Positions 1 to 64,000 of a stretch of 64,000 nt of DNA are shown here, piece by piece. Position 1 is the stretch's first letter; the number at the start of each line of letters is the position of its first letter. The position numbers and the translations under genes are program-made. Below the pieces are notes generated by a model. The model was not told the DNA's origin, did not search any database, and saw only the letters and a program-made list of their open reading frames with translations. Origin of the DNA: Beverwykella pulmonaria (Eukaryota; Ascomycota; Dothideomycetes; Pleosporales; Melanommataceae); the NCBI GenBank assembly GCA_001599595.1, contig BCHH01000001.1, positions 5,027,818-5,091,817 of the forward strand, given 5' to 3'.

Positions 1-2670
1 GGCCACCCTGTGTGGAATCACCCTGTGTTCTAGCATAAGGACTATGCAACATTTACACAGAAGGTTAAGGCATTACTATATGCAGAGGCAGCACTAAGCG
101 GGCTGTTAGCCCTATACTAGGCAATCCTCTTGCTAGCAGATTACCCACAGGTTCTAGATACGCGGAATGATTAAAGGGCCAAGGAGCTCAATGGCTCTAT
201 CAAGAACCTGCTTGAGCTTCAACTGCTCACCTCTGGCAGCCTGGTATTTAGGCTAGAGGTACCTTAGATAGCTGGTCACCCACCGTCGCGATTGCTATCA
301 AATATCGCCTATAGCAGCTACGCCTTTGCTCAGGCCATACCACTCGCATGCACGCTTACCCCTCTGCCAGCAGCACTTTAGTGCGATTAGCAGCATCTGC
401 TGCTAGAGCCACCACCAAAGTATTGCATGTGCTGTGGTGCGAGGACAGTAGAGGATCTCTAGCGCGAATCGACAGTAGGCCTGTAAGGCTGGCCTTCTAT
501 TAGTGAGCTAGATAGACGATGGGGTAGCAGGTGGAGGACAGGCCGCCAGAGTAAGTTGCAATGGTACTATCCACGCCTTAAAACTATCGAAGAGATCAGG
601 CGTATAGCCCTGGCGCAGAGAAGAAGTGAGGGGGAAGCCATGGGGCAGGTGAGCCACCGCAGCAGTAGTAGAGGTGCTCACTAGACTAACTTCGCAAGCA
701 CCTTAGGTCTGCTCAGAAGAAGGGTAGTAGAAATTAGGGCAGAACCTCCTACATAGTCTTTGTATTAAATGTATACTTTCTAGATGGTGATTACGTACCT
801 AGTAGCTCTAATTTTACACAGCACCTTAGCAGCGCCTTAGTAGCCTAGTAGCTCCTAGAGTTTAAAAAACCAAGTTATTTCTGCTTGTGGCGGCGTTGAT
901 ATACCTTATGGGGGGTTGGACAATGAATAGTTGACAAGGGGCTTTTTTTTGAAGTAAACGGTTACCGGTAGCTTGTCTGGGTGGTTCGCTTATCAAATAC
1001 GTTATATGCGATTTTATTATTCGCGAAACCAAGGAGGTTAATTTAATGCATCTAGAAAAGCGTTTAGCAATTTATGATCAGACGATCGCGTGAAAATAGT
1101 CATATTATGGTGGCATGTCGTGTTAGGTGGCTCTGGAAGACAATTTATCATCACCTTTTGATGGCCCGATCATTGCCCGTAGCAGATTTAATTTTACACA
1201 TCTGAGATTCGTATCTCGACCAAAGTAGTATCTTCGATTAATTCGCTAGATACTGTGCTCAAAATTCAGATGAGGGACAGGTTCGTGTTAACAAATTAAG
1301 GCCTTATAAGGGACAATCTTTTGCGCATAGCAACTAACACATGTCTCCCTAAGCGGTACTTAAACCTTACTCCAAATAAATGCAATTCTTATCACCATAC
1401 TTGAAGTAAACAGATAGTTCTCGCATTATGCATCTCGTGTAATTGGCATGTTTAGCCTTCACTTCTAGGAAGGACAGGAATTGCCACAAGAACAATGCCT
1501 GGTGATCGCCGATTTGATTCGGATGAGCTGGAGCACGTGACCGAGGAAATCGTTGTGAAACAAAGTTTACGACAGTAACTCTATGTCCGTAGACTTTTGA
1601 CTCCGTTTTTGGAGGGTTTTTTTCGCCGCATTTGGAGTCACTTGCCAAGTTCACCCCCTGCAACTCCGTCAGCTTTTCCTCAGCTTTTCTTGCCTAGTTC
1701 TTTTCATGCCTCCTAAAATTCATAGCAACTGAACGAGCCCAAAAAATGGACCCACATCCATCCCTGTCGGTATATTATCAATGCTTCCTAAAAAGTGTCG
1801 CGCTCAAGGAGGCGCTAGACCGCATGGAAGCTCACCACCAAGCCGATATGGAGGCTTTGCGCTAATAATCCAGTGGTGATAGTGATCGCTTGCGCACCCG
1901 AGTATAGGTACCTTCGAGATACCCACTAAAATATCAAAGTTGATTAGCTAATAATTATAGTATGGTAGCATGACGAAGGTTCATGAGCGAAAGTGAGAGG
2001 GTGTTGCTTAGAGCTGCGACACTTCTCTCGCGTAAATTGCCATGGATGTTGGCACTACATCGCAGTATTCAAGAGACAAAGAGATACCAGCTTGTTCGAA
2101 GACATGTTTCGTCTATTCAGCATCTCAAGTACGAAAAGATTCTCTCCGGGGACTCTGGCTACTCTAATCCTCCACGGGTCTACTATCAGATTCATGTTCT
2201 GTGGGCGGCGAGCAGCTTTTGGGGGACAACAGTCGAAGCTCGTGTCATCAAGTCGATCAAGTACCTCATTGGCTAACACAAGCGCGGACCCGAGTCCGCA
2301 GTCTTGGCAGCGAAACCCCTCGACTTTGCAGGAGCATTGTGCTCTCAACTATACTCCTACAACTAGTGTCACTATCCACCACAACAGCGTCAGACCACAA
2401 AGCTATATCGCTGTCTGACAATGGACCCTAGCAGCAATTCTACGCACGGACGGCGCAGTGCAGAAAAGGAACTTGAAATGACGACGGTTGCACTAAACCA
2501 GAGGGGCACACTGCTTTCGTTCTTGGTGAAGTGCGCACAAACCGATTATGACATTGGATTGGGTAGGTCTACCAAACTTCGTATGAATTTTGACACAAGG
2601 CTTACTTTAGATCGTGATTTGAGACCTTTCGCCTCTCCCGGCAAGCCCTGCCATCGAGCTCGCTGATGAA
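1..2670. other. TAG-rich non-coding stretch, no defensible gene
   Basis: No reading frame here resembles a protein family I know; the open frames are short and overlap on both strands. Roughly the first 850 bases are strikingly rich in TAG and CTA triplets while not being very AT-rich, and stops are frequent in every frame. This could be an old repeat altered by CpA-to-TpA mutation (the RIP pattern), but no element type can be named. Frames at 1983-2666 just upstream of the HET gene are probably leader or chance. Confidence 0.4.
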
Positions 2671-4902
2671 ATGGTAGCCAGGTGTCGGACGTTTCTGAAT
2701 ATTGCAATTCAAGCCGAGGAAAGCCAGAAGGATCCGAATCATGACCCGGGAACAACCGATTGCGGCGATGTTTATTCCCCACTCTCGCCTTACCTGGAGT
2801 GCCCGCTGGACCCCAAGGGAAATGAGATCCGTGTTCTGAAACTGCTCCCGGGTGAGTCGGACGATCCTTTGCATTGCGAACTCAAAACTTTGAGCTTGGG
2901 TCCAGACGCAAGATATGATGCTTTATCCTATGTGTGGGGGTCAACAATAGACAAGGCGGCAATTGAGGTCAACTCGACGGCTTTCCAGGTAACGAAGAAC
3001 TTAAGCACTGCTCTCCACTGCTTGCGTGACACAAAGCACCCTCGAAATATCTGGGTCGACGCAATTTGCATAGATCAATCCAACAAAGCGGAAAAGAGCA
3101 GCCAAGTCCGAATCATGGGCGATATTTACAGATTGGCTTCTCATGTATTGGTCTTCCTTGGCGAGGAAGATGAGCACTCGGACGTTCTTCTCGATTTCTT
3201 GGAAAACGGTGATGCCGCGATCGCGATTGAAAATGCCGATGACATGTTTGACGAGGAGAAAACCTCTCGGGCTTGGGAATATCTTGTGACCCATCGACCC
3301 TCGCTCGTTCAGGCCTTCATCCATACTGTATATCGCCCATGGTTCAGTCGGGCATGGATCATTCAAGAATATTGGTTAGCCTCTTCCGAACCGAAAATCT
3401 ATCTCGGTCGTCGTTACGTGTCAGCAAGCGTTTTTCTAAGCAGTCAATTTCACTTACTCGTCTCAACCGTACTATGTTCCCTCCCAGACATTGCTCAGCC
3501 GCTATCTGAATTGGCTCCAGATGTCGATTACTTCAACATAAAGTCTCGAGTATCGTCAGTCAGGTACGCGGTCAGCTTCGATATCGCTGTTCCCCGGTGG
3601 CCATCCCATTGGCTCACTCATCCTGGAATATATACGAGCGAATCTTCGGACCCACGAGACAAAATATACAGCCTGAATGGTCTTTTCGACCCAGTTGCAC
3701 GGAAGGTCCTGGAGCCGGACTACACGCTAAGCATTCAAGAGGTCTTCCTTCGTGCCACTGTCTGGTTCCTGGAATTTGACCAGCTGGTAGACAGTCCCTT
3801 TGTGCGTTTCGGACTGTTAAATGATCCACATTACCCGTCGTGGGTTCTGGACCTCCGTAAGACAATCCCACTGGATGTTACAGACATCATGGTCTCTCGG
3901 CATGATAATACTTTCGCGGACTACGATCCATATAACGGCCTTTGCATGGTCGTTCAGCGAGTTTTACACATCCAAGGTATTGAACTGGACACCATCGACC
4001 AAGTTTTCGACATGAACTATCCAGACGAATTCGCTTTCCACCACGCACTCTGGCACCTGGAGAAGAGCTTCCAGTCTCAGATATCATATACAGATTCGTC
4101 ACCACCTCCAGCTGTAGCCAAGGCTCTCGAAACGAAATCATATATCCTCGCGTGGGGTTTCAACCCTAATCTAACAATGGTCTCATACCTAATTCCAAGC
4201 GCAGTTTCCTACACAGTAAGCCTCGCAGAGTATCTGGAGACTATAGATGTGTTTAATGATGATCCGTATCTCTCAAGTTTGCCGGGAATCCAGGACCTTC
4301 TAGGCGCCCTTCTTTTCGATAGTGCAAAGCTTATGGAGGAACTCACCTCCACACAGGTGAATCACACCTATTTACGGTACAGCGACTTGAAGACTTCTCT
4401 TCTGGGCCCACATGGTGAGACCAGCGACGAGGCTTTGGCGGTGCTGGAAGACATCAGGGTGAATTTAATCCCAACAGTGTTCGATGAGACAAAATCTGCG
4501 AAGGTTATTCAGTGCTACGAGAAGCGCTTCGGAGAGGATTGCAGACAGGACCAACAAGACGCAGATAACACTGTTGATGGCCCCAAGACTGCCACTCAAG
4601 TAAATCGACATCAAGCGAACTATTGCCAGTCTGTTGTGAGACGTATTCGTTCCAGCATCTTCTTCCGCACAAAGTACGGCATTCCGGGCTTAGGGCCTGT
4701 GGGTGAAAATCGGTACCGGAAAGGAGATAGAGTTGTTTTGTTCAGGAATATGCCCGCGCCAATAGTAGTTCGGCCTTGTGAAGGGACCCCAGAGACGTAT
4801 CGATTCGTCGGGATAGCGATCGTCAGGGGGGTGATGGATGGGGAGTTGCACGAGTCATTGACGGAGGGGGTAGCGAAGCCCAGGATATTTAAGATACGGT
4901 AG
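2671..4902 (+). CDS. HET-domain (heterokaryon incompatibility) protein
   Basis: This is a single-exon frame of 743 residues beginning at an ATG. It carries the three blocks of the fungal HET domain in order: YDALSYVWG near residue 87, NIWVDAICIDQ followed by RIMGDIYRLASHVLVFLG near residues 125-170, and FSRAWIIQEYW near residue 225. In this family the domain triggers cell death or growth arrest when unlike cells fuse, usually acting in the cytoplasm and often with a polymorphic partner. The long C-terminal part (about residue 300 on) has no motif I can name, as is usual for this class. The gene stands alone, with more than 2 kb of apparently empty sequence on each side, typical of HET genes in accessory regions. 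The frame is open throughout. The domain is certain; which incompatibility system it serves cannot be told. Confidence 0.9.
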   Translation: MVARCRTFLNIAIQAEESQKDPNHDPGTTDCGDVYSPLSPYLECPLDPKGNEIRVLKLLPGESDDPLHCELKTLSLGPDARYDALSYVWGSTIDKAAIEVNSTAFQVTKNLSTALHCLRDTKHPRNIWVDAICIDQSNKAEKSSQVRIMGDIYRLASHVLVFLGEEDEHSDVLLDFLENGDAAIAIENADDMFDEEKTSRAWEYLVTHRPSLVQAFIHTVYRPWFSRAWIIQEYWLASSEPKIYLGRRYVSASVFLSSQFHLLVSTVLCSLPDIAQPLSELAPDVDYFNIKSRVSSVRYAVSFDIAVPRWPSHWLTHPGIYTSESSDPRDKIYSLNGLFDPVARKVLEPDYTLSIQEVFLRATVWFLEFDQLVDSPFVRFGLLNDPHYPSWVLDLRKTIPLDVTDIMVSRHDNTFADYDPYNGLCMVVQRVLHIQGIELDTIDQVFDMNYPDEFAFHHALWHLEKSFQSQISYTDSSPPPAVAKALETKSYILAWGFNPNLTMVSYLIPSAVSYTVSLAEYLETIDVFNDDPYLSSLPGIQDLLGALLFDSAKLMEELTSTQVNHTYLRYSDLKTSLLGPHGETSDEALAVLEDIRVNLIPTVFDETKSAKVIQCYEKRFGEDCRQDQQDADNTVDGPKTATQVNRHQANYCQSVVRRIRSSIFFRTKYGIPGLGPVGENRYRKGDRVVLFRNMPAPIVVRPCEGTPETYRFVGIAIVRGVMDGELHESLTEGVAKPRIFKIR

Positions 4903-6213
4903 AATGGTTGCTGAGGGCGACTCGTAATTTTCTGTCACCAAGTTGTTTGAGGTGTATCTTTCAGCGCAATTGGCTTGTGTGTGTTTCTAAACAATTGGGG
5001 GTGCATCCCAATATGAGAGACAAGGTGAAAACGAAGCGCATATGTCAAGACTCGTGTCATTGCACCAATGTCCGAGATCAGCTACCTACTAGAAAGGCTA
5101 CGAAATACGAAACTCCCAGGTCCTTGCTTTGAGCTTATCTTTGGACATACTGGCAATAGCTTCTCCTACCATTCTGCGGATGTACCATTCCCCAGTGAGC
5201 ATAGTTTTCGACTCTGTGTGTCTAGTGGCGAACCTTGGATCTCTTAAGATCACCGGAACCGAACAGCCAAAAATTATACACACAATGTCACCTTCTCCAG
5301 TGATGGACAGACGTCTGTGGTTTCGTAGGGTTTCATATGTTTCATAAACACTGGACATACCCATATATGGATTGTTCTATTCATGGTTAGGCTGCCAAGC
5401 ACCTCATCCCTCATCCACAAGAATTCTCGCGACGAGATCTCTCAGCCTCATCACATCCACCTCATGTGAGCTCATCTCATCAAGCCTCTCACGCGACGCT
5501 TGATCGACGATTTGAATCACCCACTCGCCGTCCCTTTTAGCGTTTTTTTTTTTTTTTTTAGATAGCATCTCCCAGCTTCGTCTTGGTCTCCGTTCAAGCG
5601 GGGCAACACCTCACTGATCGATAGAGAAGCTCTACTCTTTCTCCTCTGATAGGCCTGTCTTTCCAAGCTCACAGCAGGCCTTAAGGCAAGCGCAACGCTG
5701 ACAGGGCCTATCACGAGCCTGAGTACGAGCCTGAGCCTATCAGTCAATCACGTGAGGCAAGACGAGCCCTGGCCCCCAATACAAGTGTTCCAAAACCAAA
5801 CTACCTACTTCCTACGGGCCGGAGTGACGAATAAACATACATAAGGTTACAATGCTGTGATAGAGAGATACTTACCTCAAAATGCCGAATCTTGTATGCT
5901 GGAACTGTGGCCACCACCCACCACCACTCCTTCGCTATCCAGTCCTTCGCTATCCAGTCCTTCAACAGCTAAGAACCCAGCTCTCTATCCGCGAGCATAA
6001 TATTATATATACTTTTAATCGCTATGCTAGTTAGACTTATGAGAAGGTTGGCAGATCTCTTGGTGTCTTTCGTACTGCACTTTCTGCCTCTCTCCAAAAG
6101 GATACTTGGATTCCTCAAAGGCGGAGAGGAAACAAACTAAATATTGATACGCCAACCCAAAAGCGCTTTATTACCCGGGCTAAGCTTGATCGCTTCCACT
6201 GACAGAAGCTATT
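4903..6213. other. Intergenic, low-complexity patches only
   Basis: No coding signal is visible. There is a run of 17 T residues at 5543-5559 and a duplicated 15-base unit (TCCTTCGCTATCCAG) at 5928-5957. Nothing else can be assigned before the LTR-like element at 6214. Confidence 0.4.
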
Positions 6214-6409
6214 TGTTGGAATATATATCGAACGTGGTGATCACGTGGTGATGTTGTGATCACGTGTTTATCACATGAGACACTAGCGACGCTTGGCGGC
6301 AAAGGGATGATACAACCTCCTGAGCCTCACCTCAGATAGACACATACACGAATCAATACTTTGCTTAGAACCCCCCCATTGCTATTGCAATAGCCCTGTG
6401 AAACCAACA
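6214..6409 (+). mobile_element. Solo LTR-like element, family A copy 1 (196 bp)
   Basis: The element begins TGTTGGAATATATA and ends GTGAAACCAACA, so it has inverted TGTTGG/CCAACA ends. It is flanked by a perfect 5-bp duplication, CTATT (6209-6213 and 6410-6414). Both ends match the second copy at 40535-40771. A 5-bp duplication with TG...CA ends is characteristic of LTR-retrotransposon integrase, so this is read as a solo LTR or a miniature LTR element. The 5' half carries GATCACGTG motifs. No internal retrotransposon genes are present. Confidence 0.85.
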
Positions 6410-6674
6410 CTATTTAAAGAGATTGCATTGTTAGAGGGCGTCTCTGCCTGAAAGCGGTCTTTATATAAATCCTTTGAAAAGGAGGGCTACTTTTGCCGCA
6501 TTGCTACAGAGAAGCCATTTCTCCTCAGCACTTCTAGTAACAAAGATCTAGTCTCCACCAGTTCAAATAGATGCTTCATTAGTCTATATTACTGCTGCCC
6601 ACATCTCCGGAGTCCATTCTAGGTAAGAATAGGCCTATTTTAGCCTAGCCTCTCGTTGTTCGGGTGCACAAGTA

Positions 6675-6793
6675 TGTTGGCCTATGGGTCACATGATGAG
6701 TCACCTTGATGTTTGTTCATGTGGCTCACTTATATGTTTGCTCATGTGACTCACCTCTATGTTTGCGATTGCAATAGCCTTGTGATGCCAACA
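6675..6793 (+). mobile_element. Small LTR-like element with mixed A/B family ends (119 bp)
   Basis: It has TGTTGG/CCAACA ends. The first ~60 bases resemble family B (GTCACATGATGAGTCACC followed by GATGTTTG repeats). The last ~25 bases resemble family A (ATTGCAATAGCC...CCAACA). The flanks do not form a clean duplication (AAGTA before, ATAGT after). It may be a third related family, a recombinant, or an old copy with eroded flanks. Confidence 0.5.
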
Positions 6794-7202
6794 ATAGTAG
6801 CCCACTTTCAGGCTGCCTTCGAATAGTTGAATGACAGGAGCTTCCCTTGCTTATAGTGTTCGGCCAATTAAGAGAACCTGGAGCGAATTCGTCATTGTTT
6901 TGCTTCCCCCGAGGAACTGCTATGCGCCTTTTCTAATTGGTAGGTAGATTGCTAGTTTGGCGTCGTTCCATGGACAATCTCTCGAAATCTTTCAATCTTG
7001 TATGCAACGACTGTTGAACTATCCAGCCGGCATACCGCAGCTAAAGACCCTAGAATCGTCTTGTGGATGCCCACCTTTTGGTCTAATGGTCCAATATGAA
7101 GACTAATTATAGATAAGCGTAATACCTTCGGCTTCACTTATCACAACAATAGTTATCCTCAATTTCGTACGTTGTAAATAATTATTGAAAGCTACAAGTA
7201 TG
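6794..7202. other. Intergenic, nothing recognised
   Basis: This lies 3' of the minus-strand membrane-protein gene. No coding or structural signal was seen. Confidence 0.4.
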
Positions 7203-9128
7203 TCATGACATCCCTCCCGGGACCTGGCCCAGCTTCCCTAACAGCGCACTCACCTTGGTCCGCTTTCTCACTTTACCATTAACAGATTCATCATTCGCGC
7301 CATTCCCGCCAACAAACGCAACACTTCGAACACAAGTTGAAATTTTTGAACCGGCATGCTCAAGGTCTGTTTGGTCAATCTGCTTCCATTTCCATTTCGG
7401 TAGGCTACGGTCTTGCTTGTTCAAAGCGACGGCGTTACATAGCCCTTGAGCACGTCCATGCGCTACCTCTGACAAATCCATTGTCAGAGCTGCTAGTGTG
7501 GCATCGCGGATCGTCTTTGACGAACTCGTTTTCTGGGCGACGTAGACGAAAATCGCAGACAGTGTGAGCGAGGCGTTCAGGCCCAACCAAATGTAGAGCC
7601 GCGTCTTGTTGATACCGGCCCGGACGACGGGTTCCGTCGGTTTGAAACTCACTGACTCGCTTGAATTTCCGAGGGATTTGACGAGGGCTCCATGAGCAGC
7701 GTGATAGCCTAAAGTTAGCATTCCCGCTGTGTAGGTGTCGATACTCTTGCTGATCCACGGCTGGGAGTAGTTCTGCAGCACGGCATATTTGAGTGCTTCG
7801 GAGGTGAAGTCTAGCGCTAGATTGACGAGCCAGTCGGGTTCGATCTTGTCCTTAGACTCAACTTCGGCGTGACATGTAGCGTAGCGCTCTGTCGACGCTG
7901 TGGAAGCATTAATCATGCAGTCGTGGCCAGTGTACACGCCGGCTGTTATGGACGCTTCAGCGACGATGTAACAGTCGTGTGCTGCCCATCGCCCATCACT
8001 CCAAACTATGGGAGATTGATGTTGCTTTACATTCGGCAACTTTCCAAAATCATCTGAAATACTTGGACAGCTCGTATTTTCGTTTACGACGGTGCCATCT
8101 TTCCACACGTCGCCTTCATTGATAGTGTCAAGCTTGAGAGCGATATCTCTTTTGCCCATGAATGCGCCTGGCTCTTCAGGTCGAACCGTATTGCTGTCCC
8201 ATTTCTCTTCTCTTATGATGGACACTAGTCCTATCTGACGTGCTGCAAAGCTATCATTGACATCCGAATATGCTGTATCACCAATATGACTGGATGGCTT
8301 GATGCCGTATGCGTCAATCCAGCGCAGATCTATGTTGATATATGGAAGTGTCATGTCGATAGTACTGTTAGTAGGCATTGCATCCGTCGCGTTAAAGTAT
8401 CTCCGCACGGGTATACTGCCTGTTTGAAACGCGTATATTGGATCCCGTCCAACCATTTCTGCTGCCTTCACTACCGTGGTTGTCCGCTTATCGGAGTAGA
8501 GTAGACTTCCCCAGTCTGCGTATCTCTCCACTGCGGGGATGGATATCCTTATTGGCTCGTTGACTTGTCGGGTCGCTGGTATCCATGAAACCGAGGACGA
8601 GGCAAGTGGTCCAGCCACTCCAGCCGGCCAGAGTAGCAGAATAGATGTTGTTGCCCATAGAGACCATCCAAATTGAGACTGAAACCCCGATCCGAATTCT
8701 GGGAGGACGGGAACCTTGTTATTGCTGAGGAGTGTCAACTCCCACAAGCTGATGCCTCGCTTCTCGAGCAGAACATAAATGATCCTCCACACGAGAAGAA
8801 GAGTACAGCTACCTGCGACGAGCCTGACGATGACGAGGGCGATGGAGATGAGAAGTGTGACCTGTGTCTGAGCGAGTGGGATACTACGAATGGACTTGTA
8901 TGATTGCGAGTCGATCCTAAAGTTTTTGCCGTCAATCTGGATGACGCAAATGACCAGTATAATCGACAAAGCCAAATGAAGGAGAAAGAGGTACCAAGCC
9001 TTCCAGAAATTCCAAAGAGTAGAATCGTCTGTTCTGAAGGTGCAGGTCGTGTTATGTGCGTTGGAAGTAGTAGTTCTGCTGTCGTCGTCGACGGATCCAT
9101 CAACGACAATAGCCTTGATGGTGGACAT
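7203..9128 (-). CDS. Uncharacterised fungal multi-pass membrane protein
   Basis: This is an intact single-exon frame of 641 residues with an ATG start. Hydrophobic segments occur near residues 43-65, 90-122 and 150-176, and a fourth lies about 110 residues from the C-terminus. Between the third and fourth lies a ~330-residue polar region with several N-glycosylation sequons (for example NAT, NDS, NTS, NAS and NYS) and paired cysteines, which suggests a large lumenal or extracellular loop. The C-terminal tail is basic (VRKRTK) and probably cytosolic. It resembles a class of orphan plasma-membrane proteins common in filamentous ascomycetes. I know no enzymatic motif or characterised member, so function is unassigned. 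It sits between repeat-bearing intergenic stretches, with no operon-like partner. The coding call is strong because a 1.9-kb frame stays open beside decayed genes. Confidence 0.75.
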   Translation of the reverse strand: MSTIKAIVVDGSVDDDSRTTTSNAHNTTCTFRTDDSTLWNFWKAWYLFLLHLALSIILVICVIQIDGKNFRIDSQSYKSIRSIPLAQTQVTLLISIALVIVRLVAGSCTLLLVWRIIYVLLEKRGISLWELTLLSNNKVPVLPEFGSGFQSQFGWSLWATTSILLLWPAGVAGPLASSSVSWIPATRQVNEPIRISIPAVERYADWGSLLYSDKRTTTVVKAAEMVGRDPIYAFQTGSIPVRRYFNATDAMPTNSTIDMTLPYINIDLRWIDAYGIKPSSHIGDTAYSDVNDSFAARQIGLVSIIREEKWDSNTVRPEEPGAFMGKRDIALKLDTINEGDVWKDGTVVNENTSCPSISDDFGKLPNVKQHQSPIVWSDGRWAAHDCYIVAEASITAGVYTGHDCMINASTASTERYATCHAEVESKDKIEPDWLVNLALDFTSEALKYAVLQNYSQPWISKSIDTYTAGMLTLGYHAAHGALVKSLGNSSESVSFKPTEPVVRAGINKTRLYIWLGLNASLTLSAIFVYVAQKTSSSKTIRDATLAALTMDLSEVAHGRAQGLCNAVALNKQDRSLPKWKWKQIDQTDLEHAGSKISTCVRSVAFVGGNGANDESVNGKVRKRTKVSALLGKLGQVPGGMS

Positions 9129-10348
9129 CTTCTCTCAGCGCGAAACTAATAAAGAGCTTTGATTTAGTTTTTGAGGGGAGATGGAACAAGGACGAGGTAA
9201 AAGAACGGACCAAAAATCGTGATATGGAATTATACGTTGAAATAGAATTGCGAGGCATCATGAGGCCGCGTAAGGTTCAGCTGCCCAGACGAGCGTATGC
9301 ACCAGTACAGGGATATCATACGAACGAACTGTACATAAGCGCCCTCGGGCACCCACACGGATGGAACTCTTTTATCTTTCAAGGCCAGCCTGCATATCTA
9401 AACAGCCACGAATAGAAAATTCAGGCAACGGTTCGTATTGGGCACTCGCTGATAGCCTGATAGGCACATATCACTGCCCGACTTCTGAAGCCCATTTCTG
9501 CTTAAGATTCGACTGGCCGCCGAGAAAGAGTCTAGCCGCTGAGAAACAGTATGAATGCTAAGAAAGAGGCTGATCGCTAAAAAGAGACTGGCCACTAAAG
9601 AAGAGATGTCGGCCGGCGGGTCACATGATGAGTCACCTCGATGTTTCCTCATGTGAATCTACTTCTTCACATCTCGACAAGAGACTAGCCGCTCAGAACA
9701 AGGGCTTAAACTCTAATTTCCAATTCTTTGCCCCAGGAATGCTAATGTTGGATTAAGCGTTCACGAGATTGTTGTACGAAGGTAAAACAAAATAGTGAGC
9801 GCATGTGATAAAAGCTTCCAGCCATACTTGCACCGCCACCCACCAAGACACGTACTCATCCCGCGCCTCGAACGAGGTACAAAAACACCCAACTCTCATC
9901 ATAACTTCTCTCCATCAGTCTTCTAAAGCCAGCACAAAAGTATATCACCCAATACTTGTCTGCTTTAATAATATCTGACATTCTTAACGCACACCTCTAT
10001 CATACCTCTTACTACTAACACCGAGAACTCGACATCTAAAACTACCTCGTCCGCGAACATGCAGACGGCGCATGAGGTAGAAAAGCCATCGATACATATA
10101 TTGTTGCATCAGCAAGCCACGCACAGAAGACGGATGCCGAGTTAGAAGTAGATCACCTTTTCGAGGTGTGCATGGAAGACGAGTATGCGAAGCGGGAGGG
10201 GGGTGCTTGATGGATACACCCAACTCATACGTCTTTGCATCCATCGGGGATGCTCGAAGATGAAGCCTATGTATGTGTATACCATGTTCCCATTATGTTG
10301 ATAGCCTCTTGAATCCAATCCAATCCCAGTCCTATATCCAGCTAATGC
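9129..10348. other. Intergenic with one small LTR-like insertion
   Basis: Apart from the element at 9607-9679, no gene is recognisable. Short open frames at 9224-9415 and 9984-10244 have no family resemblance. Confidence 0.4.
9607..9679 (+). mobile_element. Solo LTR-like element, family B copy 2, internally deleted (73 bp)
   Basis: It begins TGTCGGCCGGCGGGTCACAT and ends CTTCTTCACATCTCGACA, with TGTCG/CGACA inverted ends. A perfect 5-bp duplication AGAGA flanks it (9602-9606 and 9680-9684). Compared with the 210-bp copy at 25625-25834 it keeps both ends but lacks the middle ~140 bases, so it is either a deletion derivative or a mobilised miniature. Confidence 0.8.
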
Positions 10349-11040
10349 TTATTCTACCAAAACCTTTCGTCCATTACCCATCTTCATCTTCAGCGCAGCC
10401 TCATTCCCTCCAGGACTCATCTTCGCCCAAATCTTCCTCAAAATGACCACCACCTTCTCCTCATTTTTGAACCCCTCTTCAAATCCCTCAATTTGATCAT
10501 CCAGGAAAGCTAAACCTGCTACATACTTCTGTCACGTGTTGTGGCTTAACTGGATGACGCCAGCATCAGCTACATATATATAGAGCCTCGATGCCTCTCA
10601 ATATACATCACTTTTGGCTTCCACTTCCATCCCTCTGCACTCGTGACACCTTCAGCCCCTGCGTCTTCTCGTCCCTATGCGCTAGGCCCACCTTCTTTAT
10701 AAACTTCGCGACGTGCTCTACCATCTCAGCGGAGAGTCCAGCTGACGGGCATATCGCGGCCGCAAGCTCCGCTTGCGTCTTTTTGAGGAACATGCGCTAA
10801 CCATGGTATCCAATGCGCATCATGGGGCAAGGGGAGCGGGACACTTCCCAGCGGCGGAAGTGTTGCGCACGCACGGCAAGACGGAGTGCTTCCGAGGCAT
10901 CGGGATGGAGGATCATGAGATAGGATGCGCATATTTGCGCGTAGAGGAGTTCGTAGGGAATTAGGGTGGGGTTTTTAGGGACAAGGGTCGTAGTGGGGTC
11001 TTCGGAGTGGGCGGCGTCGATGGCAGCGAGTGCGGTTTCT
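10349..11040 (-). pseudogene. DUF4202 protein gene, disrupted
   Basis: Read on the minus strand, the DUF4202 signature is clear in pieces. AAIDAAHSEDP and PYELLYAQ come first, then DASEALRLAVRAQHFRRWE, then LKKTQAELAAAICPSAG, and finally FLDDQIEGFEEGF followed by ILRKIWAKMSPGG. Three lesions are visible. There is a stop in place of the usual upstream residue near 11038. A TAG occurs where the family has Trp, just before RMFLKKT (near 10800). A 119-bp LTR-like element (10530-10648) interrupts the frame after TQGLK. Without that element and one duplicated 5-mer, the coding frame runs on directly into YVAGLAFLDDQ. The family has no firmly established biochemical role that I know of. The copy is plainly non-functional. 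Confidence 0.8.
10530..10648 (-). mobile_element. Solo LTR-like element, family D copy 1, inside DUF4202 gene (119 bp)
   Basis: The ends are TGTCACG...CGTGACA, flanked by ACTTC (10525-10529) and CCTTC (10649-10653), a 5-bp duplication with one mismatch. An internal TATATATAGAGCCTC looks like a promoter TATA region. The body matches the inverted copy at 37788-37901, notably CACTTTTGGCTTCCACTT. It splits the DUF4202 reading frame. The strand is given arbitrarily. Confidence 0.8.
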
Positions 11041-11408
11041 TAGAGGGTGAAAATGACTTTTACGATTTGGTTTGAGGAATGGCGTGGAAGAGGTTGGGAC
11101 CGTTCAGTCCTGGTTATGGGACTAGCATACAAGACTTTAGCAAATACATATCTGCTAGCTAAGTACTTTAGTATTCTTTAGGCTCTACAATAATATAAAG
11201 TAGATATGTCTAGAAAATACTAGTATTACAAGATGTAACACGCTACTGTTCAACAAAGTGGAAGAGATAGATCTTTTAATAACAAGCTGCAAACCTTGAC
11301 TATTTAGGGCCACCCACACAGATAAAAGACATTATGTATGATGCGTATGTCTCTCAACAGAAAAACTTTCGCTTACTCGAGCCTACGACCTCCATGGCGT
11401 CGTTACCA
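11041..11408. other. Intergenic between two decayed genes
   Basis: AT-rich with no recognised feature. Possible upstream remnants of the DUF4202 gene near 11041-11090 cannot be aligned by eye. Confidence 0.35.
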
Positions 11409-12472
11409 TCATAATTGGACTTCCCAGGCGCACTGAAAGCCTCCTGTGCCTCCATCAATTGCTTCATATGGAGAAATAGCGCGACCTGAAGCGGGATTTA
11501 CAAGACTTCCACCAAATGCCCTATCTTCGAATGCAAGTACCACATGCGAGCTGTCATTAATAATCGTGCCGTCTGTTTCCATATCATGACAATACACCAT
11601 CCTCGCGAGAGCATTGCCTCCATGTCTGTCCCAAGACGATGTTATTTGTACGCGAAAGCTGGGCTGGAGGAATCGTGCGCTATTCTCGTCCGTATCTGTA
11701 CACGAAGCCGTGTCTGGGCCCACACGCAACAGAACTTTGCAGATTCGAAAGAAGCGCCTCCATATCCATCATTCGCTGAGCCTAAACGACTGGTCATATT
11801 TTGTAAGAAGATGGATTTGTCAAAGTACATGTAGAAACCATAATGCTCTTCTGGCAATCCTTTATTATACAATTGAAGTGGCTGGGTGACTATCGGCGGA
11901 AAAAGCATTGCGGGGGCTGCAGTACCATTAGGATTGAGCGCTGGAGGTGGTGCCCCGTCCGTGATGTTTATGGACGAGTTCTGATGCTTCGTCAGGGATG
12001 AAATCTTCTCACCAAAGGTTACGTAAAAAGGAGTTTCGATTCCAGAAAAAGGCACACTGATATTGTCTGTAGTATTCCTTAATAAATTTTGATCAGCAAA
12101 GCTCGGAGGCGCTGTTGGAGGGCTCATTGAAGTGCTCCATTTGGAACATTAGGTGGCCGAGTCCGTTTTGAGTATTCGCGGCTTGGTCTTCTTTGGGAAG
12201 ATTGCAACTCCAGAGAGTTGCCAGCGCTACACATCCATATTGATTGGCAACAAGAGTTGAGTTGAGCGATATTTGTTTACTTAAAGGAACCACCGGGAAA
12301 CCAGACGGATAAAGTGACGGTGATGGTGAAGGTGAAGTTGAAGGATTCAATCAAACCCTGTGACATGGGAGAGCGCGTCCGGCTGCGCAGCATTTGTGTG
12401 GTCACTACCGTGATGGCAATACCAGATAATATCAGAATTGCGATAGGTATCAGCCAGAGCCTTTTCTTCTGA
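11409..12472 (-). pseudogene. Decayed fungal single-pass membrane glycoprotein
   Basis: The minus strand shows, in order, a transmembrane segment (WLIPIAILILSGIAITVV near 12410-12465), then PSLYPSGFPVVPLSKQIS and QYGCVALATLWSC, then PPSFADQNLL, then LYNKGLPEEHYGFYMYFDKS, then CVWAQTRLRVQI, then SWDRHGGNALARMVYCHD and a C-terminal AIDGGTGGFQCAWE. I recognise this as an uncharacterised glycoprotein class of filamentous ascomycetes, rich in sequons (NST, NTT, NIS, NIT). The pieces lie in different frames. Frame changes fall near 12330, 12110 and 11700, each within a few bases and with no room for an intron, so this is a pseudogene unless the assembly has indel errors. The upstream fragment at 12529-13346 may be its former N-terminus. 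Confidence 0.7.
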
Positions 12473-12528
12473 CAAAAATTTGGTGTTCCCTAGCCGAGTT
12501 TCCACTCGCGACGGCTCCCCAATCGAGT

Positions 12529-13346
12529 TCAGATTTTCGACGGACGAGACACTCCCGTGAGCTCCCCTTTATTAGTGAAGCTCTCCATATCGCTTGTATC
12601 TAGCGATGATGCGTTACTACTGTTTTGCACAAAATTCCGAGGCGAGACCTCAGCCTGTTGGCTAGAATGCCGGTGCGCATTTCTCCATTTACGGAATGCC
12701 GATAAATACGCATCCGAGTTAGCCAATTCGGCGTCAAAGTCAAATTGAGCACTTGGATTAAGACATGGACTCTCGTGCGAGTCCGAAAGATAGGAAGAGG
12801 CGTCACTTTGAGCTTTCTGAAGAATGCGTCGACTCAGTCGGCGTTCAAGTAACTTGTGCTGTTCGTTACTCGATGATCTACATGCAATCCTCTTAGAAAC
12901 TATTTTGAAGAGAAAGGATGAAAGTGCACTTACAGCTCTATCAATTGGAGAAGTGGATTCAACGCGGAGATCTAGCTATCTAGATGCACACTATGCTCTT
13001 TGATAGTCTTTTCGTCCCAGAAGTACCGTATTCTTCTCTTTCACCATCCCTCTTGAATCTGGCGCACGTGTCGATGGATAGCTCCCATCACAACCGTACA
13101 AGGATACATGGAGGAGCTTAAACCGGACAGTAGTTGTGACGTGATGAAGCGTTGCGTGCGATCGGACTGCAGGAGAGCTTGTAATTGCGAGAGAGCCGCC
13201 CGAACTGTACTTAGCTTAGAAATTAGGAGCTAGGTGCTCTGCTCTAGGTTCATGTTCTTTTCCGATAGGTCGTTGAGAGCTTTAAGGGTCTTGGTGGCGA
13301 CTACGAGGCCGCTTCCGACGAATGCGATTATTGATAACGGTTCCAT
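12529..13346 (-). pseudogene. Remnant of a fungal NACHT/ankyrin-type N-terminal domain
   Basis: Reading leftward from an ATG at 13346, the frame begins MEPLSIIAFVGSGLVVATKT and reaches LEQST before a TAG. It then resumes in the same frame as ISKLSTVRAALSQLQALLQS and CTVVMGAIHRHVRQIQEGW. This is the usual layout of the helical N-terminal domain found at the start of many fungal STAND, ankyrin and kinase-like proteins. Further on, in other frames, are SSNEQHKLLERRLSRRILQK (about 12870-12810) and FDFDAELANSDAYLSAFRKW (about 12750-12690). In-frame stops and frame changes show decay. Whether it was one gene with the glycoprotein remnant at 11409-12472 or a separate gene is unclear. Confidence 0.55.
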
Positions 13347-14660
13347 GATGGGGTTTAGCAATTAGCAAAAATTGACTCTGATAACGTACAAATAAAATTG
13401 GGCGAGGCACGATGTTCTCGCAGGGAAAGGGTGTGGTAGCTGTTTAGTCGGCCGATGTTTGGGGGCTGGGTTAGCCGCCCTACGAAGCACCACGGCGGCT
13501 AGCCAAACAACCGCTAGTGGCACACATCAGCCAAGACAGCTTACTGATACGACTCTGAAACTCATGGCTCGATTTTACTAGCGATGGTAATATTGCCTTA
13601 CACACTTTCCCTTTTAACATCACTGTTGCTACCTGCCCTAAATCCCTACCTGCGCACAAGAAGTCTCCTTCTACTTGCCTATATATAGTTACTGCGCTCT
13701 AATTTATTTTGCTCAGGCCTTACGCATACGCTCACTATTTTAAGTAGTTGCATATGAAGCAAACTCTCTCAGGCCATCAAATACGACCAGGGGTTCGTTC
13801 AAACACATCTTCCCATAATACAATCCAGACTTGATACGAGCTGTACTAATCCTTCACGGTTTGCAACCTCGACGGCTTCATACGCGACCAGTTGACCATC
13901 TCACTGCTTAAGGCTCCGGAGTATGAATTCTCTCACTCATTTTCTTGTGCATAACTAGAAAGCCTTTATCCCATACAGCGAAGACACTTCACAACCATGT
14001 CCACTACCTGTTAAAGTTGTGGAACAGTGAAAGTGATCGAGCTCCGAACTTCCTTGTGGATGGCTGTTTGGAAAGCTCCCGCGATTTGAGAATCCAACGC
14101 GTGCATACATCTAATAAAGCAGAAGTGTTTCACCAGTGGTGCTAGCGTAAGCATGGTATGTGAGAGAGGGTATGAAGCTGTGTATTGTGCATATATGTAT
14201 GTGTGATATGTGTGAATTATGTACAGCTGATATAAATATGACGGGATGATTAGTTAGCGGCACATTCGAGTGGCTATATGGTGACCTGGGCTTCCACCTC
14301 TCCTTTCGTCTTCCCATCTCACCGTGAAACTTGGTATTTGCACTTCGAAGCTGCTCAAGCTTCGTGCTAAAACTTATATCGGTCGGCTGTAGCTAGATGA
14401 TGCTCTTAAGGAAGTCTAGTAGGGCCAAAATATTTAATTTATTGAGGTGAGATGATCCAGCTTGCTTGCAACATTTGAATTTGCTAGCATCGCTTTAAAT
14501 GAGACTCCCACACCTTTGCACAATACTTTGTAAGCATTGATAGAACGCTGGCTTAGATTTTTCGAACATATGGATTATTTAGCCCAGGACTGAGACAAAC
14601 TCCGGACGGCTCTACATTGATTCCAAGAGTGCTTTCTCTAGGGATTTTAGCTAGAATTTC
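13347..14660. other. Intergenic; part of a dispersed repeat near 14190-14283
   Basis: No gene is recognisable. The stretch around ATGTACAGCTGATATAAATA (about 14190-14283) resembles 38430-38510, so it is part of a dispersed repeat. Confidence 0.4.
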
Positions 14661-14802
14661 TGTAACAGTTCAGGCTTGGCCAGATGTAGTTAGTTGATCT
14701 TGGTCAGACAGCATATAAGCTGGTCTGACTTGGTCTGACTTGATCTGACCCAGAACAATGCAGTCGCCATATGATCATTGTCCCCATCAGAAAACCCTTA
14801 CA
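14661..14802 (+). mobile_element. Solo LTR-like element, family C copy 1 (142 bp)
   Basis: It begins TGTAACAGTTCAGGC and ends AAAACCCTTACA, flanked by a perfect 5-bp duplication ATTTC (14656-14660 and 14803-14807). The interior holds three near copies of TGGTCTGACT. An inverted, more diverged copy lies at 38017-38150. Confidence 0.8.
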
Positions 14803-15400
14803 ATTTCCTACGAAGTTTTCTTGTTAAGATACGAATATGTTTTGAGAATCTCTCTCGACACAACACTCTCCAATGATCGCTATTGATATGCTCTGACACA
14901 TCTTTTCTTTTGCTTTGTATTACTTTCTTTATTACAAGAGAGAGACAGTGTTGAATATATTTAACAATTTTTATCAGTTAAGTTATTTCAACTAAAGGTT
15001 TAAAGGTACTATTTCTGCTCCCTCAAATTAAGCTACCCCTATTGGCTGCGTTGATGCCCAAGGCTTTCACTCTTAGAGGCTGTGCATCACCGGATTTAAT
15101 AACCCCCAGAAGGAGCCAATAAGAAGGTTATAAAAGATTTTTTCTATGAAAGATTTTGTCAAAACCGTTGGATCCCATTTCTGGGCCCGCTTCCTCGAGT
15201 AAGAATAATTTGGAACAAAAGCTAGTGTACTGTTATGTACAGTAACCCCCACCACGGCGAGGTGAAATGCTCCGTGTGTAGAAACAGAATTCAAGTACTT
15301 TGTATAGGAAAAAATCCGAGATAGCCAAAGCGAGCCGACTCCAGGCAGCCAGCCGACTCCGACGAGTTGTCAATTGGTCGCATACAGTATTTTCATTCCA
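14803..15400. other. Intergenic, AT-rich
   Basis: This is 3' of the giant minus-strand gene. Nothing beyond short chance frames was seen. Confidence 0.4.
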
Positions 15401-18400
15401 CTACTCATCAAACTCAGCTTTCTCCAGGAGCGAACCGTTAAGAATCTTGCCCATGTGTGTCTTCTCGATACTATCGCAGTTCCGCCGGATTTTTGTCATC
15501 AAGACATACAAGAACCTCACTGGGCTCCTAGTGAAACTAGAGGAGTTACTGTTGATAATAAAGCCATCAGACGTTACTTCGACACCTTGCTCCTGTGGCT
15601 TCCAGGCTAGTCCTAAGAAGTTGCATATCGCAGTGTACTCTTTGAATGTGCTGAGATAAAGTTGCCCGGCGAAGAGATTTAGCTGGATGGTCAAATGATA
15701 CGGAATCGCAGAGGGATCGAAGGGCCCACCCTCGGTGAATAAGTCGAGAGAGTCTAATGCCCTGAACTGCAAGCTTGGACGCGGTAGGTAGACATGCAGA
15801 GTGACCTTTTTGTACTTTCTGAGGCTTGGAAGGAGTTTCCGTGCTTCGAAAGGACTGATTATAATCATATGCTTGATCCCTACACCGTTATTAGTGCAGG
15901 TAAGTATCCATTGTACGGGACGTAAGTAGTTGTCTGAGACGTATTTCATTCCCGTAGGTCGCACGGTTCGCGAGAAGTCAGCAGTCACCAGCAAATCGCT
16001 GGGGAACTGGGAGGGATTTAGGTACTCGAAAGCAGTAGTGTTATGGAGCGTCCGGAATGCAGGAAGTAATGCCTGGGAGTGCTCCACAATCATCCCGGTG
16101 GTGACGAGAGTAAGCAAATCGTCGTGGAGGGAATGCTTAAAAGCTTGTGCACGAGCAGGTTTCTCTACCTCCCGCTCTTCCTCGATCTCAGGCGATAATT
16201 CTCGCTCCTGCTCCTCTTCCAAAGCCGCTGAATCTGGATTTGAATTATTGAATTGGCGGCAGCGCTCGAGGATTCGGGCAACGCCCTCGTCTTGCACTTC
16301 CCAGTTAGATTGCTCACCGCGGGTGGTGCGAGGCCGGTAGCGGTGATCCAGACTCTGAGACTCGTCCTCTAGGAACTGTTTCGCCGTTTTATTTGATAAG
16401 ACTATACAGTCTTCTCTTTGGGCTGCTTCCCAAACTTTTCTTTGGCTTATATATCGACGGCCCTGCATTGCCCAGAGAGGCATGCTTCGACGGTGATCCA
16501 AAAAAGTCTCGGAGATCGACCAGCCAAGAACATCCGATACCGTAATTGAAGAGCTGTCAACGGCCCTTTTGAGCTGGAGTATCTTGGCTTGGATCTCATC
16601 TGGTATGCAGAACACAAGTGACTGGCCCTTTCCGAGTTTCCGCATCCTCATACATGCTATGAGAGCGTTAGCAACGCAAGATCTCTTTAACTTCAACTAC
16701 TTACCCTGGACAAGTCGGTCTTTGGTTAAATTTGCGCCTAAAGTGACTGCAGCGCGGTAATCGATTGGAAGTCGGAGGTCAGTGCCTCTTGTGTGAGCCT
16801 CGTCTAGAAAGATAAGACAGACACCTAGCTGATTTGCATGCGGAGACACCTGAAGAAGTTCAACCTGACCCTTTCTATCTATGACGGATAGCTCGTCGTT
16901 CTCGTTGAAGAACACTGCAGCCTTGGTTTGTTGTGTATCTTCCCACATGCCTAACCATTTCTCCGCAACTTGTTGGTTGCTGAACTCCAAGATCTGAGCA
17001 CCGACATCTAAAATCACTCGCACCACGGGACGCATAGCTTTGACAGTCTGGAGCAGCATCTCCGCGTGTGAGATTTGGCTCTTATTTTGCGATGAGGCGT
17101 TTTTCAACGACAATACCTGGACTGAGTTCTCGAGTTGTAAGATATATTTCAAGACAAGAGCGTTGGTATGCTTTTGTCGATCGAGGTCGAGATGATGGAC
17201 ATCCAGGGGAAGAAGATGGCGAGAATCAATAGTGCCACTAAATCCCGTTGTCGGTTTAGACTTCTTCTGCCCGAGATCCCATCCAGAAGCTGAGATCTTG
17301 TGGGGAAATTCCTTCATAGCCTTTTGGAAGACATGGTGGGAAAGGAAGTAGTCGATCGCGCCCTTTGAGAAATGAAGTGTTGGGAAAACCTCTTCGATGC
17401 ATTGGAGACGATCCTTGAGATTAATGCTGGATAGGTGTCTAAAAATTTCGGGTAGATCCGGTGCCGACTCGATCCAGATCTGATACTCAACATCCGCCTG
17501 GTCAGCTTTGAGAAGGAGTTCGAAACTCGTAAAGAGGTCTTCGTCGCTTAGTCCCCCATAATAGTAACTCAGGGACGTCAGCATAATGACCACATCGGGG
17601 TGGCTGAACTCTGACCTGGGGGAAGGACAGTCTTTGGCACGGAAGGGTACGGCAAGCTTTGTTGGAGGCAGTCTCAGTAGATCTACCCCATAGTTAACCC
17701 GCCATCGCTTCGAACTAAGGACGAAATCCAAGACGCCGCCGGCAAGCAACCCGCGGATAAGAAGTAGAGGACCCCTGATAGAGTCGTTCCAGACTCCTGA
17801 ATCGCTGTCCTCAATTTGCGCAACTTCTTTCAGGGTCAGAGTCGGTTGTGTGATGTAGTGTAGAATGGCTTGTCGCATTTCAGCACATTGATGGGTTACG
17901 GGGAAGCCGACGAGACCATATTCGCAGATATATTCTGCAACCATTATCCGAAGGCGAGTTCCTGCTTCTGGCCGTAATATTCGCGTCCTTGGGAAACGAC
18001 CACGCCAGTTGTCCACTTCGATTGATTGCGTACCCATCTCTAGAGCGATGGCTGGTGCAAATCTGGCTACAAGATCAAGAATATGCTGAATCAGGATCCA
18101 ACGATCCGGGCTCAACTCTATTGGCTGTTGCAGGCCCATAGTGTAAATCAACTCGAACTTAACACTAAAGTTCTCATCACTCTCATCGATGATGTCTCGA
18201 GACTCAGTATCGAAGAAGTGCTGAATCTTCAATAGTGATTGATCCAGCAAATCATCGATGTTGAGAATATACTCGATTGCCATGAGCTTGAAGGACAGAA
18301 CGTGCTCAGGCTGGACAAGAAGGATGCCCCCGCTCTCCCTGCACTCTGTACACATTGCCAAAAGGCTCTCTACATCTGAAAGATTCAGCCGAAGAGAACG

Positions 18401-21400
18401 GGAAATGGGCATGTGGTAGATTCGGCGGCCGAGAAGGCCACCGAGCTTTGACACTAGCATCTGAAACATTTGCTTCGATTGAGGCCTTGCAACGAATACA
18501 CGAACCAAATTCTGTCCGTTTGCCAGCGTAGCCGCGACGGCCGGGACAATAAAAGTCGACTTGCCTTCGCCCATGTTCAACTGCATTACAGAATTGCGGC
18601 CAGATTCCGGAGAGAGCATGTGTTTGGCGATGTTGGCTTGCACTTCCCGCATCATCAGTCCACTTTCGACTTCTATTAAAAGCCACTCTGGGAATGCCAT
18701 TGGATCCCAATTCTGGTTGCCAACATTAACGAGCTCGTTGATCAAATCGGCGGATTTTGCGCTCGTCCGTATAAGACGCTCAGCACGCTGCAATAACCTG
18801 AGAGCCTTTGCATATCGAACGAGATAGTATTTCCAACTCTCAGACAGTGACTGCCAGCGCGAATGGGAAAGATACTGGAGGTAGAAATATGGAGAGATTC
18901 TAGGTACGTGCGAGACGGAGGCGGCGACTTCGAAACCCCGATTACTGGCTTGAACAAGGCCGTTGAAAAGAGTTTGAACCTGCTGCCTGCAGCAATCTAG
19001 ATGATTCTGTAAGAGCTTATCGGTATTCTTAGGATTTGAGAACACTAGTATAAGCCTCTGCGAGTCGCGATTGAGATGTGCGACACTGTCCTGCAAGTCT
19101 CTCAAGTATTCCCGTTCGTGACTAGCAGACACTCGACCCTCGAGCGTTGCCAAAAAATTTTGGACGCGAGCGCTGGAGTGCTCTTGCTCGGGGCTGCTCT
19201 CAACAAGCCAAGCCATGTTGTCTACGAAGCAGTCAGGAATCTGTGGAGGCGAGAGATTAAAGACGTCTTCATTATGGACATGGCGTTTTTGTATTCTAGT
19301 CTGAATTTCGCTATGATGGCAATCGTTCAGGTGTGTATCCAAGACCTGATAAGACTGCAAGCTCAATTCGCTTTCAATTTTGTTCAAGTAGTTGCGGAGC
19401 TGGAGATTCTGCCACCATACTTTCCATTTTGCTGCAATATTGGTCATGGAGGATTCGACGTTGATATAGATACTGATCTCCTCACTTCTTGGTGTTGTTG
19501 GAATTTTGCAAGCCCATTGATCCTTCAGTTTATGAATGAATATCTTCCTCACCTGTGCCTGATTGCTCTGATGTTCGCGCTTCCGTCTTGATCGTGTATT
19601 TTTCGCTGACTCTCTAGCCAAGGGAGTGAGTCTTGCTTCGGGGCATACATCAATTGAATTGAATTTGATCAATTCCGCCAAATCTCCAATATCGCTTCCT
19701 TGCTTGACATGAAAGATACTACTTTCAGGAGGTGCGATTCGTGCTAATGCGGGTATGCAGTAGAACGCAATGAGAGTCTCGACGAGTAACATATCCGCAT
19801 TGCGTGCAAATGCAGTCGTCGAAAGCCACATCATAAGGTGGTATTTGTTTTTCCAACCACCTTGTGACAGAAAAACGTGGGCTGGACACCATTTGCTGGC
19901 TAAATACGGCGCAGTGTTGCCCAGGAGATGCCCGCCGTATGGAGACTCACTCCACATCAGCACGATCTGTGGGCCGGGAATCGGCTCTTGCTTGCTGAGC
20001 TCTCTCCACAGGTGCCCACTAAGGTGCTTCAGAGACTGGTTGTGCAGGATTGGCTCCTTGTTGAGAATGGAACGCGCAACAACGAAAGTCCGCTGCGCTC
20101 GATCCGAGCGTTGGCCGCAATCGCGCTGCCTGTAGCAAACGTCGTGTTGGTCTGTATATTTTTCGGCGCCAAAACCAGAGACACGGAAAGTAGACGAACG
20201 AATCAAGTCACGCTCTAGTAAATGAAGTTTGGTCCAATCTAAGGAGGGATGGTCCACGAAATCAGGGTGCAACGGCTTAGACCTCGTCGCCTGTGAGAAA
20301 ATGTCTCTGACCTCCAAGTACAGCAGACCATGCTGGGACAGAAAACTGAGCTCGGCATCCCAGTGGATGGTCTGCATATCTTGCAGATGTTGAGGATAGA
20401 AGAGCCTTTTCGGCGCCAACTGAGCGATAAGCCCAAGGGTATTCAAATTATCTCGATCCAGTACATCGAAGGACCGAACGGCGGCCGAGGTTAGAATTGC
20501 GAGTGCTTGTTCGGTGCCGGTAATTCTGATCAAGGGATCAGGTAGGCAATAAGATGTCAAGCTGTGCAGATAGCAGAGGAAAAGCATGCTCTGCATGCTG
20601 CCGCTTCCAACAAGCCTGCCGAGTTGGTCATCGACGCAATAAGAATGAATCATTGAGATTCCTCGCTGAACAGAAACAGATACATGACCAAACTTGCGAC
20701 GGTATGAGATAATTCCCTCTGGAATCAACACCCGCCGTGAGCCGTTGGTGGACCTTAGCACGAGTTTGCTAGTTAGTCCAAAAAGGGTGCCAACATTTTG
20801 GCTGCTATCGATAAACGTGTCTTGAAACTGACGAGAAAAAACGGTATCGGAACCCGCGTTGAAAAAGAATCCAAGACGGAGTCTAGGTAGCTCAAGATCG
20901 ACCTGTTTGGACCCGGCATGACAAGAAATATGCACGAAGCGGCTGTCTTCAAGTGGGGAGAGAATATTTGCAATTATTCGACTGGTTTGACTGCCCATGC
21001 TGACCAGAGTTTCTTTCCCTTTACTGAGTATCCATCCGGCACCGTTGTTCGATAGTCGCCAGTATTGTGGATCCCGCGACCAAGGATCCTTGTTCGGAAC
21101 GAAGACGACAGCTTGCAGCTGATGATCGAACCAATGCACATAATCTTGGACAAAGATTTGGGGTACATTTTCTGATAGCACCCGCGAGGGAACCAAACTA
21201 TATGTGCAATCGTTTTTGATAGCGTGGAGCAACATGTCGTCTCTAGGCATGCCGAAGTGAACTAGATGACCGGCATATTTGGACCTTGACGAAAACTGGA
21301 ATCCAGGCTGACTGGAAGGCATAACCTGTATGTGGCTTCGACCAAACAAGGTGGGATACATGGCATGGTTTTCGTACTGTGCGGGCAATTTTGCAAGCGG

Positions 21401-24400
21401 TGCCCCGTTGACAAGTAATTCAGCCGTCAAAAGATTGAAATGGACGGGAAAAGAATCGCGATCGCCATCACTGGCGCTTGAACTTTGGAGCCAATGTTGA
21501 TGGGGTTCTGGAAGCTGTTGCCATGGTCGGCCGGGCTTATAGTCGGCCCAAAACTCATTTATGGTGAGATTCAAGCAGGAGTTGAAGAGATTTGCAATTT
21601 GATGAGCTAGCTCTGGACATGCTTTGTACATGAGTTGTCTCCATCGTGCTAGGAAAATGCCTATAGGCGACGAAATAGTGGGGTCGATTGATAAACAGTG
21701 CTCTTGAATGGTAATGGAGCACTGAAGGAAGATTGAAGCCTCCGACGTCGAACATAGGATGTTTTTGAGATGCTCGCGGTCGACTCCAAAACTGCTCATG
21801 CAAATTAAGGCCACTTCGACCGCGCGGGCAGCAAATTCAGATCGTTGGGTGTCGTCAGTGCAGCTTTGTACTCTGGTCCGGAGCTTCGTAACCCAACCGA
21901 AAAGAAGATAACGGCAAGACGCCAGGTAGGCCAAGCAGTCATAATGAGTGCTAGGAAATGGGCTCAAGGCCAGCAGACGTGCTGCAAGGCAGATGAATGC
22001 AGCAAGACACTGGAACGATTCCCAGTTCTCCCCAATTCTCCGTTTAGCCTCACAAAGTTGATGGAGAAGAGTAGCAGAGAAACGCTCATTGGTGAGAACC
22101 TGGTGACTTGCTCGAGAGAGTGACATATTATCTGGACCCAACTGTTGAGAAATCTGGAGCAGGAGAAGTGTTGTATCAACCTTCGTAAAATCTAGTGAAG
22201 GGACGGCTAGCTGGCTGAGAATATTTTGCCATTGGATTTCATAACCAAGAGGAAGCAGAGCAAATGCTTTGAACTCATCCAAAGATAATCCATCTGGGCA
22301 TTCGGACAGGCTCGCAATGACTTCGTTGGGTTCTGGCCCATTCGGCTCGTTTGGGGTCCTCCAGAGAAACTTCTGTAACGGCTTCGAGCGAATTGGAAGC
22401 ACAAAGGTGCACTGCTCATGCAGCTGATCCGTAGCAATGAGCCGACTGGTCAATATTTCCGCCTTGAAGTCAAAATATTGGTATGACAATCCATTTGCCA
22501 GACAGACAAACGCTTGGGTGGTCGGAATCGAAACGAAGTTTCGATGGGTCACAGCATTGGGCTTCGTTTGAGATCGGATCCCAACATGTTCGATGTTTGC
22601 TTGATAGAGATACCGAATACCGGGATCTCTTTGGAGAGTATATTCTGATCCAGCAGCCATTTCTACCTCATACTCGTAGCATAAAACAGTTCGAAGCATG
22701 TAATGGGTAACGTCGCGCCACGCACCGAAATCAGGCGGCACGGTGAGCTCGAAAACTGTCGCCTTTGCTTTGTTGCATTCTCTGGGAACTGGCCATTCAT
22801 GCACAGAAATTGTCATGCTTTTCGCCTGTTTAAGGTAGCCGCATTTCTTGCAGTTGGAACTATGCTGAATTTCCTCGTAGGGTCTCCAATTGATATCGTA
22901 CCGGGTAACCTCCACGTATTCGCAGCAACTATTGTCGTAACGTTCCATGAGTTCTCGATGAGATTGATTTAATCGATCGAGCTCTTGAATTTTTTCATTC
23001 CTCTGCTTTTCTGCTTTCTCCTCGACCTCAGTAAGAAGTTGCTGGTGCTGAGGTGACTGATTAAAATACTGAACAGCGAAGGAGCTCCAGTGGCCAAAGT
23101 CGCGAAAAGGACTGACAAAAGTCTTGTTGATATTGGTAGCGCGGGATTTTATATATGACTCAACCTTTGAAATACGGCTCAATTGTGATTTTAGTGGTAG
23201 AAGGAGTGACCAGAGCAGACTTGGAGCAATCTCGTGGCTGTACTTCTTCAGTAGATCATAATGACGACAAGCGACTTTGTCACAAGCAACCCATAAATCC
23301 ATAATAGTGAGCACCATTATAGACAATGCTTCTGGATTTCCTCGGTACGCGACCTTAGCGCCATGGTGATAGGCTTGGATCAAGTCTTTAAGTGCCACAC
23401 AGGTGTTCTCTGCATCGATATGATGCTTCAACCAAGTATCAAGATAGAGCTCAACCCACGTCTCGAGTGCGGCCAAACCGAAAGAATGATGCAAGGAGTC
23501 GAGAGCCTATAGGTTGTTAGCATTGGTTGTTTCTACCCTGGGTTTATGCTTACCAAGTGGGTGAAACGAGGTAGATAACCTGGATCGAAGCTGGGGAACT
23601 GTCCCGTCGCTTTGAACCTACAGTTCTCCTTGAATTTTGAAGGGCTTTGCAACTGGTGGAGGAATTGATCTAGGTGTGGAAGCTCGTGCAAAACGTTCTG
23701 TGGTGGGTTGATTGCACGCAGCGTTGAGAGATCGACAGGCGGACAAGAGTTGGCCATCACTGACTCCCAACGAGAGTTGATGTGAGAATGCGCCTTGGTC
23801 ATGGCGTTCCATACACTGTTGAACCACAATTCCTCACTTTGATCCCCAAGCTTTAGCAGGCGCTGAGAGAGCTTAGCGTTCATCGCATAGATAACATCGC
23901 TCTCGAGGCAGGGGTGAGTGAGGGCTAGCTTTAAGATGCGTGACATGAAGAAAACCATGAATGACTTGTACGGGCTTTTCAAGGGATCCGCCGAGAGTCG
24001 AGAGAAAGTGAGCTGCAACGCCACCCGAAGCAGCAACCATGTTAGAGACCGCCGCCATGGGCTTTTAGCATCCTTCCACAACACCTCTTCTCGGGTGTTC
24101 TTTCTAATGGAGGTAGTACCCACGGGGTGCCCAACAGCTCGCAGGAAACTCACTAAATGTTCAGTGACAACATGCGGCATAGCCGTATCGCGAGTTTCGC
24201 TCTGCTCTTGACCAGCTTTTTTCACCTTTGGCTGCATCTCTTCAATCTGTTCTGTACTCATTTTGGAAACTGTTTGCGACAGCGTGACTTGAAATCCCTT
24301 GTCAGAGAACTCTTCGAGCGGAACAAATACCACAAAGGCCGGAAACGATCTTTGCAACCGACCCTTGGTCGAGACGATAGATTTATTGTCCGGGGATAGC

Positions 24401-24856
24401 TCGAAGACTTCAAAAAAGACCCCATTCTGGTCTCTGTGGACAATGATACCCGCGTTCTGGGCGCCGACACGTAACGCCATGATATTTGCATCTACTTAAG
24501 TCAGCTGCGCGCGGGAGAGTGGACAAGGGAAACGTGCCATCTTTTGAAAATTTAGCCAGAATTTCTTCTAGTCGCGCTTGAATAACATTTCCAGACCCAT
24601 CGTGAACGACTCGAAAATTCTTGAGCATGGACATGACGGAATCCATGGCGAAGTTACAACCTTTTAGATTACTAAACTCCTGCAAGGATTCCAGAACCAT
24701 ATCTATCAGTATACGATCTAACCGAGGAACAAAGTCATCCTTTTGTGGCAATTTAGGAGGAAGAAAGACATGATGGATCATGTAGAGCGCTGGCTCGATG
24801 TCTAGATGGCGGTCAACTGGCTGCCAACCTATGGTGTCATTCTGTGACCGTGTCAT
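15401..24856 (-). CDS. Giant DUF6606/DUF3638/DUF3645 protein (annotated in databases as ubiquitinyl hydrolase-like)
   Basis: About 3,100 residues in four exons: 24856 to about 24500, about 24490-23554, 23506-16705 and 16656-15401. The last two introns (23507-23553 and 16657-16704) are clean GT-AG and keep the frame. An N-terminal DUF6606-type block carries VFLPPKLPQ, AQNAGIIVHR and FELSPDNKSIVSTKGRLQRS. DUF3638 has LNMGEGKSTFIVPAVAA (near 18570), a Walker-A-like loop. DUF3645 has LPPTKLAVPFRAKD and VVIMLTSLSYYYGG. Further on come LIFLDEAHTRGTDLRLP (near 16800) and DRLVQACMRMRKLGKGQS across the last intron, which look like DEAH and arginine-finger motifs of an SF2/SecA-like motor. The ubiquitin-hydrolase label is a database habit I cannot verify from motifs. 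Oddly, exons 1 and 2 cannot be joined in frame by any GT-AG pair near 24480-24540, so a one-base lesion or sequence error is likely there. Confidence 0.8.
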
Positions 24857-25624
24857 GTTGGCTGCTCAAACAGATGATTGTATTTTTAAGAAGTGAAATT
24901 TTACAGAGCAAAGCGAGATGAAATGGAAAGAAGGTTTGTGGCGAAGGTGAATGAAGAAGAAATGGGGAGTTCTGTGTGACAACAGTACTTCAATATCGGC
25001 CAATGACCAAGGGAGGCATGCAAGAGTAATATCTATCAAGCCGGCATGGTCGGGAAGCCGTTAAGGCGGTGAAGATCTATCAAATGGAGCTTCTTGCGAA
25101 TGAAAATTTTAGAGAGTTGGCGTCGCTGTGGGCCTCAGTTGTCCTCTAAGCCGTGTATCAGATATTGAGACATGTGGCTTCGCATACGCGTATTATGATG
25201 TGTCTAAGCATGATTGCTTCATGCACGATGCAAGTGTGATGTATTTCCATGCAAGATTGAGGCCTACTCCCCACTTGTGTCACTATGGCAGGTGAAATTG
25301 ATTTGCGGAACGAGAGACTAGCTCGTAGCTCCGGAATGAGCCGTACGAGGAGGTGGAAGATACGAACATCTGCGGAAGCCTACGCCAATAATAGCAGCTT
25401 TAAACTATTAAAGTCTCAGCTTTGCACCAATTCCATCTCCAATTTGAGTCACAAACCCCACGCCACGACCTCCTTACGATAGCACTTTGACTAGTTGGAT
25501 TCAATTTCTCTTACTCATGAGAATCACAACAAGGAGCTACAGAAAGAGTCGAACGACTAAGCGTTCACGGATCCCAATAACCCACGCAAGTCCGTATCCG
25601 CTGGAGGTGGCGGTGACAGCAAAC
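24857..25624. other. Upstream region of the giant gene; no gene seen
   Basis: This is the presumed promoter and leader of the minus-strand DUF3638 gene. Short plus-strand frames (25285-25482 and 25487-25684) look like chance. Confidence 0.4.
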
Positions 25625-25834
25625 TGTCGGCTTGTGAGTCACATGATGAGCCACTTTGATGTTTGCTCAAGTGACTCACCTTGATGTTTGCTCATATGAC
25701 TAACATCTATGATTGCTCTTCACTATCTTGGCAGTCTCCTAGCCTACTTGGTAAGACGATAGATATTTCTTTGGTAGCTCCTCATCGATAGAATCAACTA
25801 TCTTTCTCTCTATCTACTTCGTCACATCACGACA
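25625..25834 (+). mobile_element. Solo LTR-like element, family B copy 1 (210 bp)
   Basis: It begins TGTCGGCTTGTGAGTCACAT and ends CTTCGTCACATCACGACA, flanked by a perfect duplication CAAAC (25620-25624 and 25835-25839). The 5' third has repeated TGA(G/C)TCAC and GATGTTTGCTCA units. It is the longest of three family B copies, so it is the best reference for the family. Confidence 0.85.
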
Positions 25835-26946
25835 CAAACTGCCTTCGAATACAACGGCCTTAGGCAGGTGAGGACATAAAAATTGCACGGCATACAAACC
25901 AATATGCTGAATCTAGACCGAAGATAGATGCATAACACGATTCTCATTAACACTAGCATCACTGCTGTAGCAAATAACTAGGATGTCGCGTCCGGATATG
26001 CCTGTCCCTATTATCCTTCCTTGAAAAGCCGTTACCTTGTTCCTGGGAGTACTTGCATCCCTCATATGGACAGTAAACCCTCGAATGGCTTTGATGTATG
26101 TCATTAATGTGACGATCGAGGTCCTTCGGATAGCCAAAGGCTGCATTACATTCCTCAGACTCGGTGCATTTATATGCTCGAAGGTGCTTCTGTTTGACGT
26201 GGCGACTATTGCAATCACATCAGCATCTGATATTCGCAGGTTGTGGAAAACATACTTGAGCTCACGCCGCCTTGGAAAATTTTCCAAGCACCTCTCGCAT
26301 TGGAAGCTTTCACTGTTGGTTTCTGTTGCAGTAGGCGTAACAGGTACTTCGGTGGTCGCGCTAGAGTCAAGCTCTTGGTAGGGATCGTTGCTATGTTCTG
26401 TAGGTTGAAAATATTGGTTGCTAACAGCAGCCGTTTCGACATTTTGTGAATTTGGCCAAATCTCTGCGTAAACTCCATCACCCTGACCAGCAGGGACGGT
26501 GGTATTTGACGACGAACCCCATCTATATTGGGACAGTGGACCGGGGTTTTCCTTCCCGAGCCAAAAAGGGTCAACGTGAGTTAAACTGTGATGTGTGTGT
26601 TCAGATTCGCTCCCGGTTACCTGTTGGCTCGAGTCGGAAATCGGAGACTGTGCGAGTTAAAAGAGAGGTGCAGAGGGTCCTGCTGGCGAGAAACGCTTTC
26701 AAGGATGAATAGAGCAAACACAAAAGAATTGACCAAATATGAAGAGCAGAAAAGCGAGAAGACAATCAGCAGATGATAAAGAGTGATTGCGGACACACCA
26801 GGTGCCGACTGTGGAGAAAAGGAAGAAGGATTGCGAAGAGGAATGCAGTCTGGTTTATACTGTTCTTTCCGGGTTCAGCCTCGGAAAAATCACGGCGATC
26901 GATAACGAGTGATCCTGGGACATTTAAAACCGATTGGTCAGCAGCG
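25835..26946. other. Unassigned stretch with overlapping open frames
   Basis: Frames on both strands reach 114-124 codons between 25913 and 26574, but none shows a family motif, and opposing frames of equal length argue against coding. A decayed gene cannot be excluded. Confidence 0.3.
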
Positions 26947-27107
26947 ATGGTAGGCCTCAATCCTGCATGAAAGTTGCATCGCCCTACATCACAGCTGGAT
27001 GGTAGGCCTCAATCCTACATGAAAGTTGACGGCCCTGCATCATAGCTGGATGGTAGGCCTCAATCATGCATGAGAGTTGCAGGGTGCGGGGCATGCACAT
27101 CATCAGC
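26947..27107. repeat. Three tandem copies of a ~51-52 bp unit
   Basis: Units start at 26947, 26999 and 27050, each opening with ATGGTAGGCCTCAAT and continuing CATGA(A/G)AGTTG. The first two are followed by a variable GCCCT(A/G)CATCA(C/T)AGCTGG. The third is truncated or diverged at its end. No protein frame runs through all copies. Confidence 0.85.
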
Positions 27108-28426
27108 CTGCTCAACCACGGTTGTAACGCTGGAAAACTATGAGTAATATAGGTGCAAGCAGAAATTGAAGAACTAAACTGATTGATTGTAGTTTCTGAA
27201 AACTCTGATTATCAAGTGGTTCAACCTGAAAAAGCAACTACTGAAGTTGCTTTTGCGCCGACACACTCCTACATCGTCACAAAAACAGTTTAGAATTGAA
27301 GGTTATCTTTGAGGCTTCTATTCAGATCCAAGTATCGCTATTTTCATCTGTGGCTTAGGGGCTGTGAACGGCAAATTCATCTGGCGTGTAAAACGGTACC
27401 CTCACACCGCAAAAATTGCTAACTGTTATATCCTACCAGAAACTTCGCTCTATAACCTAGACTAGGGGAGGAGGGGCCGAAATCGCTGCAATTGGCACCC
27501 AATTTTATGGAAATTTTCCATATCAATTTGATGACGTGACACGACCTCAACCAGTTTCTGATCCTTGCTAGAATTCACAACTTTGCGAACTAAGTGAGAG
27601 GCCTTCGAGCTGCAGAGCATAGTAACCGTTCGTTAAAATATCCAGCGCATAGTATATTTTGATATCATATACCCATACAGCAGGTCGTGGCTAAAGGCCA
27701 TGGAGTGGGGCAACCCGCGGAGTGGAAATCCGTCATATCTAGCGCGACTAAATGAGAAGAAGACATCTAATGTTTCGCTAAGCCTCTACCACAATGTAAG
27801 AGTGACCCGTCATTCCCAGAGTTCTGGGTACTGTCGGTGTCGATGTTAGAATAGTAGGGTTTGTCGTGGAAGACTTAAAAGTCGATGCCATCATTTGAGA
27901 AGAATGACAACTATCGTGTTCATGTTTTTAGCCTTAAATATTTTGAGGACTAGCTAATGAGGAGTGAGGTTTCCATTAGATTACGGAGGACTTTGCAGAT
28001 GTAGCTTAGGAATAGTTGAGTGCCGTTGTGGTTAAGAACAGGGTCCAAGCTAGTGCATTTCATTTTTGTATAGCATATGCATGGGCCGTGCTTGTCGTCC
28101 GAATTTGTTGGTGTCACAACGTGGTGTTACTATCAGTCAGACCATTTGATTGAAGGATATCCTTGGGAATGAGTAATTGAAGTTTCTAACGCACCTTTGG
28201 TCCAAAATTGCCCGCTCGTTTTGGCATCTCTATTTTATAATTTGATTTCGAGACATCCGTACCAAAGCTTTTCAATAGCGCAATATCAATCACGCATAAA
28301 CACACGTGTTGGTCAAAATTGGCCAGAAATAGTTTCTTCGTGTCTGCCTCCCACTCCATCCACTTGTACTCTTCTTTTATTTGTCCTTCTCCCTCCATTC
28401 TCTCAATCTCGCAGAGGTCGATATCC
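27108..28426. other. Intergenic upstream of the kinase/HAD/PRTase gene
   Basis: No gene is recognisable. The last 100 bases before 28427 are pyrimidine-rich, as in many fungal promoters and leaders. Confidence 0.4.
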
Positions 28427-30448
28427 ATGGACTCAGCCGATCAAGCCCAGTTGAGCCGGATCGTTTCCATCAAAACAATAGTTGTCGGTCTTTATGGCGT
28501 ACCGGGCTCTGGAAAGACTTTCCTCATCAAAAAAATGAAGCACGATCTCGGAGAAGAGCAGTTCATATTCTACGAAGGCTCTGAGGTGATTGACGCCCTC
28601 GTACCTGGCGGCCTTGATGCTTTTCAGAAGTTGGAAGAGCATGGAAAATACCACTGGCGACAGCTTGCCATTGACAAAGTTAGACAAGAGTGTGCAGGTA
28701 GCGGACGTGTTGGGGTTGTAGCTGGACATTTCATGTTCTGGCCTGAAGGGGAGGAAGCAGGCCACCCAATCTACACCGTCAACGACTTAAGCACATTCAC
28801 ACATATCCTTTACTTGGATATACCAGCTGAACTGGTCATCCAACGACGTCAAGCCGATTTGAAGCGGACTCGCCCGCCCGTATCAAGCAAACATCTGCTC
28901 AAGTGGCAGGTTACCGAAAAGACTGAGCTGCGCCGTCTCTGCCGCCAGAATAATATCTTGTTCTTTTTGATATCATCCCAGCACCACATAACTACCATTT
29001 CGACAATGTTACACCATTTTCAGCAGGATACAACTGAGTGTAACTTATCTCGTGCTGAAAAAAGGCTAGATGAGATCGTTCTGAAATCTGGCCAGGAGCT
29101 TGAGACGGTGTTGGTCATCGATGCGGATAAGACGCTGGCAACCGAAGACACCGGTACTTTGTTTTGGAAACTGGCTACCGACTATGAGCATGGACAGTCA
29201 ATGATGAATATATGCCCACTAAAAGCATTATTCAGTAGCCAGCTGGGGTACTCGGATACTGCGTTTCGCCAAGCTACATTGCTGTATGAGGAGATTGCCG
29301 ACGAGCAACAGTTTGATACAATCTGCGAGGCTGTGTCGTCTTCAGTAACGATTCATTCTGAGTTTGTATCACTTCTGCAACAAGTCGCTCAACATAATCA
29401 TGTCATGGCGGTGGTTGTCACTTGCGGACTCCGTCTTGTCTGGGAGAAGGTGCTCAAGCGCGTAGGGCTGTGTGAGACTGTAAGAGTTATTGGCGGGGGA
29501 CGCATCTCAGATGGCTTCGTTATCACTCCCAGTGTGAAAGCCATGTTGGTGGTGCGCTTGCGAGAAGCCCATCACTTATATGTTTGGGCTTTCGGAGACA
29601 GCGCTCTAGATTTGCCCATGATGAACGAGGCACATCAAGCTATCGTTGTTGTTGGCGAAGAACACACTCGAAGTAAGACCATGGACGCGGTCTTGTTAAA
29701 TGCCATTGATAATCAAGGACTTATGGCGCGTCAAGTCCTACTTCCCGGCAGAGCATCGCCACGTCTTGATACCACCAAACTTCCGCTCGCGCAATTCACG
29801 GAGCAAGAGTTCCTTGATTCTGTCATGTGTCGTCGCATACACCGGCTGCTTGAAACTGTACATTTTAATACTGCTAAACTCTTGATGACCCCGATGCGCG
29901 ATGCTAGCATGTCCGGGTCGGCTCTGAGAGAAACACATCGTCGAGTTGGCTGGTACCTTGCCATGACCTTCCTACCTGACATTATCGGTCTTGAGCAGCA
30001 TTCAATCCCACACGTTCAAGGTCATACCACAGATGGTCATCGGCTCCAGCACGAGGGTCAAACATCAATAGTAGCGCTGATGCGCGGTGGAGAAGCTATG
30101 GCTTTTGGAGTCAATGACGCTTTTCCGTTAGCCATGTTTGTTCATGCCAGCAAGCCTCACGATGTTAAACTCCATCATGTGCAAGGCCAGAGAACGGTAT
30201 TGCTAGTAGACTCGGTGGTAAACAGCGGTAAGACGGCGAGAGAGTTTATTCAGCACATTCGCCAGTTGCATGCCACTATTCGGATCGTGTTTTTTGCTGG
30301 TGTCATTCAAGCGGAGTCTGCTCTCATCCCTGACGCCAATCTAATCGTGGTCGCACTTCGCCGTTCCGACAACAAGTTCACTGGCAGTGGTACCACAGAT
30401 ACTGGCAATCGCCTTTTTAACACGACGCATTTGGATCGTGTTCAGTAG
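28427..30448 (+). CDS. Three-domain P-loop kinase / HAD phosphatase / uracil phosphoribosyltransferase-like protein
   Basis: A single exon of 673 residues. I chose the ATG at 28427 because the longer frame upstream crosses a pyrimidine-rich leader. Domain 1 is an AAA_33-type kinase fold with GVPGSGKT at residues 24-31. Domain 2 is a phosphoserine-phosphatase-like HAD with DADKT (D232 and D234) and GDSALD (D391 and D395), so its acid residues are intact. Domain 3 is a UPRTase-type fold with MRGGEAMAFG and a PRPP loop LLVDSVVNSGKT (D595). Such domains would respectively phosphorylate a small molecule or nucleic acid, remove a phosphate, and join a base to PRPP. The substrate is unknown, and combining all three suggests nucleotide salvage or repair. 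The gene converges on the AAA_28 gene with 173 bp between stop codons. All catalytic motifs look functional. Confidence 0.85.
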   Translation: MDSADQAQLSRIVSIKTIVVGLYGVPGSGKTFLIKKMKHDLGEEQFIFYEGSEVIDALVPGGLDAFQKLEEHGKYHWRQLAIDKVRQECAGSGRVGVVAGHFMFWPEGEEAGHPIYTVNDLSTFTHILYLDIPAELVIQRRQADLKRTRPPVSSKHLLKWQVTEKTELRRLCRQNNILFFLISSQHHITTISTMLHHFQQDTTECNLSRAEKRLDEIVLKSGQELETVLVIDADKTLATEDTGTLFWKLATDYEHGQSMMNICPLKALFSSQLGYSDTAFRQATLLYEEIADEQQFDTICEAVSSSVTIHSEFVSLLQQVAQHNHVMAVVVTCGLRLVWEKVLKRVGLCETVRVIGGGRISDGFVITPSVKAMLVVRLREAHHLYVWAFGDSALDLPMMNEAHQAIVVVGEEHTRSKTMDAVLLNAIDNQGLMARQVLLPGRASPRLDTTKLPLAQFTEQEFLDSVMCRRIHRLLETVHFNTAKLLMTPMRDASMSGSALRETHRRVGWYLAMTFLPDIIGLEQHSIPHVQGHTTDGHRLQHEGQTSIVALMRGGEAMAFGVNDAFPLAMFVHASKPHDVKLHHVQGQRTVLLVDSVVNSGKTAREFIQHIRQLHATIRIVFFAGVIQAESALIPDANLIVVALRRSDNKFTGSGTTDTGNRLFNTTHLDRVQ

Positions 30449-30621
30449 GCTTACTATGTGAGGCATGGAGTACTGCTACTTTTGTCTTGCTTGGCTTCAA
30501 ATTGATGTATATATTCATTCGTGCTATAACCAGCGTTCCAATACATAAAAGTCTTCTTCTAACTAGTACTCCACATCGATGTCACCACCTACTATCTTTA
30601 TTTAACCTGTTACCTTCATAT

Positions 30622-31269
30622 TCATACTTCAGTGTGCTTCCTGAGGGCATCCAAGACAATGCGAACCCGTTGCTCTAAATACAGTACTGTATTTGGTATC
30701 AGAACATTCTCAATGGCGAGTGTCTCGAGCATCGTACAGAAAGCAGAATTAACCCGTGACCAATCTTCTAAATCTTTCGGCATCAGTCTCGTTCCATCAT
30801 CAATCAACCAAGTGCACCCGGCTTCACAGAGAATCACCAATCCATTCTTCATGTGCGCCTCCAATACCTTCCACTCTTCACAGAGCATCATCTGCCGGGC
30901 AGCATCTTCTCCTGCAAAGAGCATGGCATAAATAATCGGATCAAGGCCGGAACGATCCGAGATGAACCAAGCATTTGGGGAACTTTCATTGAGCGCTATT
31001 TTCTCAGCTTTCCATTGAGCATTGAGAATGAGCTTTTGGAGTTCCAAAGCTCGAGTTGGTGAAGTGACAATGTCATCGCGTGTGAAATTGTAGGTCTTCA
31101 GCACAGTCCGAGCGACTTCCCGGATGATAACAGGTTTGGTTACATTGAGACGGCCAGGTATGCCGTCACTGCTTGCGAAGTACTTTTCCAGCGCGTTGAC
31201 CAATGTAGTTTTGCCGGTTGACTGAGGGCCGATGATATAGATATTTCTATATTGATCGTTTAAAGCCAT
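30622..31269 (-). CDS. NadR/AAA_28-like P-loop NTPase
   Basis: A single-exon frame of 215 residues. The ATG at 31269 is preferred because the longer frame begins with a TTG and adds 16 unconserved residues. The start reads MALNDQYRNIYIIGPQSTGK, with Walker A GPQSTGKT at residues 14-21. FISDRSGLDPIIYAMLF in the middle resembles the DRS/R lid and Walker-B-like region of nucleoside kinases, and LMPKDLEDW lies near the end. The AAA_28 family includes the ribosylnicotinamide kinase domain of NadR, so a nucleoside or small-molecule kinase role is plausible; the substrate is unknown. It is convergent with the kinase/HAD/PRTase gene and divergent from the RdRP-helicase gene, with 304 bp between the two start codons, so it may share a promoter with the latter. 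Confidence 0.8.
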   Translation of the reverse strand: MALNDQYRNIYIIGPQSTGKTTLVNALEKYFASSDGIPGRLNVTKPVIIREVARTVLKTYNFTRDDIVTSPTRALELQKLILNAQWKAEKIALNESSPNAWFISDRSGLDPIIYAMLFAGEDAARQMMLCEEWKVLEAHMKNGLVILCEAGCTWLIDDGTRLMPKDLEDWSRVNSAFCTMLETLAIENVLIPNTVLYLEQRVRIVLDALRKHTEV

Positions 31270-31573
31270 CCTGTATTTGATATGGATGTTGGACTCAGGG
31301 GCCACGCAAGTTGGCAATTTGCCGAGGATGGCTTCTCAGGTATGTATTGAAGATTTTACTGAGCGGTCTCAACCACCGTTCAAGATCACACGCAAGGGCT
31401 CGGGACCAAATATTGTTACTGCAAATTATCTAGTGGAGCGGGGTAAATGAGGAGCATGCAGTCTCAAATCAAGGCAATGCAGTGTAACATAGGTAAACGC
31501 AATGAACATGCTGCCCTTCGACTCTTGATCTTAAACAACAATCTATATTGGAAGATTACGATAATGCAAGAAT
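31270..31573. promoter_or_regulatory. Shared divergent promoter region of AAA_28 and RdRP-helicase genes
   Basis: Only 304 bp separate the two opposite start codons, so both promoters must lie here or overlap. I see no clear TATA or known operator. The short gap also leaves no space for a missing N-terminal exon set of the RdRP on this side. Confidence 0.5.
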
Positions 31574-34500
31574 ATGGCATCCCCAAAACGTTTTAACACT
31601 CGTTTGCAAAATAGCATACTACCAGACGACAGCTCGTGGTCCTATACTATCCCGAACCTACCACCATCAGAAAAGACAAACCCGCTCAAACTAATCAAAT
31701 CAATCGCTGTCGTCTCGACACTGAGAGAACAGTGTATCAAGCTGCGTTTCGAGAATGCGCCGTCAAATCGGGTAACTTGGGCTGATCCCTTGCATCTCTT
31801 TTTGACGATCTCCTTTGCCCACTTTAGTTTACAACTGCCCGCAAAACACCCAGGAGAGAAGGCCCAACTAGCCCCAACGTCAGATTCTATGGAATACATA
31901 GCAAGGCTGCTAAAATCTGGCATTTTCCTTAACGGAATCCATTATCACTTCTACGGCCACAGTAACAGTCAACTAAGGTCTCGGTCTTGCATCATGTTTG
32001 CCGCATCAAAGGCAGCAATCGCCACTAAAGTAGAAGCAATGGGCGATTTTTCGAAGCTCAAGTCGGTTGGCAAGAAAGCTAAACGCATTGGGCAATTATT
32101 TTCAACCGCCGATATGGTCATGACTCTCGATCCGGAGCGCGTCCAAGACATTGATGATATTGAGCACAACAACTACGTCTTTACGGATGGATGTGGCCTC
32201 ATTGCTAGCGCCCTCGCCAAACAGTTAGCGAAGCAGCGAAACATCGCATACCGCAATATCCGGTATCTGCCCTCGGTGTACCAGATCCGATACCGTGGGT
32301 ATAAAGGTGTTTTGATGCTCTCCCCGATGCTGACGGGGGAGACGGCTGTGCAGTTTAGATCGTCGATGCGTAAATTCAACGATGTCAAAGACTGTTCATT
32401 CTCTGTTGTTGAGTACTCCAAGGTGAGTATCAGCCAAAGCATGTAATTTTTCGCACCTCAAATTTCGCTGATATTAGCATAGCCTTACTCGTTCGGGTTC
32501 CTCAACGATGAAATCGTGTTACTCTTGCACGCCTTGGGCATCACCAGAGAAACTCTTTTGAAGAAGCAATCCGATTTCTTAAATTTCCTCCAAGCGGTTT
32601 CTAACGGAGATATACGCCTAACCTTTCAATTTCTGTCGTTCATCAATCGCTTCGACCTCGCTGAGAAACTACTTCTCGAGGGGAATGGCGCCATCCATGG
32701 TACGGTTAAAGGCTTGGTTCAACACGAGTATTCAAGAATGGTTAATAGGCGCAACGAGCAGCGATGTAGAATCATGATCCCGAATTCACGCTTGCTGTTT
32801 GGAGTTTGCGATCCCTCTACGGCAGTAGGTATTGCAGCCAAGCTTCAGCCAGGAACCTGTTTCGTGCGAATCACAGACTGTGAGAGTGGTCAAGCTCGGA
32901 CCGTGGTAGACACAGAGGTTCTTGTGACTCGAAACCCTTGTCTACATCCAGGCGATCTCCAGAAGTTCCGAGCTGTCGACATTCCTGAATTCTCACATCT
33001 CGTAGACTGCATTGTTTTCCCGACGACTGGTGAGCGACCGAGCGCCGATCTCATGTCAGGAGGAGACCTGGATGGGGATAAGTTCATCGTGATATGGGAC
33101 TCCGAAATAATACCCAGGATAATATCCCAACCGGCCGTATACCCAGGTACAAAGGAGCAAATTTCATTTTCTATGATAAGCAACGACGATCGTGCAGACT
33201 ACTTTGCGAAGTACACAAATGCATCTGTCAGTTGCATCAAAAGCCTACACACGGAATGGGCGCGCGTGAAAGGTCCGATGAGTCCAGAGTGCCAGCAACT
33301 CAATCGATTATTCTCACTGGCTGTAGATGGCAACACCGTACCTATACCTACTACGCTTAAAGATCCGCCCGAGCCTTTGGCGGCAAACCCTCCATTCATC
33401 CTCGACGTTCTCCATTCTGCTGCAAAAGATACAATTGACGCGGCTACAAAGAACCAAATCCCGCCCTTGGATTTGCCCATTGATGCTATGGATTTACTCA
33501 TTAGCAGAGACTCTATTGCCGTAAACGAGTTCGACCTAGTTCAGCTCACTCTCCGATGGTGCAGGCGCAATGACCAAAGCTTCTTGGATTATGCTTGTTT
33601 CTTCAACTTCAGAGCCATGACTGACGAGCAGCAAAGATGGCTCCTTGGAGAGTTGCCGCCCACGAAATCTGCTCCGAGTGTTGTCAGAAACGGGCTGTTG
33701 CAGTCAAGCCTCATACTACCAGAGGAACTTCGTCGCTTCGGCCTTGACCATCATGGTATTCACTGGAAATGCGTCTTTAATTCATCCTCGGACCAAATGA
33801 GGCGGTTTATGAACAGCACCTGTCGGACCTTGGAGCTATTTCACAAGAAACTCATTTTATTCCGGCATGATGAACGCCTACTACTTGCCATCTATATTCC
33901 AAATAAGGTTCCAAAAGCAATCGAAACGTATGTTGGCTCTACTGTGCGAGTTTTTGCTCTACCACAGTCTCAAGGGGCGGATTCTGCACAGTATCGAGTC
34001 AAACCTACTACTTTTCACTACCGACTGTACTGTGATGAGTCCACTTTTCAACTATATGACAGAACGCGAGTGAATACTTTTATTTTCTTGACGCGAGGCC
34101 AAACGGATAAGTCATCTTTGCCCAAAAGCAGAAACAAGGGAGATCGACGAAGACGAAAGCAAACTACAATTGACGAGTCAATTAACTTTGATTGCAGGGC
34201 AAGCATTGCGCTTGATAAGATTAGTAAAGATATACAGACACATGTTGGGTCAATGAATAGGGCAGGGATCCTCGCTGCCGTGAGTATCAAGTTCCATGCT
34301 TCTAAAGACCCTGGAGCAGTAGGCTGACTCTCTCGTTATTTCCAGGAAACGTATGTGATCAGCAACCGCGATGTGCAGTCTATGGATATCTTAGATCAAT
34401 GGCTTCATTACGTTGACACTGAAGAAATACTTCCACTCTTCGAAAAAACTCGCAAAGACTATATCATAACTAAGCCAGGAATCGACTGGGACAATCCTAG

Positions 34501-36885
34501 CGTTTCGCAAATGGTGGTGGAAGTTGCAAGGGACAAGAACCTGTCCAGACTACAAACAATCAACTCTCTTAACGAAATCCAGCAGATTCTGGAGCTCCTC
34601 GAGTCCTGGAACGAGTATCCACATCTCCGAGCAGCTTATACCGAACTACTTAGCCTTGAGGCCAGCGGCAATTTTCTGGTCACTCAAGACAGCCCTCAAA
34701 GCCACTGTGCCAGCTCAGATCTTCCAACTTTGCTTATCCGTTTTCTTCAAAAGGCTCCTTACCTGATCTCTCTGTTCTTTCAATCACAGACTTGGACGCG
34801 TCAGAAAGGGTCTCTCCATGAGGTCTTTACCGCTCTTGGCCCAGTTCTCTTGAAGGAACTAGTCTTGGCCGCAAATAGCTTCCAGCATGCTATCTATCAG
34901 TCTTTTCTTCTTTTACTCCAGAACTTGCAACAGCTCTCCCTTCACAACTTCGCCGAGCTGGTCGAGCTTATTTCACTGACCATCTCCGATGCTGAACTGG
35001 CGATTGACCTATTGTTCGAGTGTCTCGAACCAGAAACCAGAAGACTGTTGGTCGGCAGCGCAATAGAAATCGAACAATTCACGAAGTGCTTTATGGGAAT
35101 TGCACTGAATCACATTGACTTGGTCTCTAGTGTTGAGAGGTCTGCTACGTCTCCAATCGAGCTAAAGTTACAGGGCATTAGTCAGGACGGCTATCAAATA
35201 GTCAAGGGTGTGCTCCGAATTGACACTCCTAGACCGGTTCAGGTTGGAGATCATATCCGAATGTGTCCGTCTCAACCGCCAAAAAATGCTCCTCTTCAAC
35301 AAATGAGTGCGGTGGATGCTATCGTTATCCAGTCAGATTTCGGCGCGGCTTCCTTTCGATGCCTGCATCGTTTGCCGTCCTCTGTAGAGGACTGTCTCTG
35401 GGAAATAACTAGCTGCACATCCTTTGTGACCTGTAAGACGATGTTTGATGCAGTTCACTGGTTTTATTCGCAGAAAATAAAGTGTTGCAAGCTGTATGCA
35501 ACACTCACGGGACTTGGCTCCAGTCAAATCCAGCTTCTGCAAAGAACACGGCCATTCAAACCCTATCCGGCGCTGAACAGTAGTCAGAACAAAGCACTTG
35601 AAGAATCACTGAGCAATAATTGCACATTCATTTGGGCGCCACCTGGTACAGGTAGAACACATACCATGGCCGTCATCTTAGATCAGATGCAAATCTACTT
35701 TGAACACATGAGGATTCTAGTAACGGCGCCCACGCATAGTGCGGTAGACAACATCCTAAGAGGATATATCGCACAGTGGCGCTCAAAAAGAAATTTAATG
35801 GCCCCATTACGGGTCTCTGCACATGTATGTCTCCTCCTCTCACATTCTAACTGCTGAGATCACTCATGTTCTACGACTAGCTTCACAAGGTCTCTTCAGA
35901 CCTCCAGGAATATACTTGCGACGCTATGGTTGGCAAAATTATTGAAGAGAGCGATCATGCTCGACAAGAAGCCAAAGTTCGTGTTCGCGACGCGCGGTTG
36001 ATATTCACCACTTGTACCGGTGCCGGGCTCGGCTTATTGCGTTATGAAAAATTTGATATCGTTCTCATCGACAAAGCTTCCCAACAGACTGAGCCCGAGA
36101 GCCTTATCCCTCTCACTAAAGGATGTCAGCGGGCAGTCTTTGTTGGCGATCATGCCCAATGCCGCGCCACAGTTCGGAAGCATGCAGTTATCGCCGACTT
36201 CGACATCTCTCTATTCGAAAGGCATTACAATATGCCTAATGTGCCTGGAGTCGCGAAGGTTATGCTTGACACCCAGTATAGAATGCATCCCGACATCTGC
36301 GCTTTCAATTCGAGGGAATTCTACAACAACGCGCTCAAATCCGCAGAGGTCAACGCGACATTAATCTTGCCTCCATCCAAGTTTCCGTGGCATAGAAACA
36401 GACATATGGTCTTCCTACAGTGCTCCGCTCCTGAAGACCTTGGTCACCAATCGAAGTCCAATCAGGGCCAAGTGCAACTCTGTCAGGTGGTTTATAACTT
36501 GCTCCAAGTTCCAGTAACTACAGATCAAAGCAAACAGTTGGAACTAACAACTAAGCCAGCGGACATCGTCATTGTAACGCCCTATACACGACAAAAACAC
36601 TTTCTCAAACTTGCCATCCCGAGATCTGAAGTCTGCTTGATTGACGAGTATCCAGGTCGGAAGGCTGAAATTGTGATTTTCGTCAGCGTACGATGCAACG
36701 CCCATTTCGACATTGGTTGTCTCCAGGACAAACGGCTCTTGAATGTGGCTATGACGCGAGCCAAATTTGGTATCATCTTCATAGGCGATGAACTGACACT
36801 GACTGGCATGTCGGAGAGTAATAATGTGGAAAGCAAGGCGATTTGGGCACGTCTTTTAAAGAGTTGTGTGCAGGTGAAACTGTAG
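31574..36885 (+). CDS. RNA-dependent RNA polymerase fused to an SF1 (Upf1-like) helicase
   Basis: Exons are 31574-32422, 32483-34279, 34346-35824 and 35881-36885. All three introns (56-66 bp) are GT-AG and phase 0, giving 1,709 residues. The first half is a cellular RdRP: FLNGIHYHFYGHSNSQLR, VFTDGCGLIA, VLVTRNPCLHPGDL and catalytic SGGDLDGDKF (D478, D480, D482). The last ~430 residues are an SF1 helicase: APPGTGRTHT, APTHSAVDNIL, VLIDKASQQTEPE, LDTQYRMHPDI and LLNVAMTRAKFG. Cellular RdRPs make double-stranded RNA for silencing, and fungal Hrr1/SAD-3 helicases assist them in trans. Here the Walker A lysine is Arg (R1319), the DEAA-box Glu is Lys (K1440), and motif V lacks its QG. ATP hydrolysis is therefore probably lost while the polymerase looks active. 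The ~400-residue N-terminal region of larger RdRPs is absent. Confidence 0.9.
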
Positions 36886-37744
36886 CCAGGCACTCCTATT
36901 AAAGCCTCATCAAGATCGCACTTTCATGACTGTAAGGCACTACCACTGGTCCAGCCAGAGTAAATGTCACATCATATCTTTGCAAAATTTCAAGCCGAAT
37001 TCCAGTTCACCGTTGACGTATCAAACACACTGGTTGAGATTTATCCTGAAGGACGTATCTTTTTCCAGAACACAGATGCCGCTTAGCACCGAACCTTTTA
37101 ACCCAAAATTGCAACAGTTGTTGGATAGCTGTAAGAACTCCCCATTTTGACGCTTTTGGAGAAGTTGAATGCATGTTACACCAGCTGCCAAGACCATGTA
37201 CAAGGCAGAAGTGAATGAAACCATGAAATTCATTGTGCTCGCCTGAGAAAGTGAAAAGGCTGTATTCAGATTGGTTTTTTGGGCCGTCACAGCCCACTCT
37301 TGAGGAGTCTCCACGTTTAAATAGTCGCCTTGGCTCTGCTAATTCAAGTAAAGTGACGAAATTTCTACTCCTTAGCGTACGACATCTCTGTTGACACAAA
37401 TCTAGTTAATTTTTTTTGATAAAGCTCGTGTGTTGGATGTATTTTGTCGGTATGCACGAACCGAGTTCATAACTATTAAATGCTTTGTTCTATACTCAGT
37501 TAGACCGCAGAGCTCCTCAGGCAGAATTCCTGAGTCGATCTTAGGATGTCTCGGAGCCTGAATCATCAACCATCAGCAACCTCATCAAACAATCAATTCG
37601 GCACCAGATTGTACAATTCTGTGAACCGCCCACCATCTTATAGTTCTCTGTTTTTGCTTGTTTGTAGATAGTTATCGCACTTTACGCTCGGCCGAACAGC
37701 TGGCTCACGATTGACGCGTTGAGTGAGATTCAGGATCAGGTATC
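36886..37744. other. Intergenic, no gene seen
   Basis: This is the 3' side of the RdRP-helicase gene. Overlapping short frames at 37007-37399 lack family resemblance. Confidence 0.4.
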
Positions 37745-38016
37745 GACGCTCACGGCAACTCAAGAACCTGGTCAAGATAACTGAATCTGATACGAGAAAG
37801 ATGGATGAAAGTGGAAGCCAAAAGTGATATTGAGGGGCATGGAGGCTCTATATAGAGTTAGCAGACGCTAGCGTAATCCAGCTAAGCCACGACACGTGAA
37901 AAAATCTTCCCAGATGAAGTTTGACGCTCACGGCAGCTTAAAAACCTCATCAACACAGCTAAATCTCCCTTGGTGAGGATTGACGCTCATGGCAGCTTAA
38001 GAACCTCATCAAAATA
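37745..38016. repeat. 59-bp tandem array (3 units) interrupted by an LTR-like element
   Basis: Units open with GACGCTCACGGCA at 37745 and 37923 and with GACGCTCATGGCA at 37982, and continue GCTTAA(A/G)AACCTCATCAA. Units 2 and 3 are 59 bp apart. Units 1 and 2 are 178 bp apart, which equals 59 bp plus the 114-bp element at 37788-37901 and its 5-bp duplication. The array is cut on the right by the element at 38017. Confidence 0.85.
37788..37901 (+). mobile_element. Solo LTR-like element, family D copy 2, nested in the tandem array (114 bp)
   Basis: It begins TGATACGAG and ends CACGACACGTGAAA, flanked by GAATC (37783-37787) and AAATC (37902-37906), a duplication with one mismatch. In inverted orientation it matches the element inside the DUF4202 pseudogene (10530-10648), including GGAAGCCAAAAGTG and TATATAGAG regions. 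Its terminal bases have eroded. Confidence 0.75.
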
Positions 38017-38150
38017 TATAGGGGTTTTCTGATGGGGGACAATGATCATTTGGAGACCACGTTATTCTAGGAGGGATCAGGTCAGAGCAGCTTATAAGCC
38101 GTTTGACCTTGGATCAGCTAACTATATAAGGATAATCCTAAACCCTTACA
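38017..38150 (-). mobile_element. LTR-like element, family C copy 2, diverged (134 bp)
   Basis: GGGTTTTCTGATGGGGGACA and GATCATTTGGAGACCACG, then GCAGCTTATAAGC, match the inverse of 14661-14802. The right end is CCCTTACA; the left end has mutated from TGTAA to TATAG. Flanks AAATA (38012-38016) and AGATA (38151-38155) fit a 5-bp duplication with one mismatch. Confidence 0.65.
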
Positions 38151-38515
38151 AGATAGCAGTCAGGTGAACCCACTCCCCACTTCGAGCCTACGCCCCCAAA
38201 TGCAGCCTTGTTTTTCCAAAACCAACTACCACACCTTGCTCAGGCCGACGAGATTGTATAGGTTGGAAATAAAATATATGATGGTATATATGTCGTATAG
38301 TCCGACAATATATTTATGTTCGATGAATACATTACATTACACCGACACGTGTATGCTTGCTTTGCATTATTTACTAATTTTCAACTCGGGAATTGGGAGC
38401 TGGATATGGATGAGAGGTATCAAGTTGTGTCTTTTGTGTGAGATATGTACAGCTAATATATATATGACGGACTGATAAGTCGATGGTATATCCACGTGAC
38501 TGTATGGTGTACTGG
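38151..38515. other. Intergenic, AT-rich, partial dispersed repeat
   Basis: ATGTACAGCTAATATATATA and following bases (about 38430-38510) resemble 14190-14283. No gene was seen. Confidence 0.4.
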
Positions 38516-38690
38516 TGTCGTGATGTGACGAAGTAGATAGAGAGAGACAAATTGTTGTATTGATTCTACAGAAGAGCTACCGAAAAAATATCTAGAGTCT
38601 TATCAGGCACGGCAGGAGCCTGCCAAGGTAGTCACAACAAACATGGAAGTGAGTCATATGAGCAAACATCATGTGACTCACCGGCCGACA
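38516..38690 (-). mobile_element. Solo LTR-like element, family B copy 3 (175 bp)
   Basis: It begins TGTCGTGATGTGACGAAGTA and ends ATGTGACTCACCGGCCGACA, which is the inverse of the family B ends. It is flanked by a perfect duplication ACTGG (38511-38515 and 38691-38695). It lies only ~90 bp beyond the stop of the SDR gene. Confidence 0.85.
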
Positions 38691-38779
38691 ACTGGCATAC
38701 AGTAATAATGGATAAATCGTAGTGTAACTCTGATTCTTTACCAATTTCCACCAACGAAACCCGACTACTCTCGCAACAC

Positions 38780-39846
38780 TTAGCCTTTCCATGGATGTCC
38801 ATTAGGTCCCAACTTACCCCCCAAGAATGCCAACTTCAACAACTTGCCCTCAACAATCTCATCCTTATGCTTCTCCATCTCCTCAACATCCCAGTTCGCA
38901 CTGATGAAGCCGCCACGCAAGAAATCTGCTTCCGGCTTTTGAAGATACAAAGTGAGGCCAGCAGTGAGCGCTTGCTTGTCCTTGGCGAAGGGACTGAAAT
39001 TGTCGATGACGGCGCCGCGTCCGCCTTCGGCTTCGACAATGCCGGGGTGCACGGAGAAGACGCGGATTGTCGGTTGTTCTGGGAATATGTTAATATTGAT
39101 GAACGAAGTGACTGGAGTGGGCCTGGTTGGACATACCGAGATCGATATATTCGGCCAACTTGATAGCTGCGATTTTGGCGGAGCTGTAGGAGGACAAGCC
39201 TGGGGCAAGCAATGTAGCACTCAGACTAACGAGGTTTATGAAAGTTCCCTTCCCACTCGAAGTCTTTATGAAGTGATGTATAAGGTTATACGTGCCTTTG
39301 ACGTGGACCTCCTGGTCAGAATCAGCATTCGAGAACCTATACTTTAAGTTGAAGGAGCACTTACAAAATCGTCCCACCATTTGGCGGGCTCAATCTCCCC
39401 AATCAAGGCATTCGGATCCATCCCACCAGCGGTGTTGATGACGACATCCACTGCCCCGAATTTCTCTATTGCCTTTGCGAAGATGGATTTAACGTCAACT
39501 TCGCTGGCAATGTTGCCACTAGCAACGACGGTCGGCACGCTAAGAGTAGCCGCATATCCCTCTAGATTATTGCTGTCTCGCCCCACAAGAATAATGCCTT
39601 TAGCTCCAGCTCCAGACCAAGCCTTTGCGATAGCCTGTTTGGGTCCAAATATTAGTCACGATGCTGAGCAAATGAGAGCGAGAGACTGACAGAGCCAAGA
39701 CCACCTGCGGCCCCAGTGATTAGCACAACATTTCCAGAAACTTTCAACTCGGAACTCGTGGGGTCAACAGCTGCGTATACATCGCGGTGTAGGCTCCTCG
39801 TGAGCTGGAAAGGGGTAGTGAACATGTTTGGGTCGAGTGAAGCCAT
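38780..39846 (-). CDS. Short-chain dehydrogenase/reductase (SDR)
   Basis: Four exons, 39846-39691, 39634-39365, 39311-39137 and 39078-38780, with GT-AG introns of 53-58 bp, give 299 residues. The Rossmann nucleotide loop is VLITGAAGGLG (residues 41-51). It is followed by the adenine-side acidic region and the strand motif VVINTAGG. The catalytic Ser lies in INLVSLSATLL, and Tyr/Lys in SSYSSAKIAAIK. These are all marks of a classical NAD(P)-dependent oxidoreductase. The substrate cannot be inferred; similar fungal genes are often annotated as peroxisomal or secondary-metabolism SDRs, but no cluster is present. The C-terminus HPWKG is not a standard peroxisomal signal. The gene is flanked by repeats on both sides, and its exon structure and active-site residues are intact. 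Confidence 0.88.
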
Positions 39847-40534
39847 TGTGAATCTTGCTCGAAGGGAGGAAGTTGGAAAGGTAGGATGGATAAAAAGAGA
39901 TTGATATGATTATCGAAGAACGATTGCTGAATATGCTGCTAATGAACAATATGCCAGTGTGCCCTTTACCTTTTATACCACCCATCTTCAACATACCGCC
40001 CCCAACTTACAACCTCAGTTTCTTAACGTCCTTCAACTCGGACGCCGAGAAAATGGCGATTTGACAAAGCACACGTTCACGCTTCGACCGAGGGACGTAA
40101 GGTATACCGCTTCGAGCGAACCATTATTTTGGTGTGATGCTTGGCGTGGTGTTCAGTGTCTGTGCGTGAATCCTCTCTAAAAATGTTGATTTCAAAGCAT
40201 CTGAAATCCACCAAAATATTGTACTATACGCTGCATAATCGACCATAACAATAAAAATTTGCTCTCAATCAGGAATGACGGTAGACTACTCTTGCATTGT
40301 TCTTACTCATCCCTCACGATAGCCACTTTCCTTTGAGGGGAGAACGTCGCTTAGTATGGGCGAGTCGATTCATGTACCCGGGATATATTTTCAAAATACT
40401 ACGGCAATCCAATCTATAAGCCCTGCGCAAATTAGCTTTCTGTGTGAGTATTTCTAGCGAAAGTGGTTCGATTCAGCGCCAGGGTAGCACTACGAGCACA
40501 ACGGTGGTCATGAACAAGAAGGTGTCATGGTTTC
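39847..40534. other. Promoter side of the SDR gene; no other gene
   Basis: Only short chance frames are present. Confidence 0.4.
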
Positions 40535-40771
40535 TGTTGGAATATATAGAATGTGGGAATCACGTGTGGATCACGTGGGATGTATGGATCACGTGTGGAG
40601 GTACCAATCACGTGTGGACACGTGGGGCACTAGCTTAATTAGGCTAGTGCACGCGTCGGTGATGTGGATGGTATTCCCTCTGCTGCACCGCTTCAAGATA
40701 GAGAGACACAACGATTTACTACCCCCTTTGAGAACACCCATTGCTATTGCAATAGCCCTGTGAAACCAACA
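40535..40771 (+). mobile_element. Solo LTR-like element, family A copy 2 (237 bp)
   Basis: It begins TGTTGGAATATATA and ends CTGTGAAACCAACA, flanked by a perfect duplication GTTTC (40530-40534 and 40772-40776). The first ~100 bases hold five CACGTG hexamers in TCACGTGTGG-like units. The last ~35 bases are nearly identical to the copy at 6214-6409. Confidence 0.88.
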
Positions 40772-42097
40772 GTTTCTGATAGTAGACATATTAAGACGCT
40801 GTTTTTGGTGAAGGAGAGAACACATATCAAGGCTGGTAGAATGGGAGCTTACGGTGCATGACGACAATTAAGTGCATCTTGCTGAACGTGCTAAGCGCGG
40901 CCTTAAAAAAGTCAGCATTTGCTTCAAATGCTGGTTCTACGAAACAGTGACTGTAAGAAAATAGATGCGGATAGATGCTAACTAGAGGTGTGATATTCAG
41001 AAATGAAGTATAGGTCGATTGCTATAGGTGTGCAGTCTAGTGCTGCCAGTACCATAGAATGTGTCGTAGTTTACCCTATTTATCGAGCATGATATGAAAA
41101 AGAAAAAGATGTGACAAGAGAGCCGCTGGTCGGAAGGAGATAAGACGAAAGGTTCGTGTAATAGAAGTAAGAGACGAGAGTCAGAAAAGAACTTGGATCA
41201 GAGGTAGGTCATGGTCTTGTACGTGGTCACCGTCTTTACGTCATTGCCTGCGGAATGTAGCAGCTGTGTTTACTATCATGCTTTCCACATCCACTCACCA
41301 CACCGCCTAGTGGAGACTTGGAGCGGCATATATGTCATTGCGGGTACAAATTCCCCATCCATATGGTCTCTTAGGCTTTTTTTCTTATCATGATGATATA
41401 TACTATACGTGCATCAGCTCGTCTCAGTTCACGAGGTGCGGCGAGGGGAGAAAGCTATTACAAAGGAAACTGTGACAGGCGTCTAGCTACAGACTGGACA
41501 TGCGATTGAATGCAAATTTTGGAACTCCGATCCTCCAAATGTAATAACATCCCTCCCGCTTTTGCTGCCTTGTGAGAGAGAAAGGAGAGTACTAAGACGA
41601 TGTGTAAAGGCTTACAATAACATGAGACGCGAACGAGCAACATCATGCAATTTAATAAGGGGGGTAAAGGAATTGCCCGCTTAGAGATGTGACGACATAA
41701 ACTGCAGGAAACGCAACGAAAGACTACACAAATAAGAATAAAACGAAGACAAACTAGAAGATTGGGCAGAAGAGCCAACGAGATGCATGTCTCAAGCTGC
41801 TCTGCGATAGAAGTGCAATAGGAATATATTTCAGTCGGCGACAACGGATGGAGGCATATTTTCACAAGAATGCTATGATTGCATTGGATGGTGAGGGCAT
41901 GCTTGCCAGGACCACATCAAATAATTTTCGCACCATCCCCAACACAGACTAGCCCCTGGTCGGAATTTCGTTCAAGCGAAACACCGGCGCACAATCCGCG
42001 AGAACCCCATTTTGACATTGAATTATCCCATTGCCACGACAATCGCGACGAAGCACCCAAACCCACCCACACAACTCCCTCCACATAACCAGTCACA
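40772..42097. other. Intergenic upstream of RPL23; nothing recognised
   Basis: No family resemblance occurs in the short frames. The 100-200 bases before 42098 are C-rich and are the likely ribosomal-protein promoter and leader. Confidence 0.4.
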
Positions 42098-42835
42098 ATG
42101 TCAAAGCGAGGGTACGCCTGCCTCCATTTTTGCGTAATCGCAGCATTGAATTTGGTGCTGGACGCGTGGATTTAGCTAACTTTATTCACAGTCGTGGTGG
42201 TGCCTCCGGCAACAAGCTCAAGATGACTCTCGGTCTTCCTGTGTACGTCCTCCTTCAGAACCGATCCTCTCCTCGAATTCCGCGCCCGCAAATACCTCGG
42301 AATTTCTCTCGATAGATGTCAAAGTGTACAAGGAATATGGACTGATGACAATATAGTGGAGCCGTCATGAACTGCTGCGATAACTCGGGCGCCCGAAATC
42401 TCTACATCATCTCCGTCAAGGGTATCGGTGCACGTTTGAATCGTCTCCCGGCCGGCGGTGTCGGTGATATGGTCATGGCAACTGTTAAGAAGGGAAAGCC
42501 TGAGCTCAGGAAGAAGGTCATGCCCGCGGTCATTGTCCGACAGAGCAAACCATGGAGGAGAGCAGATGGCGTGTTCCTCTACTTTGAGGACAATGCCGGT
42601 GTGGTGAGTGGACTCGCATAAGCGGAACATATTCTGGAGTTCGGAGAATGGTCCGCTAATGCAACATCACAGATTGTCAACCCCAAGGGTGAAATGAAGG
42701 GCTCCGCCATCACCGGACCCGTCGGCAAGGAGGCCGCTGAGCTGTGGCCAGTAAGTTCCCTCGCGAAAGTCCACACTGTCCTCTTCTAATTTGCATTTCC
42801 AGCGTATTGCCAGCAACTCGGGTGTCGTGATGTGA
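42098..42835 (+). CDS. RPL23: 60S ribosomal protein L23 (uL14)
   Basis: Five exons are 42098-42111, 42192-42242, 42357-42603, 42673-42750 and 42803-42835. All introns are GT-AG, and they give exactly 140 residues, the usual eukaryotic length. The first exon encodes only MSKRG and is typical of intron-rich fungal ribosomal genes. Family signatures are [37 protein letters not shown] and [20 protein letters not shown]. It lies at the subunit interface of the large ribosomal subunit, near the sarcin-ricin loop and the bridge to the small subunit. The gene is intact, and its codon use is strongly biased towards C-ending codons, as expected for high expression. Confidence 0.97.
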
Positions 42836-43252
42836 GGTGTCTCTTTTTCCTGCTCTTCTCCAATATTATGGGTACATCGGGAACGGCGAAATGCATTCAT
42901 GGGGCGAAGGCTCTCGACGTAGTCATTGCAAACAGATAGCAATGGATCGATACTCCACAAAGCAAATTCTGGACTCTGGCGGTTCTCAGATGAATGAATG
43001 AAAAATTTACAACCACGTCAAGCACTTTGTCCCACAGCTTTTACCGCTCTGCATGGCTTCTTCAATAACCGGAATATTTATACCAAAATGAGATGAACGT
43101 GTAATGTCACAACCAATATCGTCTCCCTAGCTTGCATAGAAATAACAATTAGCAACGACTTAGGGGCATGATTTTCTGATGCAGATAGGGAATAAATGAT
43201 CGTATGTAACAAGAAGTTATGCACCCTTCTACCCCCCAACAATCGTTGACCC
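42836..43252. other. 3' intergenic between convergent genes
   Basis: Probable 3' ends of RPL23 and of the minus-strand hydrolase. No gene was seen. Confidence 0.4.
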
Positions 43253-44479
43253 CTAGCAGGCCACTCTGTCACAAGCCAACAACTCAACGCTCTCCTCATT
43301 GACAACCACCACATCCTCCTGCAATAACTCCCTAACCCAATTAACATTCATCATCCTCTCAATACCTCGCTTCTGCCCCCCGACAAACTTCAAATTTTCA
43401 TTCCCGACAACACCAGTATTCACCTGCCCTGTCGACGGCGCACCTATGCCTGTCACAACCCCATTCCCACCCTGCATAACATTCGAATAGCTTGTTAGCA
43501 TCGTCTGTACACCCGAGACAAACCCTTTCCCATCGAAGGCGCAGTGCCCACCCTGAGGTGTATTGTCCACCGTCTGCAGAGCATTGACCTGGGCGGCTGT
43601 GAGCCCCTGGTCCGTAGCCAACTGCTCGTAGGCTACAACCGCACTGGGAATACTCTGCTGCAGCAATTTCAACTCGCTCTGCGTGGACTGAAAATGGATC
43701 GTCGTCTGCGGCATGACCTGTGCTGCATTGACGAAAGCAACCTGCGGCGGCATGCCCCCGCAGTTCAACTCGACTGCCGAGTTGGGATAATTCTGCATCT
43801 GGGCAGGGATAAAGAATCCACTCATGAGCAGACTCCCACCACTAACCCCCGTGAACACAACGGCGGAGCTATTCATAGCGACACGCTTCGGCATCTCGGT
43901 TTGAATAAAGTCGTTGACGGCCTGGGCGTGGGCGACGCCGTCAGTGCGTTGAAGACCAGAACCTCCGCCCCAAAAGAGATTTGGGTCAGGCGCGAGCAGG
44001 ACGACGCCCATGGTGTTGGCTTGAACTGCTTGGTTTGGCATGTCGAAGAAGGACTGGCCGCCGTCACCGTGCAGAAGGACGTTCACGCCCATGGTGCCGT
44101 TGGGAGAGGTAGCGCGGGCGCCGGGAACGCCAGAGGTGGTCAGGAATTGGTCGGCTGGGGCAGCGATTTTGAAACGGATGGGAAGGCCGCTACGAAGTTA
44201 TTAGTATACATATATGATAAAGCTTGAGGATCGACTTGGTGATGAACCTACGGTTCAATCATGACAGCATTGCGGAAGGTGATGGAGAGAAAGAGGAAGT
44301 AGAACATACTTTACCATAACAGTATCATCCAAAATCGTGCTTCCATCCGTCGCCGTCGAAATCCCCTGCGGAATCTTCGCCGCCTGCTGTTGAGCCGTAG
44401 CCTTCGCCCGTCCCCCTCCTCGTTGCGGATACGCAGCCGCAAGAGCAACGAGCGAGACAAGAGCCAGAGATTGACGCAT
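43253..44479 (-). CDS. Secreted alpha/beta-hydrolase-like protein
   Basis: Two exons, 44479-44310 and 44189-43253, flank a 120-bp intron with a GTATGT donor, giving 368 residues. The split codon restores VMVNGLPIRFK across the junction, which fixes the donor choice. The start MRQSLALVSLVALAAAYPQR is a signal peptide, so the product is secreted. NVLLHGDGGQSFF forms an oxyanion-type loop, FTGVSGGSLLMSGFF contains the nucleophile elbow G-V-S-G-G, and GGHCAFDGKG offers the catalytic His. FWGGGSGLQRT and VAHAQAVNDF are further conserved blocks. Fungal homologues carry the misleading name cyclin-like F-box protein; from the motifs I read this as an esterase or depolymerase of unknown substrate. The gene is intact. 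Confidence 0.8.
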
Positions 44480-45469
44480 GATGGAAAAGGGTGCACAGCA
44501 CTAGTAGAGATTACGGTCTCGATGAGAAGTGAAGGGAATGGATAGCGGACCGGCCGAAGAAGAAATAAAAAGGTAACGACAACGAACAACACCGCAACGC
44601 AACGCAACGAAGACGAAGGCGAGAGGTGAGGTAAGAAGAGAAGTACAGAGCCAAACCCACGATACTTAGCCTCCTCCAAACAATTCTATTCCAGATCGCA
44701 TCTCAACTCCGGCCTCGCGCATCAAACGTCTTCCACGCCTCCTAAACAGCCAAGTCTGTTCCTTGCGGGCATCCGAGGGCTTGGGGCCATTATTCGGATC
44801 TTCTGTGCGCGATGGGCAAGAACATCGTTGGTGGCATTGGTTTGATGTTCTGATGATGCCGCATCGCGAGTTTGGAGTCGGAGACATGCGCGTTTCAGGT
44901 GGCGGCCTTGGCAAGACCGGGGCGAGCTACTTGAGGCAGGCAGAACCGCGGCCTTGGAATGGAGGCTGAGAATTGGTGGAGGATTATTGAGCTTGTTTTG
45001 AGAGGGGATTGCGAAACTACGCAGAAGAGATCTTACGTGTAAGGATTTTGCTGGTGTGATGGTGGATGCTGCGGGTAGAAAGACCGAACTCCTCCACACC
45101 ATGATCAACCCAGTCAAAGTCTACCTAGTCTCCTCTACATGATAGAATCTCCCTATGCATGGAAACAGAGATCGGGAAACATCGTATACCACCCCACTTA
45201 ATATATCTAGCCTGCGAATACAGTGCCTTGTCCGCAAATAGAACCACAAACTGTGAATTCGCTTTGCCCTTTCTTTCTATTTCTAATATTATGCTATCTA
45301 TTCCTCAATCGAATTCTCAAGAGTTGGATTTGGGAAGTGTGTCTTGTGACATTGCCTCTTTCTTCTTGTTGTAGATCATAGGAAGATGAAAGTGAGCCCT
45401 TTCATACAGCACCATCTGCAACTCTTTTCGCGCCATCTCTACCAGTCTGTACATTACACCGGCCCCATT
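44480..45469. other. Intergenic between hydrolase and PLP-enzyme genes
   Basis: Apart from one possible small minus-strand gene (44666-45102), nothing is recognisable. Confidence 0.4.
44666..45102 (-). CDS. Possible small two-exon gene, unknown
   Basis: An ATG at 45102 opens MVWRSSVFLPAAS with a basic, Ser-rich start like a mitochondrial leader. A GTAAGA donor follows 66 bases later. A downstream frame ends RKEQTWLFRRRGRRLMREAG and stops at 44666, and its EDPNNGPKPSDA stretch looks coding. Joining the first exon to an acceptor near 44935 keeps phase and gives about 105 residues, but the middle is not convincing. I do not recognise the family; it may be chance. Confidence 0.3.
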
Positions 45470-46732
45470 CTATTCCTCCTGGTTCTCACCTTTTACCAAC
45501 AGCTCGAAACCCCTAAGCAGATCATCTTTCAAATCTTCCCAACTCTCCACGCCCACACTAACTCTTAGCAATCTCTCATCGACATCCGAGTCCGACATTC
45601 GTCTCCACTCGATCAAGCTCTCGATTCCGCCTAGACTGGTCGCGTGATGAAAGAGTCTCAACCCTGAGGGCAAATTTCGAGCTTGCGTCGGCGTATGCGT
45701 GTAGATAGAGAAGACAGGACCGAAACCATTCGGCATCTGCTTCTTGAGCCAGGACATATGCTCGGTCTGCAGGCTGGCGTGGGTAATCTTGCTCACAACC
45801 TTCCTCACGATCTCTGCCTCTTTCCCACTTGCTGATCCATTCAACGCAGCATCAAGCCAGGAGACCAGTTTCCCAGTGTTCGAGCTCTGCCGCTGGACAC
45901 GCAGCTCCATGGTCCGCAGACTCCTCACACCCAGCCACCCCTCTAAGCTGCCGAGGACAGAGCCCAGAAAGATACGCTCCATTCGTAGCGTCTTCGCACG
46001 CTTGGTACCCTCAGGACTGAAGGCTGTGGCCAGGATACCGCATAGCATATCGCTATGGCCACCAATGTACTTGGTACCAGAGTGCATGACCACATCCGCA
46101 CCCCACTGGAACGGGTCCTGCAGTCCGGGGGGTCCAAAGGTTGAATCCACGGTCAACAGTGCGCCTCGCTTGTGTGCGCGTTCTGCAAAGAGCTGGATGG
46201 AGAAGGCCTCACCCGTGGGATTCAGTGGCGTCTCGACGTGTACGATGTCTCCTTTGCCCAGACCGGCAGCATCCCATGCCGCGTCGTCGGCGTGTAAGTC
46301 CACGGTCTTGACTCGGTGCATCTTCTTGTGGAGGTCAATGACCCCATGGCACCCGTGGTACCCTCCACTGATGGCAATCACCTTGGGCACCACGTTGACT
46401 AACAACGCGTGGAACGCGCTCAGCCCGCTGGAATAGCTGACTACATTGTTGCTTAATTGCTCGAGTTCCGACTCCGCAGCGCCTGGGAAGATGAGAGGTG
46501 CGAGGATGGTTTCTAAGCGGTTGATATTTGCGCTCGCGAGCCGCGAGTATACAAAGGGCGTTTGGAGGTCGACGAACTCGCCTTCTGTGGGAACGGGTTG
46601 AAGAGCGGAGGCATCACGCGGGTAGCGGAATGTGGTCGCGGTGTGGATGGGTGGTGATACGTCGGTGATGATGTCTATGCGGTTGTCGGCATGGATGGCC
46701 TGGGTGGCCGGCGAGTAAGAGGGCGGCGACAT
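45470..46732 (-). CDS. PLP-dependent Cys/Met metabolism enzyme (cystathionine gamma-synthase/lyase family)
   Basis: A single exon of 420 residues. The N-terminal IHTATTFRYP and FVYSRLASANINRLE match the substrate and phosphate-binding region of the family. YSSGLSAFHALL lies in the cofactor phosphate loop, VHVETPLNPTGE is the characteristic E-T-P-x-N-P block, and VMHSGTKYIGGHSDMLCGIL holds the PLP-binding lysine. Family members interconvert cysteine, homocysteine and cystathionine, or degrade methionine, in the cytosol as tetramers. The motifs do not decide between gamma-synthase, beta-lyase and gamma-lyase activity. It lies alone, with its start facing the end of the cyclophilin gene. It is intact, with length typical of the family. 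Confidence 0.9.
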   Translation of the reverse strand: MSPPSYSPATQAIHADNRIDIITDVSPPIHTATTFRYPRDASALQPVPTEGEFVDLQTPFVYSRLASANINRLETILAPLIFPGAAESELEQLSNNVVSYSSGLSAFHALLVNVVPKVIAISGGYHGCHGVIDLHKKMHRVKTVDLHADDAAWDAAGLGKGDIVHVETPLNPTGEAFSIQLFAERAHKRGALLTVDSTFGPPGLQDPFQWGADVVMHSGTKYIGGHSDMLCGILATAFSPEGTKRAKTLRMERIFLGSVLGSLEGWLGVRSLRTMELRVQRQSSNTGKLVSWLDAALNGSASGKEAEIVRKVVSKITHASLQTEHMSWLKKQMPNGFGPVFSIYTHTPTQARNLPSGLRLFHHATSLGGIESLIEWRRMSDSDVDERLLRVSVGVESWEDLKDDLLRGFELLVKGENQEE

Positions 46733-47352
46733 TGATAACGATTGAGTCGCCGCTGGGAGTCAATTAAGAGTTTATATGAGAGGAAGAGAAAGAGGATGCA
46801 GAAAAATGCAGAAAAGACAGCAGACGTCAATGAGAGAAGTTGTATCACAAGCCTCCTACCGGCCCAGCAGCCAATGTTCTGGGCGATCGACATTCACGCC
46901 CTCCGAACTTTGCGATGTCGGATACTGCTAACTTATCTAGGTGGACGCGCTCCAGCAGCACGCCCGCCTTGGGTGTGCCGCAAGTGGTCGTGGTGGCCGG
47001 AAATTCGGCGATAACGACAACACCCAATAATCACGTTTCGGGGTAGTGCGGGGCTGTTCAAGGTGGGGTGAAACTTTGCCCCTCCTTGCTAGAAATTTCT
47101 GCGCCCCATCGCGTGAGGCGTGAGGGCGAGCGCAATGGCCCAGTTCAATGCAAGTGGGCAGTATGCATCACTGTTGAAGAGAAAGAAGGTGAGAGTGTGC
47201 CCAGTAACTGGATTGTCATTGCTTGCTACTGGTTGGGACTGCCCAAAACTTTTGATACAATCGCGAGCCCATGTGTGAGCTCTTGGTTGCACCCATTCAA
47301 TCCATCCCGGTGCCATTATCCCGATCCGCCCATTGTACAGCCGTGCAGGCGT
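46733..47352. other. Intergenic between PLP-enzyme start and cyclophilin stop
   Basis: This holds the promoter of the PLP enzyme and the 3' end of cyclophilin. No gene was seen. Confidence 0.4.
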
Positions 47353-47475
47353 CTAAGCCTGGCCAGAGCCAGTGATGGTAGGCGGGTTCTTGTACTTGAT
47401 GGCGCCAGTGTTGCTGCCGCAGGCCTCGATGGCCCGGACGACACGCATCGACTCAACATCGTTCTCCGGAACCTG

Positions 47476-47508
<33 letters not shown>

Positions 47509-48277
47509 AGTGACAACGGTGGTGACGAAGAACTGCGAGCCGTTGCTGTGCGCGTGTTAGACCTAGCTGCAAAACAAAACATGGGCTTGCAGAGACTTAC
47601 GTGTTGGGGCCGGCGTTGGCCATGGAGAGCAGGAAGGGGCGGCTGTGCTTCAGCTTGAAGTTCTCGTCGCTGAACTTCTCGCCGTAGATGGACTTGCCGC
47701 CGGTGCCCTGCGTTGCCTGTCAGCGAATGGCCACCCGCCGCTGCGTGCGAGAGAGCGAGGGAGAAAGACTCACGTTGCCGCGGGTGAAGTCGCCACCCTG
47801 GAGCATGAACTGGGGGATGACACGGTGGAACTTGGAGCCAGAGTAGCCGAAGCCCTTCTCGCCCGTGCAGAGAGCACGGAAGTTCTCGACCGTCTTGGGG
47901 ACGACGTCGTCGAAGAGCTCAAAGTTGATGCGGCCGGACTGATCTGGAGAGCACGGAGCGTCAGCAATTGGTCTGGCAACCATGCAACGATGGAAGTGGG
48001 ATGGAATTGCCACGCCTCACGATGGAAAGACGGAGAGGGAGTGGCATGGAGGGGTCAATGGCAGCTGCTTACCCTTCACGGCGCCCGTCGAGGTGACGGT
48101 GCCCTTGGCGTCGACCTGGACCTCGGGGCCGGTCCAGGTGCAGTCGAAGTAAGTCTTGAGAACCATGTTTGCTGCTGAGGGAGAGAAGAAGCGTTTGTTG
48201 AGGGGTGTGCGGAGTGTGGTGTTTGTAGAGCGGATGGCCGAGCAGAGGACTGAAGAAGACCTGAAGTGGGGCAACAT
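47353..48277 (-). CDS. Cyclophilin (peptidyl-prolyl cis-trans isomerase) with mitochondrial leader
   Basis: Exons 48277-48073, 47943-47774, 47707-47601 and 47545-47353 give 224 residues, with all introns GT-AG. Cyclophilin motifs are complete: [34 protein letters not shown] (catalytic Arg), [18 protein letters not shown] and [12 protein letters not shown]. The first 37 residues are rich in Ser, Arg and Thr and lack acids, like a mitochondrial presequence. A second in-frame ATG (48166) would start [11 protein letters not shown], the usual cytosolic start. Neurospora makes both mitochondrial and cytosolic cyclophilin from one such gene, so dual localisation is likely. The cytosolic form would be the cyclosporin A target. 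The gene is intact. Confidence 0.95.
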
Positions 48278-49182
48278 GGCTATGGCGGGGTTCTGTGAAT
48301 TAGGTTATAATTCGTCCGTCGTCTCCCCCCATGCCGTCAGCCAGCCAGCCTTGGCGGTGAATGCCGTTCATCGCCAGGTGCATGCAGACTGCGTCCCGAG
48401 GCTGGCGCGCGCTGCGGGGAGAGATTGGGTGTACGCTCTTACCGGCCGAGAAACCTGGAAACTTGCCACTTGGAATGTACAGCGGCAGCGGATTCGGACA
48501 GTGGGATGTAACAGCGCTTGAGGAAGGAGAGAGCGCGAGGAGGGGGGATTGGGCAGCTATGCAATGCAATATGCAGACGAAAATGGCTGTGGCACAGAGA
48601 ATGAGATGGAAGCGCGCGGTCCTGCAGAGGAGGGGGGCGGGCGATGGAATTTGATGCAGGAGCTGGAGACTGGCTAAAATTTCTGAGAGCTTTGAAGCTC
48701 CAACTCCATGTTCCGGGGCTAGCGCTTCGCCGTTTAAGCATGTCGATGTCTCGATGCATCGCACAACAGGAACTCGTAACCGCCCCGGAAGCGCCTCGCA
48801 CTGCTCGCGTGGAAGCCTCCAGTTACGCACCTACTGGCACAATAGGTCTACCAGCGTCGCCATACTCTACCTAATTCTATCCCCGGAAGCGTATGGGGCT
48901 ATAAGTGAGGCCCGTGCGGAGCCAAATCACGTGGCAGCCTCATAATCTTTCGCTGGTGGGAGATGTGCAAGTGTCTTTGACAAGTGTGAATAATCAGTTG
49001 GCTGCTTGAAATGATCGACTCCACGTCGTGGAAGACGGCCGGTTGTAGTTGACCTCCACGTGCAGCGCGCCCCCTGGCTGGCGTTCCAAAGCCCAATACC
49101 TCAGCAATAAGCTGCCACTTCACCGCATCAACACCTCCCTCCTTTGTCCAACGCCGCAATCACATAACCACACCCCGCCACC
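48278..49182. other. Divergent promoter region, cyclophilin and epsin genes
   Basis: About 0.9 kb between opposite start codons. The overlapping frames of 97-176 codons on both strands here look like GC-rich chance frames. Confidence 0.4.
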
Positions 49183-50975
49183 ATGGACTTCGCAAGTCTC
49201 AAAGACAAAGTGAGCAATCTCACGCTCTACGACATCAAAGCTGGCGTCCGCCAAGTGCAGAATGGTGAGTCCGCAGCCACGAGCATCTTCTTCCTGCAGC
49301 ACGATTGCTAATGCGCCGGACAGCCGTGATGAACTACACCGAGATGGAGGCGAAGGTGAGGGAGGCTACAAACAACGAGCCCTGGGGTAAGCTGGACCCG
49401 TCTTCCATGGTCGACGAACTTGCTAACTGGCCTCAGGAGCGTCCTCGTCCATAATGCAGGAGATTGCCAGTGGAACCTTCAACTAGTACGCGCCCCTTCG
49501 CAACTGTTTTGACTACTCAGGCTCACCCCACTAGCCAATTGCTGAATGAAATTATGCCTATGATCTACAAGCGATTCACAGAAAAGGCCGCCGAGGAATG
49601 GAGGCAAATCTACAAAGTGCGCTCCCTTTCCTTGCTCTCGTTTGCCCGCTAATCCCTCCAGGCCCTTCAACTCCTCGAATTCCTCATAAAAAACGGCTCA
49701 GAACGAGTCATCGACGACGCACGCTCCCACGTCTCCCTTCTCAAGATGCTCCGGCAATTCCACTTCATCGACCAGAACGGGAAGGACCAGGGTATCAACG
49801 TGCGGAACCGCGCCAAGGAGCTCGCTGAACTTCTAGGCGACGTTGAACGGATTCGAGCAGAACGAAAAAAGGCACGGGCGAACCGAAGCAAGTTTGGTGG
49901 TGTGGAAGGTGGTCTGGGACTGAACAGCGGCTTCTCCGGCAGTGGAGGCGGCGGCGGCGGAAGCAGATACGGAGGATTTGGCAGCGACCAGGCCGACTAC
50001 GGGGGCTATAGTGGAGGCGTGTATGGAGATGGTGGCGGTTTCGGGGGAGACCAGGGCTCCTCCGGCTTCTCAGACACGCAAGCTCGCCGGGATCGGGGAG
50101 GGGGCTATGAAGAATACGACGAGTATGACGAGGGCGAGGTCGCTGCGACACCAGCGCGGCGAAAAGAACCCACGGCTCCATCGTCTAGCCACGTAAAGAG
50201 GGAGACCAAGAGGGAGGAGCCAAAGGCGAAAGCGAAGGAGCCCGTCCCTGATCTGCTGGCCTGGGACGATGCCCCGGCGCCTACTTCGTCCTCCGCTGGG
50301 AAGCAACCTATTGCTGCTGCGCCCAATGATTTCGGAGCTGACGATGATGATTTTGACGACTTCCAGTCCGCTGCCCCTGCCGCCCCAGCAGCTTCGTTGT
50401 TTGCGAAACCTCCTGTTGCCGCTCCCTTCGTTGCTCCTCCAAATTCGACATCGACAATTACTTCCTCAACGCAATTTGCAGCACCCCAACCGCAGTCTGG
50501 AGCGCAGACCAACAACCTGAACGACCTCTTCTCCACGGTCTCGCCTCCACCAGCAGGGAACAAGTTCGCGTCTCCTCCCGTCTCCGCTCCCGCAACAACC
50601 TCGAGCATTGCCCAGCCTTACCGTCCCGCCGGATACCAATCCTCTGGGCCTAACTACTTCACTTCCGTCCCCGTTGGTCAGAACGCGCCTCAATCTACAG
50701 GTTCTACACCGTCAGGGCTGTCTTCATCGATTGGCGGGAAAAAAATCGGCGCCACAGCACCCAAGGCATCTGGCGGCGATGCGTTTGCCTCTCTCCTCTC
50801 TACAGCCGCGCCTCGGAAAACCAATACCCCGACCCAGAAGGTCACTATGGCTGATATGGCCAAACAGAAGACCAGTGCAGGACTGTGGGGAGCTCCAGCT
50901 TCGAGTTCGAGCACGCCAGCGGTACAGACCCCAGCATCCAAGCCAGGTGGAGCTTTAGGTGACTTGCTCGGTTAG
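49183..50975 (+). CDS. ENTH-domain epsin of the Ent3 type
   Basis: Five exons, 49183-49264, 49324-49386, 49437-49485, 49535-49616 and 49662-50975, with 45-59 bp introns, give 529 residues. Residues 1-150 form the ENTH domain: YDIKAGVRQVQNAVMNYTEM, EATNNEPWGAS, LLNEIMPMIYKRF and LKMLRQFHFIDQNGKDQG. A Gly-rich linker and a long Pro/Ala/Ser-rich disordered tail follow. DDDDFDDFQSA (near residue 345) fits the acidic-Phe motif by which Ent3 binds AP-1 and GGA ear domains. The role is therefore probably clathrin transport between Golgi and endosomes, with ENTH binding phosphoinositides and SNAREs. The short early exons fit fungal ENTH genes, and all phases agree. Confidence 0.92.
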
Positions 50976-51339
50976 TGCAACGTAATCTTGGAGTGGGGTT
51001 GTTTGATTTGCGATTGTGTGCTTAATTGCGATGGTGTCTCGGCTTAAAAGAGAGCTTAGGGACTACCTTTAGTGTGAAAGCAAATGGAGACGAAGATGGG
51101 CCGTATACGATAGCCGTCATGCTCTAGAATACATTTTGTGAAACCAGCTCTCTATTTAGTTCCTAAGAGTGATCAACAATTCTTGCCCGAGTGTTGCGGA
51201 AGGCTATCATTGGCCAATACACTCCGAATCCCTGCACGTCACCTCAGATTTCATTTTGTCGGAGATTCTTACCATCTTTCCTCCCACATACCCCTTTTAT
51301 ACACCCAGTTCACCCCAACTTCGCCCCGAGAATGCTTCA
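50976..51339. other. Intergenic between epsin and Ted1-like genes
   Basis: This holds the 3' end of the epsin gene and the leader of the next. No separate gene was seen. Confidence 0.4.
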
Positions 51340-53169
51340 ATGCAGCTCTCGCGCCTTTTATTTTGTGTAGCCTTCCTTCTTGCGCCAGTCTGCCTCGTTG
51401 GAACAACATGGCTCTATCTCTACCCACTCTTCCACGGGTGCGCCTTCCCTGTGCCTCCCACCTCGTCCTCAACACCACACATTGCGCCCTTCCGCCTCCT
51501 CGCGCTCGGTGACCCGCAACTCGAAGGCGACTCAAGCCTACCGAAACCAGGAACACCCGTGTTCCCCTCCTTACGATCCCTCGCCCAAGACGTGCGGCGC
51601 GCCGAGTCCTGGCGCCGGCGCAGAGAACTCATAAGCGATGCGACACGAAAGGCGGCCACAAAGGACTTGCTGAAGTGGCTTGAGGGAAAGAGGAAGATTG
51701 TGGATCTTTGGGGAAATGATTATTACCTCGCGCACATTGTGAGAAGTTTGAGGTGGTGGACGGGGCCGAGCCATGTCGCTGTATTGGGGGATTTGCTGGG
51801 GAGTCAGTGGGTTAGTGACGGGGAGTTTGAGAAAAGGGCGGAGCGGTACTGGGGGAGGGTTTTCAAGGGCATGGAGAGGGTACCCGATACGGTTATGGAG
51901 GGTAATGCCCTGGGCGCAGATGGTGAGAGGAAGAGCTGGGGCAGGACGGTGGAGATTCTGGGCAAGGATAAGAGCTGGGAAAATAGAGTTATCAACATCG
52001 CAGGGAATCACGATGTTGGATATGCAGGGGATATGAGTGAGGCCCGGATCGAAAGATTCGAGCGCGCATTTGGAAAGGCACACTGGGAAATCGTATTTGA
52101 GCTGCAGAGCCGATTCTACGACACTGTTCCTAACGTCGACGACTTTCCGACCGATATTCCTCCACCGGCCCTCCGGCTTGTGATTCTCAACTCGATGAAC
52201 CTCGACACCCCCGCCATCTCCGAGTCTCTTCAGATTGAGACGTACGATTTCATGAACCATATCATCACCACCGCGCGCCCTGTGACGGATAAAACCCACG
52301 CCACGATTCTTCTCACACATATACCGCTACATAAGGAGTCCGGTATCTGCGTTGATTCGCCATTCTTTTCTTTTTACCCGTCGGGCTCCGGCGTCAAGGA
52401 ACAGAACATGTTGTCTGCCCATGCATCGAAGATGATTCTAGAGGGCATTTTTGGGTTGAGTGGAAACCCGCACGCAGAGGGCGAGGGATTTGGTCGCCGT
52501 GGCATCATCCTCAACGGACATGACCACGAGGGCTGTGATGTCGTGCACTATGTCTCGCGGCCTAGAGACCCAAAGAAGTACTCCAGGGTCACCGACGACA
52601 CAACCGAGGAGGTACAGGCCGATATCTCAGAAGTTCCATCTGTGTCTGATATTCAGGAAATCGCGCAGAATACAACCAGCGCCGCGGATGGATCCACCTC
52701 CGACTCAGAGCCAATTCCTGCACAATGGCACGCCCACCGCACCTCTTCCACACCCACCTCCCCATCCCGCATCATCTCCCACTCTTCTCTAGGCAAGCCG
52801 CAGATGCGTGAAATCACGCTCCGTAGCATGATGGGCGAATTCTCAGGTTATGCCGGATTCTTATCCGCATGGTTCGATCCGCAGGCCGGCGAGCACGGAG
52901 AATGGAAAATAGAGCTTAGCACGTGCGGGGCGGGGGTCCAGCATTGGTGGTGGGGTGTGCATATTGTGGACGCGGTGATGGTAGGTTTGATGGTGGCAGG
53001 AAGTTTGGTGTGGGTGATTGAGAGCGTGGAGAGGGCGATGGATGAGAGTATGGACGAGGAAAAAAAGAGCCGGACGGGAAGGGGAAAGGGCAAGGCAGAT
53101 GTGAGGAATAGTGATGAGAAGACAAGAGTCTCGAACGGAAGCGCTGATACGGCGAGACGGAAGAGCTGA
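51340..53169 (+). CDS. Cdc1/Ted1-type membrane metallophosphoesterase
   Basis: A single exon of 609 residues. The ATG at 51340 is chosen because it directly precedes the signal-anchor MQLSRLLFCVAFLLAPVCLV; the frame stays open 57 codons upstream by chance. Phosphoesterase metal motifs are LLALGDPQLEG, VAVLGDLLGSQW, INIAGNHDVGY, ILLTHIPLHK and LNGHDHEGCD. A second membrane segment, VMVGLMVAGSLVWVI, lies near the C-terminus, followed by a basic tail. This is the topology of ER-lumenal Cdc1/Ted1 enzymes. Yeast Ted1 removes ethanolamine phosphate from the GPI glycan to license export of GPI proteins, so that role is the best inference. Mn-type metal ligands are all visible. The gene is intact. 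Confidence 0.85.
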   Translation: MQLSRLLFCVAFLLAPVCLVGTTWLYLYPLFHGCAFPVPPTSSSTPHIAPFRLLALGDPQLEGDSSLPKPGTPVFPSLRSLAQDVRRAESWRRRRELISDATRKAATKDLLKWLEGKRKIVDLWGNDYYLAHIVRSLRWWTGPSHVAVLGDLLGSQWVSDGEFEKRAERYWGRVFKGMERVPDTVMEGNALGADGERKSWGRTVEILGKDKSWENRVINIAGNHDVGYAGDMSEARIERFERAFGKAHWEIVFELQSRFYDTVPNVDDFPTDIPPPALRLVILNSMNLDTPAISESLQIETYDFMNHIITTARPVTDKTHATILLTHIPLHKESGICVDSPFFSFYPSGSGVKEQNMLSAHASKMILEGIFGLSGNPHAEGEGFGRRGIILNGHDHEGCDVVHYVSRPRDPKKYSRVTDDTTEEVQADISEVPSVSDIQEIAQNTTSAADGSTSDSEPIPAQWHAHRTSSTPTSPSRIISHSSLGKPQMREITLRSMMGEFSGYAGFLSAWFDPQAGEHGEWKIELSTCGAGVQHWWWGVHIVDAVMVGLMVAGSLVWVIESVERAMDESMDEEKKSRTGRGKGKADVRNSDEKTRVSNGSADTARRKS

Positions 53170-53689
53170 GCTTTCAACGTTGACGCAAGATCTTTTTCTT
53201 GCAGAGGACATAGCACGGCGCGTATGCGTTCCATTTTTGCAGGCACGAATTATGTAAAATTTTTCATAAATGCGGTGCTCCGACTTACCGTATCGTATCC
53301 GAATTGATTGAATTGATGTTACACTCTCCATTCAGATTTCCATGACTATCACCTTGTCAGACCAAAACTGACATATCTCTTTCATCACAGTCTTTGGCGA
53401 ACTTCAGCGCCAACAACTTCTCCTCGGACTGTCTAAGATAATGGTCATCAAGATACATTTCTGCTAAGTTTTGTCTCATAGACACATAAGTCGTACGCAT
53501 GTCATAAACATGGCCGCATCAACCAACTTCCTGTTCAAATGCCGCTGGCCCACTATAGCACTGTGCCCCAACCATTGAGGATGCGAGAAAGAGGAAAATA
53601 TGCACAGAAATAAAGAGGTAAACACCTCTACCCAGAGTCTCCGGTCCAGAAACGAACCACGCGAGGAAAACTCATTCCTCCATTTCCAC
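53170..53689. other. 3' intergenic between convergent genes
   Basis: No gene was seen between the Ted1-like stop and the proline dehydrogenase stop. Confidence 0.4.
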
Positions 53690-55212
53690 TCAAGCCAACC
53701 CCACACCGCCCTTGAACCGCCTCCACAACTCCTTCCCCATTGCGCGCCTCGTATCCTCCGTCCGCATCGCCGCCTCCTTGTTCTCGCTCGCGCGCCTCAT
53801 CAAGTAATTTAGACACTGCGTCGTCGTGCCCCACGTCATGCACTTGACCACTTTACTCTGCACATCCTCGATCTTGGCCGGGTCCTGGACGAGTTCCTGG
53901 CTGATCTCGTCGGCCATTCCCTGCAGCTGCGCATATGTCAGCCGCGGAAGGGAAGTTGGGGATGTAGAGGCGGCGATTTGGGCGGCGCGGATTGCTTGTG
54001 CTTTTTGGACGGAGGCGAGATTGTGGGTTGCGAGGACGATGTTCACTTTCGGGAAAGGGGAGTTGGGCGAGGAAGGAGGCGCGGGGACAGAGGATGTCCA
54101 TTGTTGTTTTAGCACTGCTTCGGCACATGCGTCGTATGAGGCGTCAGTGCCTTCTTTGGTCTCCCAGATGAGATGTCTTGGTTCCGATGCCAGATACGCG
54201 CCGCGGACCAGCTTAACACCCGCGATGTAGCCCTCCTGGTGTGCCTTTGCAAGATGTTGGGCGAGCCGGATAGAGATTGATTTTAGGTAGCATTGGTAGG
54301 TTGTGTAGAGGACAGCGCGGCCTTGTTCTGGTGTGTTGTATTTCTTCTGTAGTGCGAGTGTCCATGCCTCGCTTCCGGGATTTGAGGACTCTTCTTCGGC
54401 GCTCGGGAGGAGAGCGACGTTTTTTGCTGCTGCAGCTTCGCAAGCGGCCTCGATAGCGGACCACATGGCAGGTGTAGCGGGTTGTTGCGTCTTGAGGAGG
54501 TGCAGGGCGTGGCGGCCGAGACCGGACCATCTGTTGCAAACTGTTAACTTTCTGAAGTTTGTGAAGACGTAGTGTGTAAAAGATATGGATTGTAGAATAC
54601 TCACTTTAGCCCAATGAAGTCGCCCTCCCTGGCCACTTCGATAGAAGCCAGCATCCCGTTCCGCCACACTTCAATCTCGGCTGCTATCTCCTCGGCTGTA
54701 GGCGGCGCTCCGGCTCCATCTAATATCTCCAACGCATACTCTAGTATGATGCCATCATAGCCCAGAGCATCTCGCGCCGAGGCCGTGTTCACTTTGACCT
54801 CGTGCTTAGTCTCCCCGGCACAGAATTGCGCATAGAAGGTCGATTTCAGGATCTTTGCCAGGACCGGGTTCCGCTCGATGTTGGTAAGGTAGGATTTAGA
54901 GTCTAGCATCCGCTGGAGCATGGAGAAGCATAGTGTGAGGAGAGACGGTGAGGACGACATCCGGGTTATGAGGTAGGAGCGAAGGACTGTAGAAGTGGGG
55001 AGGCGGGCGAGTGGCGGCGGTGGGGATATGGATGTGGGCGCAGATGATGAGAGTTGATGGGAAGAAATTGGTGATGTCGAATGCTCGTGGGAGGCGGATA
55101 CATTGCGCCGTGAGCTAGAGTGCACAAAGCGTGGTGACTGTGAGAGAGTTCGATGGTACTGGGATAATGAAAGGCTTTCGAGGCGCTGGAGGCGCTGAAT
55201 CTGCGGACGCAT
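53690..55212 (-). CDS. PUT1: Proline dehydrogenase (proline oxidase)
   Basis: Exons 55212-54605 and 54530-53690 with a 74-bp intron give 482 residues. The split codon gives GLKWSGLGRHAL across the junction. The first ~40 residues are rich in Arg, Ser and Gln, as in a mitochondrial presequence. PRODH barrel blocks are QCYLKSISIRLAQHL, GVKLVRGAYLASEPRHLIW, VLATHNLASV and LQGMADEIS, with YLMRRASENKEA near the C-terminus giving the substrate-binding RRxxEN motif. It oxidises proline to pyrroline-5-carboxylate with FAD in the mitochondrial inner membrane, the first step of proline use as a nitrogen source. No partner of the pathway is next to it. The gene is intact. Confidence 0.93.
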
Positions 55213-56789
55213 TGTGTAGCCGGTACACGTAAGTGGGTGGTTGCGGTCACGTTTGTGGTTCTAGAGTTGTATGTGAGTCGACTGGGGAGTGGTTTGCGGT
55301 GAATTGGAAAATCGCCGCTGGACGAAATTAGCGGATATGAGACGGCGAGGGATGAGGGAAGAGAGAAGGTGTCAATTGAGGTATTTACAAGCCAGCTCCA
55401 GCTATTATATACTTTCGTAGTCCCAGACGCACCGTGAAGTAGCCCCGTGGTGCCCATGGTCTTGCGACCTGTGCTCGGCTTGCGTCGGATAACGCCTCGT
55501 GCGCCTGTGATGCTGCTCTCAAGCAGCTGCAACCGACCACTCCTTATCGGCTCAGTAGACAGTAGAGCTTATATATGATTCGCCCATGGTGCACAGTACG
55601 CTGCATGGTACATGGCATCATTGAGGGGTAAAGCAGCATGATAAACATTAGAGTTTGTGGTTGGAGGCTGTTCATCTGGCAGAAACGAGAATGCGTGCCA
55701 AGTGTCCGCCGTGGGGTGTTCTTTTCAGTTCGGCATCCCACCGTCTCGCCAATTCCAAAGATTAGTGCCATTAGCCAATTCACCATACACATACGTTTCA
55801 TTGCACAGCTCATACGACAAGATTGCACTACACGTTACCTAGGGCCCGGATCCGGCTCCCGGATAATGTGATCAGTGTTGCTCTACGCTATCCCCTTGCA
55901 TTTGCCAGGAGGCACTGCTAAATAGTCTTTTGCTCCTTACAGCGTTCCTTCGCAGGTAACGAGACAAAGTATGCTTGCCCTAGATGTAGTGGCAGTACGA
56001 TGCGCCGCATTCGGCAAGTATCCCAGCCACACGGAACCTGGAGAAACAAGCCCGCGGGCACAGTTCGACGTGCGGTCTGATCGCGGCTGGCTCATCCGCG
56101 TCTACCCAGCTGCCACAGTTCTTAATCCGACAACACTCGACCTGCTCATTTACATGACAAGACCAATCTTTGCTTCTTTCGAGAAGGGCGCCGGTATCGG
56201 GCATAAAGGGGCTTAATACATGTGGGGAATATGGAGAGACGCCGATGGTATGCGACAGTCTGTCGGCCGCAGGAGGAAGGATGAAGCGGGGACGACTCTT
56301 ATGCACCACCTTCCGTCTTTCACCCCTGGAACGTCTGGTCGTCAGTATGGGGGAGAAAACATAAGTCTTCTTTGGAGACTACGTGCTAAGGTCAACCCCG
56401 GGTTTGATCACCAAGCGGAGGAAACAATATTTGCCTTGAGACGTGTGATCAACATGATTCGTTTGCATCTGCCAAACTCGAAGGCCTCAGTTCATCAAAA
56501 GTCCAATATTTTTGACTTCAAGTCTGTCATCCCCTTTCATCGTCCCTAGTTCTGCGAGACCAGAGGCAGCACCGCCAATCCGTACGTCCACTCCTCACCT
56601 CACCTTTTCACCTCTTCACTTTCTTTCTTAGCGCTTATGCAAATTGGCAACTAACAGATTTAGTAAGGAGCACCAATACATATACACGCAATTCTAGTAA
56701 GTGGCCGACACGATTGAGTTAGCGTTGCAAAGTCCTACCATGCTGCCGCAGCGACATTTGCTGTCGTAAAAGATCTAGCAAGTAGATGC
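55213..56789. other. Intergenic, nothing recognised
   Basis: Presumed promoter of proline dehydrogenase near 55213-55500. Frames between 55544 and 56549 overlap on both strands without motifs. Confidence 0.4.
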
Positions 56790-57260
56790 TTAGTCTTCTT
56801 GAGAGCGCGAGTGCACAAGGACGTACGGGGCGAGTTGTGGGGCGTTAGGCCCTCGCGGGTCTAGAAGGTCGTCTGCAGGGCGTACCTCAGTCGTGATTTC
56901 ATCAGTGGCGAAGATAAGCACGTTCATTACATCGCCTGCTTTGGAATATGATTCCGGTATGGGTTGGGATCTAAAGGAGCCAACAAGATCCTCTGCTGCG
57001 CAACGTGTCCTTGTAGATAAAGGCATGCGCTTTCTGTTTGAAGTCGTTGGGCAACAGCATGGCACCTGAAAGCGGACTCCGCCTTCATAAGTAAGTGGTA
57101 CGTGCTCTACAAATGAACTTATGATTAACTGCAACTCCAGACGCAGGAAATTTAATAAGAGGATAAAAGAATCAAGTAAACTTCGAAAAGTCGTACTGTA
57201 GCTGCCAAAGGGTGTATTACCGTCTCGCTTAGTCACATTAGAGGATATTCTTGGAACCAT
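56790..57260 (-). CDS. Hypothetical 156-residue protein, uncertain
   Basis: An ATG-initiated frame of 156 codons. It holds a hydrophobic stretch (FILLLNFLRLELQLIISSFV) followed by LTYEGGVRFQVPCCCPT and an acidic-Arg C-terminal half (DEITTEVRPADDLLDPRG). The composition is protein-like, and no equally long frame opposes it, but I recognise no family. It begins about 30 bp from a direct repeat (57287) and could be a fragment of a longer lost gene. Confidence 0.3.
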   Translation of the reverse strand: MVPRISSNVTKRDGNTPFGSYSTTFRSLLDSFILLLNFLRLELQLIISSFVEHVPLTYEGGVRFQVPCCCPTTSNRKRMPLSTRTRCAAEDLVGSFRSQPIPESYSKAGDVMNVLIFATDEITTEVRPADDLLDPRGPNAPQLAPYVLVHSRSQED

Positions 57261-57286
57261 AAAATATACTTGCTCTATCTTACAAG

Positions 57287-57525
57287 CTCCAACCTAGAGT
57301 CGATCAAATGCCCCTTCGGTTACGTCTGAAACCTGTGGAGGTACAAGTAACCCTAAAGGGAAGTTCCTGCTATCGCACGAGAAGATAGCCCTGGAACCGT
57401 ACTGTGTGCACGAGTAGGAGATATCACTCTATCGTGCGAATTCCAACCTAGAGTCAATCAAATGCGTCTTTGATTACATCCGAAACCTGTGGGCCTATAG
57501 GTAGCCTTAACAGGAAGTTGCTACT
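57287..57525. repeat. Direct repeat of ~88 bp, two diverged copies
   Basis: Copies at about 57287-57375 and 57439-57525 share TCCAACCTAGAGTC, ATCAAATGC, GAAACCTGTGG and GGAAGTT(C/G)CT, separated by ~64 bp of unrelated sequence. Differences are largely C/T and G/A exchanges. No coding frame runs through both. Confidence 0.75.
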
Positions 57526-57720
57526 GTCACTCGGTGGACTTTTAATAATACGTGGGGCCGGACCGAAGGTATAAGAGTGAACAACATACGTAAGCCTCAC
57601 GTTAGGACGCGCTCATTCTTCCGTACCCGACCTCCGCATTCGCTCTCACTTCTAGTGCCCACTTTATTAGTCGAGCTCACCATTCTTGAATTGAAGTTTT
57701 CTCAAGAAGTCAATCTAACG

Positions 57721-58766
57721 ATGCCTCTGCAAATCCAGAACCCGCTCCTGCCCGCCAGCTCCCTTATCCTCGTAACCGCAGCCAATGGCCTCATCGCCTC
57801 GCACATTGTCGACCAGCTCCTACACTATGGCTACGCTGTGCGTGGCACAGTGCGCTCGCTCGATCGCAGCTCATGGATGGCTCCGCTCTTCGAATCTCGG
57901 TACCCCTCCTCCCGGCTAGAACTCGTCGAAGTCCCCGACATCACAGCTTCTGGATGTTATGACGAGGCCTTGAATGGTGTCTCGGCCGTCATTCACACCG
58001 CAACCATCAACCTCTTCGTCGATGACCCGACCGTGATTACCAATTGCATTAAAGCGAATTTGAACGTGCTGGAAGCGGCAGCGAAGGCCAATGCGGGCGG
58101 GGAGAAGATACAGAGAGCCGTGCTGACAAGCTCGAGCCGGGCGGTCAACTACCCGAAGCCGAATGTGCCCATGGAAGTAGGCTACGACACCTACGATGAG
58201 GGTATGCTGAAGGCCTTGGATGATCCGAATACGCCCAAGGGGCCCGAGGTTTGTTTACATTCGTTGCGTGTAAGATTGAATCTGAGAAGGCGAGCTGGAA
58301 GTGGATGCAAGATCACAAGGATGTGGGCTTTGCGCTCAATTCCATCTTAGCAGCGACGTGTATTGGACCTGTTTTAGCACCCGAGAACCAGCCTTATCCG
58401 ACTACGGCAGGGTTTGTACGCTCTCTATATGAGGGCAAGAATGAGGATATCTTTGGGTGGATGGAACCGCAGTGGTACGTTGATGTACGGGATGCGGCGA
58501 GGTTACATGTTGCAGCAGCGGTTCTGGACAAGGTTGAGGGTGAGAGGGTATTTGCGTGGGCGGAGCCGTATACCTGGCCCGGTGTGGCAAAGGTCATTGA
58601 GGAGACGATGGGAAAGAAGGTGACCATTAAATTAAAGGACAAGGGCGTAGATTTAAGTAAACCTCCGATGGACAGGAGTGAGGCGTATCTGAAGAGGTTG
58701 GGGCTGAAAGGGTGGGAGCCGTTTGAGGAGGCTGTAAGGTTGAATATTAGGAGTTTCTATCCATAA
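57721..58766 (+). pseudogene. GRE2/dihydroflavonol-reductase-like NAD(P) reductase, frameshifted
   Basis: From the ATG at 57721 the frame gives LILVTAANGLIASHIVDQLL, YAVRGTVRSLDRSSW and VSAVIHTATI, then RAVLTSSSRAVNYPKP with the catalytic Ser region. This is the N-terminal half of an extended-SDR reductase. After NTPKGPEV (near 58250) that frame runs into unrelated residues and stops at 58350. The C-terminal half continues in another frame as KIESEKASWKWMQDHKDVGF, then VDVRDAARLHVAAAVL and YPTTAGFVRSLYEG. The switch zone is only ~50 bases, too short for an intron. The second frame reads FVACK where the family has the catalytic YxxxK, so the Tyr is Phe (TTC at 58260). This is a disabled gene, or an active one with an assembly error plus an unusual residue. 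Confidence 0.7.
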
Positions 58767-59367
58767 GAAAGAGAATCCAGATGGTGGTTCAAACAATATG
58801 AATTGAAATGAACGAAAATTATACTGATCTCAAATGGAGCGACTGTACTATTGCCACACAAAAGTTTGATATCTCGGCTTGGCTTAGGTAAGCGAGACTT
58901 TCGGCGGGCTGTTGTCGATACACTCCGTTTAGTGTCTAGCATACTTATGCTTCTATCTATACCATGACTATTTCTCGGTGTCTACACTCTCGCTTTGGAA
59001 GAAGAGAGTCTCAAGTATCTTCAAATATGCGAAGAAAGATCAGTCAAGGTATACCTCGGCATTCATGAAAACGGAACAAGTGGGCAACGCACACAGCTCA
59101 TCCTATTTGATTAAAAGTGGCTTGTAGTTCTTGCCTCTTCGTTCACTGTGAAATGGTGATTTCGTTCGCTCGTTCGTCCGTCCGTCCGTCCGTTCGAGGG
59201 CACGTGGAGGGGCAAAATGAAGCTCCGAGCATTCTCGTGGATTCTGCGGTGGTTTACATAAGCGGCCCGAGCTCTTTCTCCAACGTCATCGTTCCGTCTG
59301 CCACTTCTCCCTCCTCATCCACTCGATCACACCACTCCCCTACGTCTCTCCACCGACCGATACTACC
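58767..59367. other. Intergenic; promoter of the GHITM-like gene with a tetranucleotide run
   Basis: No gene was seen. A short TCCG/CGTT tandem run lies at about 59161-59196. Confidence 0.45.
59161..59196. repeat. Short tandem repeat (CGTT/CGTC units)
   Basis: Alternating TTCG and TCCG tetramers occur ~170 bp upstream of the mitochondrial BI-1 family gene, within its likely promoter or leader. Confidence 0.7.
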
Positions 59368-60440
59368 ATGGCTTTCATACTGCGACGGCCTTTCGCCATC
59401 ACGGCGACGCTGAGACAAGCTTCCAAACCCGCGCAATCCATCACCATCCGCGCCTTTCATAATACGCCACTTAAGCAGCAGTCCAACTTCTTCACCCCGA
59501 AGACGGCTCCGTCGCTATCCAAATCCCACAGCATCTTCCGCGCTACCTTCCAGCAAAGGTCTTACCAGCAGGCTGCGTATAATCCTGTGGCCCAGGGCGA
59601 TGCGCGTCAGCGACTGCTATATGGCGCGGGTATCTTCGGCGCGACGCTCTTGGGTATCAACTTCATCTTCAACCGGGAGACTCGTGAGGATGGCGGCATG
59701 CCGCCGTTCGAGCGAGCCTACCTAAACGACACATTCATGCATACTGGCCTGGGAATCGGAATCATCGGCGTGGCCGCGCGCGCTCTCCACATGAACGGCT
59801 GGAGCTACAGGTTGATGTCGGCCAATCCTTGGCTTGTTTTGGGTGTTGGTCTCGTTGGTAGTATTGGCACAATGTACGGATGTATGGCTACAAACCCTCA
59901 AAAGTGAGTTGCACTTCTACCATTGTGTCGGAAAATTGGATAGCTAACCATTGCCACAGCTACGTCCAGAAGTACGCGCTTTGGTCCGCTTTCAACGTCA
60001 CCCAAGCCATGCTCCTCTCCCCGCTTTTCTTCATGCACCCTGCCATCCTCGCGCGCGCTGGACTCTACACTGCCGGAATGATGGGCTCCATCGCTTTTGT
60101 GGGTGCTACGGCTAAGCAGGAGAAATATCTCTATCTCGGAGGCCCACTTCTTGCTGGCGTCGCTATCGTGGCACTCTCCGGTCTTGCGCCACTCGTGATC
60201 CCTGCTACCGCTGCCCGGACGCTCATGTGGACTGAGAATATCTGGCTTTACGGCGGTCTTGCTGTCTTCGGCGGCTTCACACTGTACGACGTCCAGAAGA
60301 TCCTCGCCCACGCACGGATGGCCGAGCGTGGACTGATGGCGAAAGATCCAGTCAACGAATCCATAAGTCTCGAGCTCGACTTCATCAATATCTTCGTGAG
60401 AATGGTTCAGATCCTTGGGATGAACCAGCGAAGGAAATGA
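59368..60440 (+). CDS. Mitochondrial Bax-inhibitor-1 family protein (GHITM-like)
   Basis: Exons 59368-59903 and 59960-60440 with a 56-bp intron give 338 residues. The first ~65 residues are basic and Ser/Thr-rich, a mitochondrial presequence. Seven to eight hydrophobic spans follow. Family marks are PPFERAYLNDTFMHTGLGIG, ALWSAFNVTQAMLLSPLFFM, FVGATAKQEKYLYLGGPLLA and the C-terminal LYDVQKILAHARMAE with the conserved Asp. Animal GHITM/MICS1 is an inner-membrane protein linked to cristae structure and calcium/proton exchange; a similar role is inferred here. The junction codon (AAC) and phases agree, and the gene is intact. Confidence 0.9.
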
Positions 60441-63400
60441 GCCTAGCAATCCTATGTGGTAGCGAAACTAGAATTAGGTCGTAGGATATAATTTCACGGC
60501 ATTGAAGGCATGAGCAGAGTGCATCAGCCTTCTCTTAAATACCCCGGTACGTCCTTGGGGCATTCCATGACTTTTATGTATAGTAGTCTCCTCTCTTAGA
60601 CAAGTTCAATAACAAGCCAGTATACTGTTATGCTTCAGACGTCGTGCGAGATATTCGCTCCGAACCTTCACAAACAACACACCTAAACAAATTCAACTCT
60701 TTGAAAAAGTTTTCTAATCTCGCAACCTGCGGCTGAAGCAACCCGTAGACAGCGCAAGATCGCCGTCAGTCATGCCAAGTCCACCCCGCAGTCTGGTGTC
60801 CAAAACAGCCCCGCGAGCCCGTCCTCAACGTCAGGTAGTTGTCATTGCTGCTAGCCTCTGCAAGGCGGCGGCAATGGGGGACCTAATTTCGAAATTGGAT
60901 CATGTGTATCTATATTGTGTGGTCCTGTGACAATCTGAGCAGCTCTACCAGAGTAGCGGGTGGCCCTTTTAGGTTCCTATTGTAAATACTCTTACCTAAG
61001 TAACGGGACTTGAGTAAAGTGAACCAAAGAACCACCACCTACCCAATATCTTTTCCTAGGGTACTGTTATCATCTCCACAGCTTCTGGATATTTTTGAAT
61101 AGCACTGGTCGTGGTAAGCATGATGAATTTATTCCATCACTCTGAGCACAGCTACCAGCGCTCTCATAACATTTGCATAGAGCTCGAGGCATTTTGTGTC
61201 CACGAGGAAGGTAAAAATGGAGGGCACTCTACCTAGAACTTTGAGAATTTGGAGAATAGTGTGCCTTTCTAAGCTGGAAATCAGCTAGAAACCTGAAGCC
61301 TCAAGAAAAAGAGCAGTTACGTAGGAAAGGCTATGAGGCGAACATAAGGGGGCTAGTATCCGCAACGTCCGAACGGTACTTGAGTCAAGATAGCAAAGGA
61401 AATACCCTTCTAATATCTCACTCTGTAAGGTACGAATATGTTGAAGTAGTGAACTAGTTCCTAGAAATGTTGCACAAGTCCAATTAAACAATGGAAAATC
61501 CGACTTTCTCCGCTAGCAGCAACACTGAGGCTCAACTTCACCCCTCAGTTGTTCACTCCCCTTACCACACAACGACATCGTATCTTATTGCATGGCAGTG
61601 TCCAAATACCCAAGCGGCGATTAATGCTGTCACGATTCAAGTCTTCCTACCGATTTGTATTAGTTGTCTCATATTCGCCAATGGTTTTGACGGTAGGTCC
61701 TCGGTCGGCTTGTGAAATGGGCAACTTCCGAAGCATTTGACTATCTCCCTGAAGGTACACGGCCGAAAATAACTCGTCTACACCGCATCGAAAGAAGTCG
61801 GTCACTACAAGATCTAAGATCTATCACCATCAGCTCCTATGTTTCCTCACATTACGCTTTACTTGCTGAATAACTATGTATTGACCTCTTCCGAATTTCA
61901 AGCACTAGGAGAACACATAAAAATAGAAATTAATATAATGAAAACTCTTCAACATACGTCTCAATAGCACTTCTCTGCCGCACATCTCTATGGCTCTTCC
62001 AAGCATCCTTGGAGCATATGACGAAAAAAATCGCACAAGCCTTGGATCCGATAGTGGCTACCCGTGGCTATATTGCGCATGAGTGATCTTTACATGATCA
62101 TATATTAAAATTCCTTTAGACGGGTGTGATATACTCCACAGTAATAACGAAGTTACTACATATATGGCATCCACTCTCATTTATAGTGCCATCTTCAAGC
62201 CGCTCGCGTACGATCATTTTTGTGCCAGTGCTACCAAACCAAGCTTCAGAACACGACCACAAGATACAAGAGCAAAGATTACTCTGGTATGATTCTTTGT
62301 TATGGGAAGGAGTTCGACCCTACAGAACAGCACGAAGCCCTGCTGACAGAGTCGACTATCGCTATCGACACAGTCGATCCCGAGATGTCGCATTAGAAAT
62401 AGGGCAATTTTAAAACTTGGACATGCTCCACATCGGCGATTTGCTAAGGATGAATTAAGTTTAAGGTCTTTGTTTGTAGTATACCTTGCTGGTTTGCCTT
62501 TACAAGTATAATGGAGCTGGAAAGTTTGTCGTAGCTGCACTGATTGACGATGCAGATCCTCCTAGGGTATTTACTAAGGCACTGGAAGAGATCACTCGCC
62601 TTGCAATCTCTCAGAATAGGAAGATTTGAGAGGCCAAAATTGGGGAACTCGGTGAGGTGGAGATTGGAAGTTCGTGTAAAATTACTAAGTTGTTTGAATA
62701 TACTAACTTACGCAGGTATTCCACACACTTCAGCTAGATAAAGAACGCATCATAATTGTTGCTGCTACGATCAAAGCACTTCTACTGGTTCTCAACGTGA
62801 CGAGATTATAAGGAGCGTCAAAAGTTGGATTTCTAATCAAGACTCAAACACCGACTCCATCCAAGCATGGATGCAACCATCTCACTTATTGCCTTATTCT
62901 CTTCTCCACCTCGTCCCTTCTCACAACTTCTACCCACTACCCACCTTACACCTATGTTTACAGATCGTGCAGCTAGCCGCAATAATCACTCTTCCCTGAA
63001 CCGCCATTCACGCACCCTGCAGCGCAATAAGACTGGAACGTAATATCCCCGTTTGACTTGCAGTAGAACAGCGATTCACGGATGTGAATATCATCATCAG
63101 GCTGTCTGCTTTCTCTTAAAGCCGTCACAATTTGGTCATAGTAGTTCCCTACGATCCGTTAGCTGGTAATCAAGTGGCATGCGAGAAGAAATGCGAGGCA
63201 AATACTGAATAGATCCTCGCCAGGGCATACAGCTGTCAAGTTCCCTTCTTCTCGCCTTTCCCCTTAACCAGCTCCACACAAAACTCATAGACAGTAGTTA
63301 ATTAGCTAACAACGTGCTCTGCACACTCCCACTAGAGTCTATACCCTTCTTGATACTAGCAGTTCCCGAATTAAAAAAGATATACGGTACTCGGTGTTTC

Positions 63401-64000
63401 TATAGTTTGTAATGTGCTCAGGCCGGTGTGTTCGATGATTAACGCTCGGGGTACATATACTCTGTGTTTTGCACTCAGGGTAACGTACTTCATGGGTGAG
63501 CATATCACCTGGGCAAGCTGATTGATCACCGACGAGCTGATCTGGTCCATGCACCGCCAGAAAATCAATAATCCAACCTTAGTACCGCATAATCTGGTAT
63601 AAGTGAGTTTACCTAGGCTCAAAGGGGAAAGCTGGTCCACCAATTAGATGGCTGCTCGTGGGGCCGTTTAATGCTTGTAATCGCGGGGAATCAACGTCAA
63701 TCCATCTACCTGCGTGTAACGGTGTTTTTGCGTTAACCATGGCTACTACCGGTACAGGAGACTGTGAGCTTGTCCGTAAGTTCCTGGGGCCGTTTATTAC
63801 TGTCTCTACTGATATACTTGTCACTGACACACAGTTAATGCTTTGAAGCGTTCAAGCTCGATCAAATTATCTGTCGCCAACAAATCTAACCCTAATGCCC
63901 TTTCTGTACATAGAATGCGTGCAAGGCTGTCTCTTAAAAGCTTAGATGGAGAGGATACACTTAGACCACACTTTAGCTACACTCAAGAGGGTAGTTAGAG
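60441..64000. other. 3.5 kb without a recognisable gene
   Basis: Frames are short and lack motifs. A short stretch near 62520-62620 reads FVVAALIDDADPPRVFTKAL in one frame and could be a relic, but nothing supports it further. AT content rises and stops are frequent. Confidence 0.4.

Follow-up and report, generated by a model that had tools for sequence, protein, structure and literature searches.

Gene Structure and Domain Layout

The window considered here, a stretch of 64,000 nucleotides from Beverwykella pulmonaria, carries on its + strand a gene of four exons that encodes an RNA-dependent RNA polymerase (RdRP) joined to a helicase. The joined exons amount to 5,130 nt with no internal stop and give a protein of 1,709 amino acids:

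31574..32422, + strand: exon 1, aa 1-283, start of the RdRP; open frame with phase-0 donor GTGAGT
32423..32482, + strand: intron 1, 60 nt, phase 0, GTGAGT...GCATAG; frame into the RdRP restored
32483..34279, + strand: exon 2, aa 284-882, RdRP core with the Pfam RdRP match and the PDB matches RDR2 and QDE-1
34280..34345, + strand: intron 2, 66 nt, phase 0, GTGAGT...TTCCAG
34346..35824, + strand: exon 3, aa 883-1375, helical linker, 1B-like barrel and start of RecA1 with motif I
within exon 3, about aa 931-1144: helical linker domain (AlphaFold2 model)
within exon 3, about aa 1147-1242: 1B-like beta barrel preceding RecA1 (AlphaFold2 model)
35825..35880, + strand: intron 3, 56 nt, phase 0, GTATGT...GACTAG, with a CTAAC branch-like site
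35881..36885, + strand: exon 4, aa 1376-1709, remaining RecA1 (motifs II and III) and RecA2 (motifs IV-VI)
36883-36885, + strand: stop codon, end of exon 4

All four exon lengths are divisible by three, hence the three introns are in phase 0. Exon lengths and splice sites agree with the coordinates and phases that an earlier note on this DNA had given for three GT-AG introns, and the open frame and the Pfam domains confirm its view that RdRP and helicase share one polypeptide without a stop. The N-terminus encoded by exon 1 is collinear with the Coleophoma proteins P0001 and P0002, and the alignment with Coleophoma across the site of intron 1 (aa 60-860) has 1-2 gap columns in 802. Intron 3 is independently supported, at the level of predicted proteins, by short homologue models: AAA_12 is missing from 11 of the 120 homologues listed, and 8 of the 10 of these that were examined end just past the residues preceding the intron 3 site. 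Six of the eight then read V-S or V-G, as expected if the GT donor of intron 3 is read through.

The Pfam RdRP domain spans aa 74-588, and the DLDGD motif is intact (D478, D480 and D482; codons 33065-33079), which bears out the silencing-type RdRP recognized in the earlier note. The three aspartates are present in all three members of the lineage formed by the window's protein and both Coleophoma proteins, and polymerase activity of the RdRP half is very probable. In the helicase half, Pfam places AAA_12 at aa 1483-1679 and splits AAA_11 into two matches, of which 1404-1473 is the best. The AlphaFold2 model of the exon 3 product has a mean pLDDT of 87, and its residues about 200-493 match Sen1/SETX and Upf1 structurally, with equal scores for the two; a search with the whole exon 3 model returned no convincing match of its own for the helical linker domain.

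A Known Fused Family

At E <= 0.001, 231 proteins match, of which 120 are listed. The closest are those of Coleophoma cylindrospora and Coleophoma crateriformis (P0001 and P0002; 1,710 aa), with 73% and 72% identity at 100% query coverage. Because of these full-length matches and the 231 matching proteins, the fused layout is no chance join. Among the matches listed it occurs across Pezizomycotina. By our reading of the matches, RdRP and AAA_12 stand together in 109 of the 120 listed homologues, so that other fungi do share the architecture, as had been envisaged, and the supposition that it was undescribed falls: FgRdRp5 (FGSG_09076) of Fusarium graminearum was published in 2015, with a C-terminal DEAD-like helicase plus an AAA domain in the relevant passages (PMC4515635, 2015; PMC11237814, 2024). 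According to passages of the later paper, deletion of FgRdRp5 affects ascospore discharge and exonic siRNAs, and its authors plan to explore the helicase part in exonic siRNAs or other mechanisms (PMC11237814, 2024). FGSG_09076 also appears in passages of PMC4870495 and PMC6764512.

FgRdRp5 (P0092; 1,721 aa) resembles the window's protein in layout and length, is collinear with it, with 40% identity at 100% query coverage, and has an intact DxDxD motif, but it reads GPPGTGKT and DEAS where the window's protein reads APPGTGRT and DKAS. Judged by sequence, the gene belongs to the FgRdRp5 family: it combines a PF05183 RdRP carrying DxDGD with AAA_11/AAA_12 placed C-terminally in one protein of ~1,700 aa, and its descent among fused proteins is seen in the clade of helicase halves and in the collinear whole-length match. 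Intact Walker A and B motifs, which nearly all listed relatives keep and which lie outside the family description in the published passages, are absent from it. Passages of PMC6572790 and PMC4290597 describe no such fusion, and the amphioxus (Branchiostoma) RdRP candidate BL02069 is reported in part of PMC6396948 to carry AAA_12. This animal protein is likened to the window's by description alone, as RdRP and AAA_12 in one predicted protein.

The Helicase Half Is Closest to Upf1 in Sequence

The earlier assignment of the fused helicase to the Upf1 class of SF1 is upheld by sequence scores. A PDB search matches the helicase to Upf1 (E 8.9e-36), and the exon 4 product scores 127 bits with Upf1 vs 71 with ZNFX1. 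For the FgRdRp5 helicase the order is Upf1, Smubp2, Sen1, Dna2 and ZNFX1 (183 vs 100 bits, Upf1 vs ZNFX1). Upf1/NAM7 is thus the nearest solved helicase by sequence, and the window's protein likewise models a 1B-like barrel before RecA1, but it shows no UPF1_Zn_bind or UPF1_1B_dom match and its catalytic residues are gone. Upf1 proper was rejected as its identity, the N-terminal CH (UPF1_Zn_bind) domain being absent; the Upf1 of the same genome (L010) carries both UPF1_Zn_bind and UPF1_1B_dom. In a tree of SF1 helicases, the window's helicase half and those of 11 other fused proteins form one clade (99/100) outside the ZNFX1 clade. Several long branches were flagged in the tree, and at a deeper level the fused clade as a whole may be sister to ZNFX1 or to another SF1 class.

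Loss of Walker-A and Walker-B Residues

In motif I of the window's protein the Walker-A lysine is replaced by R1319 (codon 35654-35656) and in motif II the Walker-B glutamate by K1440 (codon 36073-36075). Across the window and the two Coleophoma proteins, K1319 has become R/T/R and E1440 K/K/K. Among 118 other rows, taken from the 120 of 231 homologues listed, those with a residue at these positions have K1319 in 117 of 117 cases and E1440 in 107 of 108. As had been claimed, motifs I to VI can be recognized, yet residues that hardly vary elsewhere are altered in motifs I, II, III and V, and L replaces R at position 1661 in motif VI. The glycine-threonine frame of motif I, D1439, Q1468 and R1509 are kept. 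The window's protein retains the arginine R1668 of motif VI but lacks the glutamine Q1633 of motif V; in both Coleophoma proteins it is the reverse.

The changes are concentrated in the helicase half. Of 101 helicase columns that are >=97% uniform in the other homologues, 14 are changed in the window, 18 in C. cylindrospora and 17 in C. crateriformis, compared with a median of 0 and largest values of 26, 9 and 6 in 100 other homologues. The two largest values belong to P0005 (26; garbled in motifs IV-VI) and P0079 (9; departing at the motif VI arginine), both of which we regard as products of faulty gene prediction; the value after these is 6. In 140 likewise uniform RdRP columns the same three proteins have 4, 3 and 6 changes, and 110 other homologues have a median of 1 and a maximum of 10. 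The ten helicase columns changed in all three members show a weak, non-significant enrichment in the named motifs (8/10 vs 52/101, p 0.056). Such Walker-A and Walker-B changes are generally known to abolish hydrolysis in SF1 enzymes, and the window's helicase is probably dead as an ATPase. The fused layout is already known; what the earlier note missed is the loss of the Walker-A lysine and the Walker-B glutamate in the window and Coleophoma. A helicase-dead form of the fusion was not found in the open-licence PMC literature.

Relative Rate and Phylogenetic Placement

The helicase half is full length, contains no stop and is 72% identical to that of Coleophoma, with 3-5 gap columns in 402-404. 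Measured against the RdRP half, its pace of evolution within the lineage does not exceed that seen in other fungi: in protein distances, taken from three sequences and from two trees built with different search settings, the helicase/RdRP ratio is 1.29-1.58, and 27 other pairs at similar distance give 0.85-1.77 (median 1.24). On the stem branch of the lineage the helicase length is 0.68 and the RdRP length 0.33, a ratio of 2.05, where five other clades have 0.96-1.39; a burst of relaxed constraint would be consistent with this.

Family trees of the two halves, built from 38 of the 120 listed homologues plus the window and containing no unfused RdRP outgroup, each place the window and Coleophoma, a Leotiomycete, among Dothideomycetes; class labels were checked for seven Leotiomycetes, Saxophila, Zymoseptoria, Massariosphaeria and Monosporascus. 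Grouping the pair with five other Leotiomycetes is rejected (p-AU 4e-47), and the window's fused gene does not group with Pleosporales-type rows (p-AU 0.02). Since both halves agree on this placement, cross-class transfer of the fused gene is likely. Starship-type elements are marked by DUF3435. This domain has no match in the window and 11 in the genome, one of them on the same contig at 1.47 Mb, and a Starship-type element was rejected as carrier given its absence from the window.

A Polymerase With a Non-motor Helicase Module

We consider it probable that the window and the two Coleophoma species possess a silencing RdRP whose ATPase-dead helicase fold is retained as a non-motor module, a pseudohelicase. 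The RdRP half would supply Dicer with dsRNA copied from single-stranded RNA. In most family members the helicase half presumably works as a translocase on RNA, driven by ATP, to feed or clear the template. In these three proteins the ATPase site is lost and the fold kept, most likely as an RNA-binding or protein-docking platform holding the template at the polymerase. The fuller history is proposed tentatively and may well not hold in every part: a burst of change would have removed the motor, selection would then have maintained the fold as an RNA clamp or docking module independent of ATP, next to the active polymerase, and it would be in this state that the gene passed between Dothideomycetes and the Leotiomycete Coleophoma.

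The long helicase stem branch and the separate losses of Q1633 in the window and R1668 in Coleophoma would also suit a helicase half in decay, its ATPase and function gone and its C-terminus still in place because loss has not yet happened or would harm RdRP folding. The full length, the lack of stops, the few gaps and a rate ratio that has been normal since the common ancestor of the lineage argue against decay, which we regard as rather unlikely. Continued ATPase activity, with arginine in place of the Walker-A lysine and another acid as catalytic base, seems improbable: the conserved frame of motif I, D1439, Q1468, R1509 and the window's R1668 speak for such an unusual site, but the charge reversal of the catalytic base in all three members and the threonine at the Walker-A position in one speak against it.

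Two further explanations concern the fusion itself. The earlier note took the fusion for a Rosetta-stone link between polymerase and helicase; on such a reading the fused helicase would be a displaced Hrr1/SAD-3 orthologue and the fusion a record of the RdRP-Hrr1 partnership. Hrr1, SAD-3 and ZNFX1 are indeed SF1 helicases in silencing, Hrr1 acting with an RdRP, according to passages of PMC9276528 and PMC5384783, but they are separate proteins of another SF1 class by sequence score. Hrr1 is termed a ZNFX-1 orthologue in part of PMC9276528, ZNFX1 is outscored by Upf1 for both FgRdRp5 and exon 4, and the genome encodes separate ZNFX1-class helicases; the Rosetta-stone reading is thus unsupported. 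With the fused proteins forming one clade outside ZNFX1, displacement of Hrr1/SAD-3 appears highly improbable. It is scarcely credible that the halves are separate proteins joined by a faulty gene model. The 11 listed models without AAA_12 might suggest this, but 8 of the 10 examined stop at the intron 3 site, and the 109 homologues with both domains include the functionally studied FGSG_09076.

The pseudohelicase reading matters because a natural lineage keeping the RdRP without the helicase ATP site separates two activities, which suggests that a motor there is dispensable for the family. Functional studies of the fused layout found in the open-licence PMC literature concern Fusarium graminearum only, and the lost residues mark the positions worth testing in a relative whose motor is intact.

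Silencing Machinery of the Genome

By six-frame search the genome contains at least four RdRP loci and at least 18 AAA_12 matches, of which only the window's pair adjoin; a second fused copy was rejected, the other RdRP and AAA_12 matches lying apart. There are two Dicer_dimer places and at least two Argonautes. For the SAD-1-like RdRP of this genome, the named relatives (among 120 of 244 listed) look Pleosporales; Amniculicola, Lojkania and Massariosphaeria were checked, and the others we take to belong there. For one of the ZNFX1-class helicases, the nearest named protein comes from Exophiala, a Eurotiomycete.

The fused protein and its relatives

The gene is read from four open-frame exons:
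31574-32422, forward strand (+), exon 1 of the fused gene, open frame
32483-34279, forward strand (+), exon 2 of the fused gene, open frame
34346-35824, forward strand (+), exon 3 of the fused gene, open frame
35881-36885, forward strand (+), exon 4 of the fused gene, open frame

Joined across three small GT-AG introns, all in phase 0, these exons give a stop-free protein of 1,709 aa, in which Pfam identifies RdRP (74-588), AAA_11 and AAA_12 (to 1679). The 1,710-aa homologues of Coleophoma cylindrospora and C. crateriformis align with it over the full length, including the N-terminus, and of the 10 short homologue models inspected, 8 break off where intron 3 lies. Hence, the exon join does not depend on this assembly alone. 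Together with the open frame and the Pfam domains, this upholds the earlier proposal that RdRP and helicase reside in one polypeptide. Exon 3, as modelled by AlphaFold2 (mean pLDDT 87), runs from a helical linker domain through a beta barrel to the start of RecA1, and matches Sen1/SETX and Upf1 structures from about model residue 200 on. The linker domain (34490-35130), situated between RdRP and helicase, is fast-evolving, and the window's protein shares 45, 34, 32 and 24% identity in it with four proteins outside the group formed with Coleophoma. It folds well in the model except for two short stretches; a structure search with the exon 3 model gave no convincing match to the linker domain itself.

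The earlier note also knew of no described protein with this layout. The window's protein matches 231 proteins at E <= 0.001, and according to the match table RdRP and AAA_12 occur together in 109 of the 120 homologues listed, including FGSG_09076 (FgRdRp5) of Fusarium graminearum. In the published excerpts, FgRdRp5 carries a C-terminal DEAD-like helicase and AAA domain (PMC4515635), is assigned to a separate RdRP branch, has a share in exonic siRNA biogenesis and, when deleted, reduces ascospore discharge (PMC11237814). Further excerpts attribute antiviral defence roles to it, listed next to SAD1 (PMC6764512), place it closer to Arabidopsis RDR2 (PMC4870495) and report AAA_12 in an amphioxus RdRP candidate (PMC6396948). 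Our sequence search with FgRdRp5 agrees with PMC4870495 (RDR2 206 bits vs. QDE-1 70 bits). With FgRdRp5 already published and most listed homologues sharing its layout, the architecture is not new; the new point is that the helicase half is, judging from its sequence, a probable pseudohelicase.

Loss of ATPase residues in the helicase half

We aligned the window's protein with the 120 homologues listed (of 231) and compared the lineage, i.e., the window's protein and the two Coleophoma homologues, with the remaining 118. Motif I of the window's helicase reads APPGTGRT and motif II DKAS. The Walker-A lysine, present in 117 of the 118 others (gap in one), is replaced by R, T and R in the window and the two Coleophoma proteins, and the Walker-B glutamate (E in 107 others, T in one, gap in 10) by K in all three. 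Among columns in which the others are at least 97% uniform, 14 of 101 helicase columns are changed in the window and 18 and 17 in Coleophoma. The 100 other homologues scored have a median of 0 changes; their highest counts are 26, 9 and 6, of which 26 and 9 probably come from faulty gene models. Of 140 such RdRP columns, the lineage members have changed 4, 3 and 6 (110 others: median 1, largest 10), and DxDxD is intact in all three. The loss is therefore centred on the helicase. All three proteins are changed at the same ten helicase columns, eight of them inside named motifs, an enrichment that is not significant for these ten columns (p 0.056).

These changes might reflect a helicase half that is decaying. 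However, it is full length, shows only 3-5 gap columns in 402-404 between window and Coleophoma, and is 72% identical between them vs. 76% for the RdRP half. Moreover, in trees of each half (38 of the 120 listed homologues plus the window), helicase/RdRP distance ratios within the lineage (1.29, 1.42 and 1.58) fall inside the range of 27 other pairs at similar distance (0.85-1.77, median 1.24). The lineage stem measures 0.68 in the helicase and 0.33 in the RdRP tree, a ratio of 2.05 that is rough owing to a sister group unequally resolved between the trees; five other clades give 0.96-1.39. At the protein level and for three sequences, the simplest history would be a burst of change at motor loss with ordinary constraint afterwards.

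In the proposed mechanism, the RdRP half would make dsRNA for Dicer from aberrant or exonic RNA; the support for this at family level is the F. graminearum phenotype. The class of the helicase suggests that in relatives with intact motifs this half probably moves along the template RNA; in the lineage, its most likely role would be to hold RNA or partner proteins with no power stroke.

Origin of the gene and genomic setting

Both Coleophoma species are Leotiomycetes (NCBI taxonomy). Window and Coleophoma are placed among Dothideomycetes by the quick RdRP tree (support 99) and the careful helicase tree (98/94 and 100/97). Grouping them with five other Leotiomycetes was rejected (lnL 186 lower, p-AU 4e-47). 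Joining them to Pleosporales-type sequences is disfavoured (p-AU 0.02), and the join to Mycosphaerellales-type sequences receives 72 in the RdRP vs. 98/94 in the helicase tree. The likelier explanation is that the fused gene was transferred between Coleophoma and a Dothideomycete lineage, while ancient duplication with losses may account for the placement instead. Among the matches listed, the named relatives of the genome's SAD-1-like RdRP (three names checked) look like Pleosporales. If the genome is accordingly that of a Dothideomycete, which is no more than possible, the fused gene lies outside the place this predicts, and the copy in the window may itself have been acquired. The Monosporascus homologue P0003 (Sordariomycetes) sits inside the same Dothideomycete group in both trees, a hint that either transfer occurred more than once or the genome is mislabelled. 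Elsewhere in the genome, the ZNFX1-class helicase at locus L016 is nearest to Exophiala spinifera (70%) among named proteins in 120 of 2,639 matches listed, with the Dothideomycete Ascochyta rabiei further away (58%).

The genome encodes two Dicers (Dicer_dimer, two places), at least two Argonautes and four RdRP loci. Of these four loci, only the window's gene adjoins an AAA_12 match, so this comparison found no second fused copy with a competent motor. At locus L019 (C6:2414400-2424300), a ZNFX1-class helicase gene lies ~0.9 kb downstream of an Argonaute gene in the same orientation. The two genes are distinct and unfused; a later NF-X1-like and AAA-like stretch of the helicase gene was recognized by eye, with no Pfam match there.

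On contig C1, the window occupies the interval 127-191 kb from the contig end. It also contains a HET-domain (heterokaryon incompatibility) protein (2623-4902); large reverse-strand open frames with DUF6606, DUF3638 and DUF3645 (16697-24495), probably one gene; and, near the fused gene, a single open frame (28241-30448) combining P-loop (AAA_17), HAD and uracil phosphoribosyltransferase domains.
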